DNA of 64,000 nt, taken from a virus. Numbering within the stretch: the first letter of the stretch is position 1; the number at the start of each line of letters is the position of its first letter. A program made the position numbers and the translations under genes. The DNA lies in IMG/VR virus record IMGVR_UViG_3300023116_005108, positions 1 to 64,000 of that record. One strand, 5' to 3'. Shown one piece after another: positions 1-64,000 of this stretch. The notes under the pieces were generated by a model that saw only the letters and a list, made by a program, of their open reading frames with translations, ran no database searches and was not told the origin of the DNA.

Positions 1-95
1 CTGACAAGATAGACGGTTCTACATCTCCAGAAGGTGTTGCGTTGGCATTGCAAGATGCGGCAAATAATACTCAAACAGTAGGAGTAAGTTCATAA
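1..95 (+). CDS. C-terminal end of an upstream gene (partial)
   Basis: An open frame enters from the left edge and ends at a TAA whose last base is the first base of the next ATG (TAATG). Only about 30 residues are visible (from DKIDGSTSPEG to VGVSS). Too little to identify; the coupling to the next gene suggests another virion gene of the same operon. Confidence 0.6.
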   Translation, partial: DKIDGSTSPEGVALALQDAANNTQTVGVSS

Positions 96-1840
96 TGCCA
101 GTTATAATAACAAAAGCAGATTCTAATGGAACAGAATATGATTATTATCTGGTTCCGGCTCCATTAGTATCTTTCAATAAACAAACATATAATAATATAG
201 GCCGTCCGGGGTTTGGGGCTGACTACTCTGTTTCTTTACAGGGGACGTTAGTTCCAATGCTTGGAAATCCATATTATAGCGGAGATGCATCTCCAGTAGA
301 ATGGTTAAAAAATGATGATGATGCTGACGGGATATTCCGTAATCGCGGAGTTGATAGCGATAGTATTGAAAATCACCCATTAACTGAAGCTAATCTTTTA
401 GATACAACAATTAGAAAACAAGAAAAGGTTCGATGGTTATTTAGTAATCCATTAGTTAGTGGAGTTGCCCGCCCAATCAAAATTGCCATTCGTGGATGGG
501 ACGACGCTGATTATGGAGGAAGTGGCCTATCTTTTAATGCTTTTGTGGATGATGTTTCTTTTGATCCTGATGGGAGAGGCGTTAATCCCGGCGGCTATAC
601 AGTAAACATGAGGATGAGCAACTTTCTAACAAGTGCAAATCTCAATGAGTTTTCTGATTATACAAATGAAAATGCCCCGAAGTATCAAATTTCTAGTTTA
701 ACTGAAAACTTCGATATCCAAGAAGATGGTCAGAAGACATTGCAGTTTGGCACCGACGCTAGTTATGGACATAAAATTTTCCAAAGTGCAAATAAAGTTT
801 ATACAATTAACCGTTCTATCTCTGCGGTAGGATCTCCGGTATATGATGAAGACGGAGCTTATGTCAGTGGATTAGCTCCGTGGCAACAGGCCAGCGGTTT
901 TATTTATGAACACCTTGGCCTTGGCAGTGGATATATTCCAGAGATAAGATCTGAATTAAGACAATATTTAGGCAATAGCTATTCTGTTGGAAACACCGTA
1001 TATCAAGAAACAGTTGATAAAGAGGGTGGAACATATAGTCTCACTGAAACCTATACTGCATATAGCGGCAACTATCCAGTAATTGAAACCATTAGTATTA
1101 ATCAAGATGTTGGCGAAAATGAATCTAATACATTTAGTATACAAGGAAATATTCAGGGGTTAAATACTGCTGATGGCTTCTCTATCTCAACTAATGCTTA
1201 CACAAACGCATCTGGATATTGGGAAACAATTTCAACAGGTGTTCCCGCTGTCGCTTATTATCATGCACTTGGTGCTTTACCAGCAGGTAGCTGGTTGCAT
1301 CCAAAAGCATTAAGTAGATCAGTTGGTAGAGATTTTGCCGCTGGAACAATTTCTTATTCATATAATTTTGATGATAGACCGCCAAATCTTGTTCCGGGAA
1401 GTGTATCAGAAAGTATTCAAATTAGCGATACGTATCCGGGAGAAATTTTCTCTGTTACTCCAGTCATAGGTCGTAGCCAGCCAGTTTTACAATATCTTAA
1501 CTCAAGAAGTGAATATAAAAGAAATTTATCTATTAATATTGTAATGGGTACTCAGGCTCCATCGTGGAGTCTGGATCAAGTCAATGGAAGCGGAACGTTA
1601 TCTGATGGTACGGGTGGAGCTTTAACAAGAAGAGATATCCTTAAAGACTTGTTAATTAATAAAAAACCAAGTATTACTAATACTGGCGAACTTAATGAAA
1701 TTTATCAAGCTGCGAATCCAGCAAATGACCTTAATGTGACTGCTGGCAAATGCTTCCATTCAGCACCAAATGAAAGCTGGGACGCAAGAACAAGAAGTTA
1801 TACTTATAGTATTGAATGGACTTATGAGAGGAGTTCTTAA
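95..1840 (+). CDS. putative virion structural protein (581 aa)
   Basis: No family recognised. The 581-aa product has no signal peptide or membrane segment. It is rich in Ser, Gly, Asn and Tyr, with a beta-strand-like alternation throughout, and has segments such as GNIQGLNTADGFS and RNLSINIVMGT that look like stacked beta structure. It starts in a TAATG overlap with the preceding gene and ends in a TAATG overlap with the following 1249-aa gene, so the genes are translationally coupled. Size, composition and position at the head of a run of giant genes suggest a tail, baseplate or fibre component. That role is inference. Confidence 0.55.
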   Translation: MPVIITKADSNGTEYDYYLVPAPLVSFNKQTYNNIGRPGFGADYSVSLQGTLVPMLGNPYYSGDASPVEWLKNDDDADGIFRNRGVDSDSIENHPLTEANLLDTTIRKQEKVRWLFSNPLVSGVARPIKIAIRGWDDADYGGSGLSFNAFVDDVSFDPDGRGVNPGGYTVNMRMSNFLTSANLNEFSDYTNENAPKYQISSLTENFDIQEDGQKTLQFGTDASYGHKIFQSANKVYTINRSISAVGSPVYDEDGAYVSGLAPWQQASGFIYEHLGLGSGYIPEIRSELRQYLGNSYSVGNTVYQETVDKEGGTYSLTETYTAYSGNYPVIETISINQDVGENESNTFSIQGNIQGLNTADGFSISTNAYTNASGYWETISTGVPAVAYYHALGALPAGSWLHPKALSRSVGRDFAAGTISYSYNFDDRPPNLVPGSVSESIQISDTYPGEIFSVTPVIGRSQPVLQYLNSRSEYKRNLSINIVMGTQAPSWSLDQVNGSGTLSDGTGGALTRRDILKDLLINKKPSITNTGELNEIYQAANPANDLNVTAGKCFHSAPNESWDARTRSYTYSIEWTYERSS

Positions 1841-4800
1841 TGCCGACAGACATTCAGCCTTTTGGAACAACATCTTCACAAGCTGCTCCAGACTTAGCCG
1901 TTATCAAAGCATTTGGATGTACCGTCGTTGACTTTAATGTTTCAGCAGATTGGTCATCTCAAGCTGGTAGTTTAAGTTTTAGATTAATTGAAGATGAAGG
2001 CGATGGCGATAGACTGGTTATTCCAGTTCTTGGAAGCCCTCATATATTTGAACTTAAAGATACCAGCGGGAATGTTCTATTTGAGTATATTGGCTTAGTT
2101 GATTCTTTTAGTAGATCATCAAATAATAGCAAAACATACTCTGTCAGCTTAACAAGTCCACTAACTATTTTAAATGCCACCCAAGTTATTATGGATGGAT
2201 TTGCCGGACTTGGCGGATCTTTAGAAGCAAATTCTGATTTTAGCGGAACCAGTTATTATGACTTCGGACACAATAATAGTCTAATTACTGTAGATAACAG
2301 TCCCGGACAATATCATTGGCATAATGTCTCTAATCTTATCAATGTTTTGGGTATTCTGGAAAATGATCATCCAAATTATCGTGTCCCATTCGCTACAGAC
2401 TCATACGGCGATTTTGGTTACAGCGGAAAAAGTGCAGACGGTATCCCCTTAATAAAGCTGATATGGGCTTTACATATGGGCGTTAATCATCTACCAACAT
2501 TGTCAGAAGAACAGAGACAAAGAACGCATGGCGGAAATCTACTGTTTGGTAGACATAATTATAATGTCATTAGAGATGATGAAGGTATACCTTATTACTA
2601 TCACTTTGACGCTATTGGTTTTTACAATCAAGTTATTGATGCCTCACCAAATATTGGCCCTCAATTTAGAGTGGGCGGATCTAGTAAAAGCATAGCAGAG
2701 ATAGTGTCTGAAATTTGTCAAGAAGCAAATCTAGAATACTTCTGCTATATTGACTTGAATAAAAATACTGATATTGATGGTAATCCTATTGGCGATCCTA
2801 CATTACAGGAGGATGATCCCAACTGGACTCAGAACGCTATATGTAACTGGCCTTTAAATAATAGCAAGTTTACAGAAGAAGGCGGCAAATACGGCGGGAC
2901 GATAAGAATCAAAGTTCTAAATAAGAATTCATTTTTTAATGGATCTAGACCTTTTAGTAATATTGCTTATAACATTATTGGTTTAGAAGTTCCAGATATT
3001 AAAGATTCATATTGGACTACTCAAGATGGGATACACCCCGGAAAGAGACCAGTCAATAATACAGATTATGGATTGGCGGATCTAAATGATACAACATATT
3101 CTGATCCATTAGATTCTAGCGGTATAGATTCTGCCGATGAAGGCTTTACTGGAGTAGGTACACAATCAATTGCTAACGGTGGAACTTTTCCTGTTGCTAC
3201 AGGATATTGGGATTCTAGCAAACTATCTGATCTAAAGATAAAGAATTCTGACGTTTCTATCAAACTAAACGATTTAACAACAATGAAAGTTGTTACGGGA
3301 GGTTATCAAACAAGATTAGTTAGCGTTCCTAGAAAATATCTTCGTCAATACTGGGGCGATATTATTATACCAAATGCTTCAGATCCTAGAGAAACTGCTG
3401 ATACTGCTACTGATTCGTTAGGACTAAATGAAACGTCTACTAGAAAAATTCCAGTAATTACAAACATGTTAGATCCTAGAGATGTTGATGATTTTATTTT
3501 AATTGATATGCGTAGTGACTTTGCAGGATTAACAGTTCCGGGAGTGTTTAAAAATGGTATCTATGCGGCATCTATGTTAGAAATTAGATGTGCTATGACC
3601 GGCAAGGGTAGCTGGGATGCATTCTTTAATGATTATAAAAGCAAGAAGTTTATTAATTTACGAGAGCATTTTTATCCTAATTGTGTTGTGCCTCCAACGG
3701 GTGAAGATGAAAGTTCGCAAGAAGATAAAGAAGAGTCTACTAAAAAACAAAATGCCGCTGGAGGCATCGGTTATGCTGGGGCTTGTGATATATTAGGTAT
3801 TGGAAATTTATTTACTCAGAGTCTCACAACTCAAAGTATAGTTACAGAAACCTATGATCCTGATGGTCAGCCACAACCATGCTTAACTGAAGATGGAACA
3901 GAAGTTCCGGCAGCTACGTATATTGAAAAACAATTGACTGGATGCGATGACGATGGAAATCCGGTATATAGCGATGTAGAAGTTACTGGTCAATGTCCAC
4001 CAGTATTAACATGTGCTTTTGCTAATGCACAGATAAGAGACTATATTTTGCCATTAATTTATGAGCGTGTAAAAACTATTGGGGATACCCATTACGGCAA
4101 ATCATGGTATGCACCAGTACCTTATTTAAAAACTATAGAAGATTTAAATGGCGATAATCTAGTTGGAAACTTTAAACGTTCTTGGGAATTAACTGACTCA
4201 GCATATGTAGAACCTTCTCAGTATTATGCTAGGCAAATTCCACAGAGCAATATGTTTATCAATGACGGCAAGGTATCTCCATTTATTAACTATGATCATA
4301 GTTTTATTGGAGATGGTGCTGGATGGGACGAGAATTATGCCGCTGACTTGAAAAATTTGTTCAACGGTGCAAATGTAAAGGTATTTAACTTTTCAGAATA
4401 TAATCTAGACTCTCTATGTATTACAAAATATGGCAGTTACTCTATTTTACACGCATCTCCGTCTAATATTGAAAATCAATACAGCTTTTTACCATATGGC
4501 TATGATGCTATTTATACTAGAGCATCACTTCCCTTCAGTTCTATTGTAACTGGACATAGACGGTATTTTCAGGAATATAGCTCATCTGGACTTGGCCCAG
4601 AGAGTGTCACGAAGGCTGGAAGTACTAACACCTCAAACAATTTATCAAACTATACTCTCAATAATGGACAATGCACTCCTTCAGTTTGTAGGTCTATAGC
4701 TGACGGCGATCCTACACCATCTGGATATTTTGCTTATAGTGGAGTAATTGGAATACCAAGAGAAACACAGCCGGAATGGTTGAATGCCATTGTTCCAGCA

Positions 4801-5589
4801 TTAACTAGCTTAGAATATAGTGACAATGGAAGATTCTGTTTCCCGTTCGTAAAGTTTACTACTGACAGAGTTTTCTTGCCACAGCCTAAGCCGGGGCTTG
4901 CACAAGGAAAGGGTTTAACCAATGTGCCAAGTGCAGATGCATTCAAGAGATTTATTGGTGCTACGGATGTTAACGCTGGAGACTTAGATGGCTGTTCAAC
5001 ATGGGAGACATCTTATCTTGCAGCAAGCGGTAAAGCAAGACAATATAAAATAACATCCGACGATGTTGTAGAAAACCTTCAGCCATTTAAAGTATGCGTT
5101 TCTCCTAAATCTATAAATTATGCTCAAATTTCTACGAGATATGTTTATGGTCCTTGGATGACAAGTCTACCATATGTTCCATTCAGAGGTAAAATAGAAT
5201 ATGAGCAAGACGAATCATTGGTTCCAGAGAACTTTCTAATTCCAGTGGGATTTGGAACATTTGGATCTTATGACTTGTCTCAAACTAGCGGATTGACCGG
5301 AATGAATCTTGCCGCACAGGGTAGAGCAAATGCTATTGATGACTTTGCTTTGTTTGCAGTTGAAGAAGGCAGCTTTTCCATTCCGGGTGCTCCAGCAATT
5401 ACTAGAATTGGAGACGGTCTTTACGGACTGCAACAAGTTACAGACATTAAAATCAATGTAAGTTCAGACCAGATTGACACTACTTATACTTTTAAGACAA
5501 TTTCTCCAAGATTTGGCAAAAATAATAGAGATATTGAGAAGAATATAACTAAAATATCTAATAAGTTAAAGAAACTTAAATTAAGGTAA
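1840..5589 (+). CDS. large virion protein, possible baseplate hub or tail protein (1249 aa)
   Basis: A 1249-aa protein translationally coupled to its neighbour. The first ~120 residues read like a compact beta domain (SLSFRLIEDEGDGDRL, then FEYIGLVDSFSR and YSVSLTSPLTIL), a pattern seen in tail-hub-like proteins, where a short strand-rich domain precedes long insertions. Most of the rest is S/G/N/Y rich. Residues ~625-645 form an acidic/charged linker (EDESSQEDKEESTKK), followed by a stretch with several cysteines (about residues 650-730). The C-terminus is a basic helix (ISNKLKKLKLR). The hub assignment is weak; a virion role is likely from size and context. Confidence 0.5.
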   Translation: MPTDIQPFGTTSSQAAPDLAVIKAFGCTVVDFNVSADWSSQAGSLSFRLIEDEGDGDRLVIPVLGSPHIFELKDTSGNVLFEYIGLVDSFSRSSNNSKTYSVSLTSPLTILNATQVIMDGFAGLGGSLEANSDFSGTSYYDFGHNNSLITVDNSPGQYHWHNVSNLINVLGILENDHPNYRVPFATDSYGDFGYSGKSADGIPLIKLIWALHMGVNHLPTLSEEQRQRTHGGNLLFGRHNYNVIRDDEGIPYYYHFDAIGFYNQVIDASPNIGPQFRVGGSSKSIAEIVSEICQEANLEYFCYIDLNKNTDIDGNPIGDPTLQEDDPNWTQNAICNWPLNNSKFTEEGGKYGGTIRIKVLNKNSFFNGSRPFSNIAYNIIGLEVPDIKDSYWTTQDGIHPGKRPVNNTDYGLADLNDTTYSDPLDSSGIDSADEGFTGVGTQSIANGGTFPVATGYWDSSKLSDLKIKNSDVSIKLNDLTTMKVVTGGYQTRLVSVPRKYLRQYWGDIIIPNASDPRETADTATDSLGLNETSTRKIPVITNMLDPRDVDDFILIDMRSDFAGLTVPGVFKNGIYAASMLEIRCAMTGKGSWDAFFNDYKSKKFINLREHFYPNCVVPPTGEDESSQEDKEESTKKQNAAGGIGYAGACDILGIGNLFTQSLTTQSIVTETYDPDGQPQPCLTEDGTEVPAATYIEKQLTGCDDDGNPVYSDVEVTGQCPPVLTCAFANAQIRDYILPLIYERVKTIGDTHYGKSWYAPVPYLKTIEDLNGDNLVGNFKRSWELTDSAYVEPSQYYARQIPQSNMFINDGKVSPFINYDHSFIGDGAGWDENYAADLKNLFNGANVKVFNFSEYNLDSLCITKYGSYSILHASPSNIENQYSFLPYGYDAIYTRASLPFSSIVTGHRRYFQEYSSSGLGPESVTKAGSTNTSNNLSNYTLNNGQCTPSVCRSIADGDPTPSGYFAYSGVIGIPRETQPEWLNAIVPALTSLEYSDNGRFCFPFVKFTTDRVFLPQPKPGLAQGKGLTNVPSADAFKRFIGATDVNAGDLDGCSTWETSYLAASGKARQYKITSDDVVENLQPFKVCVSPKSINYAQISTRYVYGPWMTSLPYVPFRGKIEYEQDESLVPENFLIPVGFGTFGSYDLSQTSGLTGMNLAAQGRANAIDDFALFAVEEGSFSIPGAPAITRIGDGLYGLQQVTDIKINVSSDQIDTTYTFKTISPRFGKNNRDIEKNITKISNKLKKLKLR

Positions 5590-5593
5590 TACA

Positions 5594-7354
5594 ATGACTA
5601 AGGAACAGTTAGGTTGGTCATATAATCCAGCGTCTTTAATTCTTGTAGGCGAGATTACTGAAGCATTGCGGGCACAGGGCAATGTTTCTGCCACTGGAAC
5701 TAGAATAAATGCGACCGCTGATTCGCCAGTTAAAAGTGCAACTTATCATGAAATTCCACAGGCACAAGTTGGATTCATGCAGTATAGTGAATTTGCGAAC
5801 AGTGCTAGAAAATTTAATGAAATACCATCTACGGAAACTGCATATTCTGGAAGACATCCTTGGAATCTTATTGGTGCTACAAGTCTAGATGCGGTATTTT
5901 ATCCGTATACAACTCAAACGGATGAATACAGAGCGGGAAAATGGCTACCATATTGGACAAAGCCTACAGAAGCGGAAGGCGGCGATCCAACTGCAAGAGA
6001 GCTAAATCCATTCAATCCATTCAATGTTTTAGATGGAATAAATCCAAAGGGCGGATATTCTGTTGCTAATGATCCGTGGATGTCTAGCGGTCATAATATT
6101 GCAATGGCTTTAAATTATAATCCAAAAGATTCTGGTATAAATGGAAGTGGCGGATTTGTTGGAGACACTGGGATTTACCCTAGCGGATCTGGGTCTCCTA
6201 TTGACTTTTATTTTGAAAAGGATCATTGGGGCAGACATATAGTAGAAACTGAAGGCATTAGAGGCGTTGGCTTTAAAGCACCAATGGTTTTAACTGGATG
6301 GGGATACGATACTGGAGGTAATCCCGTTCCATCAAGTGGCAGTACTTTTCATCCACAAGCAATGTACAATCCGCATTTGTGGAAGTCTGGACCTGTTGAT
6401 TTAAGATGGGATGATGCGAGAGGCGTTTGGACCGGAGGAAATACTACTAAGATATATTTAGTAAAATTAACCAACGTTTACACTCCCCCAAGTTTTTCGT
6501 TTGAGGTTGATAGAAGTAATAGCAGAGATCAATATAGTAGAAATGCCCCACAAAATATGAGGGCTTTTGATTCTACCGAGGCTATATATGATCCTGAATA
6601 TCTAGCATATACTGCAAATGAAGATAACAAAAATTATTATGAACAACTGGATTATACAAGTTTAGAGTTTCCATTTTATGAAGCATTTATTATTCGCGAA
6701 ACTAAAGATTCGGTAGGTCAAAATTATTATAATATATGGACCAATGACTGTCAAGACTGTGGACATATTACAAATAGTGGATGCGGCACACAACATGGTA
6801 GCGATTCTACTGGTAAAAGAGTGTTGATAGAAAATCCTTTACGTCAATCATTTGATGTTGGAGATTTAGCATTCACTGTAGATACTGGACGTAGAAAAAA
6901 TGTAAATACAGGGTCTTTTATTGGCGGATCTGGAGAAAATGCTCGTGGTCAAATCGTGATTGATACAAGCGGTAATGGCTCTTTTCAAGTCACCTCGTCT
7001 GGATCTGGTTATACTTATGGAGGATTTGCACTATATTCTGGTTGCGATATTTGTGCTAGTCTAAGTTTAGTATTTTCTGATGGTAAACTAACAAGCGGAA
7101 CGTTAGATCCAAACACTGGTTTAACAAATTATGGATTAACATGTCCCGTTCAAATCTATGCAAATAATGCAACTGCTGAAACAGAGAGTCTACCAATACA
7201 TTGGGTGACTCAGGCAGAGTTTAAATCTCAGCAAGTTGTTACGCATGTAGAATGTGATAATGGCACTTTACAATCCTGTACATTAAAATTACAAACACAA
7301 GGATATAAGACCTGTGAGTGGTGTGGAGAAGACACGGCACTTATAAATAATTAG
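5594..7354 (+). CDS. putative virion structural protein (586 aa)
   Basis: No family recognised. The 586-aa protein starts four bases after the preceding stop. It is Gly/Ser/Pro/Trp rich, with loops such as GSGGFVGDTGIYPSGSGS. Its last third becomes cysteine rich (DCQDCGHITNSGCG near residue 390, a second group near 470, and CEWCGED at the extreme C-terminus). This composition resembles the following 2007-aa protein, so the two may assemble together. A structural role is inferred from size, composition and operon position. Confidence 0.5.
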   Translation: MTKEQLGWSYNPASLILVGEITEALRAQGNVSATGTRINATADSPVKSATYHEIPQAQVGFMQYSEFANSARKFNEIPSTETAYSGRHPWNLIGATSLDAVFYPYTTQTDEYRAGKWLPYWTKPTEAEGGDPTARELNPFNPFNVLDGINPKGGYSVANDPWMSSGHNIAMALNYNPKDSGINGSGGFVGDTGIYPSGSGSPIDFYFEKDHWGRHIVETEGIRGVGFKAPMVLTGWGYDTGGNPVPSSGSTFHPQAMYNPHLWKSGPVDLRWDDARGVWTGGNTTKIYLVKLTNVYTPPSFSFEVDRSNSRDQYSRNAPQNMRAFDSTEAIYDPEYLAYTANEDNKNYYEQLDYTSLEFPFYEAFIIRETKDSVGQNYYNIWTNDCQDCGHITNSGCGTQHGSDSTGKRVLIENPLRQSFDVGDLAFTVDTGRRKNVNTGSFIGGSGENARGQIVIDTSGNGSFQVTSSGSGYTYGGFALYSGCDICASLSLVFSDGKLTSGTLDPNTGLTNYGLTCPVQIYANNATAETESLPIHWVTQAEFKSQQVVTHVECDNGTLQSCTLKLQTQGYKTCEWCGEDTALINN

Positions 7355-7364
7355 GAATTTAAAA

Positions 7365-10300
7365 ATGGCTTTTATAACTCAGAGCGGGGACACTCCCTGT
7401 TATTCATGTGGCAAACAATGTATAAATGTAGAATTTTGTAGTGAAGGTGCCACATACGACCTAAGTGAATCAAACGGTATATCTCTTTCTAAGAATATAA
7501 AAGTTAAGATCATAGCCAACCCCGACTTTTGGGGCTTTGGAACTATAGAGGATAATGTTTTAATATCTGGCTGGGCCACATGGGGTACAAGCTACTACGA
7601 TTTCTTTGACGGTCATGACGAAGATCATTCAGCCACAAAAACATGTGGCAGTGTGACTTATGGGCCATTTATGAATGAACAACGTCCTGATGTATTTTAT
7701 AGGACCGTTTATGATCCTTACGACTCGTCATTAGCCCCTACATATAAAAAACATTATGATCAGGCTGGAGATTTAGATACCAGCACTCCACCAAAAGACA
7801 GGGGAGGTGCCGAGACTTACCTAGTAGATAGACCAAAAGGGCTTATAGAATATGTAACATCTGATGAAAATTCTTGCGACACTACAAGCCCAAACAAGGT
7901 TTTTAAGAAAACTCCAGAGAATTTTGGCTGGGGAAATAAGATAAACTTCAGCACAAAGATATTTAAAAACCTTAGTGGTGCATGGAGACTATCTAGTATA
8001 GAAAACTGTTATGAGACTGAAGATCTATACGCTCCTCCCGGATACCTATTAGATTGTAGTGGGGAGCCTAAGCAAAATATTGCTAGAGAAAGTCACCGCT
8101 TTGAGAAGTACGAGCATAATCAAAACCGAGCCAAGCTAACTGGTATTTCAAATTACTATAATTATGAATCCGGTTGTAGACCTGACGGTGCAGTAGCAGG
8201 AGAATACGCCGGTGGTTTTACAAATGCTAGTGGAATTTATCGTTCCGCCCAAGATGATTTTATACAAGCACGTTTCACTTATGGCGATGGTGCAGCCAGC
8301 GGTTTAAAAAATGGAATGACTTTAGGATTATATAACACCGTTAGTGGACAATTTAATGGGTCTTATACATTATTTGATGTTACCCATGAATCTAATTATA
8401 CTTCAGCAAAATTTGTAGGTACTCAAGGTGAAGAGATCTTCTCTTTATCTGGATTAGCCACGGAAAGTGGTGATCATTGGATAGCATTTAATACGTATGA
8501 TACTGACACATGCTGCGGACTGGCTGCATATGGAGTTGATGATAGATGGAAATCTACCTGTAATACTGACTTTCATGTAGACTTCAGGAGAGTCTTAAAT
8601 AATCCGAAAAATATTCGCCAGTCTAATAGAGATAGAGAATGGAGATACAATTACGGACTGTTTAATACAATTACTTCAAATGTTGATGCCGACAGTCCAA
8701 GATTTGATCAAAATTATGTATCAGTGAGTGGTGGGTACGCAATTATTCAGAGTGGTGAAGAATTAATCACCTTTTCTGGATCGTATATGAGCGGAATTCC
8801 ATATTTACAGAGAGAGATGTCGTATTACGGCCCCTTCTTCAATGTAGATGCTTGTGATGATGCAAAAAGACTAGAACAAAAACAAACGCGGCTGAAAAAT
8901 AAAAACGCTACATGTTACAGCAAAAGAGCGACCCTTGAAATATTTCCAGACTGTGTAACCCAATTTGATAAGTATAATGAATGTGAAACCGAGACGGAAA
9001 AATATAAACAAAATCGACTACCTAGATTAGCTTTTGTTTATCGTGGATGCGACTTTAATGACAAGTGTTCATTTGACAGCTCTGGTCTTCCGCTGGGAGG
9101 ATGGGAAAATTCTGAACCGGCAGATATGAATGATCTAAAAAGGCAGTTGGCCGGTCAAGAAATTCATATGTTTATTAATCTTGCCCGTGCTTGGGCCGGT
9201 AGGAAACCGGGATCTCCCTGTGTATGCGATTGTGGTGAAGACCCGCCTGATGGACAACGACCTCCAGTACATGTATCTATTCCTTCAGTAATGACCTTCC
9301 CGACACTGCCAAACTTCGATATTGATCCGACTGGATATGGATGCTTGGACGCAAGGTATCAGCTTCAGCAGTATAATCTATATGAAGGTCCGAATTATAC
9401 TGATCCTAACACAGAATTTTGTGATCCACTACATACATCTTGCTGTGCCTGTAATATACGACAGCCATATACTACATATGGTTACATTATGAATTTATGC
9501 GGTAAAGAAGACCGTAATAGAAAGGATGTTATTACTAAGGCGTTTGCTAAGTTAAATCATGAAAAAACCTACACTAATCAAACTCCGTTAATAGACATTG
9601 ATGAGCCTATGTACTGGAGTGTCACAGCCCCAATTCCAGCACCATTCAACCCCTCTAGTGGATTATGGAGTAGTGGAACATCCAGCAGGGACGATGAGGG
9701 TGGTGACTTTTTCCAATATGGAGGAAGTGGATATGGATGGTGGGGATTAGCTGACACAAACAAAGCCGTAATTGCTCCTTACTTTACAACAAAATGTGGC
9801 GAATTTAGCTGCTGCGGGACACCAGAATGCAATCATATAGATTATGATGCTAGTGGAACTTACACAAATGTTCTTGGCACTCATAATGGATGGCCTACTG
9901 ATGGAGTTCCGTTCTTTATTGAATGGGAAGTTGATGATAGATGTCTTGGATGTGTTAGTGCAAACATGAAGGCCGAGCCGCTCCATATAAAATTTAGTGG
10001 ATTAGGGACTGAATATATTTGGGACGAGGCTGATAGATACGGACATAACTACTGTAAATATGGTGATCCCGGATTTCTAAATCCGAAACTAGAGCCGGGA
10101 TTATTTACCTGTGCGGATGGATATGGAAATGATTATTGTGCCAGCGGAGATGGATTACGTAAAGAATATGGACATGCATATACTGGTGAAACCTGTGGAT
10201 GCCTTAGCTCCGAAGACGGATTTTCTGCAACATTAGAGCCTGTTGTAATTCCCAGCAGCGAGATTGTAATTGGATGGAGAAGCAGTCGGGACGGTGGTGG

Positions 10301-13300
10301 AGACTTGGGAGAAGTTGTTAGTTGTGCTTCATATAAAAGTAGGTACTTAGATCAGGATTATTTAGAAACAGCCGGATGCGGCTATAGAATTTTTGCAAAG
10401 GTAGAGCTTGCATGTCCCGGATTTCACGATTATTTAATAGATCCTAGATATCCAGAGGCGAAATATGAAAGTAATCCAGTGGCTGCATTATGGGATGGTG
10501 GAGCTTCTTGTCAACACCATTATCCTGCTAGGGTTGGTTCTGCTGGAGATCTAGAATTAAAAACTACATTATATGCTGTAGTACCTCAATATGTAGACTT
10601 GTTTAGAAATATGACTGCCTATGGTTTAAGACATATTGATACCCTAGCACGATGCCTTACTTCTGGAGATTTTTATGAAGTAAACAATTTATTTGGATTT
10701 TGTCCGGGAGATACTATTTATGCTTATGGATGTGAGTTAACGGCATCTAATGGAAGCAGATATTTTTATGGATGTCCAAATCCAGTAAGCCCATCTGAAA
10801 ATCCTTGTAGTGGAAATACATTATGTAATACATGCCCCACGGGAATAGAAACATTTCGTCCCGGTGGTGGCGGTATCTCTTGTTTGTGTGATGAACAAAT
10901 TGGATTTGAAGGTGTAGAACCCGCTAGGGCACCGTCAAACTATCAATTTAATTCGTGTTTTTGTGATTGTCAAGATCCAACATTAGCTGCTATATATGAA
11001 ATTGATTCTAATCATCAGCCTGTTTTAACATCTGGAAGTAGCTGTGCGACAATTTATTGGATTGGAGCTAGTGGAGCCAATGGAACTGTAATAGGACCAA
11101 CAGATTTATCTTGTGGCCCTCCATGTCCATACATGGGTATTAATCTAGGCACCTTTTCTTCAACAGATTGGTGGGACTGGAATCATGGGGTGAATGGATT
11201 AGTCAGCGGGATTAAATATGAGTTGAATGAACCATACATTGGTGGTGAGTGTGGACAAATGTCCAAAGGAGACTATCCCGGATCAGTAGTTGAATGTTCA
11301 GCAGTAGATTGCAGTCAGGATTCTAACGTTGGAAGCAAAAGTTGTGGCAATCCAATATATCACGGATTAGTTGGTGATGAACTGCCATTTTCTGGCGTTG
11401 AAGTTCGCAAGAAAAGATGTGCTCCCGAAGTTGCAATTGTAAATAAGATCGACTGCTTTATTGGTCCTACTGGAGACACACAATATAGATTAGACCTTTC
11501 TAGAGAATACCATGAGCACGACAGAACTTGGTATGAGCAAATTGTCGATGGGGAGGGAGAACAAGTTTGTGTAGCAGTTGCTGCTGGTGCCTACAGTGGA
11601 GAGGGTCTTTGCCATATCATTCCTTATGCCTTAGAAGCAGACACTGTTACTCCAGCATATGAGGCTCCATGCAGTATTCATCCGTCATCGGGTGTTTATG
11701 TAAATCAAGATTATCAATTTTCATCTCCGGGTTCTTCATATAGTCATGTATGGAATTATTTTAATTTATTTTATTCAAGTGGTCATCTGCCGACAGTAAC
11801 TACCGGAAATTTAATTCCTTCAATAAATAGAGATGGCGATGGTCAATTCAATTGTAGCGGCCTTGGACCAGATCCGCCAGTTTCTACAACAATTTTTGAA
11901 ACTGGAAAATATTATGATCCACTTAACTTTTATGGAATATTTGAAACAAATAAAAAACACAGTTGCGTTCAAGATTCATCTGAGTGTGGTGGTGAACTAT
12001 GGTGCAATAAGATGTTGTTTCCAAGACATCACTATGCTAGTGGAACTAAGGTAGCTGCTTTTGCCGCACCTAGTGTTTGCACTACGACAAGTCAGTTTAA
12101 AACCGGCTATGGTTTTGATGGGTATACAAGTGCGGGAGAAGGTGATGATTTAAACCGAGAGCAGGTATTGAGATTTAGAGACTGGTGTGATGATGAAGTA
12201 TTAGCAACGATTCAGAGTGGAGTTCATATTGACGATGTAACAATCATAGTAGATGACTATCTACCTTTAATTGGAGTCGTCCATCCCGGATGGAGATTTG
12301 CTTCAGATGTTAAAAGCTGTACTGTTGTTGGAACTGGATGTGTGTCACAATTACCATTACATAGTGAACATACTATCTTAGCGGGCATACATCAGCCAAA
12401 AACATTTACTTCTAATGGTTTTGAGTCTATGGGCTACTATCTTGATAGGTTTGGAGTTTCTTTAGACGAGTCACAAACGGGACTAATTAGAGCTAGCGGA
12501 ACTCCTGTTTCTGGAAATCATCAGTGTTTATTTAACCCATTTAAAATAATGATAGATGTGGAATGCTCACTTAATCGTATTGCTAGAAAAGGGGTCGAGA
12601 GAGATCCTCCTACATTGCTAAGAGGGGTGCAAGAATGGCCCGCAACAGCATGTCTTGGCAATATAGCAAATCCTCCATGTTCTTGTGGTGATAGTCAATG
12701 CAACTATAATGTTGACCCCCGAAAAGGACAGTGTCAGCAATTCAGACTAGCTACATATGTTGGAGAATCTGCAAATGCTGACTACTTATGTGCGTCAGGC
12801 ATTCCCTCTCCGGGAAGTTGTCCATATCCAACCTGTGAAAGTGGTCCATTCCCTGTTCTAAAGATAATTGGAACTACTGGAGCATGGATTAGTGCAGACA
12901 ATCTAGTTGATATGCCAGAATTTTCAGGAACCTACGGTGGAACTAATATAGGCACCTGTTATGTTCCTCCCTCTGGTACAATCTCCGTCTCTTATTCCTA
13001 TGCAACAACTGGTGTAGAAGCCGGATGGATGAAAAATACCTGCGATGGAAAATATTATAGAATTGATGACACCGGATATGCTCCAGTTTGGCAGTGTGAT
13101 CAGTATCAATATATGTCATTTGCTGCTGGATCTATAATGTATCCAGATAAATGTAGCTGTGAAGTTGATTGGATAAATGGATTATGTAGTGCTGACAAAC
13201 GGTGTGTAGACTTCCACTCTTGTGATTGTGGAAATGGGTTTATTAATGACATGCCATCCCCTCCAGCATTAACCTTCAATAGCGGCTGGTGGACTGAAGA

Positions 13301-13388
13301 CTGTCACTGTGAAGGAACGGCAAAAACCGAATCTCCATGCACTAATTCAAGAGTTCAATTTGAAATTACAGAAGCTGGTTATGACTGA
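7365..13388 (+). CDS. giant cysteine-rich virion protein (2007 aa)
   Basis: The largest gene in the window, with an AGGA Shine-Dalgarno eight bases before the ATG. The product begins without a signal peptide. By hand count it carries about 95 cysteines (near 5%), many in CxC, CC and CxxC groups (CVCDCG near residue 620, SCCACN near 690, SCFCDC, CSCG, HSCDCG near the end). Between them lie Gly/Ser/Tyr-rich beta-like stretches with recurrent ASG and SSG turns. No catalytic motif was recognised. It is probably a tail fibre, spike or surface protein stabilised by disulfides or bound metal. It ends 19 bases before the convergent minus-strand block. Confidence 0.55.
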   Translation: MAFITQSGDTPCYSCGKQCINVEFCSEGATYDLSESNGISLSKNIKVKIIANPDFWGFGTIEDNVLISGWATWGTSYYDFFDGHDEDHSATKTCGSVTYGPFMNEQRPDVFYRTVYDPYDSSLAPTYKKHYDQAGDLDTSTPPKDRGGAETYLVDRPKGLIEYVTSDENSCDTTSPNKVFKKTPENFGWGNKINFSTKIFKNLSGAWRLSSIENCYETEDLYAPPGYLLDCSGEPKQNIARESHRFEKYEHNQNRAKLTGISNYYNYESGCRPDGAVAGEYAGGFTNASGIYRSAQDDFIQARFTYGDGAASGLKNGMTLGLYNTVSGQFNGSYTLFDVTHESNYTSAKFVGTQGEEIFSLSGLATESGDHWIAFNTYDTDTCCGLAAYGVDDRWKSTCNTDFHVDFRRVLNNPKNIRQSNRDREWRYNYGLFNTITSNVDADSPRFDQNYVSVSGGYAIIQSGEELITFSGSYMSGIPYLQREMSYYGPFFNVDACDDAKRLEQKQTRLKNKNATCYSKRATLEIFPDCVTQFDKYNECETETEKYKQNRLPRLAFVYRGCDFNDKCSFDSSGLPLGGWENSEPADMNDLKRQLAGQEIHMFINLARAWAGRKPGSPCVCDCGEDPPDGQRPPVHVSIPSVMTFPTLPNFDIDPTGYGCLDARYQLQQYNLYEGPNYTDPNTEFCDPLHTSCCACNIRQPYTTYGYIMNLCGKEDRNRKDVITKAFAKLNHEKTYTNQTPLIDIDEPMYWSVTAPIPAPFNPSSGLWSSGTSSRDDEGGDFFQYGGSGYGWWGLADTNKAVIAPYFTTKCGEFSCCGTPECNHIDYDASGTYTNVLGTHNGWPTDGVPFFIEWEVDDRCLGCVSANMKAEPLHIKFSGLGTEYIWDEADRYGHNYCKYGDPGFLNPKLEPGLFTCADGYGNDYCASGDGLRKEYGHAYTGETCGCLSSEDGFSATLEPVVIPSSEIVIGWRSSRDGGGDLGEVVSCASYKSRYLDQDYLETAGCGYRIFAKVELACPGFHDYLIDPRYPEAKYESNPVAALWDGGASCQHHYPARVGSAGDLELKTTLYAVVPQYVDLFRNMTAYGLRHIDTLARCLTSGDFYEVNNLFGFCPGDTIYAYGCELTASNGSRYFYGCPNPVSPSENPCSGNTLCNTCPTGIETFRPGGGGISCLCDEQIGFEGVEPARAPSNYQFNSCFCDCQDPTLAAIYEIDSNHQPVLTSGSSCATIYWIGASGANGTVIGPTDLSCGPPCPYMGINLGTFSSTDWWDWNHGVNGLVSGIKYELNEPYIGGECGQMSKGDYPGSVVECSAVDCSQDSNVGSKSCGNPIYHGLVGDELPFSGVEVRKKRCAPEVAIVNKIDCFIGPTGDTQYRLDLSREYHEHDRTWYEQIVDGEGEQVCVAVAAGAYSGEGLCHIIPYALEADTVTPAYEAPCSIHPSSGVYVNQDYQFSSPGSSYSHVWNYFNLFYSSGHLPTVTTGNLIPSINRDGDGQFNCSGLGPDPPVSTTIFETGKYYDPLNFYGIFETNKKHSCVQDSSECGGELWCNKMLFPRHHYASGTKVAAFAAPSVCTTTSQFKTGYGFDGYTSAGEGDDLNREQVLRFRDWCDDEVLATIQSGVHIDDVTIIVDDYLPLIGVVHPGWRFASDVKSCTVVGTGCVSQLPLHSEHTILAGIHQPKTFTSNGFESMGYYLDRFGVSLDESQTGLIRASGTPVSGNHQCLFNPFKIMIDVECSLNRIARKGVERDPPTLLRGVQEWPATACLGNIANPPCSCGDSQCNYNVDPRKGQCQQFRLATYVGESANADYLCASGIPSPGSCPYPTCESGPFPVLKIIGTTGAWISADNLVDMPEFSGTYGGTNIGTCYVPPSGTISVSYSYATTGVEAGWMKNTCDGKYYRIDDTGYAPVWQCDQYQYMSFAAGSIMYPDKCSCEVDWINGLCSADKRCVDFHSCDCGNGFINDMPSPPALTFNSGWWTEDCHCEGTAKTESPCTNSRVQFEITEAGYD

Positions 13389-13407
13389 GAATGAAAGTTA
13401 AGTCAAT

Positions 13408-13863
13408 CTACCATTTGTTTATTGGGCATGAAGAAGATTCCCATTTTGTTTTAGCTTGAAGAAAGCATCCGCATTTAGTGCATCTAGATTTGTCCTTACT
13501 AATAAATGGACATGCTGCACAAATTTCTAACCGCTGCGTTTGTACATTAACGTCTACATTTTTCATCCCGTTGGATATATGATTTACTGCGGATTTTGCA
13601 AAGTTTTTAGCCATTTGTATGGCACTAGGCATTTCTTGTACTGATTCTTCTTGTACTGGTTCTTCTTGCTGTATAAACTTGTTATCATTATTTTCTTTAC
13701 AATTATTAGGGTTTTGTCCGGGACCGCGACATGCCTCCCATTGAGCAAAATAACCAGAATGATTCTGACATAGTTTATGATAATGAGAGCTTTTTTGAAT
13801 TCCATGTCTCTCACAAAATCCAGCAAGTGGACATTCGCATTGAGTTTTGGCTTTGTCACTCAT
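13408..13863 (-). CDS. small Cys-cluster protein, zinc-ribbon-like (151 aa)
   Basis: A 151-aa protein with two cysteine groups. The N-terminal one reads CECPLAGFCERHG with a later Cys and His pair; the C-terminal one reads CAACPFISKDKSRCTKCGC. The middle (residues ~50-85) is Glu/Gln-rich low-complexity linker. The C-terminal CPF-x6-RC-x2-CGC pattern is common in small proteins of large phages and is consistent with zinc binding. It overlaps the preceding gene by 8 bases and is the last gene of the minus-strand block, facing the giant virion gene tail to tail. No function known to me. Confidence 0.6.
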   Translation of the reverse strand: MSDKAKTQCECPLAGFCERHGIQKSSHYHKLCQNHSGYFAQWEACRGPGQNPNNCKENNDNKFIQQEEPVQEESVQEMPSAIQMAKNFAKSAVNHISNGMKNVDVNVQTQRLEICAACPFISKDKSRCTKCGCFLQAKTKWESSSCPINKW

Positions 13864-14089
13864 TAGTTATTCCTAGCAAGTTTTGATATGTTCCAACACC
13901 TAATAACATAGCATCAAGATAATCTCTATCTAATGCAATAAAGTGAACGTGACCAGCCATCTCTTGCCTAATGATTGGTGCTTCCCAATTCATTCCTTCA
14001 AATTCAGAAGAAGATATTGACTGTTCAACTATCTCACTAAACATTACCTTTTCATTTTCTGTTTTAAATATTAACCTATAGTACCTCAT
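13856..14089 (-). CDS. hypothetical small protein (77 aa)
   Basis: Not recognised. A 77-aa soluble protein with a mixed alpha/beta look (RYYRLIFK strand at the start, FIALDRDYLDAMLLG near residue 55). AGGAG lies seven bases before the ATG. It is the first gene after the strong terminator at 14110-14141, so it needs its own promoter or read-through. The start codon sits inside a 15-base sequence repeated at 47381-47395. Confidence 0.5.
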   Translation of the reverse strand: MRYYRLIFKTENEKVMFSEIVEQSISSSEFEGMNWEAPIIRQEMAGHVHFIALDRDYLDAMLLGVGTYQNLLGITNE

Positions 14090-14097
14090 TATAGTCT
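14083..14097 (-). promoter_or_regulatory. candidate promoter element, copy 1 (AGACTATAATGAGGT)
   Basis: Read on the minus strand, AGACTATAATGAGGT contains a perfect TATAAT and lies just downstream of a terminator hairpin. The same 15 bases occur at 47381-47395, again just after a hairpin and at the first gene of a unit. No good -35 box is seen at either copy. Here the ATG of the 77-aa gene overlaps the TATAAT, which argues against a simple -10 box unless the true start lies further in. Confidence 0.3.
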
Positions 14098-14109
14098 CCT
14101 ATAAATCTT

Positions 14110-14141
14110 AAAAAAGCCCCGCCAAGAATTCTCAGCGGGGC
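14110..14141 (-). terminator. intrinsic terminator of the long replication operon
   Basis: On the minus strand a 7-bp all-GC stem (GCCCCGC with GCGGGGC, plus strand 14116-14122 and 14135-14141) is followed directly by six T residues. It lies about 30 bases after the stop of the 120-aa gene and before the start of the 77-aa gene. Inside the loop GAATTC can pair further. This is a textbook Rho-independent terminator. Confidence 0.85.
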
Positions 14142-14170
14142 GGGCATGGTTTTAAACCAGCGGCAAGTGA

Positions 14171-14530
14171 TTACTCTTCCTTACCCGTTTCTTTATTATA
14201 TTTAGTCCAAGGCTTCCAGTTTCCTTCCTCGTCCTTATTCTTTGGAAACAATCCGCCACCTTTCTTATTTACCCCGAACTTACGCTTAGCATAATGACAT
14301 TCAGGTTGTGATGGATCAAAGCATACCATTTCATAGTATTCATTGTCATCATTATCAGAGCGAACATTAATCTTCACTCTATCGGAAGTTTGTCCATTTC
14401 TCTCACAAGTGCAGTTGTCAAACAACTCTCCCATGTGATATAGAAATTTAAACATATCGCAATCTGTATCGCATTCTTGTGACACGACAACTTCTTTACC
14501 ACCAATCTTTACAAGATATTCTACTTTCAT
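14171..14530 (-). CDS. hypothetical acidic Cys-containing protein (119 aa)
   Basis: Not recognised. I chose the ATG at 14530 because it forms an ATGA overlap with the stop of the preceding gene; a TTG three codons upstream is less likely. The protein has CDTDCDMF, CTCERNG and CFDPSQPEC groups that could bind a metal, and a Gly/Lys-rich C-terminal tail (KKGGGLFPKNKDEEGNW). It is the last gene before the terminator and follows a candidate annealing protein, so a role in DNA metabolism is possible but unproven. Confidence 0.5.
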   Translation of the reverse strand: MKVEYLVKIGGKEVVVSQECDTDCDMFKFLYHMGELFDNCTCERNGQTSDRVKINVRSDNDDNEYYEMVCFDPSQPECHYAKRKFGVNKKGGGLFPKNKDEEGNWKPWTKYNKETGKEE

Positions 14531-15228
14531 GTGTTCCAATCCTCATCATAACCTTTAATACTGTCTGAGATTAGTTTTTTGTCATTTGATAATTTATTAA
14601 GTTCTTTAATCATCTTTGCAGCAGTTTCTTTCTTTACCTCATAAATGCTTCTGTACTCCTTTTCTCCAGAATTAACAAAGGCAAGCACATTGATGTCTAG
14701 CTTTCTACAACGATTGTCAATGAAATTAACCTGATCATTGTTGATTCTGTCTTCGTTTTGTCCCGACTGTTCGCCTAAGAACTTAGATACATCTTTCTTG
14801 CATAGTTCTTCAGCCGCAACTACTCGAAGTTTCAATGCCTTGCGTAGTGCTCTACCTTCCGCTCTAGTACTAGCTGTAGCAGCAGCATGAACAGCAAACA
14901 GGTCATCTGTATTGCCTTCCCATACTTCTGCTGCATCAGCATACGTTTTAATATACTCTTCACCACTGCATCGTCTACATAGAAACTGAACTTCGTAAAC
15001 AACAGTGGCTCTACCAATAGGACTATTGTTCTCTGCATGAACAACCATAGTTGGCTTGCTTGAGATAATTTCTCCAATCAACATTTCTGCTACACGCCTT
15101 AGTCCAGCAACTAATGGATTGCCATCAATTAATTCCTTAGCAGTAAAGAACGACATCGCGTAGTCGCTCCATTCTGGATCATTAATGCTTGGTACTACTG
15201 CTTCTTCAGATTCTTCTTGCTTCGCCAT
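14527..15228 (-). CDS. candidate single-strand annealing or recombination protein (233 aa)
   Basis: The segment from residue ~70 to ~140 reads GRATVVYEVQF, then AVHAAATASTRAEGRALRKALKL. This resembles the core of phage annealing proteins (Rad52/Erf/Sak-like), where an A/T/S-rich helix with TxAxGRALR precedes the end of the fold. The C-terminal ~60 residues (INNDQVNFIDNRCRKL, then TAAKMIKELNKL) look like the small helical module often attached to such proteins. CRRC near residue 85 could bind zinc. GAGG lies six bases before the ATG. Sitting next to a nuclease gene fits recombination. The family call is from memory of sequence texture and is uncertain. Confidence 0.4.
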   Translation of the reverse strand: MAKQEESEEAVVPSINDPEWSDYAMSFFTAKELIDGNPLVAGLRRVAEMLIGEIISSKPTMVVHAENNSPIGRATVVYEVQFLCRRCSGEEYIKTYADAAEVWEGNTDDLFAVHAAATASTRAEGRALRKALKLRVVAAEELCKKDVSKFLGEQSGQNEDRINNDQVNFIDNRCRKLDINVLAFVNSGEKEYRSIYEVKKETAAKMIKELNKLSNDKKLISDSIKGYDEDWNT

Positions 15229-16033
15229 CTTTTACCTCAATTTCTATCAACCGTTTATTGTTTTCGGGAAACTTTTCCCGAATCCTCTCAAGTTCATTTA
15301 GGATTAATTCTAGCAAATAATTCATTCTTGTCAATGAAATATTCTTGTCAATTTGACGAATTCTCAAAATGACATATCCGTTACTGAGAATAATGCCCTG
15401 CTTTATTGTATCCGCTGACTGCTGTTTTTGTAGCTTCTCTTCTCCCCAAATTGGCAAAAAATGTCCGGGTCCATCAATCTCGATAGCGGTTTTCAATTCT
15501 GAAACAAACAAGTCAACTTCAAGATTACTTCCCGGAACAAGTCCCGTCTTGTGGAATTCAATAGAATAACCAGCCTGAGACAAGCCATTACGAAGATGTC
15601 TTTCAGTTTTCGAGCCGGTCTTACTAGCTTGTCTTACACCCTCTAAAGCAAGTGCTCTAATTTCTTCCTGCTTAGCCTTTCCTAGAGCCTTCCAGTTATC
15701 CTTACTCATTTGAGATAGTCGTTCTTTTTCCTGCTCACTAAGGGAGTGATACGCTTGCGATCTAGACTTGCCAATATTTTCCTTATGAGAAATATCTAGC
15801 TTTTTTCCTTTAGTTGGATGTTGCGATCTTCCATTTTTTAAAGCAAGTTTTTGTGCCTCAGAATAGCTTCGTTTATAATACTTGCTATCTCCGTGAAATT
15901 TTTCACCCAGAAAGGCTAAAGCACGTAGGACTCTGGTGGAATATGTATTCAGTTCGTTAGCCATTTCATAGCTACTATAGCCCTTTTCATACATATGTAG
16001 TAATTTATCTTTGTTTTTTAAAGCGAATTCCAT
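15206..16033 (-). CDS. Vsr/DUF559-like endonuclease with NUMOD-type repeats, homing-endonuclease-like (275 aa)
   Basis: Residues 1-45 form a helix-turn-helix-like segment (YEKGYSSYEMANELN). Residues ~60-135 contain short Lys/Ser/Gln-rich units (SHKENIGKSRSQAYHSL, RLSQMSKDNWKAL) typical of NUMOD DNA-binding modules of phage homing enzymes. Residues ~140-235 carry a PD-(D/E)XK/Vsr-like nuclease core: TERHLRNGLSQAGY, LEVDLFVSELKTAIEIDGPGHF, then a basic region and GYVILRIRQ. The order, DNA-binding modules then Vsr-like nuclease, matches Vsr-type homing endonucleases. It is a free-standing gene overlapping both neighbours, so any mobility would be intronless. GGAG lies five bases before the ATG. 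Confidence 0.55.
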   Translation of the reverse strand: MEFALKNKDKLLHMYEKGYSSYEMANELNTYSTRVLRALAFLGEKFHGDSKYYKRSYSEAQKLALKNGRSQHPTKGKKLDISHKENIGKSRSQAYHSLSEQEKERLSQMSKDNWKALGKAKQEEIRALALEGVRQASKTGSKTERHLRNGLSQAGYSIEFHKTGLVPGSNLEVDLFVSELKTAIEIDGPGHFLPIWGEEKLQKQQSADTIKQGIILSNGYVILRIRQIDKNISLTRMNYLLELILNELERIREKFPENNKRLIEIEVKDGEARRI

Positions 16034-16473
16034 ATCTTCTCCAATTTGAAATAGGGTACAATTGCATCTGGCGTTCTATCAGCAATACATTGTATTGGCT
16101 CGATGAACTCTTTGGATCTTACAATAAGTTTTAGGTTTTTATTAGTGAAAATACTATATAGTTCTTCAAAGAAGGTTGGCTCAAACATCCATTCTAAATC
16201 ATATAGATACAACGCCTTGATTGTATTTGATGGACACGATAGCAACTTATCTACATGCTTGATGCTATTGGAGATAAGCAACCCATTATTAAACGAACCC
16301 ATTTCTCCAACATTATAGATGGATGTATTGATATTCATAAATGGTCTACTAGCATTGAATGGAACAATACATACTTCCTCTAGTGAATTTTCTACGACCT
16401 CATTAATAGAATGGAACAGTTCGTAGTTTTGATAAGAATAAGCTAAGTGATCCAAGCATATCATTGTTTTCAT
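16018..16473 (-). CDS. hypothetical protein in glycan-type gene group (151 aa)
   Basis: Not recognised. A 151-aa protein with alternating strands and helices: MICLDHLAYSYQNYE at the start, then a run of short hydrophobic strands (EEVCIVPFN, TIKALYLYDLEW, LKLIVRSKEF). This would fit the N-terminal half of a GT-B Rossmann fold, and the next gene upstream in the operon looks like a GT-B C-terminal half, so the two may act together. Start and upstream stop form an ATGA overlap. Confidence 0.45.
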   Translation of the reverse strand: MKTMICLDHLAYSYQNYELFHSINEVVENSLEEVCIVPFNASRPFMNINTSIYNVGEMGSFNNGLLISNSIKHVDKLLSCPSNTIKALYLYDLEWMFEPTFFEELYSIFTNKNLKLIVRSKEFIEPIQCIADRTPDAIVPYFKLEKIWNSL

Positions 16474-17249
16474 CTATATTTTCCAATCATCTTTTGTTTT
16501 ACTTGTGCAATATCTTTGGAAATTTTATTCAATCCAATTTTCTTAAATATTTTGGCAGATGCATCAAATACCGTATTCTTATCAAGAACATCCTGTTTAG
16601 ACATTCCATCAATCGTGTATTTTTTGCCTTCGTACACGGCCTTTTCTAATCTGTTTGTAAAATCATCTTTGTCACCAAGAAATACAATTGGATTCCCACC
16701 AGCTACAATAATATCTTGCAATCTTGCCGTATCATTTAATCCATTTGCGATTGAAGCCTTGGCATGTCTATAATGTTTAAAATATTCATCAACATTGCAC
16801 ATTCCACAATAACCATAAATATTATGCGGGTGCTGATGAAAGAATCTAAACTTTAATTTTTTATCATATACAATATTGAGGCACTCATTAAAAGACTGTG
16901 GAGACCCGAAGTATACAACATCAGATTTATATTTATTGAGATCTTTTTCATCTACATCAATTTCTCTTAGAGATACAAATGGGGAAATATATCTATCTGA
17001 TAATTCATTTGTAAAAGTAAAAGAATTTTCCGACTGTGACTCATTAAAGTTAATTGATACAAATTTTCCGTCTATTGGGAATCGTGCAGCATTTGGGATA
17101 TTATGAATGATGATATCTGGACTAAATTCATAGATTGATTTCTGATCTAATTCTGTTATATATCCAACTGTATATCCAGCCGCCTTTACTGTATCTACAA
17201 TTGCTTTTACTCTAGAGTCGTGACTATCAATATAGTACAAGATTTTCAT
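16470..17249 (-). CDS. GT-B-like glycosyltransferase, C-terminal-domain type (259 aa)
   Basis: The 259-aa protein starts MKILYYIDSHDSRVKAI and has a Rossmann-like N-terminal half. The second half has the layout of short GT-B proteins: YCGMCNVDEYFKHYRHAKASIANGLNDTARLQDIIVAGGNPIV is the recognisable segment (residues ~147-190), a surface-accessible acceptor/donor loop followed by the conserved Asn/Gly turn, then FLGDKDDFTNRLEKAV. It probably transfers an activated sugar in the cytoplasm. It overlaps both neighbours by 4 bases. Donor and acceptor cannot be read from the sequence. Confidence 0.5.
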   Translation of the reverse strand: MKILYYIDSHDSRVKAIVDTVKAAGYTVGYITELDQKSIYEFSPDIIIHNIPNAARFPIDGKFVSINFNESQSENSFTFTNELSDRYISPFVSLREIDVDEKDLNKYKSDVVYFGSPQSFNECLNIVYDKKLKFRFFHQHPHNIYGYCGMCNVDEYFKHYRHAKASIANGLNDTARLQDIIVAGGNPIVFLGDKDDFTNRLEKAVYEGKKYTIDGMSKQDVLDKNTVFDASAKIFKKIGLNKISKDIAQVKQKMIGKYR

Positions 17250-17941
17250 ATCATTTCCTTTAATGACTTAATGCTGATTTTATTTTTGCGATCAACATAA
17301 ATGTCTATTTCTTGATTTACAGTATTTAAGAATTTTTCAACCGTATAAATTTTTTTGGTTTTTGCCTCGTTTAATTTTGACTTGATAGTTCTATAGTATA
17401 ATTTTGGCACAAAAAGAATTTCTGACCAGATGGTTGGTAGGCCATATGACATATTTATTAGCTTATTGTTTTCATATGTTATGCCAAGATTATAGTTTTT
17501 CTTAATATTGTTATAAACACTAATAGAGATTCTATTTTCATCATATGGCGTTATCGCATCGCTATTAAAGATTCTGTCACCATGTATTAAAAAAAAACTT
17601 CCTTCTGAACAGCAATTTACAGCAAGTTTCCAAGTATCTATTATGCTTTCCTCTATATAATTTTTATTTTCAAATATGCGTACATTGCTATATTGTTTTT
17701 CATCTATATGCTGGATTATTTTTTTTGACTCAAAGCTGGTCATTAACATGATATCTGCATGTTCATAATTCTTATTTATTGTTTGTATTTGATGGTCTAC
17801 TACCGTATTATTATAGTCAATACATGTTAATGGTATATTTTGAGTACCCTTAACTCCAGACTTGCCTCCGCATAATATAATAAATGTTACTTTATCAAGA
17901 TGAGTTTGCTTGATAGTATGGATGCATTCTTGTCTATTCAT
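17246..17941 (-). CDS. nucleotidyltransferase-like (GT-A/MobA-type fold) protein (231 aa)
   Basis: Residues ~18-30 read TFIILCGGKSGVKG, close to the N-terminal nucleotide-binding loop of sugar-phosphate nucleotidyltransferases (LAGGxGxRxxP), though the usual Arg and Pro are not both present. Residues ~115-125 give FFLIHGDRIFN, like the strand that ends in the metal-binding Asp (…GD). The rest is AT-rich-coded, Lys/Asn-heavy sequence. It may activate a sugar or be a decayed relative. It overlaps the preceding gene by 8 bases within the same group of glycan genes. Confidence 0.45.
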   Translation of the reverse strand: MNRQECIHTIKQTHLDKVTFIILCGGKSGVKGTQNIPLTCIDYNNTVVDHQIQTINKNYEHADIMLMTSFESKKIIQHIDEKQYSNVRIFENKNYIEESIIDTWKLAVNCCSEGSFFLIHGDRIFNSDAITPYDENRISISVYNNIKKNYNLGITYENNKLINMSYGLPTIWSEILFVPKLYYRTIKSKLNEAKTKKIYTVEKFLNTVNQEIDIYVDRKNKISIKSLKEMI

Positions 17942-18509
17942 TCTTTAATGCGTTAGCAGTGAATAGTACTTCTGGAAAATGACAAGACGGATAATTATTG
18001 TAGATTTCTCCTACAGGATGCTCATTACCTAAGACTGAGAACAACTTTGACATGTCTACAAATAAACACCTAACTCCTGCATTCATTAACGGATGCGACC
18101 TGCCATAAACCCTTGTGCTAAATGGTGTCCAAGTATTATTATCTGGATAAATTGACGCGACATTGCTGTTCTCTAAAACCGAAAAATCAATTTGGTCTAT
18201 TGCATTATCTAGTAATATATCATGCACTAATATTGAGACCACATCAAAGTGGCTATAACTTATTAGTTTTTGAACAATAATTTGATCTGATTTTTCAATA
18301 TCTTCATAGTTTTCATCAGAGATGTTAATCGCTTCTAAGTCAGAGAACTCAACATGTTCAATTTGAGATCTAATTTTTTTGGACAGCGTAAAATCATGGA
18401 AGTTAATTGTTACATTATGCTTCTTTGACTTACACCCATTTATTATTTTTTGTAAGTAATCTTGATTAAGATCTGAGAATATCTTATAGATTATTAGCAC
18501 ATGCTTCAT
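17934..18509 (-). CDS. hypothetical protein in glycan-type gene group (191 aa)
   Basis: Not recognised. I chose the ATG giving MKHVLIIYKIF because GGAAAG lies six bases before it; a GTG 15 codons upstream would overlap the previous gene more deeply. The product has a Rossmann-like start and a middle with DVVSILVHDILLDNAIDQ. The C-terminal half (NTWTPFSTRVYGRSHPLMNAG) contains a loop that looks like a ligand-binding loop. Neighbours suggest glycan metabolism. Confidence 0.45.
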   Translation of the reverse strand: MKHVLIIYKIFSDLNQDYLQKIINGCKSKKHNVTINFHDFTLSKKIRSQIEHVEFSDLEAINISDENYEDIEKSDQIIVQKLISYSHFDVVSILVHDILLDNAIDQIDFSVLENSNVASIYPDNNTWTPFSTRVYGRSHPLMNAGVRCLFVDMSKLFSVLGNEHPVGEIYNNYPSCHFPEVLFTANALKNE

Positions 18510-19227
18510 TGATTTCTTTCCAATTGAATACTTGGGGGTCGCTAGATTCTTCACTGGCTATGTTTTTTAGCTTATTAGAAAACGATTCCATCATATCTCC
18601 ATTAAGCCATTTATAAATATGTACCATACTGACGGACTGATGTAGCTTTTCATCAATCGGTTCGATATGTAATACACGGTGCATCAACTTGGTAGTAAAT
18701 TTATGGACCTTTTCAAAAATAGTATAGTCAATTTCTTTATCACAATTAAAAAGAAAGACATACCCGTTTTTCAGATGCTTTAAGCAATCAAAAACTCGTT
18801 TTTCGTCAGACACATCTTCATCAACGCTTCTAACAAATGAAGCATGAATATCTAATTCTTTAGAGATTTCTAATAATGGACTCAACTTACATTCATGTGA
18901 TATAATAAATTTAAAACGATTATTTGTTACATCTTTTAATTTGGAGAGGATATCTTTGACGTTATCAATCTCTTGAACTAATAGAATTATTGAGCCGGAA
19001 AGAAATACCTCTTCTTCACAAAGTTTTATTTTTTCTTCTAATGATAAGTCTTCATTCCAGTCATGAGTTCTTCTATATCTACAAACTCTATCTATTGATG
19101 GGCCGTCATCATTCCATTCTATAGTCGCTCCCCGCTGCGTAAACATATCTATAAGGCCATGACTGCATTCTTTTTTATCTGGATTATAGAAACAGCATTC
19201 ATTACAAAATGTTCCTAGTTTAGCCAT
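18484..19227 (-). CDS. hypothetical protein with N-terminal Cys cluster (247 aa)
   Basis: The first 55 residues carry FCNECCFYNPDKKECSHG and a later RVCRYRR, a set of five cysteines (CxxCC, C, C) that could hold zinc or an iron-sulfur cluster. The remainder (residues ~75-215) has short strands such as SIILLVQEIDNV and RFKFIISHECK and looks like the GT-A type fold of a short family 2 glycosyltransferase, without a clear DxD. It overlaps the large glycosyltransferase upstream by 13 bases. Function unknown; the group context suggests a sugar-transfer role. Confidence 0.45.
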   Translation of the reverse strand: MAKLGTFCNECCFYNPDKKECSHGLIDMFTQRGATIEWNDDGPSIDRVCRYRRTHDWNEDLSLEEKIKLCEEEVFLSGSIILLVQEIDNVKDILSKLKDVTNNRFKFIISHECKLSPLLEISKELDIHASFVRSVDEDVSDEKRVFDCLKHLKNGYVFLFNCDKEIDYTIFEKVHKFTTKLMHRVLHIEPIDEKLHQSVSMVHIYKWLNGDMMESFSNKLKNIASEESSDPQVFNWKEINEACANNL

Positions 19228-20855
19228 AATTCGTTCCCGTCTTTTAATTTAGATCTATTTATTCTCACATCTTCCCAGATATTATAATTCTGTAGTCTCC
19301 GACCAAATACATTAATAATTGACTGCCTATCAACTGGTCTTTGTTTATTTGGATTTGATGGAGTAAATTCATTAGAGAAATGATCATCCCACGCAATCTT
19401 GCTAGATCCTTTTGTTAGATCAGACATTAAGTTCCTCGTAAAGTACGAGTTTTTGTGCCCCTCGTAGTAGCAAAATAGTTCGGTTAACTCCCGCACAAAT
19501 CTTTCATTAGACTTTTCTTCCATATTTATTTTTGAAGGTCTAATGATATTTGCAGGCTGTTTCCAGTCAGCATATTCACAGTCGTCAATGACTTCCATCC
19601 ACTTTGCGGCAGTCTTGTCCCAGCTATAATGATCTTCAAATAGCTGACGAATATTACTCTTTTGAGTTTTGTCTGATAGAAAAGTTTTTATGATCTCTAC
19701 TATGCTATTCTCATCAACAACAGCACGATCACATCCAGTTTCTAATTCTTTATACTTTGTATAAGATATTGGATATGCATCTAGTTTATTAACAATGTCT
19801 TCCATAGCGGAATAGTTAGTGCAGGCAATTGGTATTCCACATGCAGCAGCCTCAACTTGAGGAAGACCGAACCCTTCTGAATTTGCTGGCTGAAGGTAAA
19901 GATCAAAAATGTTATATATCTTTGCCAGTATTTCATCTGAAACGCCATTAGATACACTAGACGGCATTGAACTAAATTTATTACATTTAAGGCAGACTTT
20001 TCTGGCATCTGAAAAAAAACAGACTTCAACATTTTTGCAATCTGTGTTTCCGCATACGTATGTCATTAAAACTCTAGAAGAGATATCATTAGAGTGGATT
20101 AAGTTTGCTAAATTCCATCCAGCGTCTGGATAGCTGGTATGCATATACAAATATGTTTTGGTGTCGCCAGTTTCTTTTAGATACTTACTAAATGCAGAAA
20201 TCAACGCGGGAAATAACTTCCGACGTTGATTCCTCATTACACTACCAATAATATTTATATCATCGCGGACGCCAAATTCATCTCTAACAGATTTTTGATT
20301 CATAGGAATGAAAGCATCGGATGCTGATGGAGGGGCAGAGCCAACTGTATTTATGTTCTTTCCAGCCTGTTCTTCTAGGACATTCTTAGCCCAATCAGAA
20401 TAGGTTAGTACATAATTTGCATCACAGAATAAATCAATCCATTCTGGATTCTGTGGCGATGCATCTACAGTTGGCATCCATGCCCATTTGAAAATTCTTC
20501 TATATGGAGAATGATATACAAAGGCATCCATCCAATAATCACGAATTGTTAAAACAATATCTGGCTCGAAATCTAAACAAACTCTTTCAAATCTCCAGCT
20601 TCCAAATTGATTGCCCGGACTAGAATTATACGATTTCATTTGTTCTTCGTTATGCTCATCTGGAAGAACTGGATAATTTTTCCAAGGAATACTGGAGCGT
20701 CTTGGATCATTAGCGGCTCCATATACAGACATTTCCGCTACATCGTATTTACCGCTTCTATATAGACGCGATATTACTTCCTTACTGTATTTTGCATATC
20801 CCGTATTTAGATATGCGGCCTCGCTAATGAAGAGTACTCTTTTTTTTCTAGCCAT
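19215..20855 (-). CDS. family 4-type glycosyltransferase with inserted zinc knuckle (546 aa)
   Basis: GT-B fold. The N-terminus KRVLFISEAAYLNTGYAKYSKEVI has the Gly-rich acceptor loop. The donor-binding half holds EGFGLPQVEAAACGIPIA (residues ~325-345), the E-x7-E signature of GT4 retaining enzymes. Between the halves (residues ~265-295) is an unusual insert with five cysteines (CGNTDCKNVEVC, then CLKC) that looks like a zinc knuckle. The C-terminal ~110 residues after the catalytic domain are an extra helical extension. It is the first glycan gene downstream of the sigma factor gene, overlapping it by 8 bases. Confidence 0.75.
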   Translation of the reverse strand: MARKKRVLFISEAAYLNTGYAKYSKEVISRLYRSGKYDVAEMSVYGAANDPRRSSIPWKNYPVLPDEHNEEQMKSYNSSPGNQFGSWRFERVCLDFEPDIVLTIRDYWMDAFVYHSPYRRIFKWAWMPTVDASPQNPEWIDLFCDANYVLTYSDWAKNVLEEQAGKNINTVGSAPPSASDAFIPMNQKSVRDEFGVRDDINIIGSVMRNQRRKLFPALISAFSKYLKETGDTKTYLYMHTSYPDAGWNLANLIHSNDISSRVLMTYVCGNTDCKNVEVCFFSDARKVCLKCNKFSSMPSSVSNGVSDEILAKIYNIFDLYLQPANSEGFGLPQVEAAACGIPIACTNYSAMEDIVNKLDAYPISYTKYKELETGCDRAVVDENSIVEIIKTFLSDKTQKSNIRQLFEDHYSWDKTAAKWMEVIDDCEYADWKQPANIIRPSKINMEEKSNERFVRELTELFCYYEGHKNSYFTRNLMSDLTKGSSKIAWDDHFSNEFTPSNPNKQRPVDRQSIINVFGRRLQNYNIWEDVRINRSKLKDGNELWLN

Positions 20856-21324
20856 TATTTGTTGCTAGCCTTTCTTTGATTTCTGAAAGTATTGAAGACA
20901 CTTTATTCGAGTTTAGATTTAGTTTTTTGCCAATAGCTCTATTGGATTCGCCATTTCTCTTTAGTGTCACAATCTTTTCTTCAATTGTATTTTTTAAATT
21001 ATAATAATCCAATACATCAGATTTGAGAATTTCTTCTGTTTCATCATAACTAAGGCTCTTTAATTCATTATAAATTAGTTCACGGCCAATCTTATTTTTT
21101 CTAATAAACTTTATCATATCATTCTTAGCACAGTGCGTAATAAATGTTGAGACCCTTCCTCGTTCTGGATTGTATTTATTTGCACTTTTGCAAATTGCTA
21201 AAAATCCAACTTGGATTAGATCTTCTATGCTAAATGCCTTGTTTGGGATATAAAGAGAATTTGCAATACTGTAGATAAGGTTTTTGTTCTCTTCAATCAT
21301 TTTTTCAACTTGAGAATCCATCAT
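20848..21324 (-). CDS. small phage sigma factor, sigma-70 family (158 aa)
   Basis: Region 2 is clear: NLIYSIANSLY, then FSIEDLIQVGFLAICKSANKYNPERG and VSTFITHCAKNDMIKFIRK (residues ~15-75), matching the core-binding and -10 recognition helices. After a short linker a region-4-like helix-turn-helix follows (TLKRNGESNRAIGKKLNLNSNKVSSIL, residues ~115-145). Region 3 is absent, as in minimal ECF-like and phage late sigmas. A strong GGAGG sits 3 bases before the first ATG and 6 before the second, so translation may start one codon in. It probably redirects host RNA polymerase to phage promoters. Confidence 0.75.
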   Translation of the reverse strand: MMDSQVEKMIEENKNLIYSIANSLYIPNKAFSIEDLIQVGFLAICKSANKYNPERGRVSTFITHCAKNDMIKFIRKNKIGRELIYNELKSLSYDETEEILKSDVLDYYNLKNTIEEKIVTLKRNGESNRAIGKKLNLNSNKVSSILSEIKERLATNNG

Positions 21325-21653
21325 CGTCCTCCGTACTTAATAATCTTAAACTCGTTAATTCTAAAACAAATTAGCTCACTTGTTGGTGAGCCACTATTAT
21401 CATGAGATATTGATCTGGCCGTTGAATCTACTATCAAAATGTAATCGCCGGGATCGGCATTAGATTCGATGGTCAGTGCTGCACCACCCCATGCTTCAAA
21501 GTTCAAAAGTTCATAATCAATTTTTTTGTTTTTAGACTTTGTACTTCTTCTATTTTCTATTTTAAGCTGTAATGTTATTTTACAAATACTGGAATCGACA
21601 TCTGTCTCAAAATTCTTGCTACGTATTTGCCCATAGAATATGCACTTATTCAT
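21321..21653 (-). CDS. SSB-like OB-fold protein (110 aa)
   Basis: A 110-aa protein with an OB-fold texture: MNKCIFYGQIRSKNFE, CKITLQLKIENRR, LLNFEAWGGAALTI, then PGDYILIVDSTARSI and a final IKYGG strand. The order of strands and the EAWGGAA segment match bacterial SSB (…FWGKQAE…). The C-terminal acidic tip is missing, so recruitment of partners must differ from cellular SSB. Located between the sigma factor and the polymerase C-terminal piece. GAGG lies seven bases before the ATG. Confidence 0.6.
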   Translation of the reverse strand: MNKCIFYGQIRSKNFETDVDSSICKITLQLKIENRRSTKSKNKKIDYELLNFEAWGGAALTIESNADPGDYILIVDSTARSISHDNSGSPTSELICFRINEFKIIKYGGR

Positions 21654-21662
21654 TTAACTGCC

Positions 21663-23222
21663 TCAAATGCTAAAAACTTTATCAATAATAAATGAATTTC
21701 TGGTTTTATCTTTTATTTGACCAGATAATAATACTGTGGCTCTATCGTATATTATATCTTTGTTTTGCTCGTATACATCAGGAAAAATAACAATATTTTC
21801 TAATTCTCCAGAATCATCTTCGGCAGATACAAAAGCCATGATGTCGCCGTTCTTAGTTTTATGCTCTCTAACAGTTTTAATAATTACAGCAATAACACAA
21901 TTGTCTGCTCTGCCATCTGTCAATTGTTTACATGTGGCATTTGCGTGACATGCATCTGAACAGGCGTTGAGTTCCGAGTGATTAATCGCATATCCAAGCA
22001 GCTTTTCTTCTATTCTAGCATATGTCATGGAGTTGTCAGCAAGATTCCTGCCGGGATTTTGAATTCTCATCAAGATATCCTCAATCTTCATGTATCGGCT
22101 CTGTGTAGATATAAATCCTCCATCCTTTTTAACTCCATAGGATAGTAGATTTTTTACAATTTCTGCCGCTGTTAAATTATTAATATTGAGATGTTCTTGT
22201 ATTGACTGCATTTCTTTCTTGGTAAAGTCAGAAAAGCAGTGAAACTCATGAATCATTTCCGTTCTTGATTTGCCAAGACCAGCAAACGCACCAACGCTAA
22301 TTAAGTTTTCTATAGCTCTCTTATTTACATTAGGTAGTACATGAACCAATAGGTTGGACCAGTTTATGCTTGAAATATTTGAGATACTATCCTTTAATTG
22401 TTGGAGATGAATTGCACCAACATTCTTGACGTTGCAAATGCCGAAATGAATAGCTGGAAACATACCATCGCGTTTTCCGAAAGTGAAGTTTTCCTCAAGT
22501 ACTGAAATGCTTGGACCTTTGATTTCAAGACCTTCCGCTCTTGCTGCCATAATAAGTTGACGCTTTTCCATATCGGGATCAATCTTATCATCGGCATCTC
22601 GTAGCCAGTTTTTCATAAACCTGTCAACATAGTAATTTTTTATATAAGCTGACCAATAGGCCATTTTAGCATATGCTACTGCATGAGATTTATTGAATGA
22701 ATACCTAGCCGACTTTTCGATCATGTCAAAGATCTCAGTAGCCTTGCTTTCTTCAATATTATTTTGTTTAGATCCATCAATAAACTTGACGCGAACCTGC
22801 TTCATCAGATCCGCCTTCTTTTTACCAATAGCCTTGCGTAAGTCGTCTGCCTCTTTCAAGTTGAATCCAGCCATCTTAACAGCGATTTCCATCGCCTGTT
22901 CTTGATATACAATAACTCCGTAAGTTTCTTCAAGTAGCTTATCAATAGCTGGATGCAGGCTTGGAACTTTATCTTTACCATGCTTTCTATCTACATAATG
23001 CTGGGTCATAGACTTTCCATCGACGAAAGCCTTTAAGGTTCCGGGTCTAATAATACTAATCAGTGCTGCTAATTCAAGAATATTATCAGGCTTCAGTGCC
23101 CTGCACCATGTCTTGCCAAGATGACTCTCAATTTGAAAGCATCCCTTGACACGGCCTTCGCCAATCATATCCCAAACGGCACGATCATTTTCATTCAATT
23201 TTGTGATATCAATCTTCTGCAT
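21663..23222 (-). CDS. dnaE: DNA polymerase III alpha, C-terminal part: fingers to OB fold (519 aa)
   Basis: The C-terminal piece of a DnaE-type replicative polymerase. It begins at the linker just before the fingers (KGCFQIESHLG), continues with ISIIRPGTL, EETYGVIVYQEQAMEIA, the DLRKAIGKK helix and the SFNKSHAVAYAKMAYWSAYIK motif, then a HhH-type region (KRAIENLISVGAF). It ends with an OB fold (AVIIKTVREHKTKNGDIMAF to VLLSGQIKD). A Cys-rich insert (CSDACHANATCKQ) precedes the OB fold. The palm and PHP parts are on a separate gene at 23927-25765, with the exonuclease gene between. Start lacks a strong Shine-Dalgarno (AAGG nine bases off). Confidence 0.85.
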   Translation of the reverse strand: MQKIDITKLNENDRAVWDMIGEGRVKGCFQIESHLGKTWCRALKPDNILELAALISIIRPGTLKAFVDGKSMTQHYVDRKHGKDKVPSLHPAIDKLLEETYGVIVYQEQAMEIAVKMAGFNLKEADDLRKAIGKKKADLMKQVRVKFIDGSKQNNIEESKATEIFDMIEKSARYSFNKSHAVAYAKMAYWSAYIKNYYVDRFMKNWLRDADDKIDPDMEKRQLIMAARAEGLEIKGPSISVLEENFTFGKRDGMFPAIHFGICNVKNVGAIHLQQLKDSISNISSINWSNLLVHVLPNVNKRAIENLISVGAFAGLGKSRTEMIHEFHCFSDFTKKEMQSIQEHLNINNLTAAEIVKNLLSYGVKKDGGFISTQSRYMKIEDILMRIQNPGRNLADNSMTYARIEEKLLGYAINHSELNACSDACHANATCKQLTDGRADNCVIAVIIKTVREHKTKNGDIMAFVSAEDDSGELENIVIFPDVYEQNKDIIYDRATVLLSGQIKDKTRNSFIIDKVFSI

Positions 23223-23259
23223 CTTTATTGACCTTGTTATTTTTTTTCTTTATGTTCAA

Positions 23260-23940
23260 TCATGCAAATGCACCCTTAAACGTTTTACGAGACGCTGTGC
23301 TTCTTAACATTCTCATAGTTCTACAGAATAATTCCGCTGTCATAATAACGTCGGACATTGCATCATGTGCCGTCCCTTTATCGTAACCCATATATCCACG
23401 GACAAGATTATCGGCAGAAAGTGAATTCACATCTTTATTGTTTTCAAACAATGCAAACATAAAGTCAAGCATGTCAATGCTATGAATTCGATTGAACAAA
23501 TCCTGCTCGCCACGCTTGTTATCTACAGGTCCAAAATTCCACGGATCTGTCGTACATAGGCGATTCACGATGATAGAGTCAAAACCCTTGATATTATATC
23601 CTACAGATACTGGTGCCGACCAATTACTTCCTTTGAAGTTGTACTGATTGACGTAATCTGTAAAGTTTTTCCAGACGGCTTTAATAGTTGGTGCCTTCTT
23701 TAGCATTTCTGCGGTCTTTCCGTGAACTGCAACGGCACCATCTTCAAGCGGGTCAACACCAAGTGTTTCACACTTTTTTATGTTTAGCTCTGGCTTCATT
23801 AAAGACTGAAACTCGGAACCTTCTTTGATTTCAAGTTTACGACCATGAACAACAACAGCGGCAATCTGTACGGGTTGTGTTGTGTACGGATTAGCTGATG
23901 TAGTTTCAAAGTCATAAACAATGTAGTCACGATAATTCAT
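23260..23940 (-). CDS. DEDDh 3'-5' exonuclease, DnaQ-like proofreading subunit (226 aa)
   Basis: All four DEDDh motifs are visible: YDFETTSANPY (Asp and Glu, residues ~8-18), VSVGYNIKGFDSIIV (Asp, ~115), and AHDAMSDVIMTAELF (His and Asp, ~195). I chose the ATG giving MNYRDYIVYDFET, with AGGA eight bases before it, over a TTG five codons upstream. It overlaps the polymerase N-terminal gene by 14 bases and precedes the C-terminal gene by 37, so polymerase and proofreader are coexpressed. It probably acts as the epsilon-like subunit of the split polymerase. Confidence 0.85.
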   Translation of the reverse strand: MNYRDYIVYDFETTSANPYTTQPVQIAAVVVHGRKLEIKEGSEFQSLMKPELNIKKCETLGVDPLEDGAVAVHGKTAEMLKKAPTIKAVWKNFTDYVNQYNFKGSNWSAPVSVGYNIKGFDSIIVNRLCTTDPWNFGPVDNKRGEQDLFNRIHSIDMLDFMFALFENNKDVNSLSADNLVRGYMGYDKGTAHDAMSDVIMTAELFCRTMRMLRSTASRKTFKGAFA

Positions 23941-25765
23941 AATTAATTTCCTCAACAGTATTTGAAATTTTCTCCAGAAGAGAAACGCCTAAAATGTCAA
24001 ATTTAACACATCCAATAGCTTCTAAGTCGCCCATTTCCATGCCCGCAATTTGCTCGGAACTACGAGATGATTTTACCATAGGGCAGATTTTTGTCAAGTC
24101 ATCAGATGCAATTACAACGCCAGCAGCATGTTTGCCTTGAGTTTTGAAGACGCCTTCCATACGCATTGCCTGCTCAAACACCTTAGCATACTCGCCTTGT
24201 AGAGTATCGTCATCGTCAAGCCAGCAGTAATCAATTAGAGAATTCCTGTCATTTTCCAAAGCCCAGCGAATTACTGATGGATTATCCATTTCTTCCAGCA
24301 GGTCGGAAATGGCAGCTTCGTTTGGAATCCTCTCCGTAATCTTATTCATTTCGTCAAAACTGCACGACTCATTGACTCTTAACACTTCCTTCAAAATAGA
24401 CCTTCCTGCAAGTCTACCAAATGTAAGCATCTGGCAAACTTGACTATCGCCATATTTATTCTTTAGATATTCGACAACCTTATCACGGTACGATGGCGGA
24501 AAGTCAATGTCGATATCGGGAAGTGATACATGATCTTCAGTATTTCTACCTTCATTATAGAATCGTTCAAAAATCAAGCCATATTCAATTGGGTCGATTA
24601 GAGTAATTCCTGTGAGATAGCATACTAATGATCCACCACCAGAACCTCGACCGGGACCAACCAAGCATCCTTGATTTCTAAAATAGTTAACATAATCTTG
24701 AACGATTAAGAAGTATCCGGCAAGATTTGCCTTTTCGATAACCTCTAGCTCTTTAAGTACACGATCTTTATATATATCATATTTATATGGATCTACTCCA
24801 GTCATAATGAGACGTTTCCATCCCTTACGACATAGCTCCTTTAGATATTCATCTTCAGTGCTTCCATCCGGAGTTTCAAAGTTTGGCAGCTTAGGTTTGG
24901 ATAGGATATTAATGTCGGCACACAATTCAGTAATCTTGTCAAGATTATCTACCTGTTCTGAACTGTATGCTGCTTCAATAGCTTCTCTAGTCTTGATATG
25001 GTATGAGCTACTCCTAATAAATTTAAGCAAGTCGATATCTTTAGCATTGCTAATCTTATCGGCAAGTTGACGCATAGTTGTCTTCAGCTTAGTACAGATT
25101 AATACGCGATGATCAACAGCATCTTTTCTTTCGGGATAATAACTTGATGTATTCGGAATTACATTGTCATAGACGGATAGAATGTCAGACATTACCTTGG
25201 AGATCGGGAAAGTATCTGAGTCAAGATTGTTGACTTCTAGATAATAATGAGCAAATGTTTGATGCATCAACGCTATTTCATCATTGAGTATTTCTTTCCA
25301 GTTATTGTCAATGCATGACTTAACCATTTCAATATCGGCAGCATCAAAGATGCAGTCTATATTTGGAAATAGTTTATTAAATAGCTTACTACCGACATAG
25401 CCATCAATGCAGATAAAGTTGTCTGGATTAATGCTTTGTGTCAAATCGGCAAATGAAATTTTTGGAGTGCCATCATGGTTATCTTTAGAATTGGCCTGAG
25501 ATATAACTCCGAGTAAATCATCCCATGCTTCAATATTTCTACATACAAGAGTTAGTCTTGAATTATCATCTAAGATAATCTCAGATCCAATGAGCGGGGT
25601 GATATCTTCCTTTTTACATGCTTGTATGAAATTAACGCAGCCGCTAATCGTGGCTACATCAGTAATTCCAGCATATCTATATCCAGCATCTTTGCAGGCT
25701 TTGGCAATCTGCTTAGATCGAGATGTAGACATAAGTAATGAATAATGGCTGTGATTTCTAATCAT
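23927..25765 (-). CDS. dnaE: DNA polymerase III alpha, N-terminal part: PHP and palm (612 aa)
   Basis: The N-terminal piece of a DnaE-type polymerase. Residues 1-70 are the PHP domain (NHSHYSLLMSTSRS, ITDVATISGCVNF, PLIGSEI); the usual His in ITDHG is replaced by Val, so the PHP site may be inactive. The palm follows: YFLIVQDYVNYF, GCLVGPGRGSGGGSLVCYL, LPDIDIDFPPSYRD (the two catalytic Asp), then QGKHAAGVVIAS and VKFDILGVSLLEKI (third catalytic Asp). The gene stops about 20 residues after that third Asp, at the palm/fingers border. Together with the C-terminal piece it equals about 1130 residues, the usual DnaE length. AAGGA precedes the ATG. Confidence 0.88.
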   Translation of the reverse strand: MIRNHSHYSLLMSTSRSKQIAKACKDAGYRYAGITDVATISGCVNFIQACKKEDITPLIGSEIILDDNSRLTLVCRNIEAWDDLLGVISQANSKDNHDGTPKISFADLTQSINPDNFICIDGYVGSKLFNKLFPNIDCIFDAADIEMVKSCIDNNWKEILNDEIALMHQTFAHYYLEVNNLDSDTFPISKVMSDILSVYDNVIPNTSSYYPERKDAVDHRVLICTKLKTTMRQLADKISNAKDIDLLKFIRSSSYHIKTREAIEAAYSSEQVDNLDKITELCADINILSKPKLPNFETPDGSTEDEYLKELCRKGWKRLIMTGVDPYKYDIYKDRVLKELEVIEKANLAGYFLIVQDYVNYFRNQGCLVGPGRGSGGGSLVCYLTGITLIDPIEYGLIFERFYNEGRNTEDHVSLPDIDIDFPPSYRDKVVEYLKNKYGDSQVCQMLTFGRLAGRSILKEVLRVNESCSFDEMNKITERIPNEAAISDLLEEMDNPSVIRWALENDRNSLIDYCWLDDDDTLQGEYAKVFEQAMRMEGVFKTQGKHAAGVVIASDDLTKICPMVKSSRSSEQIAGMEMGDLEAIGCVKFDILGVSLLEKISNTVEEINYELS

Positions 25766-25797
25766 ATATCAATTCCTTACACTTACAGCAAGTTTTA

Positions 25798-26814
25798 CTA
25801 ATTACTTTCATTATCTTCTCCAAGTCTACCTCCACCAGCACCATATTTTCCAAGTTTATTCAAATTAGCATGTTCGCATACAACAGTGTTCATACCCTTA
25901 GATCTTATCAAATCATGGAAGTATTGGCAAGTAGTTTTTCCAGAATCTTGAAACTCTTCTGAAAATTTACACAATTTTGTACACTTCCAGTTTTGCTGAT
26001 CTATAGAGAGTTGTCTCGGCAGGTCAACTGATCGGATGTATTCAAACTTTTCCCGAAGCATGTCTTCTGCTTTCTTGTAATCCTCTTCGCTAAAGACAAT
26101 ATCAAAAACCCCGCCATTATTAACATAATAAATGGATACATAGAAATTTCTTTCTGGGAAGAGATTCTTTAATGCGTAATAATAGAGTAGCAATTGTTTA
26201 TCAGAGCAAAGATCTTCGTAGGTCTTTTCTTTACCTGTTGCCCAATTCAATCGCTTGCCGGTTTTATAATCCAAGACTTGGAAGTACAGATCATCCTCTT
26301 TGATAATTACGTCGATTGTGCCCTTGATAGAAAGATATCCATCAAATACTTTGTCATTAATCTCATATCGGTACTTAGCCCAATCTTGCTTAATCTCAAT
26401 ATCAAAGAATTGCTCTGTGGCATTGATATTTTGATTTCTCGGGTCCATATAGCCATCATTGTAAGCTAATGCTTTGTATACCCATCCAATACATGTCTGT
26501 AGATCTTTTGGTCCTAAGCCAACATCTTCTTCATGATATTTGTAGTATTCAAAGCATAGCTCTGTAACGAATTCTATATCATCGCATTGAGCAAACGTTA
26601 AGTCCTGAATGTCATCATTCTTCAGTTTTCTTTTCTTCTCTTCTTGAGCCTTTTTCTTGTCAGCCAGTACCTGCATTACACGATGAAAGACCGTACCTAG
26701 TACGGCCTTTTTATTCGTTTTATCTTTCATGCCTAATACGTACTGAAAGAAATATTTCATTTCGCACATCTCAAACGTGCCTAATGAACTGCTTCTATGG
26801 TAACATATAATCAT
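25798..26814 (-). CDS. RecB/Cas4-type PD-(D/E)XK nuclease (338 aa)
   Basis: The N-terminus has FEMCEMKYFFQYVLG, the first helix with a Cys, as in RecB-family nucleases. The active site follows: AVLGTVFHRVMQ (His), IKGTIDVIIKEDD (Asp) and LYFQVLDYKTGKRL (Asp-x-Lys), then QLLLYYYAL (the QxxxY helix). The C-terminal part has further cysteines (CTKLCKF, CQYF), so with the N-terminal Cys an iron-sulfur cluster as in AddB/Cas4 is possible. It probably processes DNA ends in recombination or replication. It lies between the polymerase and the dNMP kinase gene. Confidence 0.75.
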   Translation of the reverse strand: MIICYHRSSSLGTFEMCEMKYFFQYVLGMKDKTNKKAVLGTVFHRVMQVLADKKKAQEEKKRKLKNDDIQDLTFAQCDDIEFVTELCFEYYKYHEEDVGLGPKDLQTCIGWVYKALAYNDGYMDPRNQNINATEQFFDIEIKQDWAKYRYEINDKVFDGYLSIKGTIDVIIKEDDLYFQVLDYKTGKRLNWATGKEKTYEDLCSDKQLLLYYYALKNLFPERNFYVSIYYVNNGGVFDIVFSEEDYKKAEDMLREKFEYIRSVDLPRQLSIDQQNWKCTKLCKFSEEFQDSGKTTCQYFHDLIRSKGMNTVVCEHANLNKLGKYGAGGGRLGEDNESN

Positions 26815-26820
26815 ATTAAA

Positions 26821-27642
26821 TCACTTTATTGATGCGGTGTACTTGCCCATTTCTCTGATCTTTTTGGTGACACCAAGGTTAATTAGTTCATCCAAGAATG
26901 CCTTGCATGATTGATTAATATCTAAATTTGAATTATCAATGATTGCGTCAAACTTATTATAATTGTCTGCGTCAATTTCACTCTGATGAGTGCTTTCATA
27001 GAGTGAGCGAGTTAGTCTAATAACTTTTCCACCACGCTTTTGCACAGCCTCAATCTCATTTAAGAATCGACAGTCGCCAATAACAGCAATCTCTGGTTTA
27101 TCAGCTTCAATTCTTCGAAAGCAATTTTCCAACCAGATTGGCTGGTACATTTTACGCATAACGTCTGTGCCAAAGAATTGCATGAACTCACGAGCGGTCA
27201 TTGGTCCCTTATGATGACATATCTTACCGTTGGGACCAATATCGCTAGTATCTCCCGGCATATTTTCCCATAATAGATGCTCCTGAATCTGATTCTTTTG
27301 TTCGTCTGTTCCATAGACACATTCTGGTGGAATATTAAATAGCATAACACAGATTTCTTTTAATGAATCTGCGAAATTATAGCCGCGAATAAGAGGCCAA
27401 ATTCTACGAGAGGCATATTGGAAAAATTCATCCGTATGCTGCTGTAGATCAAGAACTCCAAGTTCTTCAAACTCTTTTCCATTTTCATCATGAAAAGTAC
27501 AGTTTACCACAAGCTCCCCTTCCGGGGAAATTAGAAACTTTTCAACAATATCATGGCGTTTCATCTCATGACCATGTAGATAGTTGGAAAGAGTAGTCTT
27601 TCCTGATTGCTTTTTACCGCATAATGCAATGATCTGTGTCAT
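26821..27642 (-). CDS. deoxynucleoside monophosphate kinase (273 aa)
   Basis: A P-loop kinase of the T4 gp1 type. The Walker A motif is ALCGKKQSGKTT (residues ~6-17). The characteristic C-terminal half has REFMQFFGTDVMRKMYQPIWLENC and IAVIGDCRFLNEIEAVQKRGGKVIRL, both typical of phage dNMP kinases, and ends with a helix carrying FDAIIDNSNLDI. It phosphorylates dNMPs to dNDPs and, with NrdAB and MazG, feeds replication. I chose the ATG one codon into the open frame; it overlaps the primase stop in a TGATG. Confidence 0.8.
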   Translation of the reverse strand: MTQIIALCGKKQSGKTTLSNYLHGHEMKRHDIVEKFLISPEGELVVNCTFHDENGKEFEELGVLDLQQHTDEFFQYASRRIWPLIRGYNFADSLKEICVMLFNIPPECVYGTDEQKNQIQEHLLWENMPGDTSDIGPNGKICHHKGPMTAREFMQFFGTDVMRKMYQPIWLENCFRRIEADKPEIAVIGDCRFLNEIEAVQKRGGKVIRLTRSLYESTHQSEIDADNYNKFDAIIDNSNLDINQSCKAFLDELINLGVTKKIREMGKYTASIK

Positions 27643-28646
27643 CAAAATTTTCCTTGAATTTGAGGCTTGATTAGTTCATTGACTTCATTGACTGTCATAT
27701 CGCCAATGTCGTTTTTGGGAATTTCCACAGTATAAATATTAAATAAAAGTTTCAATCGCTCATATATGTCTCTTTTACAAGCGTCACCCGCTTTATCATT
27801 GTCAGACATAATAATCACATTTGAAACGCCGGTCTTTTGAATCAGAAATTCTTGAGCATCGCTAATCTTTGAACCGAATATTCCAACGGCATTTCTAATA
27901 CCAGATTCCCAAAGACGGATAACATCGCCTTGTCCCTCTGCTAGTATTATAGTCGCACTTCTACTAATATGCTCAATTGCTTTTCCGTAATTATACAAAA
28001 AGTTGGATTTATTGAATCCCTTTTGGTTAATCCATTTTCTAGGGTCATTACCTATAGTTCTACCGACGCATCCAACCATGTACTCATCATTCTCATCGTA
28101 CACTGGAAATACAATACGCTTGTACATTTGACTATCGGGCCTAGTGCATAATCCTACATCAAAAAGATCTAGTGCTTCTTGAGAGAATCCTCTATTGATA
28201 TAGTATTGTGCAGGAAAGGTAAGGTGTTTCCTTACCGTAGATCTTGTTATCTTATTTTGTAGTTTCTCAACTTTTCTTGTATTTTTCAGTAATTTATCTA
28301 GTGCTTCTGATGACTTATAAGTAATTGAAATGTCTATTTTTACGCCAGAGCAAAAATCTTGACAGAACTTAATAACTTCTGGAAACTTATAAGGTTTTTT
28401 GAATTTATTCTCAAGGAGCATCCAGACTAAAGAAATAATATCATTAGTTGACTTCTCATTGTGACATCCCTGAGTATTACAAAACCATTTACCGCAGTGA
28501 TCTTCATGATCTTCGTCAATATTGATATTGAATGCAGTAACATTGTCTCCTTCATGGACTGGACAAGAACTTATCAGTAGGTTATGTGACTCGTAATATT
28601 CATTAATTTCAAAAAAGGCAAAGAAATCAAAAATCTTCTTCACCAT
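27642..28646 (-). CDS. DnaG-like primase (334 aa)
   Basis: Residues ~20-70 hold a zinc-binding domain (SCPVHEGDN, then WFCNTQGCH). The TOPRIM core follows: YMVGCVGRTIG, ILAEGQGDVIRLWESG (catalytic Glu), VGIFGSKISDAQ and VIIMSDNDKAGDACKRDI (DxD). The usual C-terminal helicase-binding domain is missing, so the protein is shorter than cellular DnaG. I chose the start at MVKKIFDFFAFFEI because upstream sequence codes for the end of the helicase; longer starts would overlap the helicase gene by up to 107 bases. The Shine-Dalgarno is unclear (AGGA very close). It makes RNA primers beside the DnaB-like helicase. Confidence 0.8.
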   Translation of the reverse strand: MVKKIFDFFAFFEINEYYESHNLLISSCPVHEGDNVTAFNINIDEDHEDHCGKWFCNTQGCHNEKSTNDIISLVWMLLENKFKKPYKFPEVIKFCQDFCSGVKIDISITYKSSEALDKLLKNTRKVEKLQNKITRSTVRKHLTFPAQYYINRGFSQEALDLFDVGLCTRPDSQMYKRIVFPVYDENDEYMVGCVGRTIGNDPRKWINQKGFNKSNFLYNYGKAIEHISRSATIILAEGQGDVIRLWESGIRNAVGIFGSKISDAQEFLIQKTGVSNVIIMSDNDKAGDACKRDIYERLKLLFNIYTVEIPKNDIGDMTVNEVNELIKPQIQGKF

Positions 28647-30105
28647 CTTCCTCTTCAAAATTCGCATTTTGCGAATTTGCAAATCCTTGTTGATTGTTGT
28701 TTGCATTACTCTTAATCTCTCTAATAGTGCCAACTTCTCTTACTTTTGCAAACTTGCCGTCCATTTGCAAGCATATATAACCTTCGTCTTCCATTCCGGG
28801 TCCATGTCTGGAAACAATTGGTATAAGTTTTTTATTTCCATTGTTTATTCCATCCGTAACTTTTTCTTCATCTGACTTATCCTTGAAGATTGAGAATGAA
28901 GTACAGAGCCAAACTAAACGGTCAGATCCGGAAACTACATCTGTAGATTCCTTGGTAATACCATCTCTATTAAGCTGCACAAATGACAAACACGGGCAAT
29001 CATTCTCTACACAAAAATTATGCAGTGAAGTGATCTGAAAACCGAGAACTTGGAATTCTGCAAGATTGTTATTAATACTAGAAGATGTCATCAGTTTTAG
29101 ATAGTCATAAATAATCACGCAGTCATTTAGTCTTCCTGTTTCATCATAGCCAACTCTCTTTAATAGCCATCTTTTGATAATAGATAGTGTTTCATCAAAT
29201 GGTCTACCAGCAATGCTAATATAGTCATAAGGTATAGATTCAATAGTCTCTACAGATTTTGTCACAGAGTCTACTTTTTCAGGATCTGTAGCAAATTTAC
29301 CGGATGCAACATCATTAATTTCAACACCGCTTTTATTTGCAATGATTCTATTCCAGTGATCTTCTGTGCTCATTTCTGTATCAAGCATAAGTACTGGTAT
29401 ATCATACTCTCCAGCAATATGCAAGGCAATATTATCGGCAAGTACAGATTTTCCAGTTTTGGGACGAGCAGCAATCAGGTCTACGCATTTTCGACGCAAG
29501 CCGCCTCCAATAGCCTTATCGAATGCACTCATACCAGTTGGAATACCAATAGACTTGCCATCATTATTCTTGATATGTTCTAGATATGCATGGATGCCTT
29601 CGCCAATAGATTTTGGAGAAAGATCATCTTCCTTCATGAAGGATAGACATACATCTTGAATAGGGTTTTCTGCAATCGACAAAATGCTGGCGATGTCCTC
29701 ATCTCCAGTAACTTTGTTCAGGTTTAAATAAATGTCTCTGAGCTTACCCTGCATGATTCTGGCAAATTCAAGCCTCTTTAGTTTTTTGGCGTGCTCTGCG
29801 ACATTATTAATATTAACCGGAGTATTCATAACTCCAGTGATATGTTTTAGCATATCATTTTTTTCAACAAATTCGTCTAGGTTTAGACTCTTTGCTGATG
29901 ACAGGATCTCTGTATAACCAACAACATCTCCACTTTCGAATGAATGCTTAATGCACTTATATAGGACTTTGTTATTTTCGATTGTGAAACTCTCTTCATT
30001 TACGAAGAGTTCAACTTCTAGTAAGCATTCCTTACCATGCTGTAAAAGTCCGGCAAGAACAGCACGTTCAGAAGCTACATTTTTCAAATCGGTTTCTTTA
30101 GACAC
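28627..30105 (-). CDS. DnaB-like replicative helicase (492 aa)
   Basis: The N-terminal helical domain has ASERAVLAGLLQHG and continues to residue ~150; the RecA-like C-terminal domain follows with GIPTGMSAFDKAIGGGLRRKCV, Walker A ARPKTGKSVLA, LMLDTEMSTEDHW (catalytic Glu region), DCVIIYDYLKLM (Walker B) and a late SFVQLNRDG segment. A C-terminal Asn/Gln-rich then acidic tail (NFEEEDGEEDF) is unusual. I favour the GTG start at 30105, nine bases after GGAG; an ATG at 30129 and a TTG at 30138 also exist. It unwinds the fork together with the primase coded immediately downstream. Confidence 0.85.
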   Translation of the reverse strand: MSKETDLKNVASERAVLAGLLQHGKECLLEVELFVNEESFTIENNKVLYKCIKHSFESGDVVGYTEILSSAKSLNLDEFVEKNDMLKHITGVMNTPVNINNVAEHAKKLKRLEFARIMQGKLRDIYLNLNKVTGDEDIASILSIAENPIQDVCLSFMKEDDLSPKSIGEGIHAYLEHIKNNDGKSIGIPTGMSAFDKAIGGGLRRKCVDLIAARPKTGKSVLADNIALHIAGEYDIPVLMLDTEMSTEDHWNRIIANKSGVEINDVASGKFATDPEKVDSVTKSVETIESIPYDYISIAGRPFDETLSIIKRWLLKRVGYDETGRLNDCVIIYDYLKLMTSSSINNNLAEFQVLGFQITSLHNFCVENDCPCLSFVQLNRDGITKESTDVVSGSDRLVWLCTSFSIFKDKSDEEKVTDGINNGNKKLIPIVSRHGPGMEDEGYICLQMDGKFAKVREVGTIREIKSNANNNQQGFANSQNANFEEEDGEEDF

Positions 30106-30107
30106 TA

Positions 30108-30647
30108 TCAAATTCTCCGCGAAATACATTTGTCGCAAATGTAATTTTCTCTAGCAAACATTGGATTGACATCAAAGGATTTATTGCATTGTGAGCATGT
30201 AACACTTTTAGTTTGATATTCTCTACGCTTTCTTTCTACTCTAGGAGAGTTAGAGTCATCAATACTGTTGAAGCCTCTTTCCTGCTCAGCCTCTTCTAAA
30301 ACTCCAGCCATTGACTCAAACTTATTTTGACCAGAAGACTTTACCGACCGTTTTGGCTTGGATGATTTTATTGAGAAATTTTCATCTACTTTAGGTTCTG
30401 ACTTTTTGGTTTTAGATCTACCGTTCCTTCTGTTCTTTTTGGGAGGATCTTGCTTCTCTAACTTTTCAAGTCTTTCCATCATATTTTTAAGACTGGCGGA
30501 TAATTCATCCACAGGTTCTGGCTCTGGAATATCTACTTTTTCTCCGGAAATCATTTGATATGCTTCTGATATACATTCCCAATTACTGTCAATGATGCCA
30601 TCATAGAGCAATTCCCGCACTTTATCAACTAAATCTGTTAACGTCAT
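30108..30647 (-). CDS. hypothetical protein with C-terminal zinc ribbon (179 aa)
   Basis: Residues 1-75 are helical (DLVDKVRELLYDG, LKNMMERLEKLEKQ, a short coiled coil). Residues ~70-115 are a very basic linker (KKNRRNGRSKTKKSE, KPKRSVKSSG) that could touch nucleic acid. The C-terminal ~35 residues hold two CxxC pairs (CSQCNKSFDV and CDKCISRR), a zinc ribbon. AGGAG lies six bases before the ATG. The gene directly precedes the helicase, so a helicase loader or DNA-binding accessory is possible, but I cannot name a family. Confidence 0.5.
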   Translation of the reverse strand: MTLTDLVDKVRELLYDGIIDSNWECISEAYQMISGEKVDIPEPEPVDELSASLKNMMERLEKLEKQDPPKKNRRNGRSKTKKSEPKVDENFSIKSSKPKRSVKSSGQNKFESMAGVLEEAEQERGFNSIDDSNSPRVERKRREYQTKSVTCSQCNKSFDVNPMFARENYICDKCISRRI

Positions 30648-31132
30648 TTAAAACTCCTAGCTTTTCCTAAATCTTGAAAAAGTGAAACCCTCTTCTTTAT
30701 ATCACGACAGGTTTCTGACAACATCTGAATACCAGCATACAGTCTTAAACGCGACTTTTCAATAGATTGTGCGTAAGTATTCTCAGAAATTATAGATTGC
30801 TTTTTTATTTCTGCTGGTAGAAATTTGTCATAGTTTGACCATTGTTTAGCAAACAAATAGTTCAATGCTTCAACACACCAAGTATACTGACTACTTATTA
30901 AATCTAGCTTCTTTTGAAGAAGACCGCCATAATTCATCAGGGTAATTGCATTTGTAAAACATTCATCAGATGTTAAACTGATTATTTCTTCTGGCGGAAG
31001 ATGTAATATGTGCGAATATTCATCACTATCTTTGTACTCTACAATATTATTAGCCGCACAAAAGTTATCAATCCATTCTGTAAATTTGTCCAGTCCATCT
31101 ATTCCAGAGACTGTTGAATCAAGTTCTTCCAT
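30644..31132 (-). CDS. hypothetical helical protein in replication operon (162 aa)
   Basis: Not recognised. A 162-aa, predominantly helical protein (TNAITLMNYGGLLQKKLDLI, WCVEALNYLFAKQW, IEKSRLRLYAGIQML). No cysteine cluster, no signal peptide. GAGG lies five bases before the ATG. It overlaps the nuclease gene upstream by 34 bases and the zinc-ribbon gene downstream by 4. Its place between RecA/nuclease and helicase suggests a recombination or replication accessory. Confidence 0.45.
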   Translation of the reverse strand: MEELDSTVSGIDGLDKFTEWIDNFCAANNIVEYKDSDEYSHILHLPPEEIISLTSDECFTNAITLMNYGGLLQKKLDLISSQYTWCVEALNYLFAKQWSNYDKFLPAEIKKQSIISENTYAQSIEKSRLRLYAGIQMLSETCRDIKKRVSLFQDLGKARSFK

Positions 31133-31524
31133 TCTGACCTCTCATTGTATGGCAATGTGACAATTTTGATTTCGTTCAACCGACACCACTCTATTTTATC
31201 GGAATCTCTCTGTTTTGCAAGCACAAAATCCATTTTATTTTTGTGAAAAAACGGAGAATATTCATAGTGCTGCTGACCATGAACTTCGATCACAAGCATT
31301 AATTCAGGCAAGAAAAAGTCGGCATATAATAAAGAGCCTCTGCCAAGACGTTTAGATCCGGGCAGAGTGACTTCTTCATATAAAGAGTAGGTAGGCCAAT
31401 TCTCTTTAATTAACTCTCTAGCTTGTTTATGGTATGATGATTTTTTGGATCTGAAGTTCCTAGACTTATTTTTAGCATAATTAAACTTATGTTCTTTTCC
31501 ATCTAATCCAGTAACTCTAAACAT
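31099..31524 (-). CDS. small PD-(D/E)XK-type nuclease-like protein (141 aa)
   Basis: Residues ~60-85 read GSLLYADFFLPELMLVIEVHGQQHYEYS. Asp, then Glu-x-His with a following Gln, is the layout of the DUF559/Vsr-like endonuclease core. The preceding 35 residues are basic (KNKSRNFRSKKSSYHK). The next helix and strand (FVLAKQRDSDKIEWCRLNEIKIVTLP) fit the rest of the fold. It overlaps RecA by 8 bases, which fits a job in recombination. It may nick or resolve DNA structures; a homing function is also possible because a second Vsr-like gene lies at 15206. Confidence 0.55.
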   Translation of the reverse strand: MFRVTGLDGKEHKFNYAKNKSRNFRSKKSSYHKQARELIKENWPTYSLYEEVTLPGSKRLGRGSLLYADFFLPELMLVIEVHGQQHYEYSPFFHKNKMDFVLAKQRDSDKIEWCRLNEIKIVTLPYNERSEWKNLIQQSLE

Positions 31525-32560
31525 CCTTTAGCATACCATTAACCTGTGCCTTTACTTGATCAAAAATATCCTGTCGCTCTACAAGGAATTCATAAATCTT
31601 TGCCTGTCCTTGAAACTTAGGAGGCTCTTTAAATTCTTCGCTGCCCTCCAAGAATGGAATTGAATACCAAGCCCCGGCCTTGTCTATGATGCCAAATGAT
31701 TCTGCTAGATCTATCATTTCTTTTTCTTTGTCAATACCTTTGCCATATCTAATATGGCTAACACATTCTGTTCCAGATGCACCCATAGAAGAACATGCTA
31801 CTTTCCAATGAACAAGCTGTCCAATCTTTTTACCATTTTCTTCCCATGGTTCTATCTTTGCAATATCAATTCTAGTATCAGCCTGATACTGAATCATTAC
31901 ACCGCAGTCTGGAATTTTGACTTTACCGTATCCAGATGTGTTTGTAATATAATGCGTAATAATCAATACGATAATTTTGTTTTTTACTACTGTTTGCGAA
32001 GTCTTTTTTACCCAATGCGACAATAGTTTTGGAAGGGTTGCACGAAGTGAACCAGATGCACTCTCTTCAAGTTCTGACCTTGGCACTAAAGAAGAACATG
32101 AGTCAATCACGCATACAGCACCTTTATTTTCAGGACGCTTTATTAGTTCTTCAGCAATATTTAAGAAGTCTTCAGCGGATAGAGACTCTCCATCTTCTGG
32201 ACTATGAACAATTTGTATTTTGTTTAAATCTAAACCTTCTGTACCAGAGAGATTATAAGCCTTTAATCGACTTTCGCCATCAACATAGATTACTGGACGA
32301 TTATCATCTTGAGCATTTTTACAAATCTGCAAACATGTTGTGCTCTTTCCAGTTTTGGGATCTCCAGAAATAATATTCCAAGACGCCTCTCTAATTCCTC
32401 CATTAAGAGCTAGATCAAGTTTTGGACTTACGGTGATGCACTTTAGATCTGCCATGCTTTGAATTAGCTCTGATCCTTTAGATACGACTTTACCGAAGGC
32501 TCTTTGAATAGCCTTGTCGTTGCTCAAATCCACTTTCTTTTTTTTCTTATCGTCTGCCAT
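31517..32560 (-). CDS. recA: RecA-like recombinase (347 aa)
   Basis: The ATPase core is clear: DLALNGGIREASWNIISGDPKTGKST (Walker A, residues ~50-75), PVIYVDGESRL, AVCVIDSCSSLVPRSELEE (Walker B), then IIVLIITHYITNT, and the C-terminal part with RYGKGIDKEKEMIDLAESFGII, as in bacterial and phage RecA. Length matches bacterial RecA. The N-terminus is Lys rich. It drives strand exchange in recombination-dependent replication and repair, along with the annealing-type protein, SSB and the nucleases in the same operon. Confidence 0.85.
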   Translation of the reverse strand: MADDKKKKKVDLSNDKAIQRAFGKVVSKGSELIQSMADLKCITVSPKLDLALNGGIREASWNIISGDPKTGKSTTCLQICKNAQDDNRPVIYVDGESRLKAYNLSGTEGLDLNKIQIVHSPEDGESLSAEDFLNIAEELIKRPENKGAVCVIDSCSSLVPRSELEESASGSLRATLPKLLSHWVKKTSQTVVKNKIIVLIITHYITNTSGYGKVKIPDCGVMIQYQADTRIDIAKIEPWEENGKKIGQLVHWKVACSSMGASGTECVSHIRYGKGIDKEKEMIDLAESFGIIDKAGAWYSIPFLEGSEEFKEPPKFQGQAKIYEFLVERQDIFDQVKAQVNGMLKDV

Positions 32561-32563
32561 TTA

Positions 32564-33061
32564 TTACAAGCCTTTCAATATATTTCTGCCATACCCAAAC
32601 GGTTTCGATACTTCAGTCTTATTATTTTCAGAAATTACTATCTCTGTTTCTTTACGCTCTTTCTCAAACTTTTCGATTATAGGAATTAGCTTATCCCTAT
32701 TTTCTTTTTTGGATAACTTCAATATAAACTTAGCCTGTGGTGATTTTATTGCTTTTATTACTGAGTCGGCGTGATAGTCTTTCAGTAGTTTGTTTGCCGC
32801 AATAACTTCGCCCTTATAAGCACCATGCAACTTATTTCCTTGCAGCCAGAAACTCTCTGCGTTTTTGCCAGAATTGAAATACTCATTTCTTTTCTGGAAT
32901 ATCAACTCCGCAATGTAATTTCCGGGCGTTACATAGCCAGCCTTATGCATAGATTTATAAGGAGTCTTTTCCGTGCATTGAGCAACTCGCTGCTTACTTA
33001 TCTGCTCGGATTTTGTGGATGTGATTTGTGTCTTTTTTTGCTGCTCGTTTTTTTGATGCAT
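32564..33061 (-). CDS. hypothetical basic protein in replication operon (165 aa)
   Basis: Not recognised. Very Lys/Gln-rich N-terminus (HQKNEQQKKTQIT), then a more ordered centre with KAGYVTPGNYIAELIFQKRNEYF and SFWLQGNKLHGAYKGEVIAANKLL (residues ~40-90), and a Lys/Glu-rich helical end. I chose the ATG at 33061 with GGAG seven bases before it. The first 68 bases overlap the preceding gene in another frame. It lies between the HTH-like gene and recA, so a DNA-linked role is plausible. Confidence 0.45.
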   Translation of the reverse strand: MHQKNEQQKKTQITSTKSEQISKQRVAQCTEKTPYKSMHKAGYVTPGNYIAELIFQKRNEYFNSGKNAESFWLQGNKLHGAYKGEVIAANKLLKDYHADSVIKAIKSPQAKFILKLSKKENRDKLIPIIEKFEKERKETEIVISENNKTEVSKPFGYGRNILKGL

Positions 33062-33362
33062 CACCTTTCTCCGAAGCCTCTTTACTCATTACTGCGTATC
33101 CACGCTTAGAATTGATATTCATAAGTTTATCAACTGTGAAATCATTAGTAGCTTTGTTTTTGCATTCATCATAGTACGATGAAACTACAGATTTGTCAAG
33201 TCCTAAATCAGAAGAAACATCAGATAAAGTCATACTGGAGCATTTGCTTTCAATGTAAAATTTTTGAACTTTAGAAAGTTCGTCAGTAGTTGCTTTGGCT
33301 TCGACATTTTCTTGTGCTTTAGGTTGTCTATTCGTTCTTCTTTTGGTTTTTTTGGTCGGCAT
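32994..33362 (-). CDS. putative HTH DNA-binding protein (122 aa)
   Basis: Basic N-terminus (KKTKRRTNRQPK), then a helix-turn-helix-like stretch (FYIESKCSSMTLSDVSSDLGLDKSVVSSYYDEC, residues ~36-68 in total). The last third has RGYAVMSKEASEKGDASKKR. An M-S/T-x-x-A-S-x-x-x-D pattern of this kind recurs at the ends of small phage proteins. GGAGG lies six bases before the ATG. It is probably a small regulator or DNA-binding accessory; target unknown. Confidence 0.5.
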   Translation of the reverse strand: MPTKKTKRRTNRQPKAQENVEAKATTDELSKVQKFYIESKCSSMTLSDVSSDLGLDKSVVSSYYDECKNKATNDFTVDKLMNINSKRGYAVMSKEASEKGDASKKRAAKKDTNHIHKIRADK

Positions 33363-33591
33363 TTATATCCTCCATTAATAAATCGGTTTTTAAAATAAGT
33401 TCTAATCGTTCTTTAAGAGATTTTATGCAATCAATGTATGACTCATGTTTTTCTTCAATTTGAAATTTACGACATAAATCATAGCCGATAAAATCTACTT
33501 CTTCTTTACCCAAAGGCTGTAGCAAGGTATTTCCATTAGTGACGGTTCCAATGTATGGAACTATCATAATTACACTTTTGTATTCTTCCAT
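33328..33591 (-). CDS. hypothetical small protein (87 aa)
   Basis: Not recognised. An 87-aa protein with a hydrophobic strand near the start (SVIMIVPYIGTV) and a helical, charged second half (CIKSLKERLELILKTDLLM) ending in a Lys/Asn-rich tail. Its ATG overlaps the stop of the FmdB-like gene (TAATG) and its end overlaps the HTH gene by 35 bases. The tight coupling argues that it is real. Confidence 0.45.
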   Translation of the reverse strand: MEEYKSVIMIVPYIGTVTNGNTLLQPLGKEEVDFIGYDLCRKFQIEEKHESYIDCIKSLKERLELILKTDLLMEDINADQKNQKKNE

Positions 33592-33932
33592 TATCCGCCC
33601 TCTATGAAACGACGTTTTTGCTCCGAATTCATTTTATTGATTTGAGAGTTTATTTCTTTCTTTGCTTCTTTTAGTGCAGATTTTTTAGAATCTTTATCTT
33701 GCAGTGTTCGCTCTTGAACTTCTGACTGTCCAAGCCTTTTAGCGTTACGCTCAGATAGCTGACCAATCGTAGTTGCCTCTTGACGAACAAATACCATTGG
33801 GGGATGAATCACTCTTTCAAGCGTATCATTTCCGCAACTGATACAATATATTATAGCCTTTTCGGTTATGCTTTGGTATACATCTTTTAGCTCGGTTTCA
33901 CAATTTGAGCATAAATAGTCATATGTTGGCAT
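33591..33932 (-). CDS. FmdB-type zinc-ribbon protein (113 aa)
   Basis: The N-terminal 45 residues are an FmdB/CxxC regulatory zinc ribbon: MPTYDYLCSNCETELKD, then IYCISCGNDTLERVIHPP. The family is found widely in phages and bacteria as a small regulator. The rest is a charged helical tail (ERNAKRLGQSEVQERTL, KEAKKEINSQINKM), possibly a coiled coil. GGAGG lies four bases before the ATG. It is coupled to phoH at its start. Confidence 0.7.
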   Translation of the reverse strand: MPTYDYLCSNCETELKDVYQSITEKAIIYCISCGNDTLERVIHPPMVFVRQEATTIGQLSERNAKRLGQSEVQERTLQDKDSKKSALKEAKKEINSQINKMNSEQKRRFIEGG

Positions 33933-34639
33933 TATTCCTCCAATGCTCTCAGGATTTCCCCAATAATTCCATTTCTTTGAATGTCATCATAGGTTAGATA
34001 ACAAACTCCAACCCCTTCAATATTTCCAACTTTTCTTATTAAAGTTTCAAGCCCGCTACGAGATCTTAAATCGGTTTGATTGATATCCCCATTGATAATA
34101 ACCTTGGAATTCTTGCCCATGCGAGTGATAAACATTTTTAATTGATCCAAGGTGCAGTTTTGTGCTTCGTCCAAAATCATGCAACAATAATCAAAGGTTG
34201 CACCTCTCATGACTTCAAGCGGTTCATAACGAATCTTGCCGTCATTATAGTGGAGGCCATAGTTAGCCTGACCAAGAAAATTCTTAATATTTTCCTCAAT
34301 AGGCTTTAGGTAAGGTGCAATCTTTTCATTCATCTCTCCGGGAAGTGATCCTAATTCTTTTCCGGAGCATACTAATGGACGAGTTGCAATAATTTTGTCG
34401 TAACTTCCTTCATGCAAAAAATTGGCAAACATCCCAGCACTAATATAAGATTTCCCAGAACCAGCAGGTCCAACACAAATTGTGATTGGATTATTAATAA
34501 TCGACATAATATAATTATGATGATTGTCTGTTTTAGCAGTAACGGATTTAACCGCCGTTCTTGACTGTTTATCTTTCCTTTTATTTACTGGTCTAAAATC
34601 TGGTTTATTGACTGGTCTTCTTGTTCTTTTTTTTCTCAT
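33932..34639 (-). CDS. phoH: PhoH-like ATPase (235 aa)
   Basis: After a very basic N-terminus (KKRTRRPVNKPDFR) comes the P-loop CVGPAGSGKSYISAG (residues ~57-70), then IIATRPLVCSGKELGSLPG, the Walker B MILDEAQNCTLDQLKMFITRMG and VIINGDINQTDLRS. These four blocks identify the PhoH family, common in phages. Its exact role is unsettled; an RNA-linked ATPase function is usually proposed. It lies between a DUF6321-type structural gene and the zinc-ribbon gene. Confidence 0.85.
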   Translation of the reverse strand: MRKKRTRRPVNKPDFRPVNKRKDKQSRTAVKSVTAKTDNHHNYIMSIINNPITICVGPAGSGKSYISAGMFANFLHEGSYDKIIATRPLVCSGKELGSLPGEMNEKIAPYLKPIEENIKNFLGQANYGLHYNDGKIRYEPLEVMRGATFDYCCMILDEAQNCTLDQLKMFITRMGKNSKVIINGDINQTDLRSRSGLETLIRKVGNIEGVGVCYLTYDDIQRNGIIGEILRALEE

Positions 34640-34650
34640 GTATTAGCTTC

Positions 34651-35850
34651 TTATGTTAAATCTGTAACACTTTTCTTAGCTTCCCAGAATCTACAACTCC
34701 AATATCTTGCCTTCCATTTAGGACCGGGATTAGTATCGCATTGATGACGGGCACGGAAATTCTTACGCCTCTGAGGATCATCGCGTTTAATATCCATGTT
34801 TGGATCGCCAAAATTCACCTTTACGATATTACCCTTATCATTTTTAACATAAACGCTAAACTTCTTTGGACCCTTTGGAGTTCTAAAGGGCTTATTGAGT
34901 TTAACATTCTTCTTCTTTTTTTCCGCCATTAATGATTCAACATCGTCTTCTTCTTCATCATTATCGTTATCTTCATCCAAAGAAGCATACATAACTGAAT
35001 CAAAAATAGCCTCAATAAAATGCTCAGCTTTAGAGATCTTATCCTTAGTCCATTCTTCAAATGCCACAGGCTTAGTTTCTAGCATTTCTACTAATTCCAT
35101 AAGCTGCATGTGCATTTTCATAATTTGTGCAACTTGCATTGACCCTTCTTCATATTCAGCCTTGGTGCTTTTTGGATGCGACTTTGGCAAAAGATCATTG
35201 TCTTGTTTGTAATTAGGATTACTTGGTCTACCATTTCTCATTAAATAAAGAAAGGCATTAACTCTTGCCATAGCCCATCCATCCCTTGACATATTTGGGT
35301 GATGACTTGTGGAGAAAGCACCGGCACCACGACGATACACAGCTTTAAGCTGACCAAGGGTTGCTTTGCTGCCCTTTCCTTTTTCAGAAACTTTGGCATT
35401 ATGTTCAGAAACTTTGCTCTGTAGTTTAGATATTGTTTCTTTGCTTAGTGTAATTTTACCCTTATCATCTTTAGCACTATCTGGCTTATTCTTTTTGGAA
35501 CCCTTCTTTCGATCTTTTTTAGGTGCTGGAGTTTTTCTTGGATCATTCTTTGGAGGTTTGCCATACTGTACAGCAATCGAATAATCTTCAGACTCTTCTC
35601 CAAAGTCTAAATATTCGTCTTCCGCTGGAATATACATCTTTGATTCATCAGTGATGATTTCTGTTGAACCAAATGTTTGATCGTAATAGTTATCTTTTAC
35701 TTGATCAGCAGTAGACGCCTTAGATGACTGTTGACAAACGGCATACCTTTGTGAAGCGTCTGGATATTCTTCGTTCATTTTTGGATTAGACATACATCTG
35801 GACAAAAAATCAGTTCTGTCTTCATCAGGTTTTCTTTGTGGAATTGGCAT
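34651..35850 (-). CDS. DUF6321-containing head-type protein (399 aa)
   Basis: The N-terminus reads DFLSRCMSNPKMNEEYPDAS and QRYAVC, a short conserved segment often found at the start or end of phage portal or prohead-linked proteins. Residues ~150-225 (GKGSKATLGQLKAVYRRGAG, FSTSHHPNMSRDGWAMARVN) match what I know as DUF6321. An acidic linker follows (DEDNDNDEEEDDVE). The C-terminus has FSVYVKNDKGNIVKVNFGDP and NFRARHQCDTNPGPKWKARYW, another segment typical of head-assembly proteins. The three-part structure suggests a head-associated protein, though it sits among replication genes. GAGG lies seven bases before the ATG. Confidence 0.6.
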   Translation of the reverse strand: MPIPQRKPDEDRTDFLSRCMSNPKMNEEYPDASQRYAVCQQSSKASTADQVKDNYYDQTFGSTEIITDESKMYIPAEDEYLDFGEESEDYSIAVQYGKPPKNDPRKTPAPKKDRKKGSKKNKPDSAKDDKGKITLSKETISKLQSKVSEHNAKVSEKGKGSKATLGQLKAVYRRGAGAFSTSHHPNMSRDGWAMARVNAFLYLMRNGRPSNPNYKQDNDLLPKSHPKSTKAEYEEGSMQVAQIMKMHMQLMELVEMLETKPVAFEEWTKDKISKAEHFIEAIFDSVMYASLDEDNDNDEEEDDVESLMAEKKKKNVKLNKPFRTPKGPKKFSVYVKNDKGNIVKVNFGDPNMDIKRDDPQRRKNFRARHQCDTNPGPKWKARYWSCRFWEAKKSVTDLT

Positions 35851-35859
35851 AGTTTAACC

Positions 35860-36273
35860 TCATAAATCTTGTTCTTTAACAAAAACACCATCTACCATCC
35901 TACCCTTACGGTCCTTTATATCATTATATGCTGTTTCTAAACATTGTGCGAGAGTAATTTTGTTACGCTCCATAATATTTAGCATAACAACCATCATATC
36001 ACCTAAATCATCACGGACATCTTTACCCTTACATACACTATCAGAAAGTTCGCCAAGTTCTTGTAGCAGCTTTAGTGTTTGATCTTTATCAGAACTTCCA
36101 TCAATTAAGTTTCTATCATAATGCCATTGAACAATATCGTCTACCAAATCGCATACTGTATTATACAACAATTCTTTCTCGCTGGCTTGTCTCATTTTAA
36201 GTCCTTCTGTTTTTGAAAACTCAATAGGTGAATCATCAACATATCCTGTTACATGAATATACTCGTCTGTCAT
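35860..36273 (-). CDS. MazG-like nucleotide pyrophosphohydrolase (137 aa)
   Basis: Residues ~65-105 carry the MazG all-alpha signature: TLKLLQELGELSDSV (the E-x2-E of the first metal site) and VRDDLGDMMVVMLNIM (the D/E-x2-D of the second). A single domain as in phage MazG enzymes. They hydrolyse NTPs or dNTPs to monophosphates and are proposed to clean nucleotide pools or lower ppGpp. It is coupled to NrdB, overlapping its end by four bases. Confidence 0.8.
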   Translation of the reverse strand: MTDEYIHVTGYVDDSPIEFSKTEGLKMRQASEKELLYNTVCDLVDDIVQWHYDRNLIDGSSDKDQTLKLLQELGELSDSVCKGKDVRDDLGDMMVVMLNIMERNKITLAQCLETAYNDIKDRKGRMVDGVFVKEQDL

Positions 36274-37349
36274 AGTCCCAAATCTCCAAAATCCATATCG
36301 TCTAAATCATTCTTACTTGCACCAATCTTGTAGGATGTAATCTCATGCTCTTGTGGTGCGACCTGAACAGCCTCACTGTTAAGCCAAGGCTCTGTCCATC
36401 CAGAAATAGGATTCTTTAATCCAGTCTCATATGGTAGCCCAATTACCTTGCGTCGAGATTGACATAGCCAGTCGATATACTGATGCATAACGGTTTCGTT
36501 AAGCCCAATAATAGATCCATCTTTAAATAGATAAGAGGCCCATTCTTTTTCTTCTCGTGCGGCAGAGTCAAACATCCCGCAGGCCAATTCTTCACATTCC
36601 TTAGCAGTTTTAATAAACCCTTCATCTTCCACGCTATGTAGAATTTTTAGGATCTCTTGAGTATTGTAAAGATGCAATGCCTCGTCTCTTTTAATCAATT
36701 TAACAATATCAGCATTGCCAATCATCTTCTTATTTTCAGCAAATGCAAATGCACAGATAAAGCTAACATAAAATCTTACAGCTTCAAGAATATTGATACT
36801 AACAAGTGTAAGATAAATCTGTTTCTTTAGATCTTTAGTAGATCCTTTCTTTGTGAGATTGCTCAATGCGTCATATTCTTTAATAGCAACGTCTGCTCTT
36901 TTAAGGATTTCCTTATCAGTTAGACAGCTATCAAGAACTTCAGACGGATCGTTATAAACATTCTTAATAATGTAAGTATAGCTATAACTATGGATTTGCT
37001 CAAAGAATTCCCAAGTCTTCATACATGCTTCAAGTTCTGGACTTGATACATATTCAAGAAGTGTAGGAACCCCTCGACAAATAACACTATCCATCATAGT
37101 CTGATATTTAAGATTGCTTGTAAAGATAAACCGCTCATTCTCGGACATGATATTATCATCCTTGAAATCGTTGCGATCTTTCTTTAATTCAATTTCTTCT
37201 GGTCTCCAAAAGAACTCCATCTGCTTTTTAAAGAGATCAAAGAATACAGGATATTTAAATTTATCGTATCTCTGTAGAGCTAGATCTTCGCCAAGAAACA
37301 AAGGCTGGTTACTGTAATCGACATTCTTCTTGTTTAAAATCGTTTTCAT
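36270..37349 (-). CDS. nrdB: class I ribonucleotide reductase small subunit NrdB (359 aa)
   Basis: All diiron ligands and the radical Tyr are visible: Asp in LKYQTMMDSV, Glu and His in FEQIHSYSYTYI (with the Tyr in the same block), Glu in LEAVRFYVSF, and Glu/His in KRDEALHLY. The N-terminus has FLGEDLALQRYDKFKY and FFWRPEEI, typical of NrdB. The C-terminal acidic end (DLDDMDFGDLGL) is the NrdA-binding tail. I chose the ATG at 37349 in an ATGA overlap with nrdA; a GTG three codons upstream is less likely. Confidence 0.9.
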   Translation of the reverse strand: MKTILNKKNVDYSNQPLFLGEDLALQRYDKFKYPVFFDLFKKQMEFFWRPEEIELKKDRNDFKDDNIMSENERFIFTSNLKYQTMMDSVICRGVPTLLEYVSSPELEACMKTWEFFEQIHSYSYTYIIKNVYNDPSEVLDSCLTDKEILKRADVAIKEYDALSNLTKKGSTKDLKKQIYLTLVSINILEAVRFYVSFICAFAFAENKKMIGNADIVKLIKRDEALHLYNTQEILKILHSVEDEGFIKTAKECEELACGMFDSAAREEKEWASYLFKDGSIIGLNETVMHQYIDWLCQSRRKVIGLPYETGLKNPISGWTEPWLNSEAVQVAPQEHEITSYKIGASKNDLDDMDFGDLGL

Positions 37350-39571
37350 ATCGCACACGCTCCTGATTCACAATTTGTTTCTTTTTCTGTTTCACCATCT
37401 CCATCAGGTGTATTGCAATAATACAGGTTTTTAATTCCCATCTTATAAGAATAAACTTGATCTTTGATCAACACGCTTAAAGGAATATTACCTTCTGGGT
37501 AATTCGCATAATTATAGTATAGGTTAAGACTAATACTCATGTCAACAAATTTCTGAATAACTGCGGCAATATTAATCATGCCTTGATTATCTGGCATAGA
37601 CCAAGCACGACTGTAATAGTTCTTACGATGTGCGTAGTTTGGAACAACCTGTTTTAAAACACCATTCTTTGCTTTTTTATATGATAATAGACTTCTTACT
37701 GGCTCAATTCCGTTTGTACTGTTCTGGATAACACTGCTAGATTCACAAGGCATAACAGCAGAGACAGTAGAATGCCTAAGACCATGTTTCTTGATCTGGT
37801 CACGTAAATACTCCCAATCCATATTGTAAGTAGGGTTTACAAGTTTGTCAACAGTTTTTTTATACCAATCAATTGGAAGAAATCCTTGAGCATATTTTGT
37901 TTCACCAAACTTTGGACATGTACCCTTTTCTTCGGCAAGTTTACAAGATTCGTTTAGTAAATGCCACTGGATTTTCTCCATTATCTCATGAACAAGATGA
38001 AGTGCCGCATTATCATGGTAGAATACTTTGTGCTTAGCCAAAAATCCGGCAAGATTTGTAATTCCAATTCCTAAAGATCTTCTATTTTTAGTGAAGTTTT
38101 CACCAGCAGCAACTGGATAGTCTTGATAGTCAATGACCGAATCAAGAGATCTAATCGCTACTGCACAGGCTGTTTGAATATCTTCATCAGTATTTACCTC
38201 TAAAAGATTAATGGCAGATAGCATACAAATACCAATCTCAGCCTCTGAGTCTTCAATATCGCTAACCGGCTTAGTAGGATGGATGATTTCCTGACATAGA
38301 TTAGACATATACACAGGAACATCCCATGAGCCATGTGTATTCGCATTATCAATATTCATGCTATAGATACGTCCTGTTTCCAGACGTTCGCGAGCATAAA
38401 TCTCTGCTAACTTTTTTGCAGGAATTTTCTTTTTGAAGGTAATACTGCGTGACCGCTCATATTTTGCATAAAGTTCTTCAAACTTTTCATTATCCGCAAA
38501 AGCGTCGTATAGACCCCTAGCTTCGTTTGGACTAAACAGCGTAATATCTTCACCATTAATTAGTCGTTCATAGAAAAGTTTATTAAACTGAACAGAATAG
38601 TCCAGCTTTCTAACCCGATTATCGTCAGTGCCAGCATTATTCTTGAGAACAAGAATGTCTTCAATTTCATAATGCCAGAACGGAATATGAACTGTAGCAC
38701 TTCCTCCGCGAATACCATTTTGCGAAGTAGACTTAACGGTAGACTCAAAAGTTTTCAGATAAGGGATTAGGCCCGTGTGAATCACTTCTCCACCACGAAT
38801 TGGTGAGTTGATTGGACGTAGACGACCAAAGTTAAGGCCAATACCAGCCCTACGTGCGGTATAGCGTCCAACTGCGTGGACGGAGGCAAAGATGCTATCA
38901 AGATCATCACCAACATCTACAAGCACGCAGGAAGCGAACTGGCGAATCGTAGTGCGTACTCCTGCCATAATAGGAGTTGGCAAGTTTACCTTAAAAGTAG
39001 AGTAAGCATCATATGCTTCTTTAACATCTTTTAAGTTGTCAAATAGGCACATGGCAATCAGCATATATGCAAATTGTGGCGTCTCATGAATCTCACCAGT
39101 TGCACGATTCTTAACAAGGTACTTATCCACCATCTGCTGTAGGCCAGAATAAGTATACAGATCATCGCGTTTATGATTGATGTAGGAAGAGATCTTATTT
39201 ACATCATCTTCTGACCATTTATCTAAGATATCTGGATCATAAATAGCGTTATCGACTCTTACCTGAATAAAATGCAGAAAGTTGGGAGGATTGTTAGAAC
39301 CCCAAACTTCTTTTCTCAGGTTCATATTAAGTAGTCTTGATGCGACATACTGATAGTTTGGAGATTGTTCTGATATTAAATCATTTGCTGATTTGATCAG
39401 AGTTTGATGAATTTCCTGTGTAGTAATTCCATCATAAATTGAGAGACCCGCATTCATTTCAATGTCAGAAAACGATACACCGTTAATTCCCTCAGTTGCC
39501 CATTCTAACACTTGGTGAATTTTTTCAACGTTATAATCCTCAGATTCACCATTTCTTTTAACTACTTGCAT
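37346..39571 (-). CDS. nrdA: class I ribonucleotide reductase large subunit NrdA (741 aa)
   Basis: Residues 1-90 are an ATP-cone-like regulatory domain (VVKRNGESEDYNVEKIHQVLEWA). The catalytic barrel follows with FASCVLVDVGDDLDSIF, GRYTARRAGIGLNFGRLRP, NLCQEIIHP, RSLGIGITNLAGFLAKH and the end part STNGIEPVRSLLS. The C-terminus CESGACAI gives the swinging Cys pair that relays electrons from thioredoxin or glutaredoxin. AAGGA lies eight bases before the chosen ATG. It is the first gene after a terminator, so a promoter near 39580 is expected. With NrdB it makes dNDPs. Confidence 0.92.
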   Translation of the reverse strand: MQVVKRNGESEDYNVEKIHQVLEWATEGINGVSFSDIEMNAGLSIYDGITTQEIHQTLIKSANDLISEQSPNYQYVASRLLNMNLRKEVWGSNNPPNFLHFIQVRVDNAIYDPDILDKWSEDDVNKISSYINHKRDDLYTYSGLQQMVDKYLVKNRATGEIHETPQFAYMLIAMCLFDNLKDVKEAYDAYSTFKVNLPTPIMAGVRTTIRQFASCVLVDVGDDLDSIFASVHAVGRYTARRAGIGLNFGRLRPINSPIRGGEVIHTGLIPYLKTFESTVKSTSQNGIRGGSATVHIPFWHYEIEDILVLKNNAGTDDNRVRKLDYSVQFNKLFYERLINGEDITLFSPNEARGLYDAFADNEKFEELYAKYERSRSITFKKKIPAKKLAEIYARERLETGRIYSMNIDNANTHGSWDVPVYMSNLCQEIIHPTKPVSDIEDSEAEIGICMLSAINLLEVNTDEDIQTACAVAIRSLDSVIDYQDYPVAAGENFTKNRRSLGIGITNLAGFLAKHKVFYHDNAALHLVHEIMEKIQWHLLNESCKLAEEKGTCPKFGETKYAQGFLPIDWYKKTVDKLVNPTYNMDWEYLRDQIKKHGLRHSTVSAVMPCESSSVIQNSTNGIEPVRSLLSYKKAKNGVLKQVVPNYAHRKNYYSRAWSMPDNQGMINIAAVIQKFVDMSISLNLYYNYANYPEGNIPLSVLIKDQVYSYKMGIKNLYYCNTPDGDGETEKETNCESGACAI

Positions 39572-39592
39572 ATTCAACGTCCTTCAAAGTGG

Positions 39593-39625
39593 AAAAAAAT
39601 ACCAGCAGTTTTTTATTGCTGCTGG
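39593..39625 (-). terminator. intrinsic terminator between the lysis-type unit and nrdA
   Basis: On the minus strand a perfect 7-bp stem (CCAGCAG with CTGCTGG, plus strand 39602-39608 and 39619-39625) is followed by TATTTTTTT. It lies about 20 bases after the stop of the 95-aa gene and just before nrdA, so the lysis-type unit should end here. Confidence 0.8.
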
Positions 39626-39643
39626 CATATATGTCAATTGTAT

Positions 39644-39931
39644 TTATTTTAATATTTGATTATACGAGAAAGGTAGGTCCGGAAAATGATCTAGTTCTAA
39701 AACGCCGCCATTTTGAGAAAAATGGATGCCATTTACAGACACTGAAAATGTTATAATTTTTTGCAGTGTTACTTTTGGCTTGTGACCAGAAAAAATAATT
39801 TTGATTCCGGACTGCACGCTTTCAATTTGTACCGATAAGGCTCCAGAACATTGTATCCTTAAAGGCCCGATTGTCAACCCATCTTGTGAAAAGATTTGTT
39901 GAACAATTTCAAAATATTCAGTTGGCTGCAT
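39644..39931 (-). CDS. hypothetical small protein (95 aa)
   Basis: Not recognised. A 95-aa protein that looks strand-rich (LRIQCSGALSVQIESV, IKIIFSGHKPKVTLQ, IITFSVSVNGIHFS). There is no signal peptide or membrane segment and the pattern resembles a small beta sandwich. It overlaps the thioredoxin-like gene by 14 bases and is the last gene of its unit before a terminator. Confidence 0.45.
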   Translation of the reverse strand: MQPTEYFEIVQQIFSQDGLTIGPLRIQCSGALSVQIESVQSGIKIIFSGHKPKVTLQKIITFSVSVNGIHFSQNGGVLELDHFPDLPFSYNQILK

Positions 39932-40598
39932 TGAAGGCTCTTAGCAGGGTTTGATGCATTCCAGAAACGTATCCGCTAGTACGGAATGTTTCTTTTCTTT
40001 GCGAGTCTAGAACAATAAAACATGGAATACCAGCAGAATTCTTTTTGTGGGCCTTCCAGAGATCGGGATGCTTGTCTACATCGACAATTTCCATATCGTC
40101 CTGTACTCCATTTCTAGCTTCGCCAACTGATAGACCGGCCTTTTGTAGCTTTGGTAATTCCGTCGCTTTAAATCTTTGACAGGGGCCGCACCAAGAGGCG
40201 GTAAAGTATAGGATTGTTTTTTTTAATTCTATCGCTAAGGCTTGGTCTGTAGCATCTGGTTGTTGTTCCACTTTTTTTTTAACCTCCTCTGGATAAGTAG
40301 ATTTATCTGGCTCCCATGATTTGCCGGTAGCTTCGCAACGACATACCCCGTCACCAGAATTGATACATTGACATGGTGTTTTGTGACCATCTCCATGAAC
40401 GATCACTTTTTCACCATTGCATTCACATGTTGTAGCAGTATCTGTTTCATTGTCAATAGGCTCTTGGTCTCCATTTACAATAAATGCTACATATCCCTCA
40501 CTTCTTGAAGTATCAATAGCAAATGTTTTTTCATTACTTGGAATTGGAATAAAAAATACAGCAAGTAGTAATAGTAATAGAATCGTGCTCTTTTTCAT
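39918..40598 (-). CDS. exported thioredoxin-like protein with Cys-rich N-terminal domain (226 aa)
   Basis: Residues 1-28 are a signal peptide or anchor (KKSTILLLLLLAVFF). Residues ~55-95 hold a small Cys-rich domain (CECNGEKVIVHGDGHKT, PCQC, VCRCEATG). The thioredoxin fold follows: KTILYFTASWCGPCQRFK gives the WCGPC active site, then MEIVDVDKHPDLWKAH and the cis-Pro loop AGIPCFIVLD. It should act outside the cytoplasm, as reductant or disulfide handler. It is coupled (ATGA) to the papain-like protease gene upstream. The giant virion protein with ~95 Cys gives it a possible client. Confidence 0.75.
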   Translation of the reverse strand: MKKSTILLLLLLAVFFIPIPSNEKTFAIDTSRSEGYVAFIVNGDQEPIDNETDTATTCECNGEKVIVHGDGHKTPCQCINSGDGVCRCEATGKSWEPDKSTYPEEVKKKVEQQPDATDQALAIELKKTILYFTASWCGPCQRFKATELPKLQKAGLSVGEARNGVQDDMEIVDVDKHPDLWKAHKKNSAGIPCFIVLDSQRKETFRTSGYVSGMHQTLLRAFNAAN

Positions 40599-41503
40599 CA
40601 GATGATCCTCGTATTAAGTTTCTGTGGCTTAAAGCCAGTATACCCGCTAAATGCCCAGCAATCGCCAGTTTTTAGCACGCGACGTTCAATCTCGTCAGCA
40701 TCGACCCAAAAAGATCCATCCGGTTGGTCGTGACGTTTTGGACCTCCATTCCATTTACCCCAGCTATTTTGAACGCAAACTCCGGGACGTTTATATTCAT
40801 CATCAACAGCACAGATCCACATTTGATGTGCCCATCTACCTGATGGTCTTGCAAACCCTTCACTATCTCGCGTTGAAGAAAATCCTTGATTACTAGCAAT
40901 GGTTACAGAATATCCATTAACAATTAGATCTCTCACTTCTTCATATGAATTGACTTGAGAAATAGTAACGACTGGATGTTCTTTTACAATATCTACAAAC
41001 GCTTGAGATAATTTATATCCAGCGTTGCCCCAAGTCTTTGCTTTACTGCCACTATACGTGGTTAGGTCAATATCGGCATACTTGCCTCTTGGAATTGAGC
41101 CATATTCATTAATATATTTTGCCGCCCATACGCCGAGAGATCCATCATCGTTACCTAATCGACCTTTACCGATAACGTTTCTGCTACCCCAATAAATATC
41201 TTCTGTGGCAGTTTCTGCTACCCATAGTTCTGGTTCTTTTTTAAGGTAGATGTCTACACATTTAATAGCATCGACAGCACCAGCAGCACCAAAAGCTACA
41301 CAGTCTCCAATTTTCTGTGTACGCACAGGAAACGTTCCGGCAACCCTTCTAATGATGTCATATAGTAACATCTTCTTTCCAGCACCAGTATCTTTTATTG
41401 CTTGATGCTGCATAGAAAATACTGGAAAAGGTAAGCCTTGCATTGCTAGATCTACACCTTTTGGATCATTTATCCATCCTCCTAAATGGGATAGGTCACT
41501 CAT
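40598..41503 (-). CDS. papain-like (C1-type) cysteine peptidase (301 aa)
   Basis: The catalytic set is visible: RTQKIGDCVAFGAAGA (Gln then nucleophile Cys, residues ~62-75), GRWAHQMWICAVDD (His, ~225) and VCVQNSWGKWNGG (Asn in the NSWG block, ~247). These match the order and spacing of papain-family peptidases. No signal peptide or propeptide is obvious, so it may act in the cytoplasm, in the virion, or be released at lysis. Context (exported thioredoxin after it; anchored and holin-like genes before it) suggests a lysis, virion or entry role. Confidence 0.7.
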   Translation of the reverse strand: MSDLSHLGGWINDPKGVDLAMQGLPFPVFSMQHQAIKDTGAGKKMLLYDIIRRVAGTFPVRTQKIGDCVAFGAAGAVDAIKCVDIYLKKEPELWVAETATEDIYWGSRNVIGKGRLGNDDGSLGVWAAKYINEYGSIPRGKYADIDLTTYSGSKAKTWGNAGYKLSQAFVDIVKEHPVVTISQVNSYEEVRDLIVNGYSVTIASNQGFSSTRDSEGFARPSGRWAHQMWICAVDDEYKRPGVCVQNSWGKWNGGPKRHDQPDGSFWVDADEIERRVLKTGDCWAFSGYTGFKPQKLNTRII

Positions 41504-41951
41504 ATTTAGTTGCCTCTGCTAAACCTTGAAAGATTTTTGCGAAATCCTTACGTTGATCTATAGTTTCCAATTTCTTAGGAGTGTCATAATCTACGCTAAC
41601 AAGATAGTTAGAAACCGCATCTGTAAACGCTGAGTATCTTTCGCGATCCCATCCATAGGAAGTTTGCACTTTTCCTAGAAGTGGATCAAACTGTGCTGTT
41701 TCAGTCATTGTCTGGCAGTTACTGAGATACTCTGCCGCACCAGCAAACAGTTTATAGATAAGCACTCTATCGTCTCTTGATTCGATTTTATTAAACTCTT
41801 CTGTAACTTTTTTCAACTCTTGAGTTTCAGTAACTACAATTTGTTGAGGTGCTGATTCGGGAGTTAGCTTACCTGAAAGAGCAAAGGATGACATGAAATA
41901 TAATAGTAATAATCCTAGAAGGACATTTGCAAATGACTGATATTTTCCCAT
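41496..41951 (-). CDS. single-span membrane-anchored protein (151 aa)
   Basis: Residues ~8-27 form one hydrophobic segment (FANVLLGLLLLYFMSSFAL) after a short MGKYQS start, giving an N-in anchor. The following ~120 residues are soluble and helical (TETQELKKVTEEFNKIESRDDR). A single Cys lies near residue 77. The layout fits a spanin- or accessory-type lysis protein, but no family is recognised. It overlaps the protease gene by 8 bases. Confidence 0.5.
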   Translation of the reverse strand: MGKYQSFANVLLGLLLLYFMSSFALSGKLTPESAPQQIVVTETQELKKVTEEFNKIESRDDRVLIYKLFAGAAEYLSNCQTMTETAQFDPLLGKVQTSYGWDRERYSAFTDAVSNYLVSVDYDTPKKLETIDQRKDFAKIFQGLAEATKYE

Positions 41952-41962
41952 CGTTTTTCCTT

Positions 41963-42298
41963 TTATGGTAAAGTCTTTTTAAATAAAATCGTGTTTAGTT
42001 GAATGACTAAATCTAATCCCTCTTTACTTCCATTTTCGACACATCTATCTCTTAGATAAGAAAGACATTCAAAATCCTTCTGGTATTTGTCGGAATAGTC
42101 TGGCAGTGATGGACTATCACTGCCAAGACTAGACAGAATACTCTTAATATTTGGAATCATAATATAAAGTCCTCCAAGACCGCTAATGATTGTTTGAGCA
42201 TACCATCGTATAGTAAAATCAAATCCATCTACAGTTGATGCCTGAAAACCATTCCAAGCACAAAATAATAACATTCCTAATCCTATTAGTGATTCCAT
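41963..42298 (-). CDS. two-span membrane protein, possible holin (111 aa)
   Basis: Two hydrophobic segments lie in the first 50 residues: LIGLGMLLFCAWNGF and the longer IISGLGGLYIMIPNI. A soluble helical tail follows (residues ~60-111). GAGG lies eight bases before the ATG. With a second small membrane protein next door it could be a holin or antiholin. No family recognised. Confidence 0.5.
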   Translation of the reverse strand: MESLIGLGMLLFCAWNGFQASTVDGFDFTIRWYAQTIISGLGGLYIMIPNIKSILSSLGSDSPSLPDYSDKYQKDFECLSYLRDRCVENGSKEGLDLVIQLNTILFKKTLP

Positions 42299-42308
42299 AT
42301 TTTGTACC

Positions 42309-42515
42309 TCATTTTGTGTTGTCTTTTAACCACTTAATTACAGTATCAAGACCTACTACTATGATTGGAACCACAAGTGGACCGGCGGCTCCAAGGTCTA
42401 CAGTACCAATATTCTGTACAACATAAGTTAGTCCTGCTGCAACGCCAACAAGTCCTGCATTCTTACTGAGTGCAACTAGGTCGGCTACGTTTAATGTAAA
42501 CGCTTTTGAATTCAT
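42309..42515 (-). CDS. holin-like small membrane protein (68 aa)
   Basis: A 68-aa protein with two hydrophobic Gly/Ala/Val-rich spans (GLVGVAAGLTYVVQNIG and GPLVVPIIVVGLDTVIKWL) and a short charged C-terminal tail (KDNTK). Size and layout fit a class II holin. AGGAG lies in front of the ATG at a normal distance. Confidence 0.55.
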   Translation of the reverse strand: MNSKAFTLNVADLVALSKNAGLVGVAAGLTYVVQNIGTVDLGAAGPLVVPIIVVGLDTVIKWLKDNTK

Positions 42516-42525
42516 GTTAAAACTC

Positions 42526-43032
42526 CTAATCTAAACCAATAACAATTAATCTGTAAGTAACACCAGATCCCTGATCAGCTAATTGAACATATCTCTGACT
42601 GGAGCCTACACTAACTCCAGTGAATGGATCATTGTATGTAAATGCCGAGTAGGGTTTTACTAAAAGGTTGCCACTTCCTCCATTGAATAAATTTGTACAT
42701 GCATTTGTTCCAGTGGCCTGAACTGCAAAGTCGTATCCCTCTGTGGTAGACTCATTATATACTGTGAAATTTTTTACGCCAGTGAAAACTACGCTGGTTG
42801 TTGCATCAAAAGAAGTTTGATTAATTGAGTATAGATCAATTTGCGTAGACTCTCCAGACGTTAAAACGCCTGTTATAGTTACAGCGTTGGTGACTTGCTT
42901 ATCACCAGACCCATACGTATAAACAACACTCATGTTTTTACTGTCTGATAATGAGACGGTCTGATTACCATTAGTTGACGCAAGAGTATATGAAATTTTG
43001 TTTACTGGAGTTGCTGTTATTGATAGACTCAT
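42526..43032 (-). CDS. putative minor structural or decoration protein (168 aa)
   Basis: Not recognised. A 168-aa beta-rich, Ser/Thr/Gly/Val-rich protein (TATPVNKISYTLAS, TQIDLYSINQTSFDATT, NFTVYNESTTEGYDFAVQ) with one Cys near residue 112. The composition resembles small capsid decoration or tail proteins. It sits in a unit with membrane and structural-like genes, expected to be expressed late. Confidence 0.5.
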   Translation of the reverse strand: MSLSITATPVNKISYTLASTNGNQTVSLSDSKNMSVVYTYGSGDKQVTNAVTITGVLTSGESTQIDLYSINQTSFDATTSVVFTGVKNFTVYNESTTEGYDFAVQATGTNACTNLFNGGSGNLLVKPYSAFTYNDPFTGVSVGSSQRYVQLADQGSGVTYRLIVIGLD

Positions 43033-43037
43033 AATTT

Positions 43038-43307
43038 TTACCTAGTCACTAAAACTTCATTGATTGCTTTTGTTAATTCGGACAATGCCTGATTAGTTTT
43101 ATCCTGTCTAGCAGATGCGTCTTCTCTCCATTCTGAACGTTCATCTCGATGGAGTTCATTAATATCATTTATAGTTTTTTGAAACTGTGCATTTCTACGA
43201 TCTTCTCTTTTGTTACTAGATATGATCACATAAAAGAGTAAGCTAACCAGCGAAGAAACAGTCAGTCCTACAATTCCTAGATCTGTAGTCCAAGGTAATG
43301 CGTTCAT
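43038..43307 (-). CDS. single-span membrane protein with cytoplasmic coiled coil (89 aa)
   Basis: Residues ~8-30 form a membrane span (LGIVGLTVSSLVSLLFYVII) and the rest is a charged helix (EDRRNAQFQKTINDINELHRD) likely to form a coiled coil. I chose the ATG with GGAG seven bases before it over a TTG two codons upstream. The layout is seen in phage lysis accessory proteins. It follows a GC-rich hairpin. Confidence 0.5.
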   Translation of the reverse strand: MNALPWTTDLGIVGLTVSSLVSLLFYVIISSNKREDRRNAQFQKTINDINELHRDERSEWREDASARQDKTNQALSELTKAINEVLVTR

Positions 43308-43323
43308 ATTCAATCTCCAAATA

Positions 43324-43347
43324 CCCCCCTCCCTTACGGGAGAGGGG
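43324..43347 (-). other. GC-rich hairpin between structural-like and membrane genes
   Basis: Minus strand: CCCC, one mismatch, CTCCC, loop GTAA, GGGAG, GGGG (5 bp plus 4 bp with one mismatch). It is not followed by a clear T run (TATTTGG), and the Shine-Dalgarno of the next gene comes directly after. More likely an mRNA-stabilising or attenuating hairpin than a full terminator. Confidence 0.5.
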
Positions 43348-43372
43348 TTTAAAAGAAAGTGTCAAGAATCAA

Positions 43373-43984
43373 TCACTTAGCTGGATAATCTTTCAATACA
43401 GCATCAATAGCACCATACATATAAGCAAGTTCACCCGGAATACTTCTATATGTAACAAATTGACCTTGATCAACAGCATTAGAAGCATTGTTAGTTGGCA
43501 AGACATAGCTAATATTATTAGTTGCAGGAGCACTGCTCCAATTTGTTCTTTGACCAGTAATACCAGTCGCACGCCAGTAACCACTTCTATGAGCAGTTGA
43601 TGTCTTTGCACCCTTCGACTTATTGCTAACAAGAGTATGAGGGCGATTTTCTGGAGTGCCATTGACCTGAAGAACTGTGTTTGATTGATTATTAATCTTT
43701 GTTGCAACAGTTCTAATCATAAATTGAGACTGGTCATAAGCAAATGTTCCACCAGTATCTGCTTTTGTTGCACTTGACGCATGAGCGGCACCGGATAGTT
43801 CTTTTGGAACTGATCTTCCGGGTTTAATTGTGATTGATGTTAATGGAAATGTCTGAGTAACAGGACCATTAGTAGTGTCACTAGCAGATGTGATACCAAC
43901 TACAGTACCTCCATCTCTTTTCTCAGTAGGAGATGAATCGCTTCCCGTCGTACCATAAATAATTGTATTTGGTAGTAAAGCCAT
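43373..43984 (-). CDS. putative structural protein (203 aa)
   Basis: Not recognised. A 203-aa Ser/Thr/Gly/Asn-rich protein without cysteine, signal peptide or membrane span (TIIYGTTGSDSSPTEKRDGG, TSITIKPGRSVPKEL, AYMYGAIDAVLKDY at the end). Such a composition suits a head or tail component. It is preceded by an 82-base gap with AT-rich elements and followed by a hairpin, so it may be the first and most abundant product of its unit. Confidence 0.5.
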   Translation of the reverse strand: MALLPNTIIYGTTGSDSSPTEKRDGGTVVGITSASDTTNGPVTQTFPLTSITIKPGRSVPKELSGAAHASSATKADTGGTFAYDQSQFMIRTVATKINNQSNTVLQVNGTPENRPHTLVSNKSKGAKTSTAHRSGYWRATGITGQRTNWSSAPATNNISYVLPTNNASNAVDQGQFVTYRSIPGELAYMYGAIDAVLKDYPAK

Positions 43985-44066
43985 TGTTATACCTTTCTAT
44001 AGCTTTATAACCAGCTTCCTAATTATCCTGAAAATAAAAGTTCCTGATCCTTAGTTGTATACGCCA
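43985..44066 (-). promoter_or_regulatory. intergenic region with candidate promoter
   Basis: Reading on the minus strand, this 82-base gap contains TTATAAAGCTATAG about 20 bases before the ATG and the direct repeat CCTGA. TATAAA resembles a phage late -10 element; no -35 is seen. It could drive the structural, lysis and thioredoxin unit. There is no strong hairpin, so read-through from upstream is also possible. Confidence 0.35.
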
Positions 44067-44717
44067 TTACAAACTGTCGTAAGTAATAATGTTACCGTTT
44101 TTATTCTTTTTCAATTTCGTTAAAGTTTCGATATATTCTAACTCTGATGGAAACTCACTACTCTTGATTGTTTCTATCGTCCCATCATTTCCAATAAATA
44201 CCGCCCATTTCTCAGAATCTTGTATTGAAAATAACGACTCGTTAATTTTACTAAATGCTGTGTTGATTAATGAGTCTACAGAGTTATCATCTAGATGTTC
44301 TGGTGTTTTCAAATTATTGCATAGTTCTTTTTGAATCTGCATTCTAGCCACAGGAAATGTAAATAATTTTTCTATACCTATAAAAAATCTGTATGGAGAA
44401 ATCAGTGAAAGACATCCAATGCCATCTATTTTTAGATCCAGCTTTTCAAAGTCTTCATCTGTAATTTTGAAATTAGTATGACCTATCCAGCATTCAAACA
44501 TATTATATGGTGAAAAAGGGTCATCAATTTCGTAAATACCAAATGGAGTTCTCACTTTTCTAGAGAGTAAAAAATGCCCTAGATTTAACTCTCTGCCATC
44601 TTCCTCTTCTTCATTTTCCATATCAAGATAAGACATTTCATCTGATTCATCTTCTTGATTAATTATATCTTCATGATTTGGGGTAAATTTTTCCCAAGCT
44701 ATTTTTTTCTCTGTCAT
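44067..44717 (-). CDS. hypothetical protein (216 aa)
   Basis: Not recognised. The first ~45 residues are acidic (DESDEMSYLDMENEEEED). The rest looks globular, with FGIYEIDDPFSPYNMFECWIG and ISPYRFFIGIEKL as ordered segments and a Lys-rich helix near the end. GGAG lies six bases before the ATG. It is the last of a group of small genes downstream of a glycosyltransferase. Confidence 0.45.
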   Translation of the reverse strand: MTEKKIAWEKFTPNHEDIINQEDESDEMSYLDMENEEEEDGRELNLGHFLLSRKVRTPFGIYEIDDPFSPYNMFECWIGHTNFKITDEDFEKLDLKIDGIGCLSLISPYRFFIGIEKLFTFPVARMQIQKELCNNLKTPEHLDDNSVDSLINTAFSKINESLFSIQDSEKWAVFIGNDGTIETIKSSEFPSELEYIETLTKLKKNKNGNIITYDSL

Positions 44718-44728
44718 AATAGGCTCCG

Positions 44729-45010
44729 TCAGCGAAAGGAACTTGGCCTCATTAGCGTTCTTGCTTTTTTTATTAATAATTTATCTTCGTTAAATCTTCC
44801 AGTAATTTTATAAAAGTTTTCCAGCCATGCAATATCTTCAGGATCTGCATCTTTTGTTATTAACATGTTGATTATTATATCATAGAATGCAGAATGTGAG
44901 GTTGGAGAAAATAATGTTATCATTAATTCTCTGAACGCAGCGGAGTCATCATATACTAACCCCAAAGTTGGGGAACCGTCTTTGTATTCTAGCTTTACAT
45001 AATTTGACAT
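44729..45010 (-). CDS. hypothetical small protein (93 aa)
   Basis: Not recognised. A 93-aa soluble, mainly helical protein (AAFRELMITLFSPTSHSAF, ENFYKITGRFNEDKLLIKK). GAGG lies at a normal distance before the ATG. It sits between two other small unknown genes, with 4- and 11-base gaps. Confidence 0.4.
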   Translation of the reverse strand: MSNYVKLEYKDGSPTLGLVYDDSAAFRELMITLFSPTSHSAFYDIIINMLITKDADPEDIAWLENFYKITGRFNEDKLLIKKARTLMRPSSFR

Positions 45011-45014
45011 AAAA

Positions 45015-45365
45015 TTACCTCACACTATTTGCGAGTCTATACAGTTCAATACTATTTTTATCAAATTTAACAAATTTTCCAGATTTTGCAATTTTGTTAT
45101 TTGATATTAAATTGTAAGAGATATTCAGATTATCACCGTCGTTAATTATAGAAGATACAGTTTTTGTAGATAGTATAAAATGCAGGTAATTTTCATAAAT
45201 AAATTTTGACACAAACATCATGATTTGATTATCTAAATCTCCATCTTTTACTAGATTAAAATTTGGTATTTCACCGCTGTCATCTAATAAGATGCTAAAA
45301 CCGTTTTTACTTTCTTCATCTAGACATATGATTCTAGTCAAAATATTTACAGAAAAGTTATCCAT
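45015..45365 (-). CDS. hypothetical small protein (116 aa)
   Basis: Not recognised. A 116-aa protein with alternating strand and helix (ILTRIICLDEESKNGFSILL, IMMFVSKFIYENYLHFIL, SIELYRLANSVR). No strong Shine-Dalgarno; its start overlaps the end of the small membrane protein gene by 8 bases, suggesting coupled translation. Confidence 0.4.
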   Translation of the reverse strand: MDNFSVNILTRIICLDEESKNGFSILLDDSGEIPNFNLVKDGDLDNQIMMFVSKFIYENYLHFILSTKTVSSIINDGDNLNISYNLISNNKIAKSGKFVKFDKNSIELYRLANSVR

Positions 45366-45537
45366 TTGATAGCATTTTGCCTATAGTGGCAAGTCCAGCA
45401 CCGCATAGAACTACAGCTAGTCCAGATTGCCAAGTCTCTAATGATGGTATTTCTACTATCTTGGTGAAAAATACTGGACTAAGAAATGCAACCATAACTA
45501 CTCCAGTAATATGTAATATTTTTGCGAATGCCTTCAT
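45358..45537 (-). CDS. small two-span membrane protein (59 aa)
   Basis: A 59-aa protein with two hydrophobic segments (ILHITGVVMVAFLSPVFF and GLAVVLCGAGLATIGKML). I chose the ATG with GGAG six bases before it; that GGAG overlaps the end of the glycosyltransferase gene. Function unknown; a membrane partner for the neighbouring glycosyltransferase or a host-takeover peptide are possibilities. Confidence 0.45.
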   Translation of the reverse strand: MKAFAKILHITGVVMVAFLSPVFFTKIVEIPSLETWQSGLAVVLCGAGLATIGKMLSNG

Positions 45538-45538
45538 T

Positions 45539-46633
45539 TTAAACTCCACTCAATTTTAAAAGGTTATTGTGTATTGTATTTGCAGTTTCCCTCCATGTAA
45601 ATTTTTGTGCAGATTTAATTCCTGCTATATTTTCTCGTAAAGATCCATCTTTCCTTTTTTGATGAATATTACGCATATGTTCAACCATTTGGTCTACTTC
45701 ACTACCGCCTATCTTTCTCCATTGAAATTCACCATGAAACCATTTACCATCATTGGCAGGTTCATATCCAGAATCCATATGTATAAGTCGGCAGTTTTCT
45801 GTATTACAAAATTCCGTATGTCCAGTAGCATGTGAAATAATAACGTGTCTGCCACATGCCAGCAATTCTAAAGCCTCTAAATTCCACCCCTCTGCTCTTG
45901 ATGGAAATATACCGCAATGTATCTGTGACATGATACTATACACCATGGCCTGAGTTTGCTGACGAGGCACGAATATGATCTTATCACCTAGTTTTGTGTT
46001 CTTAAAGCTATTTATCCATGCCTGAGTCTCTTCTGGTTTCAAGAATGGATTACTTGCCATCATTACAAGAAGAACATCATCATCTTTTTCAAATGCCTTA
46101 TTGAATACTTCGGGAAGTATATCGTGTCCCTTACGTGCTTCAAACTTGCCAAAGTTTCCAAATATTGTTTTTCCATTATCTGGCAATGGACAAGGCTTAA
46201 AAATATTATCATCATATCCTAAACGAACAACATGAGTATGTCCAACTTTTTTTGGAACATTGTCATGAATTACGTTCTTAGCCCAATCAGAGCAGACAAA
46301 CAACTCATCTGGGTTGTTTAGGGAATGCAGTTCTCTATGATTAAATTCCTCCAATTCAAATATCGGCATTGCCACTCTAAGACCTTTACCATAAAATGAT
46401 CTAAGATCAAATTGATGCCATATTTTTAAACATGGAGCGTCGTAAAAAAAATCCCAACGACCTAATACATCCTGTATATGAGGACGTAATAGATCGTCAG
46501 GATTTGGTTGGTGATGATCTAATATTGGAATGTATCTTAAATCATAATTAAGATTAAGAAGTTCCTTTAGAATGTATGATGATACGTATCCATAAGAAGT
46601 AGTATTAATAGGAGCATTAAGATTCAGTTTCAT
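45539..46633 (-). CDS. GT-B glycosyltransferase, family 4-type (364 aa)
   Basis: Two Rossmann-like halves. The N-terminal half has NAPINTTSYGYVSSYIL (acceptor loop) and PDELFVCSDWAKNVI. The donor half has KTIFGNFGKFEARKGHDIL, then HCGIFPSRAEGWNLEALELLACG (residues ~240-262), the E-x7-E type signature of retaining GT4 enzymes. Cytoplasmic, no signal peptide. The acceptor is unknown; protein or phage DNA modification and surface glycan are all possible. It overlaps the upstream 64-aa gene by 17 bases. Confidence 0.75.
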   Translation of the reverse strand: MKLNLNAPINTTSYGYVSSYILKELLNLNYDLRYIPILDHHQPNPDDLLRPHIQDVLGRWDFFYDAPCLKIWHQFDLRSFYGKGLRVAMPIFELEEFNHRELHSLNNPDELFVCSDWAKNVIHDNVPKKVGHTHVVRLGYDDNIFKPCPLPDNGKTIFGNFGKFEARKGHDILPEVFNKAFEKDDDVLLVMMASNPFLKPEETQAWINSFKNTKLGDKIIFVPRQQTQAMVYSIMSQIHCGIFPSRAEGWNLEALELLACGRHVIISHATGHTEFCNTENCRLIHMDSGYEPANDGKWFHGEFQWRKIGGSEVDQMVEHMRNIHQKRKDGSLRENIAGIKSAQKFTWRETANTIHNNLLKLSGV

Positions 46634-46811
46634 TCAATTGGTCTTTTCTGAATGGTGCTAGTTTTGGTTCACTAGCTTTTTTAAGCTGTTCCAACTCTTT
46701 TTCAAGTTTTCTTTCTTCTCGCAGGAGTGTTCTCTTTTTGAGAAGTTTTCGCTTAACTCTTGTCTTACGAGCCTGCTCCTTCTGTACTCTTCTTTTTTCC
46801 TTACTCATCAT
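46617..46811 (-). CDS. small basic coiled-coil protein (64 aa)
   Basis: A 64-aa protein made of one long, highly charged helix (KEKRRVQKEQARKTRVKRKL, then LREERKLEKELEQLKK). About 40% of residues are Lys or Arg, so nucleic-acid binding is plausible. GAGG lies three bases before the first ATG and six before the second. It overlaps its upstream neighbour by 11 bases. Confidence 0.45.
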   Translation of the reverse strand: MMSKEKRRVQKEQARKTRVKRKLLKKRTLLREERKLEKELEQLKKASEPKLAPFRKDQLNETES

Positions 46812-47037
46812 CTTCCTCTTGGGTCTTAACGTATATTACTTCATCTGCTCTTAGAAGTATTACTTCCCGTCCAATATCAGTATCACTAATAACCTCTATA
46901 CAATTATCACTAAGTTCACCAGAAAAAACATCGTAGATTTGATCTACTAGCAATGTTGAAGCGTCTTTTTTAAGGAAGACGGTTATATCCTGATTATTTC
47001 TTAGATGTATTGTAATCCTTCGTTTTTCACCTGACAT
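46801..47037 (-). CDS. hypothetical small beta-rich protein (78 aa)
   Basis: Not recognised. A 78-aa protein with several short strands (RRITIHLRNNQDITVFLKK, NCIEVISDTD, EVILLRADEVIYVK) and an acidic end (TQEEDDE). I chose the ATG overlapping the SSB stop (TGATG). The fold might be a small SH3-like or OB barrel. It is coupled to the SSB gene, so a DNA-linked role is possible. Confidence 0.4.
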   Translation of the reverse strand: MSGEKRRITIHLRNNQDITVFLKKDASTLLVDQIYDVFSGELSDNCIEVISDTDIGREVILLRADEVIYVKTQEEDDE

Positions 47038-47375
47038 CAAAAGCTACTTTCTTGAGAAGCCCTCTTTGCTATCTTGAATAAGTTGTTAGCATACACAACG
47101 GCCTCTCGACGTTCATTTCCATTCTTATCAGTAAATTCATCTACTGATAATCGACCAACAACTGCGATCTTGTCGCCCTTCTCTGGGGAGAAGTATTCAA
47201 AATCTCTGTATGCAAAGCCAAATAGTTTTACGTCAATAAACAACGTATCTTCTTTGTCTCCGCGTTTTGTATTAGCTGCCATTCTGATCTTAGCGTGTTT
47301 TCCATTTTCAGATTCATAGATATCTGGATCACGCACTAAGTTACCTACAAGTTTGATTTCATTGTTTAGTGACAT
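47037..47375 (-). CDS. ssb: single-stranded DNA-binding protein (112 aa)
   Basis: An OB fold with bacterial SSB landmarks: LNNEIKLVGNLVRDPDIYESENGKHAKI, RMAANTK, FIDVKLFGFAYRDFE, KGDKIAVVGRLSVDEFTDKNGNE. The usual acidic C-terminal tip is missing (it ends RASQESSF). I chose the ATG giving MSLNNEI, six bases after GAGG; an ATG four codons upstream lies inside a repeated TATAATGAGG element. It is the first gene of its unit, about 60 bases downstream of a hairpin. A second, more diverged SSB-like gene lies at 21321. Confidence 0.75.
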   Translation of the reverse strand: MSLNNEIKLVGNLVRDPDIYESENGKHAKIRMAANTKRGDKEDTLFIDVKLFGFAYRDFEYFSPEKGDKIAVVGRLSVDEFTDKNGNERREAVVYANNLFKIAKRASQESSF

Positions 47376-47380
47376 AACAC

Positions 47381-47395
47381 ACCTCATTATAGTCT
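47381..47395 (-). promoter_or_regulatory. candidate promoter element, copy 2 (AGACTATAATGAGGT)
   Basis: The same 15 bases as at 14083-14097, on the same strand, and again between a terminator-like hairpin and the first gene of a unit. TATAAT (minus, 47386-47391) would place a transcription start very close to the SSB ATG at 47375, giving a nearly leaderless message. No good -35 is visible, so a phage sigma or activator would be needed. Confidence 0.4.
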
Positions 47396-47411
47396 AAGTA
47401 ATAGAAAAGAT

Positions 47412-47436
47412 CCAGTTTTTTACTGTGAGAAACTGG
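47412..47436 (-). terminator. probable terminator after the 106-aa early gene
   Basis: On the minus strand CCAGTTT pairs with AAACTGG (plus strand 47412-47418 and 47430-47436), followed by ATCTTTTCT. It lies about 17 bases after the stop of the gene at 47453-47773. The stem is 7 bp with only four GC pairs and the T run is interrupted, so strength is moderate. Confidence 0.55.
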
Positions 47437-47452
47437 AAAAACTCACCATTCA

Positions 47453-47773
47453 TCAAAAGATTGTTTCTAGCATCTTGCCACGAACAATCTGAGCGTGACC
47501 TCGATTAGATCCAGAATACACAGCCATTGCTAGTTGAGGCGTAATGCCAATAGCTCTAGCTGCACGTTCTGTGCCACGCTTTGTATTCTCAAAATAGCCG
47601 CTGCCAAGACTGCCTGCTACGGCAGTAACTGGATTAAAGGTCTTGCCTTTGTGTTGGCCTCGTCTAGCAACTCCGACAATTTTGTTTTCAACATATTCCC
47701 AAGAATACGCAGATGAAACACGAGTCAGAGTTTCTAAGAATACTGTCTGGGTCATAACTGTCTTGCTTGCCAT
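47453..47773 (-). CDS. hypothetical basic protein, own transcription unit (106 aa)
   Basis: Not recognised. I chose the ATG giving MASKTVMTQTVFLE because a strong AAGGAG lies seven bases before it; an earlier TTG is unlikely. The 106-aa product is basic and Gly/Ser/Thr-rich, with GVARRGQHKGKTFNPVTAVA and GTERAARAIGITPQLAMAV. The latter could be a short helix-turn-helix. It has its own -10 box upstream and a terminator downstream, and lies at the divergent switch, where early phage genes often sit. A DNA-binding or host-takeover role is a guess. Confidence 0.5.
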   Translation of the reverse strand: MASKTVMTQTVFLETLTRVSSAYSWEYVENKIVGVARRGQHKGKTFNPVTAVAGSLGSGYFENTKRGTERAARAIGITPQLAMAVYSGSNRGHAQIVRGKMLETIF

Positions 47774-47815
47774 AGTAAGTCTCCTTGAAAAAAATCCTAA
47801 CAAACAGTTTACAGT

Positions 47816-47821
47816 ATTATA
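47816..47821 (-). promoter_or_regulatory. -10 box of the leftward early-type gene
   Basis: A perfect TATAAT on the minus strand, about 43 bases before the ATG at 47773, leaving a leader with AAGGAG. No convincing -35 lies 17 bases upstream. The pair promoter plus downstream hairpin makes the gene at 47453-47773 a separate unit. Confidence 0.5.
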
Positions 47822-48016
47822 CCGAGTTCCGACCGAAAGCTCACCGATTTTTCTTGATTTTCCCTGAAGTTCAGAAAAGTATCGTCTTTTTCAATGTTGC
47901 TTGGCTATAATCTACTGGCTGGTTGTTGATTTCCAGCTTACAGTCCTGTTGACAAACAAAAATCATCAGCTTGTGAGGCGTAGGCGAAATAATATCAGCT
48001 AAAGAACCTCCAACTG

Positions 48017-48059
48017 CACAGATATCCAATGGTTGCGAGCAGTCGCGTAATGATCTGTG
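48017..48059. repeat. inverted repeat with nested hairpin
   Basis: CACAGAT (48017-48023) is the reverse complement of ATCTGTG (48053-48059). Between them GCGA (48035-48038) and TCGC (48043-48046) form a small inner hairpin. The nested layout suggests an operator, an origin element or a structured RNA in the divergent region. Confidence 0.45.
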
Positions 48060-48081
48060 TAACCCCCACAAGTTTATTTTT

Positions 48082-48106
48082 CAGAAGAAATTTTTATTTC
48101 TTTCTG
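48082..48106. repeat. AT-rich hairpin
   Basis: CAGAAGAAAT (48082-48091), loop TTTT, then ATTTCTTTCTG, pairing with one bulge. The stem is ten base pairs but weak. On the plus strand it is followed by a T-rich stretch. It may be a protein-binding site or a duplex-unwinding element; a terminator role has no obvious gene to serve. Confidence 0.4.
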
Positions 48107-48204
48107 AGCTTTATTATTTTTACATATTTAGTTTTAAGTTTCAATTGTAGAGTTTACTACTTTACATGCTTATAGATAAGAAGTTCAGGTAAAAAGGAAA
48201 AAGT

Positions 48205-48558
48205 ATGAAGATTTCACAAAGAGCATACGAAGTAGAAAAGCGTTGGGGTAAAGAAGTTTGGTTTGCCAACAACGAAGAAAAGGATTACTGTGGTAAAGTT
48301 CTCTATATTAATCCCGGAGAAAAATTAAGTCTTCACTTTCATGTTATCAAGGAAGAACATCTCTTTCTTTTACATGGAGATTGTAGTGTGACTTACCTAA
48401 CACAAAAAGGTAATGAAGTAAGATTTGACATGAACGAAGGAGAAGCGTTACACATTAAGCCCGGATTTGTTCATAGATTTTCAACTGTTAATGGGTGTAC
48501 ATTGCTTGAAGCTAGTACTTTCCATCGGGATAGTGATAGCTACAGGGTGCAACGGTGA
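48205..48558 (+). CDS. cupin, sugar isomerase-like (117 aa)
   Basis: A single cupin barrel close to the C-terminal domain of mannose-6-phosphate isomerases: EKRWGKEVWFANNEEKDYCGKVL, LSLHFHVIKEEHLFLLHGD (metal-binding His-x-His and Glu), GEALHIKPGFVHRFS (second His). AGGA lies six bases before the ATG. It is the first gene of the 14-kb plus-strand sugar cluster. It probably binds a metal and a sugar phosphate or nucleotide sugar; isomerase or regulatory function is inferred. Confidence 0.65.
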   Translation: MKISQRAYEVEKRWGKEVWFANNEEKDYCGKVLYINPGEKLSLHFHVIKEEHLFLLHGDCSVTYLTQKGNEVRFDMNEGEALHIKPGFVHRFSTVNGCTLLEASTFHRDSDSYRVQR

Positions 48559-49412
48559 AAGTCTTATTAATATCAGATTTTGGAGTCCATCACACATCCG
48601 GTGGGGCACAAAGAAGTAATCAGATAATTATTGACAAAGGTGCTTCAAGAGGTCATTATGTGAATTGTTTTCACTATGATTCACACGCCTCTGTTCTACA
48701 ACAAGATTATGACGTTGTAATTTCTTCTAATCTTGAGGCAATTTCATCTAGATATCCACAATTAGTTCAAAATATCCCAAATTTAGACAATCATGTTAGA
48801 CTTGAACATGACTCAAATTTGTACTGGCCAAATGACTTTAGGAAACATTTTTGGGGATCATGTAAGATATCCTTTTTCTTGACAGAGTTTCATCATCAAT
48901 TTTTTGTAGATATGTACGGAGATATATTTCCAAACGTCAAGATAGTTCCCGACCCGATTGATGCGTCATTTAAAGATTTGGGTAAAGAAAGAAAAGACAA
49001 AATTGGATATGTTGGATTTATGCACCCCCTAAAGGGAACTGATAATTTTATCAAGTACGCTGATGATAATAAGGACAAGAATTTTGTTGTCGCGGGTTGG
49101 GGTAGCGAAGACTATCTTAACCAGATAAACCAACGTAAAAACATTGAATTCCTTGGAAAGTTAAGCCATAATGATATGCTGGAGTTCTATAATGGGATAG
49201 ATTCTTTGTATTATAACCCAATTTGCAATGAGCCTTTTTGTCGGGCTGTTGGTGAGGCACTAATGTGCGGCACTAAAATAATTGGAGGTTCCGATAGAAT
49301 TGGTTCATTAAAGATGTATCAATCAGACCCTCTATTCAGAGAAAAATGTATTGATGCTGCCGATGACTTTTGGGGAATTATAGAAAATGATTTCAATACT
49401 TTGTCCAACTAG
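48555..49412 (+). CDS. GT-B glycosyltransferase (285 aa)
   Basis: The GTG start lies in a GTGA overlap with the cupin stop. N-terminal half: KVLLISDFGVHHTSGGAQRSNQ (acceptor loop). C-terminal half: DKIGYVGFMHPLKGTDNFIKYA, then IEFLGKLSHNDMLEFYNGID and NEPFCRAVGEALMCGTKIIG, the E-containing donor-binding segment of GT4-like enzymes. It probably adds a sugar to the cluster's glycan. It overlaps the next gene by 26 bases. Confidence 0.75.
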   Translation: MKVLLISDFGVHHTSGGAQRSNQIIIDKGASRGHYVNCFHYDSHASVLQQDYDVVISSNLEAISSRYPQLVQNIPNLDNHVRLEHDSNLYWPNDFRKHFWGSCKISFFLTEFHHQFFVDMYGDIFPNVKIVPDPIDASFKDLGKERKDKIGYVGFMHPLKGTDNFIKYADDNKDKNFVVAGWGSEDYLNQINQRKNIEFLGKLSHNDMLEFYNGIDSLYYNPICNEPFCRAVGEALMCGTKIIGGSDRIGSLKMYQSDPLFREKCIDAADDFWGIIENDFNTLSN

Positions 49413-50082
49413 AAACAGAACAGCCGGTCTAAGTCGAATGTGGCAGTCCGCCTTGGATACCGCAGACAATCCAGATTGTTTGGAGTTGGTTATATACGTC
49501 GATCATGATGATGAGGCAACTCATAAGTTTCTTGAATCTAACCTGCCCGAAGCATTAGTTATTATATCAAATCCGGATAAACCTGAAATATATAGCAATT
49601 TACATAATATATGTTGCAATGGATGTACTCATGACATATTGATGGGTTGTGCTGACGATGTTATTTTTAGAACGAATGGTTGGGATACAGCAGTTATTGA
49701 GGAGTTTAACAAGCTAGACGACAAAATAGGATTTGTTTATCCTAATGATGGACATCATGGTGAAAATCTAGGAACTCACGGCTTCTTTCATAAGAACTGG
49801 TTTAATACTCTAGGATATATTTCACCACCTATATTTAATGTTGATTATTCCGATAATTATGTAATGAATGTAGCTAAGGGTGTAGAAAGATGTATCTATC
49901 TTCCCAATATTCTAATCGAACATATGCATTGGACATTTGGTAAAAGTGATTTTGATGTAACGGCAAAAGAGGGTCATGCTAGAAGATTATCTACCAATAA
50001 CGCTAATATATTCAGGCAGTCACATCAAATGCAGTTAGATGACATTCAAAAACTCAAGGACTTTATGAATGAAAAAATATAA
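49387..50082 (+). CDS. GT2-like glycosyltransferase (231 aa)
   Basis: GT-A fold. ISILCPTRNRTAGLSRMWQ is the N-terminal nucleotide-binding strand and loop of family 2. LELVIYVDHDDEAT and HDILMGCADDVIFRTNGWD follow (residues ~32-100), the latter in the DxD position. The late segment has a His-Met-His cluster (IEHMHWTFG). Inverting sugar transfer in the cytoplasm is expected. It overlaps genes on both sides. Confidence 0.7.
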   Translation: MISILCPTRNRTAGLSRMWQSALDTADNPDCLELVIYVDHDDEATHKFLESNLPEALVIISNPDKPEIYSNLHNICCNGCTHDILMGCADDVIFRTNGWDTAVIEEFNKLDDKIGFVYPNDGHHGENLGTHGFFHKNWFNTLGYISPPIFNVDYSDNYVMNVAKGVERCIYLPNILIEHMHWTFGKSDFDVTAKEGHARRLSTNNANIFRQSHQMQLDDIQKLKDFMNEKI

Positions 50083-50983
50083 GATATTTATATATGACGA
50101 TGCTAAGCCACATGCTCATGATCAAGACCCAGTGTATGAAAACACTGTACCATTAAGCAATATAGGGATAAAAAAGCATTTTGATGTAACAACCTGTCCA
50201 GACAATGCAGACATATTTTATATGGGTCAATTTTCTGAAGGGCAAATTCCAAAATTTAATCAGTATAAATTTTTGCAAAAATATCCAAATAAACATGTTT
50301 GTGATATAGAAGGAGATTGGCTTAATAAAGACTTAGCTCCTGAAGATATTAAAAAAAGTATTTTTACGATCAATGGTCTAAAAGATGCTTACAAACCTCA
50401 TTTAGATAGGATGTTTATAAGACCAACCTTTTCTAAAAATCTCATGAATTTGTTAAAGAAAAAAACTACTAACGATGTAAATTATAACAAAAAATTCTCT
50501 TTCATAGGATTGAACGATCCATTCAATATAAGACTATCTTTAAAAAGTGTATTAGAAAAAAGATTTCCAAATCATACAAATATTACATTAAATAACAGAT
50601 GGTTAGGATCATCAAATGATAAAACACATCACAGAATATTTAACGAAACTATATTATCTGGAACATTTTCATTATGTCCTCGCGGTTCAGGTGTTGACTC
50701 AGTTAGATTTTTAGAATCTTGTTTTCATGGCAGGATACCAATAGTTGTGTCCGACAACGTCTGTTTTGGTTATGAGTTTCCTAAAAAGTTTTATTTTCAG
50801 TATGATTTTAAACAAAACCATGAAATCTTTTTTGACTCTATAATGAATATGACTAATGATGAAATAAAAGAATACTCGAATAATGCTAGAGAATTTTTTA
50901 ATACATATGTAAGAAATTACTTTTATGATCCGACTCAAATGTTTTTAGACTGGTTTAAAAGATATGAAAAAAATACTAGATAA
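50069..50983 (+). CDS. exostosin-like glycosyltransferase, GT47 type (304 aa)
   Basis: The C-terminal half carries the exostosin-domain signature: GTFSLCPRGSGVDSVRFLESCFHGRIPIV and then VSDN (residues ~205-240), the donor-binding segment of GT47 enzymes. The N-terminal half (KIFIYDDAKPHAHDQDP, ADIFYMGQFSEG) is also consistent with this family. It is unusual in a phage. It overlaps the previous gene by 14 bases and the next by 20. The product may extend a glycan with a hexuronic or pentose-type sugar; the donor cannot be read. Confidence 0.7.
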   Translation: MKKYKIFIYDDAKPHAHDQDPVYENTVPLSNIGIKKHFDVTTCPDNADIFYMGQFSEGQIPKFNQYKFLQKYPNKHVCDIEGDWLNKDLAPEDIKKSIFTINGLKDAYKPHLDRMFIRPTFSKNLMNLLKKKTTNDVNYNKKFSFIGLNDPFNIRLSLKSVLEKRFPNHTNITLNNRWLGSSNDKTHHRIFNETILSGTFSLCPRGSGVDSVRFLESCFHGRIPIVVSDNVCFGYEFPKKFYFQYDFKQNHEIFFDSIMNMTNDEIKEYSNNAREFFNTYVRNYFYDPTQMFLDWFKRYEKNTR

Positions 50984-51578
50984 TGCGATTGTCGATCAGT
51001 CATCATCTAAACTAATAGATGGAGGAAGGAAGAATAACGATGATTTGACTGGACATTATATTAGAAATATAGTAAATAATATATGTTCAAACAAAGGTAT
51101 AAAGTATCTTGAGATAGGTTTATATCGTGGCGGGATTTTTTCATCAGCTTTATTTCAAAACAATATTCGTGCAGTGGGTATAGATGATTGGTCACAAAAC
51201 TGGCATAATGGTGAATCTAAATTAGCATTTTGGTCTAGGATAGGACCGATTATTGAAACCAATGATGTAAAAATTATCGACAGTGACTGCTGGGTAGAAA
51301 ACTTACTTGGTGATGAAAAATTTAATGTATACACCTTTGATGGACCTCACGGTTGGCAGGATCAATACAATGCTCTAACAAAGTATATACATAACATGGA
51401 AGACCAGTTTATATACATAGTCGATGATTATGATAAAGAAAAGTCACCAGAAGTTATTGATGCTGTACAATCATCTATAGTAGACTTAAAATTAAACATC
51501 TTGTGTGAATACACCATGCCCGCAGGGGATGGATATCATGAAGGTATTTACTTTTCCTGTTTGGAGAAAACAAAGTGA
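50964..51578 (+). CDS. class I SAM-dependent methyltransferase-like protein (204 aa)
   Basis: Residues ~45-75 read IKYLEIGLYRGGIFSSALF and AVGIDDWSQNW, the SAM-binding GxG loop and acidic end of strand 2 in Rossmann-type methyltransferases of the Methyltransf_24 type. FNVYTFDGPHGWQDQYNAL and YIVDDYDKEKS fit strands 4 and 5. Probably methylates a sugar hydroxyl of the cluster's product. It overlaps its neighbours by 20 and 4 bases. Confidence 0.65.
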   Translation: MKKILDNAIVDQSSSKLIDGGRKNNDDLTGHYIRNIVNNICSNKGIKYLEIGLYRGGIFSSALFQNNIRAVGIDDWSQNWHNGESKLAFWSRIGPIIETNDVKIIDSDCWVENLLGDEKFNVYTFDGPHGWQDQYNALTKYIHNMEDQFIYIVDDYDKEKSPEVIDAVQSSIVDLKLNILCEYTMPAGDGYHEGIYFSCLEKTK

Positions 51579-52495
51579 ATAAAATATTAACCGTATATAA
51601 CACCTGTGGTATAAATCAAGATCGTACAGAATGGTATTCCAGATGTATAGAAAGTATATTTAATCAAGATTATGAAACGGACATAGTAGTATCTTCATGT
51701 ATGAATTCACGACCATGTCTTGAAACATTAAAAAGTAGATTTGGAGAATCACTAGGAATAATACATTATCCAGAAAGATACATTGTAAATGTAACTTTTA
51801 ATAAGACGGTATTAATAAAAGATTTAGACAACAAATATGATGGATTTTTCTTTTTAGACTCCGGGGTGGAACTTACAGATAAAACATCTTTGAGTCAGAT
51901 GCAAGAACGTATGTCTACAAACTCAATGGTTTCTCTACAAGTAGATATAGATACTGGGTTTGAACCTCTTGGCTTTAAACAAAACTCTAGTACGGCTCAG
52001 ATTGTAAATCAAGATTTTAAGATTCCTTTAGGTAAAGGAATAAATTTACATTCACAAATTTTTAGTCGTGATATACTTGATACCTTTGGCTTGATAATAC
52101 CAGATGTTTTTGCTGCGTATTGTACAGAAAGTACATTTTCATTTTTAAATGCATGTGTCGAAAAAGAATGGGTAATTGTCAAGGATGTAATGGCACACCA
52201 TAATAAAGCGGTTGATGGACCTTCATCTAGCCAACCTCATTTCTCACCTGTTTACAGAAACCCTTGGAATAATTTACTATATAATAGAAATGCCTTGGAT
52301 TTTATAACAGATGCAAATTGTATTTCTTGCGGTTTGGGTTATGAAGAATGTGGAAATATAATGGTGCATAATCAAGACGCTTACGATAAAGGTAAGCCAA
52401 AATACAAGCAGGAATTGATTGATAATATAAAGAAATATTTTTACTCAAATAAAACAGAGTTAGATTACAATGATATAAATTATGAGTCTATATAG
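51575..52495 (+). CDS. GT2-like glycosyltransferase (306 aa)
   Basis: GTG start in a GTGA overlap. The N-terminus KILTVYNTCGINQDRTEWYSRCIESIFN, then TDIVVSSCMNSRPC, and YDGFFFLDSGVELTDKTSL (the acidic loop, residues ~85-105) follow the GT-A pattern, though the canonical DxD is weakened to LDSG. The C-terminal third has a Cys pair (CISCGLGYEECG). A role in glycan assembly is inferred from the fold and neighbours. Confidence 0.55.
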   Translation: MNKILTVYNTCGINQDRTEWYSRCIESIFNQDYETDIVVSSCMNSRPCLETLKSRFGESLGIIHYPERYIVNVTFNKTVLIKDLDNKYDGFFFLDSGVELTDKTSLSQMQERMSTNSMVSLQVDIDTGFEPLGFKQNSSTAQIVNQDFKIPLGKGINLHSQIFSRDILDTFGLIIPDVFAAYCTESTFSFLNACVEKEWVIVKDVMAHHNKAVDGPSSSQPHFSPVYRNPWNNLLYNRNALDFITDANCISCGLGYEECGNIMVHNQDAYDKGKPKYKQELIDNIKKYFYSNKTELDYNDINYESI

Positions 52496-52527
52496 CACCA
52501 ACTTCACGATTAAAAAAGAGATATAAT

Positions 52528-53181
52528 ATGTTATCTGTAATAATTGTTAGTAGAGATAGGCATGATAGCTTTGATAGATGCCTCACTTCTATAAAGGAAT
52601 ATTTGACAGATGTTGAAATTTGCGTAGGATATGATTCAGATGATGATAATACTAAAAAAATAGCACTATCTCATAATGCAAATATCTTTGAATTCTCAAG
52701 ACAAAAGAATAGACATTCAGGATACATAAATCCGATAGCAAAAGAATGTAATGGAGATTTTATACTATCATTAAATGATGATGTAGAAGTTGTAGATGCT
52801 GGTGATTATCAAAGTCTTTTACTCAAACATAAACACAAGTTATTTTATGGAATATGTAGTGAAAATTGGGCTATTGGAAATGCTAAAGCTGACTGGGAAG
52901 ATCATTTAAAACATAGGTTTGCTTGTTACCCTTTAATAAGTAGAATTCTTTTTAATGCTTTAGGTTTTTATATGCCTTCGGAAGTATCTGGTCCGGGTGC
53001 TGATATAGCTTTTTCAAAAATCATATTCAACTCCAACCTAGCTGAGTATGAAGATGTTCCAATATCTATATTTGACTATGGAATGTCTTGTAGCCAAGTA
53101 GGCCATTATAATAGATATGATAATAGATGTTTGAATCGTGATATAATGAAGATAAATGAATTTATTAATAATATATCTTAG
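52528..53181 (+). CDS. GT2 glycosyltransferase (217 aa)
   Basis: A compact GT-A enzyme: LSVIIVSRDRHDSFDRCLTSI, VEICVGYDSDDDNTKKIA, and GDFILSLNDDVEVVDAGD (NDD in the DxD position, residues ~83-97). The C-terminal part is short, as in small bacterial family 2 enzymes. It follows a 32-base gap with AAAGAG before the ATG. Confidence 0.75.
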   Translation: MLSVIIVSRDRHDSFDRCLTSIKEYLTDVEICVGYDSDDDNTKKIALSHNANIFEFSRQKNRHSGYINPIAKECNGDFILSLNDDVEVVDAGDYQSLLLKHKHKLFYGICSENWAIGNAKADWEDHLKHRFACYPLISRILFNALGFYMPSEVSGPGADIAFSKIIFNSNLAEYEDVPISIFDYGMSCSQVGHYNRYDNRCLNRDIMKINEFINNIS

Positions 53182-53207
53182 CTCTAATAACAAGCTTGGA
53201 GTTTACA

Positions 53208-53708
53208 ATGTCAACAAAAATAATAACAGAAATCAAACACATAGACAATAGAGGTTCTCTTTACACCACATTTGCAGATTACGATTATGATATTCAGTTT
53301 GTTCAAGATAAAATATCTCAATCTAGATACGGAACAATTCGTGGATTTCATGGAGATGATAAAACCTATAAATTAGTTACCTGTATTTACGGAATAATGC
53401 AGTTTGTGACTTTTGATATAGAAACAGAAAAAACCACCCGGTATTTACTGGATGCCAATAATAAAGAAGTTGATTCTATTCTTGTTGAACCCGGACAGTT
53501 AAATGCTCATCAATGTCTATCAGATCAATGTATAATGAGCTATAAATGGAGTGAGTATTATACTTCTCCAAAAGATCAATGGACTGTAAAATACGATGAT
53601 CCAACTATAGATGCTGAATGGTGTGATACTAACTATGTGATTTTGTCTCATAGAGATGCTACGGCACGAGACTTTTTGTCGCAAAAAGAAGAAGGTATAT
53701 TCTCATGA
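53208..53708 (+). CDS. RmlC-like dTDP-sugar epimerase, cupin (166 aa)
   Basis: Matches dTDP-4-dehydrorhamnose 3,5-epimerase: GTIRGFHGDDKTYKLV (catalytic His, residues ~43-58), MQFVTFDIETEKTTRYLLD, LVEPGQLNAHQCLSD, SYKWSEYYTSP (Tyr region) and VKYDDPTIDAEW near the end. Length fits a single RmlC unit. I chose the ATG with GGAG six bases before it; an earlier TTG is unlikely. It would epimerise a 4-keto sugar nucleotide at C3 and/or C5, fitting a deoxysugar route. Confidence 0.75.
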   Translation: MSTKIITEIKHIDNRGSLYTTFADYDYDIQFVQDKISQSRYGTIRGFHGDDKTYKLVTCIYGIMQFVTFDIETEKTTRYLLDANNKEVDSILVEPGQLNAHQCLSDQCIMSYKWSEYYTSPKDQWTVKYDDPTIDAEWCDTNYVILSHRDATARDFLSQKEEGIFS

Positions 53709-55180
53709 ATTTATTGATTGTATGTCCCAGCTCAGCCGGGTTGTATCAAGATCTTAAAACTGACTTTGCTGCTAGAGAACCAAATATTTGGGCGGGACTT
53801 TTAGCCAATGCTGTTAGAAAAGAACATAATGTTCTGATATATGACATGGAGATAACAAGACCTTCTGAGTCTAAATTCATTGATGATGTGGATCAAATTG
53901 ATCCTGATCTTGTATTGTTTGTGGTGACGGGGCAAAACCCCAACGCATCCACTGCTGCTATGGAAGGTGCAACCTATGCCTCAAATATTATTGCCCACAG
54001 AAAGATTGCTTTTGTAGGACCGCACGTAAATTCTCTACCTCTAGAGACTCTTGAGAAGCACCCAGAAATAGACATTGCATTTACTAACGAAGGTGTTTAT
54101 GCTCTTAAGAATCTTTTAAAAACAGATCTGAAAGACATCAGCGGGGTTAATGGAATAGCCTATAGAGATAATGGAGAAATAAAACTCAATCCACCAGAAA
54201 GAATTGTTCCTCAAGATCTATTAGAGCAAGACCTTCCCGGCGTAGCTTATGACTTAATGCCATGTCTGGACAACTATAGAACTAGCACTTGGCATACTAA
54301 CTTTAAAGGTAATACATCTCCCTTTGCAAGTATTTATACAAGTTTGGGGTGTTTTGCTAAATGTTCGTTTTGTATGATTAACTCAATCAATCGAACTTCT
54401 AATGACTTTAATTTAGCTTCTGATTCCTTCAATGTATTCAGATACTGGTCTCCAGAATTTACGATAAAGCAACTGGAGTATCTAGCGGATAAGGGTGTTA
54501 AGCATCTTAAGATTGCCGACGAAATGTTTGTCTATCGTCCCAAGCATTTCATGACTTTATGTGAATTAATCATTGATCGTGGATTAGATTTTAATATTTG
54601 GGCATATAGTAGAGTAGACACAGCAAAACCTAAATATCTTGAGACCCTTAGAAAAGCAGGCGTTCGTCATTTAGCTTTAGGAATTGAATCTGCCAATCAA
54701 ACCGTTCGACAAGAAATTGATAAGGGTAGATTCAAAGAGGTCAACATTAGAGAAGTTGTTGATGAAATTGTAAAACATGATATTGGTGTGGGAGGTAATT
54801 TCATTGTTGGACTGCCAACAGATAATTATGAAACTATGCAACAAACTATGAATCTTGCGTTTGAACTTGATTTAGCTAATATGAACGTGTATTGTTCTAC
54901 CGCATTACCCGGAAGTCCTCTTTATCTCAATGCTAAGAAAGAGGGTAGATATTTGCCAGAAAAGTATAGCGAGTTTGGATTTCTAAGCTATAATCATATA
55001 CCAGATAGTACTGAATTTCTCACCTCGGCAGAAGTATTAGCGTTTCGAGATTATTTCTTTGACGCATATTTTACGAATCCGGGTGTGCTGAATAGAATGA
55101 GAAATAAATACGGTGAAGAAGCCTGTAAAAATATCCATAGAATGACCAGTATTAAATTACAAAGAAAGATCCTGCAATGA
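53705..55180 (+). CDS. radical SAM enzyme with cobalamin-binding-type N-terminal domain (491 aa)
   Basis: Residues 1-140 look like a B12-binding domain (LLIVCPSSAGLYQDL, DQIDPDLVLFVVTGQ, RKIAFVGPHVNSLP). The radical SAM motif is SLGCFAKCSFCMIN (CxxxCxxC, residues ~215-228). The barrel continues with GVKHLKIADEMFV, GVRHLALGIESANQTVRQEIDKG and GVGGNFIVGLPTD, typical of this class. It makes a 5'-deoxyadenosyl radical. Such enzymes often methylate unactivated carbons or rearrange sugars. Substrate unknown; it overlaps its neighbours by 4 bases. Confidence 0.8.
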   Translation: MNLLIVCPSSAGLYQDLKTDFAAREPNIWAGLLANAVRKEHNVLIYDMEITRPSESKFIDDVDQIDPDLVLFVVTGQNPNASTAAMEGATYASNIIAHRKIAFVGPHVNSLPLETLEKHPEIDIAFTNEGVYALKNLLKTDLKDISGVNGIAYRDNGEIKLNPPERIVPQDLLEQDLPGVAYDLMPCLDNYRTSTWHTNFKGNTSPFASIYTSLGCFAKCSFCMINSINRTSNDFNLASDSFNVFRYWSPEFTIKQLEYLADKGVKHLKIADEMFVYRPKHFMTLCELIIDRGLDFNIWAYSRVDTAKPKYLETLRKAGVRHLALGIESANQTVRQEIDKGRFKEVNIREVVDEIVKHDIGVGGNFIVGLPTDNYETMQQTMNLAFELDLANMNVYCSTALPGSPLYLNAKKEGRYLPEKYSEFGFLSYNHIPDSTEFLTSAEVLAFRDYFFDAYFTNPGVLNRMRNKYGEEACKNIHRMTSIKLQRKILQ

Positions 55181-55707
55181 GTAACACAACTAAAAAAGCA
55201 TTAATTTTAACGTTTGAAAAATTTCAAGATCATGAAGTCATATATCCATTTTATGCTTTACAGGAGCATGGGTATCATGTAGAAGTTTGTGCTAATGGGA
55301 CAAAGGAAAGAATATTCGGTATTTTGGGTGCTCATGTAGTTTCAGACTATACTACAAGTGATTTGCTTGTTTCTGATGTAGAATCTTATGATTTGCTTTG
55401 TATTCCCGGAGGTGTCAAAGCACTTGAGAAGTTACGTCTTGAGCCTAATGCTGTAAATTTCGTTAAGAGGTGGTTTGAGCTTGACAAACCTACGATGTGT
55501 ATTTGTAATGGAGGTCAGCTTTTAATAACAGCAGATGTTCTTCGTGATAGAAAATGCTCAGGATATTACTCAATTGAGCCAGACATTCGTAATGCTGGTG
55601 CTGAGTATTCAAGGGGTGTTGTTGAAGACGGTAATCTTGTGTCATGTGCCCACTATGATGATATGGGTGAATGGATGCGAGTAGCAATGGAAAAATTCAA
55701 TGGTTGA
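55177..55707 (+). CDS. DJ-1/PfpI-family protein (176 aa)
   Basis: The fold signature is clear: KKALILTFEKFQDHEVIYPFYAL, YDLLCIPGGVKALEKL and TMCICNGGQLLITADVL. In the last the nucleophile-elbow Cys is present, but the usual following His is Asn (ICNGG instead of ICHGP). A catalytic His may thus be lacking or come from elsewhere. Family members include amidases, glyoxalases and chaperones. Being in a sugar cluster, it could act on an aldehyde or amide intermediate or protect against glycation. It overlaps its neighbours by 4 and 8 bases. Confidence 0.7.
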   Translation: MSNTTKKALILTFEKFQDHEVIYPFYALQEHGYHVEVCANGTKERIFGILGAHVVSDYTTSDLLVSDVESYDLLCIPGGVKALEKLRLEPNAVNFVKRWFELDKPTMCICNGGQLLITADVLRDRKCSGYYSIEPDIRNAGAEYSRGVVEDGNLVSCAHYDDMGEWMRVAMEKFNG

Positions 55708-56299
55708 ATCTGTAAAAAAACCTTGGGGTTATGAGTATCTTTTGTATAAGAATGACGATGTCGCTATATGGCACTTGTTTATTAATTCTTATCAAAACAC
55801 ATCTCTGCATAGCCATCCGAATAAGAAGACTGGTCTTGTTGTTTTAGACGGTGCTGCCAAGGTTTCTTTTCTTGGTAGTGATCACAAGTTGTTTCATGGT
55901 GAAAAAATCATGATTCGTCATGGTGTGTTTCATCAGACAAAGTCAATGACCCCTCACTTACTACAACTTCTTGAAATAGAAACTCCAGTAGACAAAGAAG
56001 ATATTGTGAGACTAGAGGATTCTTATGGCAGGGCGGGATCTATTAAAATGGGAGAGGAAGGTGTGGATGTAACACCTCTGGATATGAAAGGTGATTTTGT
56101 AGGCGTGTCTTATGTCTGGTTTGCGGAACTAAATAAAAAACTGGACTTTGATAACTTCATGATAACAAATGGATCTATCTCTTATGAAGGTAATAGTGTC
56201 GCTGGACCCGGAGATATTATTAGCTATGATAACATGAAGCGGTTGCTTGAAAAATTCGAAATCTCTGAGAAAATAGAGGGGTTGGCTATAACATGCTAA
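55700..56299 (+). CDS. cupin-domain protein (199 aa)
   Basis: The first ~100 residues form a cupin: KPWGYEYLLYKNDD, TSLHSHPNKKTGLVVLDG (metal-binding His-x-His) and KIMIRHGVFHQTK. A second half (residues ~110-199; GDFVGVSYVWFAELNKKLD, GNSVAGPGDIISYDN) looks like a degenerate second barrel. The start resembles mannose-6-phosphate isomerase/GDP-mannose enzymes (WGYE). It may isomerise or bind a sugar phosphate. It overlaps PfpI and the E1 alpha gene. Confidence 0.65.
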   Translation: MVESVKKPWGYEYLLYKNDDVAIWHLFINSYQNTSLHSHPNKKTGLVVLDGAAKVSFLGSDHKLFHGEKIMIRHGVFHQTKSMTPHLLQLLEIETPVDKEDIVRLEDSYGRAGSIKMGEEGVDVTPLDMKGDFVGVSYVWFAELNKKLDFDNFMITNGSISYEGNSVAGPGDIISYDNMKRLLEKFEISEKIEGLAITC

Positions 56300-57087
56300 A
56301 TGAAATCATGAACAAGGCGAAAATGTGTAGAGCATTTGAGGTTGTCACATTTAGTCAAATACAAGCTGGCAATATTAAAATCCCTGTCTACTTATCCGCT
56401 GGTCAAGAAATGATCCCGGCGACTATTAGTACATATTTTCAAGATCGAGGAATTACACCCGCTATCTTTGGTCAACATAGAGGTCATTCTACTTATTTGT
56501 CATTTGGTGGAGATCCTACACAGCTTATTGATGAACTTCTTGGTTTGGAAACTGGATGTGCGAAAGGTATGGGAGGTTCCGCATCTATACATAGTCCAGA
56601 AATTAAGATGTTTGGTCACGATGGGTTGATGGGAAGCAATGTTCCTATTGGAGTTGGGTATTGTTATGCCACCAACGAACCCACAGTTGTATTCGTAGGG
56701 GATGCCGCAGGCGAGGAAGACTATGCTCTAGCCGCATACGGGTGGGCAGCAACAAAAAATCTTCCAATTCTGTTTGTGGTTGAGGACAACAACCTTTCCA
56801 TTTTAACAGAAAAGAAAATCAGAAGATCTTGGGATATTTGTAATGTCTCTCAAGCAATGAACGTTGAATCTTATAATATAACTGACAATCCTACAGACAT
56901 ACTTAATTGCCTCGGTGGATGGGACTTTTCTGCTCCAAAATTACTTAATATCAATACCGTCAGAATGTTTTGGCACGCAGGTGCTGGAACAGATGGTGAA
57001 ACAAGAGATTTATTAAAGCATGAAGATTTATCGGAAGACATTGAAAGGTTTGAAAAACTATGGCAATCACGCTTAGAGACACTATAA
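56293..57087 (+). CDS. thiamine-diphosphate enzyme, E1 alpha-like subunit (264 aa)
   Basis: Similar to the alpha subunit of 2-oxo-acid dehydrogenase E1: IPVYLSAGQEMIPATIS, ITPAIFGQHRGHSTYLSFGGD, KGMGGSASIHSPE, GSNVPIGVGYCYA, and VFVGDAAGEEDYALAAYGWAA with the downstream NN (EDNN) that completes the ThDP/metal motif (GDG changed to GDA). The protein is shorter than a full E1 alpha (about 330 aa). No E2 or E3 gene is seen here. The overlapping next gene is the beta partner. A role in a carboligation on a sugar is inferred from context. Confidence 0.8.
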   Translation: MLNEIMNKAKMCRAFEVVTFSQIQAGNIKIPVYLSAGQEMIPATISTYFQDRGITPAIFGQHRGHSTYLSFGGDPTQLIDELLGLETGCAKGMGGSASIHSPEIKMFGHDGLMGSNVPIGVGYCYATNEPTVVFVGDAAGEEDYALAAYGWAATKNLPILFVVEDNNLSILTEKKIRRSWDICNVSQAMNVESYNITDNPTDILNCLGGWDFSAPKLLNINTVRMFWHAGAGTDGETRDLLKHEDLSEDIERFEKLWQSRLETL

Positions 57088-57968
57088 AAAATACCGTAGC
57101 TAATCATCTAGACGGTGGAGGTTTGGCTTTTGGTCAGTGTCTAACCGCCGTTGGGTGGGTTGGTGGAACCCTACCTGAAATGTATGAAGAAGATGGTATG
57201 GTTGAACTTTCTATGGCTGATGTAGCAGGAGGTGCAATTGTTACAGGTGCTGGTCTATCAGGAAGAAGACCTATGTATATCATAAGATATCAAGGTTTTA
57301 ACTGGTATAATTGCGTTAGTATATTAAACTATGCCTGTAAAAGTAAGGACATGTGGAATATTCCGTGCCCAATTTTTGTGAGGAGTATTGCTATGGAGGG
57401 GGCAATTGGTCCAGTAGCTGGTAGCTCCCATCATTCTCTTTATCATAGAATGCCCGGTGTTAAAATCTACTCGCCAATGACTCCCGGAGAATACGAGCAA
57501 TGTTATCAGGATTTCATGAAAGATGACGATGTTTTTTATGTTTCTGAACATCGAGGGGCATATAATAATACAGAGGAACTTGAAGATGTAGACTTTTATG
57601 AACCTGACTTTGTATTGTTTCCTATTTCTATTTGCCGATTTGCAGCAATGGAAGCTTCTAGGGAATTATTCAAAGAAGGTATTAAGGTTGCTGTTTATCA
57701 TCAAAAAGTTTTAAAGCCATTTGATGTAAATAAGAATTGGGCGAGAGCACTTGATATTGCTGGTCGCGGACTTGTTCTCGATGATGATTTTCCAGATGGA
57801 ATAGCTTCAACACTTGCTCAAAAACTAATGCTAGAATCATCAGCTAAGGTATCAACTATGGGTCTGGAAGAAAGATCTTCAGGATTTGCAAAGCACTTAG
57901 ACAATCTTCCTCCATCAAAAGAAAAAATTATAAGGTTTATTAAAAATGAAAAGAATAGAATTCGGTGA
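57060..57968 (+). CDS. thiamine-diphosphate enzyme, E1 beta-like subunit (302 aa)
   Basis: Similar to the beta subunit of E1/transketolase C-terminal parts: FGQCLTAVGWVGGTLPEMYEED, SMADVAGGAIVTGAGLSGRRP, RYQGFNWYNCVSILNYAC, CPIFVRSIAMEGAIGPVAGSSHHSLYHRMPG, KIYSPMTPGEYEQCY. The C-terminal half has the swivel-domain order (KVLKPFDVNKNW, GRGLVLDDDF). It overlaps the alpha gene by 28 bases in another frame, so they should form a heterotetramer. No lipoyl E2 is seen, which argues for a stand-alone carboligase. Confidence 0.8.
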   Translation: MAITLRDTIKNTVANHLDGGGLAFGQCLTAVGWVGGTLPEMYEEDGMVELSMADVAGGAIVTGAGLSGRRPMYIIRYQGFNWYNCVSILNYACKSKDMWNIPCPIFVRSIAMEGAIGPVAGSSHHSLYHRMPGVKIYSPMTPGEYEQCYQDFMKDDDVFYVSEHRGAYNNTEELEDVDFYEPDFVLFPISICRFAAMEASRELFKEGIKVAVYHQKVLKPFDVNKNWARALDIAGRGLVLDDDFPDGIASTLAQKLMLESSAKVSTMGLEERSSGFAKHLDNLPPSKEKIIRFIKNEKNRIR

Positions 57969-59079
57969 ATTGAGAATTAACAATTCGGCAAAAAAGCATG
58001 TTCAAGATTGTTTAGATACTAATTGGGCCTCGATGGGTCCAAAAACTAAACTACTTGAAGAAAAATTTGCTGAATTGATGGGAACAAAATACGCAGTAGC
58101 AACAAGTAGCGGCACTTCGTCAATAGCTGCAATGACTATGGCATTGCCCGAAATATGTAATCGTCCTGTTATTAGGAATAAAAGCAAAGTAATATGTCCA
58201 GCTTTAGCCTTTATAGCCAATACTACAGGTATTGTGTCTGGTGGATTGATTCCTAAATGGGTGGACATCAAGCCGGAAACTTTAAATATAAATGAGGAAT
58301 TAATTGAGGATGCTGTTGATGATGATGTCGTTGCGATCTATGCTGTAGGCACTATGGGTAGGCCATCTGAGATGGATGCGATTAGAACTATTGCTAAAAA
58401 ATATGACTTAGTATTGTTTGAAGACGCATGTGAGAACTATGGTAGTAAAATAAATGGAGAGTTTAGCCATAAGTATGCTATAGGAGGTTGTTCTTCATTT
58501 TTTCAGGCTCATCTTGTTCAGGCCGGTGAAGGTTCTTGTATTTATACAGATGATGAAAATCTTCGTGATCTGCTCATTAGTATTAGATCTCACGGCAGAC
58601 ATCCTAATTCAGCGTATTTTGACCATATAAGATTTGGGAGTAATTTTAAAACAACTGACCTTTGTGCATCTTTAGCTCTTGGTGCTATTGAGGAATTTCA
58701 ACAAAATATTTCCGAAAGAAAAGCGATATGGACTGAACTTGTAAAGTTTTCTGAACAATATGCAGATTTAGCTTGGTTTAGTAGTCAGCCTGATTATATG
58801 GAAGTTATGCCTCATGGTTTTAGCATTACAGTAAAGCCAGATTCTAAAAAATCATGTAGAGAACTAGAAAAACTGATGACCTCTAATAACATTCACTGGA
58901 AAAGAAATTTTGGTTTTTGTGGCAGTCATGCATCATTAAAAGACGTTTTATCCGAACCACAGGGATATAATAATGCTGTGTGGTGTGGGAACAATGGACT
59001 GCATATTGGTACTCATAGATATATGAATGAAGAAAACATTCAAAGAATTTGTAGAGTTATGAAGGAATTTTTTGAATGA
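57946..59079 (+). CDS. DegT-fold PLP/PMP enzyme, His-type sugar 3-dehydratase-like (377 aa)
   Basis: The fold is DegT/DnrJ/EryC1: TNWASMGPKTKLLEEKFAELMG, YAVATSSGTSSIAAM, KVICPALAFIANTTGI, LVLFEDACENYGSKING, then SSFFQAHLVQAGEGSCIYT, GSNFKTTDLCASLALGA. In the last-but-one block the position of the Schiff-base Lys is taken by His (QAHLVQAGEG), the layout of RfbH/ColD-type PMP-dependent 3-dehydratases rather than aminotransferases. It would remove the C3 hydroxyl of a 4-keto sugar. It overlaps E1 beta by 23 bases. Confidence 0.75.
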   Translation: MKRIEFGELRINNSAKKHVQDCLDTNWASMGPKTKLLEEKFAELMGTKYAVATSSGTSSIAAMTMALPEICNRPVIRNKSKVICPALAFIANTTGIVSGGLIPKWVDIKPETLNINEELIEDAVDDDVVAIYAVGTMGRPSEMDAIRTIAKKYDLVLFEDACENYGSKINGEFSHKYAIGGCSSFFQAHLVQAGEGSCIYTDDENLRDLLISIRSHGRHPNSAYFDHIRFGSNFKTTDLCASLALGAIEEFQQNISERKAIWTELVKFSEQYADLAWFSSQPDYMEVMPHGFSITVKPDSKKSCRELEKLMTSNNIHWKRNFGFCGSHASLKDVLSEPQGYNNAVWCGNNGLHIGTHRYMNEENIQRICRVMKEFFE

Positions 59080-59591
59080 AATTTTTTTTAATAGCGAGTG
59101 AACTTGAGCTACCAAATTGTCCGTCTATAGTCGAAGACAGTGTTATTTTTACAGGAATTGGCAAAACGAACGCCGCTATGTGGGCTACTAAACTATGCAC
59201 TCAATGGGGTAATAATCTTGATTTGATTGTTAATGTAGGAACCGCTGGAAGTTTTAATGAGGCTTATTCTGGAATGCATAAGTGCGGTACTTTTGTAAAT
59301 CTAGATGGAGATGATTCATTTAATAATGAAAGATATGTCTTTAATAAAGATGGTTTAACTATTGGTTCATCTGATTCTTTTGTTGATAATGAAAATCTAT
59401 ATTTAGATAAACCCGATCTCGTAGATATGGAGAGTTTTGCTATTGCTCATGTCTGTCATAATTTTGGTGTTAATTTTGTTTGTCATAAATATATTACAGA
59501 TTATATTGGCTCCAATTCTGTCAATCAATGGCTTGAGTCTGTGAAAAAAGCAGAATGTGAAATATTTAAAATTATCTATTCTTATATCTAA
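59076..59591 (+). CDS. MTA/SAH nucleosidase-like protein, shortened (171 aa)
   Basis: Resembles the nucleoside phosphorylase/MTAN family: VIFTGIGKTNAAMWATKLC, NLDLIVNVGTAGSFNEAYSGM (the glycine-rich VGTAG motif), VDMESFAIAHVCHNFGVNF (E in the MExxA block) and KYITDYIG with the catalytic Asp. At 171 aa it is about 60 residues short of E. coli MTAN, mainly in the middle. If active it would cleave SAH, MTA or 5'-deoxyadenosine, the by-products of the methyltransferase and radical SAM enzymes of the same cluster. It is coupled to the dehydratase gene by a 4-base overlap. Confidence 0.7.
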   Translation: MKFFLIASELELPNCPSIVEDSVIFTGIGKTNAAMWATKLCTQWGNNLDLIVNVGTAGSFNEAYSGMHKCGTFVNLDGDDSFNNERYVFNKDGLTIGSSDSFVDNENLYLDKPDLVDMESFAIAHVCHNFGVNFVCHKYITDYIGSNSVNQWLESVKKAECEIFKIIYSYI

Positions 59592-59621
59592 TTTTTTTAC
59601 ATGCAATAATAGAGAACTAAT

Positions 59622-60578
59622 ATGAAAATAGTTATTACTGGTGCCGCTGGATATATTGGAAGTAAATTATTCGATTTTTTAGTAAAACGCGGTCACAATG
59701 TTATAGGTTTTGATAATCTTTTTTATGATCAGGGGACGCTTGTTAGTAAAGTGGCGTGCAATTCTATTGGTGTATCAAAATTTTTTGTTGAAGACGTTAC
59801 CAGTTGGTCTGAAAATTTAAAAGATGCTATAAAAAATGCAGATATTATTATTCCACTTGCCGCACTGGTTGGTGCTCCGCTATGTGACAAATATCCAGAG
59901 CTAACATATAAAATCAACTTTGAATGGTTTTCTAAACTATTGCCGTATCTTAAAGATCAACATATAATTTATCCAAATACAAACTCTGGTTATGGCTCAA
60001 CCGGCGAAGAAATTTGTACAGAAGAAACTCCATCTAATCCCTTATCACTTTACGCAAAAACAAAACAAGATTCTGAAAATTTATTGATGACTTATGAAAA
60101 GTCTACCTGTTTTCGTTTAGCTACAGTATTTGGATGGTCTTATCGCCCCAGAACGGATCTTCTTGTTAATAATTTAACTAAAACAGCATTAGAAACTGGA
60201 AGAATATTCTTGTTTGATGGTCACTTCAGGAGAAACTATATTCATGTAGATGACATAGTTTCAGCTTTTAACTTTATTATTGATAAAATAACATATAAAA
60301 AGAGTGAAGACATACATGGAGTTTTTAATTTAGGAAATGATTCTTTAAATACAACTAAAGAAAATTTAGTTAAGGAAATATGTTCAATTGTTGGCTCAGA
60401 TTTTGTAACTCAAGATAATCGTACCGATCCAGATAAAAGAGATTATTTAGTTAGTAGCCAAAAGCTGTACTCTTTAGGATGGAAACCATCAGTTAGTTTG
60501 AGGTTTGGCGTTAATCAAATGGTCAACTTTTATAGATTAATGTCAAAGTCTGACGAACTTCGTTGTAGAAATTATTGA
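59622..60578 (+). CDS. NAD-dependent sugar nucleotide epimerase, extended SDR (318 aa)
   Basis: The Rossmann nucleotide loop ITGAAGYIGSKLFDFL opens the protein (GxxGxxG). IIIPLAALVGAPLCDKYPE, NTNSGYGSTGEE and SLYAKTKQDSENLL (the YxxxK catalytic pair, residues ~145-155) follow. GHFRRNYIHVDDIVSAF and FNLGNDSLNTTKENLV are the substrate-binding parts of extended SDR enzymes. It probably epimerises or otherwise modifies a nucleotide sugar at C4. It follows a 30-base gap and is coupled to the GHMP kinase. Confidence 0.8.
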   Translation: MKIVITGAAGYIGSKLFDFLVKRGHNVIGFDNLFYDQGTLVSKVACNSIGVSKFFVEDVTSWSENLKDAIKNADIIIPLAALVGAPLCDKYPELTYKINFEWFSKLLPYLKDQHIIYPNTNSGYGSTGEEICTEETPSNPLSLYAKTKQDSENLLMTYEKSTCFRLATVFGWSYRPRTDLLVNNLTKTALETGRIFLFDGHFRRNYIHVDDIVSAFNFIIDKITYKKSEDIHGVFNLGNDSLNTTKENLVKEICSIVGSDFVTQDNRTDPDKRDYLVSSQKLYSLGWKPSVSLRFGVNQMVNFYRLMSKSDELRCRNY

Positions 60579-60580
60579 TT

Positions 60581-61549
60581 ATGATTATCAGTAGAACGCC
60601 TTTTAGAATATCTTTATTTGGAGGATCTACCGATTATGAATCGTATTTCTCTAAGCACGAATCCTTATTAATCGGATTCGCTATTAATAAATACTGCTAC
60701 CTTTCTGTAAGAAAAACTCCATCCATATTTGATTACAAAAGTAAATTATCATATTCAAAAACTGAAATTGTAAATAATAATTCAAAAATCAACCATGACG
60801 GAGTTAGGGGCTGTCTAGACTTTTTATCTATCAGATATGGCATAGAGCTATCTCATAATGCGGATCTTCCGGCTCAAACTGGAACTGGATCTTCGTCTGC
60901 ATTTGTTGTTGGCTTATTAAACTGCTTGCATAGACTGAGTAATAAATATGTCACTAAAAAAGAACTATCCCAACAAGCAATAAATGTTGAACGGAATATA
61001 CTGATGGAGACTGGAGGTATTCAGGATCAAATTTGGTCTGCATATGGAGGTATTAACTCAATATCTATTGAAAAAAATGGCTTTTTTCATGTCAAGCCAT
61101 TGCCTATCTGTGAGCATTTTTTGAAAAATTTCTTAGAAAGATCAATCCTAATTTATACGGGCAGCACAAGGCATTCTTTTAAAATTGCTAAATCTTACAA
61201 TATTAATTCTTCCCAAGAGCATAAGCACAAGATTAAAGAATTATCACATTTGGCTTATGAACAATTTCAAGAGGCTAACATTGAAAATATTGCATCGCTC
61301 CTCGACAAATCTTGGAACTATAAAAAACAGATATCTAACTTAATAAGTAATGACCGCATAAACAATTTTTATTCACAGTTATCGGAAGATGGTATGATTG
61401 GCGGAAAATTATTAGGATCTGGCGGTGCAGGTTTCATATTTGGCATATTATCTGATAAAGTGAATAAGAAAGAGTTTAGGAGAAAATATAAACAAAATTA
61501 CGTGGATTTTAACATTGACTTTGAAGGATCTAAAATTATAAATGAGTAA
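60581..61549 (+). CDS. GHMP-family sugar kinase, heptose-7-phosphate kinase-like (322 aa)
   Basis: Matches HddA-type kinases: ISRTPFRISLFGGSTDY, the P-loop-like ADLPAQTGTGSSSAFVVGLLN (residues ~95-115), METGGIQDQIWSAYGGINSI, and GGKLLGSGGAGFIFGIL near the C-terminus. I chose the ATG at 60581 over a TTG two codons upstream that overlaps the epimerase stop. It would phosphorylate a sugar phosphate at C1, followed by the phosphatase and nucleotidyltransferase coded downstream. Confidence 0.8.
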   Translation: MIISRTPFRISLFGGSTDYESYFSKHESLLIGFAINKYCYLSVRKTPSIFDYKSKLSYSKTEIVNNNSKINHDGVRGCLDFLSIRYGIELSHNADLPAQTGTGSSSAFVVGLLNCLHRLSNKYVTKKELSQQAINVERNILMETGGIQDQIWSAYGGINSISIEKNGFFHVKPLPICEHFLKNFLERSILIYTGSTRHSFKIAKSYNINSSQEHKHKIKELSHLAYEQFQEANIENIASLLDKSWNYKKQISNLISNDRINNFYSQLSEDGMIGGKLLGSGGAGFIFGILSDKVNKKEFRRKYKQNYVDFNIDFEGSKIINE

Positions 61550-61919
61550 TACAGAAACACAAGAAAGAATTAGAAGAAAAACTATTTTTTTAGATATTGA
61601 TGGAACTCTTGTCATTCATAAGAAAAATTTATGCAGAATGATAACTGAGCAACTAGAAGTTATTTATGGAGTGCATGAAAAATTTTTAGAATGGCGTGCT
61701 AAAGACTATTATATCGTACTTACTACCGCTAGACCTGAAGGTGTTAGAAGCTCGCTAGAGCGTCAGTTAAGCGAAGCCGGTATATTTTATGATCAGCTAG
61801 TCATGGGACTTCCTGTTGGTCCGAGAGTTCTTGTGAATGATAAAAAGCCTGACGGCACAATAACAGCATATGCTTATCCAATAGAAAGAGACTTGGGAAT
61901 ATCTGGAGTAGAAGTTTAA
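61542..61919 (+). CDS. small HAD-type phosphatase (125 aa)
   Basis: A minimal HAD fold: TIFLDIDGTLVIHKKN (nucleophile Asp and general-acid Asp, residues ~14-30), YYIVLTTARPEGVRSSLERQL (motif 2 Thr and Arg region), then RVLVNDKKPDG with the late Asp. At 125 aa there is no cap domain. Between a GHMP kinase and a nucleotidyltransferase it would remove the second phosphate of a bisphosphate sugar, as GmhB does in heptose activation. It overlaps the kinase gene by 8 bases. Confidence 0.7.
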   Translation: MSNTETQERIRRKTIFLDIDGTLVIHKKNLCRMITEQLEVIYGVHEKFLEWRAKDYYIVLTTARPEGVRSSLERQLSEAGIFYDQLVMGLPVGPRVLVNDKKPDGTITAYAYPIERDLGISGVEV

Positions 61920-62371
61920 TGTACAGAATTGGTATAGTTTCTGGATATTTTAATCCGCTACATCGTGGTCATTTAGAATATATTAATGCCGCCAAAAAAC
62001 AGTGTGATTTTTTAAATTGTATTGTAAATAATGATCTTCAAGTGCAGATAAAAGGCTCTAATAAATTTATGGACGAGAATCATAGATATGATATTATGAA
62101 AAATATAAAATCTATTGATGCAGTATATGTGTCGATTGACAAGGATCGCTCCGTTTCGAATACTATTGCTAAAATAGTAGAAGAAACAATTTTTGAATAC
62201 AACAAGAATTATAAGTTTATGTTCTTTAATAGCGGAGATAGACCGCCAGACAATTACAATATCCAAGAAAAAACCGTCTGCGACAAATTAGATGTGCAGA
62301 CGGTATTTATTCCATTGAAGAAAGTTCATTCTTCATCCAGTTTTTTAGCTACTCTCGGTCATGTTTCATGA
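61919..62371 (+). CDS. cytidylyltransferase-like nucleotidyltransferase (150 aa)
   Basis: The N-terminus IVSGYFNPLHRGHLEYINAAK has the HxGH-type signature of the nucleotidyltransferase superfamily (HRGH). FLNCIVNNDLQVQIKG, ENHRYDIMKNIKSIDAVY and FFNSGDRPPDNYN follow, in the order seen in glycerol-phosphate and heptose-phosphate adenylyl/cytidylyltransferases. It starts in a TAATG overlap and is the last gene of the cluster, overlapping the convergent membrane protein gene by 23 bases. Likely product: an NDP-sugar. Confidence 0.75.
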   Translation: MYRIGIVSGYFNPLHRGHLEYINAAKKQCDFLNCIVNNDLQVQIKGSNKFMDENHRYDIMKNIKSIDAVYVSIDKDRSVSNTIAKIVEETIFEYNKNYKFMFFNSGDRPPDNYNIQEKTVCDKLDVQTVFIPLKKVHSSSSFLATLGHVS

Positions 62372-62669
62372 TATGATCAATAATCCTGCTAATAATCCAG
62401 TTGATAATAGCCTTAGCGATCCACCACCAGATAACTGAAGGAATAAATCCGGCGGGACGATTAGTGAAATTTGCCTTAGTCTTAATATAACGATTGAACC
62501 TAAAGTAGAGTTCATTGTACGTCATAGTCTGGCAGTGATAAGATGTTAATCTGCCATAACATTCTCTTGCTGCCATAAAGGCGTCTTCAAAAATTACTTG
62601 CTTAACGTCATCATTTGATGTTGCATCTGATTTTGATGCTACAATATAATCTATGTCTTCTGCTCTCAT
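62349..62669 (-). CDS. small protein with C-terminal membrane helix (106 aa)
   Basis: The first ~75 residues are soluble (EDIDYIVASKSDATSND, CYGRLTSYHCQTMTYNEL); the C-terminus is a hydrophobic, Trp-rich helix (FIPSVIWWWIAKAIINWII), giving a tail anchor. I chose the ATG forming ATGA with the PAP2 stop, six bases after AAGGA; the earlier GTG is unlikely. It runs convergently into the sugar cluster. Function unknown. Confidence 0.5.
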   Translation of the reverse strand: MRAEDIDYIVASKSDATSNDDVKQVIFEDAFMAARECYGRLTSYHCQTMTYNELYFRFNRYIKTKANFTNRPAGFIPSVIWWWIAKAIINWIISRIIDHIMKHDRE

Positions 62670-63259
62670 GTGAGTTCCTTTTTTAGAGTGGGCCAAAGTT
62701 TATCTACTAATTTTTCACCTGCCGTGTTATCACTTGGATAATGAACTCCCATTAGCATCCTCGCCCTGCCAACATCTTTTAATGCAGATTTAAATTCAGC
62801 AGAATGTGACGGATACTTCATTGATAGAATCTTTTCCGCCAATGCTGCAAAGGCTACATGTCCTGATGGATAAGCCATATACTTATGTGTTTTTGATGGT
62901 ACATACTTGATTGATTTATCAAGAGCATATGGTCTTGGCCTTTTAAAATGACGTTTTAGCTTTAAAAGAATAGGCTGTAATACCTTATATGCCTTATCAA
63001 ATTCAGCTTTTGGATATTCCAGTCCGTGCTTCTTAACAACATCTCGTAGAGTTGCCGCAGGATCATCATCAATCCTTTTAACTAACTCTAATTCTTCTGG
63101 AGATCTATTGTTCGCCATCTTCTTAACTTGACTTAGCTCACGTTTAGTTTGTTCGCTCGTATCAGACGGAGGACTAGGTAGTAATTTAGTCCAGTAATCA
63201 GTAACTTTTTGTGCAGCCCTCGCTTCTAGCAGTGCTAGATGTAACCGTTCGTATAGCAT
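62666..63259 (-). CDS. PAP2-type acid phosphatase/haloperoxidase-fold protein (197 aa)
   Basis: All three PAP2 motifs are present: KLKRHFKRPRP (K-x6-RP, residues ~103-113), YPSGHVAFAAL (PSGH, ~130) and GRARMLMGVHYPSDN (R-x5-H-x3-D, ~168). No signal peptide or membrane spans, so the soluble class A-like phosphatase form is likely. It could dephosphorylate lipid or sugar phosphates. It is coupled to the membrane-anchored 106-aa gene and follows the DUF1501 gene by 9 bases. Confidence 0.75.
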   Translation of the reverse strand: MLYERLHLALLEARAAQKVTDYWTKLLPSPPSDTSEQTKRELSQVKKMANNRSPEELELVKRIDDDPAATLRDVVKKHGLEYPKAEFDKAYKVLQPILLKLKRHFKRPRPYALDKSIKYVPSKTHKYMAYPSGHVAFAALAEKILSMKYPSHSAEFKSALKDVGRARMLMGVHYPSDNTAGEKLVDKLWPTLKKELT

Positions 63260-63268
63260 TAAAAACTC

Positions 63269-64000
63269 CTAAGCAATAATGTCTTTAATAACTTCAGCAA
63301 AGTCAACAATCTCAATTGGTCTATCACCCGGAGCCATTAATTCCTTGTCTGGATTAATTCCCATTTGATGATAGATAGTGCCTGCCCAATGAGGAATTTC
63401 TACAGGATTTTGATCTGGTTCAGATCCTGTAGCATCAGATGTTCCATAAGTAATTCCACCCTTGATTCCGCCACCAGCTAATACAGAGCTAAATACTCGC
63501 GGCCAATGGTCTCTTCCTGATGTATTGTTAATCTTAGGTGTTCTACCAAATTCAGAAACAACACAAACTAAAGTAGAGTCAAGCAATCCTCTTTCTGATA
63601 GATCAGAAATTAGGGCAGCAAAACCCTGATCGAACGCTGGCATTTGACTATTAATTCCATTGGCGATATTATCGTGCATATCCCATCCGCCATAAGTCAT
63701 CGTGACAAATCTTGCTCCAGCTTCTACGAGTCTGCGTGATAGCAACATGCGTGCTCCAGCAGTGTTCTTACCATATCTCTCTCTGACTTCAGGAGATTCT
63801 TTTTCTAATTTAAAGGCTTCCTGTGCTTCTGTGCTAGAGATAAGATCATAGGCTTTATCATAAAATGTATTCATAGCCTTGACATTATCTGCATCTTTAG
63901 CTTTTTCTATGAAACTTTTATTTACAAGATCTAACGTGCTACGTCGTCTTGCAAATCTTGCCTGACCAATTTCGCTTGCCAAGTCTCTAACCTTAAAGTC
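63269..64000 (-). CDS. DUF1501-family protein (C-terminal part, cut by window edge)
   Basis: The frame is open to the right edge; visible residues begin DFKVRDLASEIGQARFARRRS. The family hallmarks are clear: ARFVTMTYGGWDMHDNI, LVCVVSEFGRTPKINNTSGRDHW, SSVLAGGGIKGG and PDQNPVEIPHWAGTIYHQMG. The N-terminal part with the usual twin-arginine signal lies outside the window. DUF1501 proteins have an alkaline-phosphatase/sulfatase-like fold and are abundant in Planctomycetota and relatives, where they are usually exported. In a phage this points to acquisition from such a host. Confidence 0.8.
   Translation of the reverse strand, partial: DFKVRDLASEIGQARFARRRSTLDLVNKSFIEKAKDADNVKAMNTFYDKAYDLISSTEAQEAFKLEKESPEVRERYGKNTAGARMLLSRRLVEAGARFVTMTYGGWDMHDNIANGINSQMPAFDQGFAALISDLSERGLLDSTLVCVVSEFGRTPKINNTSGRDHWPRVFSSVLAGGGIKGGITYGTSDATGSEPDQNPVEIPHWAGTIYHQMGINPDKELMAPGDRPIEIVDFAEVIKDIIA

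Follow-up and report, generated by a model that had tools for sequence, protein, structure and literature searches.

A DnaE-type DNA polymerase encoded in two genes separated by an exonuclease gene in a group of uncultured bacterial viruses

A viral contig of 84 kb carries, on its minus strand, a DnaE-type DNA polymerase laid out as three successive genes that encode an N-terminal half (N), a DEDDh exonuclease and a C-terminal half (C). All coordinates refer to the window, the stretch of 64,000 nucleotides of this contig that was analysed. The gene dnaE-N (23927-25765, 612 aa) encodes PHP, palm and thumb regions and matches the PHP (PF02811) and palm (PF07733) families above cut-off, while dnaE-C (21663-23222, 519 aa) encodes fingers, HhH and OB regions, with matches above cut-off to the fingers (PF17657) and HhH (PF14579) families. 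The exonuclease between them (23260-23940, 226 aa) matches PF00929 and phrog_192, a DNA polymerase exonuclease subunit; its gene overlaps the end of dnaE-N by 14 nt (23927-23940) and is followed by a spacer of 37 nt (23223-23259) before dnaE-C. All three genes start with ATG, that of the exonuclease at 23940, and a TTG at 23955 that would give a longer exonuclease ORF is probably not the true start. Upstream in the same minus-strand gene run lie genes for a Toprim primase (27642-28733; PF13662, PF08275) and a DnaB-like helicase (28627-30138; PF03796, PF00772). PHROG annotation gave names to few of the window proteins.

Taken in order, N and C present the features of a C-family polymerase: PHP, then a palm with three catalytic Asp, then fingers, HhH and OB. 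Both palm motifs, PDIDIDF and VKFDILG, are in N, which ends 19 residues after the latter. The first two catalytic Asp, with roles assigned from the DnaE alignment, belong to the D-I-D of dnaE-N codons 417-419 (24509-24517) and the third is codon 590 (23996-23998); all 40 of 40 representatives have D417, D419 and D590. Because all three catalytic Asp reside in N, C would be expected to supply fingers and template binding rather than catalytic carboxylates.

Sequence profiles and structure models agree that the break removes no conserved residues. Aligned with the Thermus DnaE profile, N reaches position 630 and C starts at 643 (E. coli 584). AlphaFold models of the halves superpose on E. coli alpha at residues 8-577 for N (2hnh and 5fku) and at 572-910 (2hnh) or 572-1073 (5fku) for C, tiling the 2hnh structure without a gap; C ends after the OB fold and has no counterpart to E. 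coli alpha past residue ~1073. The fission site is most likely the loop between the last palm helix and the first fingers helix, at about residues 572-577 of E. coli alpha. Bacterial Pol III alpha (DnaE; E. coli 2hnh/5fku, Thermus 2hpi) shares its domains and domain order with the window halves but is one chain, whereas the window encodes two polypeptides cut within this loop. The PHP metal site also looks degenerate: with sites mapped by eye, 26 of 40 representatives have E at position 62 and none has H at position 38. A preliminary description of this DNA had read the locus as a DnaE split at the palm/fingers border around an exonuclease gene, with PHP, palm and the three catalytic Asp in an N-terminal gene ending about 20 residues later, nothing missing between N and C, and a start of its own for each piece. 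Gene coordinates, Pfam matches and structure models confirm this account, and the Thermus profile and 2hnh alignments bear out its continuity.

That description had also favoured a stable organisation over a broken gene and proposed that related phages be searched for the same break. The order N-exonuclease-C recurs in 82 of 83 related viral loci from the first scans, the remaining locus (L017) being cut. A second scan, which overlaps with these, shows it in 74 of its 80 best loci, and the other six run off their contigs. Together the scans give 156 loci on partly shared contigs. Clustered by identity of N, these fall into 103 groups at 99% and 17 at 70%, and identity among the relatives drops to ~40%. 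The polymerase core does not lie on one polypeptide here: 82 of the 83 loci have N and C in separate frames, the cut locus being the exception, and the three genes are neighbours in all 82 loci that show them. A scan of bacterial genome contigs (best 80 of at least 575) returned ordinary dnaE at 28-36% identity, in one frame at 79 of 80 loci; in L148, a bacterial locus, a stop interrupts the N region. This stop and the polymerase of Serratia phage KKP 3709, annotated in several pieces, are precedents for a sequencing or assembly error, or for a gene broken in a single phage. However, an identical break with an inserted gene in 82 loci, spread over many contigs and down to ~40% identity, rules out chance, refutes such an error and leaves this explanation with practically no probability.

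Selection on all three genes is purifying, with dN/dS values of 0.005-0.165 for N (17 of 20 pairs computable), 0.022-0.070 for C (12 of 20) and 0.006-0.061 for the exonuclease (14 of 20), which together with the clade-wide gene order upholds the view of a stable organisation. Palm and fingers residues, the catalytic Asp among them, are invariant in 40/40 representatives, as is the exonuclease D-E-D-D-h set (D10, E12, D121, H192 and D197), and N and C are retained together in 82/82 loci showing the complete stretch. These observations, and the helicase and primase genes upstream, argue against the view that N and C are remnants or have been repurposed while a host polymerase copies the phage DNA. 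We judge that view improbable, even though a domain search found no beta-clamp domain in any of 12 records, the PHP site looks degenerate, and polymerase activity of N plus C is itself a prediction.

The same 12 records, none of which is rated at least 90% complete, so that all may be fragments, and of which G000 and G001 hold near-identical phages, each contain one palm match (PF07733) and one fingers match (PF17657), on separate frames. None matches PF00136 or PF00476, the only other polymerase families searched. A different polymerase in the same records was rejected as a candidate on these grounds, and within these possibly fragmentary records the intact dnaE that the preliminary description had named as a potential refutation did not appear. 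Given this level of completeness and the two families covered, a further polymerase could be missed.

Cyanobacterial DnaE is likewise encoded in two genes, and its halves are rejoined by split-intein protein splicing, at a break in the FNKSH region. The window is cut at another site, as had been proposed: FNKSH (dnaE-C codons 176-180, 22683-22697) lies unbroken inside C in 40/40 representatives, and by Pfam neither half contains an intein domain. Other precedents for halves that end up united, through protein splicing, RNA splicing or programmed frameshifting, and work as an ordinary one-chain DnaE include the split PolB of phage MIJ3, which has a split intein (PMC6892783, available portion), and phage polymerase genes interrupted by introns (PMC2988022, available portion). 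However, Rfam gave no match of any kind up to E 1 within 21000-26500, and no intron at the gathering threshold in eight other loci, where the sole match was one tRNA (in L018). Moreover, N and C each have their own start, and frameshifting could not cross a complete exonuclease gene and an N-to-C distance that differs widely among loci. Joining of the halves is therefore very improbable in our estimation.

Phages related to the OM43 phages MEP401 and MEP402 use PolA. In MEP401 and MEP402 themselves, as in most group I genomes, two genes separated by a small ORF are described as encoding the polymerase (PMC10580990), whose family the available part of that report does not name. Among T4-like phages, 25 and 44RR have PolB split as gp43A/gp43B, and the phage 25 pieces co-purify and show polymerase activity (PMC2988022). 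These differ from the window in being family B and, by the portion of that paper available, in the content of the gap, which is untranslated sequence or a seg endonuclease and no proofreading gene.

Closer to the present case, group 2.2 jumbo phages carry a minimal split Pol III alpha (Iyer et al. 2021, PMC7824862), and its two proteins are presumed to restore the enzyme together. As described in the accessible sections of that paper, the split parts an NTP-binding from a Mg2+/template-binding subdomain, the other Pol III domains are absent, the genes are distant and a family B polymerase is present alongside. In contrast, the window has PHP, HhH and OB, its halves are separated only by the exonuclease, the catalytic Asp and the GS motif lie together in N, and no PF00136 match occurs in the 12 window-group records, which are possibly fragments. 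Split phage polymerases were thus already known, and, as far as the available parts of these sources go, the window adds a further variant. A literature search that covered few subscription papers and no bioRxiv preprints found no Pol III alpha divided between palm and fingers.

Beyond what the preliminary description had reported, the layout is clade-wide and the same break is present in a cultured phage. Among 50,697 phage records, the best places for four N and C queries all fell below 60% identity, with matches spanning nearly the full query at ~29-31% and shorter ones at up to 38%; the exonuclease query matched nothing there. Rossellomorea phage phiT1 (PV767480), on which our literature search found no publication, resembles the window in that its DnaE is divided within the same loop, giving gp20 and gp18 (573 and 469 aa). 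Unlike the window, it has a 49-aa ORF between the halves and no exonuclease match there. phiT1 is placed elsewhere on the tree, and one clade with the window group is disfavoured (AU p = 0.0148), in a test chosen after the tree was seen and on a tree with several long branches. The tree speaks against a single origin of the two splits, and the phiT1 fission is probably separate from that of the window group. A further locus, L094, sits beside the window clade with weak support (88/24).

A replicative C-family polymerase normally consists of one chain. We consider it highly probable that the window encodes a permanently split one that serves as the phage's own replicase. Fission in the palm-fingers loop would have turned a one-chain gene into two permanent ones, with N contributing PHP, palm, thumb and the three catalytic Asp and C contributing fingers, HhH and OB. 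The halves would dock non-covalently along the former palm-fingers interface, and the DEDDh exonuclease would proofread for the docked pair, a role suggested by where its gene lies, by its residues and by weak similarity to a PolC exonuclease domain (E 0.00015). The group consists of uncultured bacterial viruses, in which this polymerase is likely the main DNA-copying enzyme and the split layout has been kept through evolution. With separate palm and fingers in this group and in phiT1, the need for a covalent palm-fingers link in processivity and fidelity becomes testable, and natural halves should be useful for structural work and for split-polymerase tools. The split also shows that single-gene annotation may miss or double-count phage replicases.

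The position of N, exonuclease and C in one gene run, often with overlaps, suggests that they are probably translationally coupled. The exonuclease and C are spaced by 10 nt or less, or overlap, in 63 of 82 loci, and N and the exonuclease in 33 of 82; coupling is not general in the clade, because in 45 of 82 loci more than 150 nt separate N from the exonuclease. A bolder reading, possible but doubtful in our view, is that of an old, obligately multi-subunit replicase with palm/PHP, exonuclease and fingers/OB as separate chains. The exonuclease, with a ~75-aa protein in part of the clade, would help to hold the halves together, synthesis would depend on the proofreader, and the palm-fingers loop would lend itself naturally to fission, which would have occurred there on two or more occasions. 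The ~75-aa protein is conserved in that part of the clade and is encoded between N and the exonuclease.

On the minus strand of the window, which lies in a viral contig of 84,273 bases, a DnaE-type polymerase is encoded by two genes with a DEDDh exonuclease gene between them. The order is dnaE-N (23927-25765, 612 aa; PHP and Pol III alpha palm), the exonuclease gene (23260-23940 from its own ATG, 226 aa; RNase_T) and dnaE-C (21663-23222, 519 aa; fingers and HhH), with all of these domains scoring above the Pfam cut-offs. The last 14 nt of dnaE-N are shared with the exonuclease gene, which in turn ends 37 nt before dnaE-C.

The N protein ends 19 residues past VKFDILG, the motif that includes the third catalytic Asp, in agreement with the figure of about 20 in the preliminary description. 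In profile alignments, N reaches position 630 of Thermus DnaE and C starts at 643 (E. coli 584). AlphaFold models built on 40-row alignments (mean pLDDT 89.2 for N and 89.8 for C) match the E. coli alpha structure 2hnh over residues 8-577 (Z 35.6, rmsd 3.5, 549 aligned) and 572-910 (Z 17.7, rmsd 3.7, 323 aligned), respectively. The last helix before the break is the one that follows the third catalytic Asp, and the first one beyond it opens the fingers; the profile alignments and models bear out the earlier claim that no residues were lost between the pieces. The C model also matches 5fku over 572-1073 (Z 21.6, 460 aligned), but the rmsd of 8.9 indicates that domains are placed differently. 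PHROG profiles that start near N residue 415 or end near 413 hint at further break points.

A search of related phages for the same break, as proposed earlier, reveals that the layout is shared by a clade. Viral contigs were scanned with C as query (16 loci) and with an 8-row alignment (best 80 of 147 loci), which together gave 83 different loci, including four near-copies of the window's phage (L002-L004 and L012). The order N, exonuclease, C is present in 82; the sole exception, L017, is cut, with part of C visible. In L016 the contig ends within C; in L030 the N frame is short and FFKEH replaces the C motif FNKSH. Among the best 80 of 599 stretches matched by an N alignment, 74 are split with the exonuclease between the pieces and six run off the contig, one of them after the exonuclease. 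The scans share contigs and start from clade motifs and so do not measure how frequent splits are among all phage DnaE. Clustered by N identity, the 156 loci fall into 103 groups at a threshold of 99%, 62 at 80% and 17 at 70%, and the lowest identities to the window among the matches listed are 41% for N and 38% for C. Seven loci (L043, L050, L070-L073 and L083) have an extra Cys-containing stretch at the start of C, before the fingers.

Forty representatives were drawn from the 82 loci, leaving out near-duplicates and short pieces, and in all of them the three catalytic Asp, FNKSH and the five DEDDh residues are invariant. For 20 pairs picked by hand, excluding identical or saturated pairs that were not computable, dN/dS is 0.005-0.165 for N (17 pairs), 0.022-0.070 for C (12 pairs) and 0.006-0.061 for the exonuclease (14 pairs). 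The recurrence of the layout, the invariant residues and the low dN/dS uphold the view of a stable organization rather than a broken gene, and by these sequence criteria the split is maintained. Distances of N, C and the exonuclease correlate at 0.91-0.92, with none of 999 permutations as high, a correlation that would also be expected from shared descent alone. Overlaps or gaps of at most 10 nt occur at the N-exonuclease junction in 33 of 82 loci, at the exonuclease-C junction in 63 and at both in 24.

Unsplit genes predominate among the controls. One frame runs through the break site in 79 of 80 bacterial dnaE loci (best 80 of at least 575), the exception being L148, with a stop within the N region. 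Among 14 phage-collection records opened (L018-L025, L096-L098 and L183-L185), 13 have the palm end and fingers start in a single frame, and DnaE is fused in five other viral contigs (L093, L095 and L180-L182). The annotation of phage KKP 3709 divides the polymerase into several pieces. In Bacillus phage vB_BpsS-140 (L024), DnaE is broken between the PHP part and the palm, in overlapping frames (3839-4930 and 4888-7446); neither is annotated, and this may be a real split or an error. By eye, the dnaE surroundings in L019 and L020 (MT836213, Pseudomonas phage Y1), filed as phages, resemble a bacterial chromosome.

The fourteenth record, cultured Rossellomorea phage phiT1, has DnaE cut into two genes at the palm-fingers loop, with a 49-aa ORF between. 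The same loop is cut in contig L094 (3788-4975; the contig recurs as L179), with RNase HII and small ORFs intervening. In a tree of 42 DnaE rows, the 16 clade rows form one group with full support, and phiT1 is placed with Bacillus-type phages and bacteria. Constraining phiT1 to group with the clade lowers the likelihood by 40 log units (AU p 0.0148), in a test chosen after the tree was seen. L094 may be a distant sister of the clade (support 88/24).

The junctions themselves carry additional genes. Searches of ten junction ORFs returned three endonuclease VII-type genes (PF02945) between the exonuclease and dnaE-C (L005 5586-6005, L074 5607-6011 and L077 5600-5995), a uracil-DNA glycosylase (L070), an FkbM-type methyltransferase (L075) and five without a match; the space between the exonuclease gene and dnaE-C seems to be a hotspot for insertions. 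For T4-like phages, PMC2988022 discusses mobile endonucleases as a route to gene splitting, and we would guess that the DnaE gene, too, may have been split by their insertion. The gap between dnaE-N and the exonuclease gene exceeds 150 nt in 45 loci, and in 31 of these it contains a short ORF (71-96 aa) with a common YQV motif (L031 5078-5326, L034 5092-5313, L061 3383-3631 and 28 further loci). Three of these ORFs gave no Pfam match; the protein is a candidate for an extra replicase subunit.

Domain searches of 12 clade records (84-167 kb, none rated at least 90% complete) found one PF07733 palm match (frames of 522-641 aa) and one PF17657 fingers match (518-561 aa) per record, and no match to the other polymerase families PF00136 and PF00476 or to a beta-clamp domain. 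We infer that N and C assemble into an active polymerase: the catalytic site would reside in N, the fingers would come from C, the two would dock as in ordinary DnaE, and the exonuclease would serve as their proofreader. Split phage polymerases are already known, and the N-exonuclease-C layout adds a further form to them. In phage 25 the two parts of a split PolB co-purify and show activity (PMC2988022), phage MIJ3 has a PolB that is split and carries an intein (PMC6892783), and OM43 phages are reported to have split polymerases whose parts flank a small ORF (PMC10580990). The minimal split Pol III alpha of group 2.2 jumbo phages differs, as described in PMC7824862, in that its genes lie far apart, the remaining Pol III domains are lacking and a family B polymerase accompanies it.

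Further genes of the window include an SSB (PF00436) at 47037-47387 and, two genes downstream of dnaE-C, a sigma-70 region 2 protein at 20848-21324. An ORF adjoining dnaE-C (21321-21653), which has no Pfam or PHROG match, appears SSB-like by eye.
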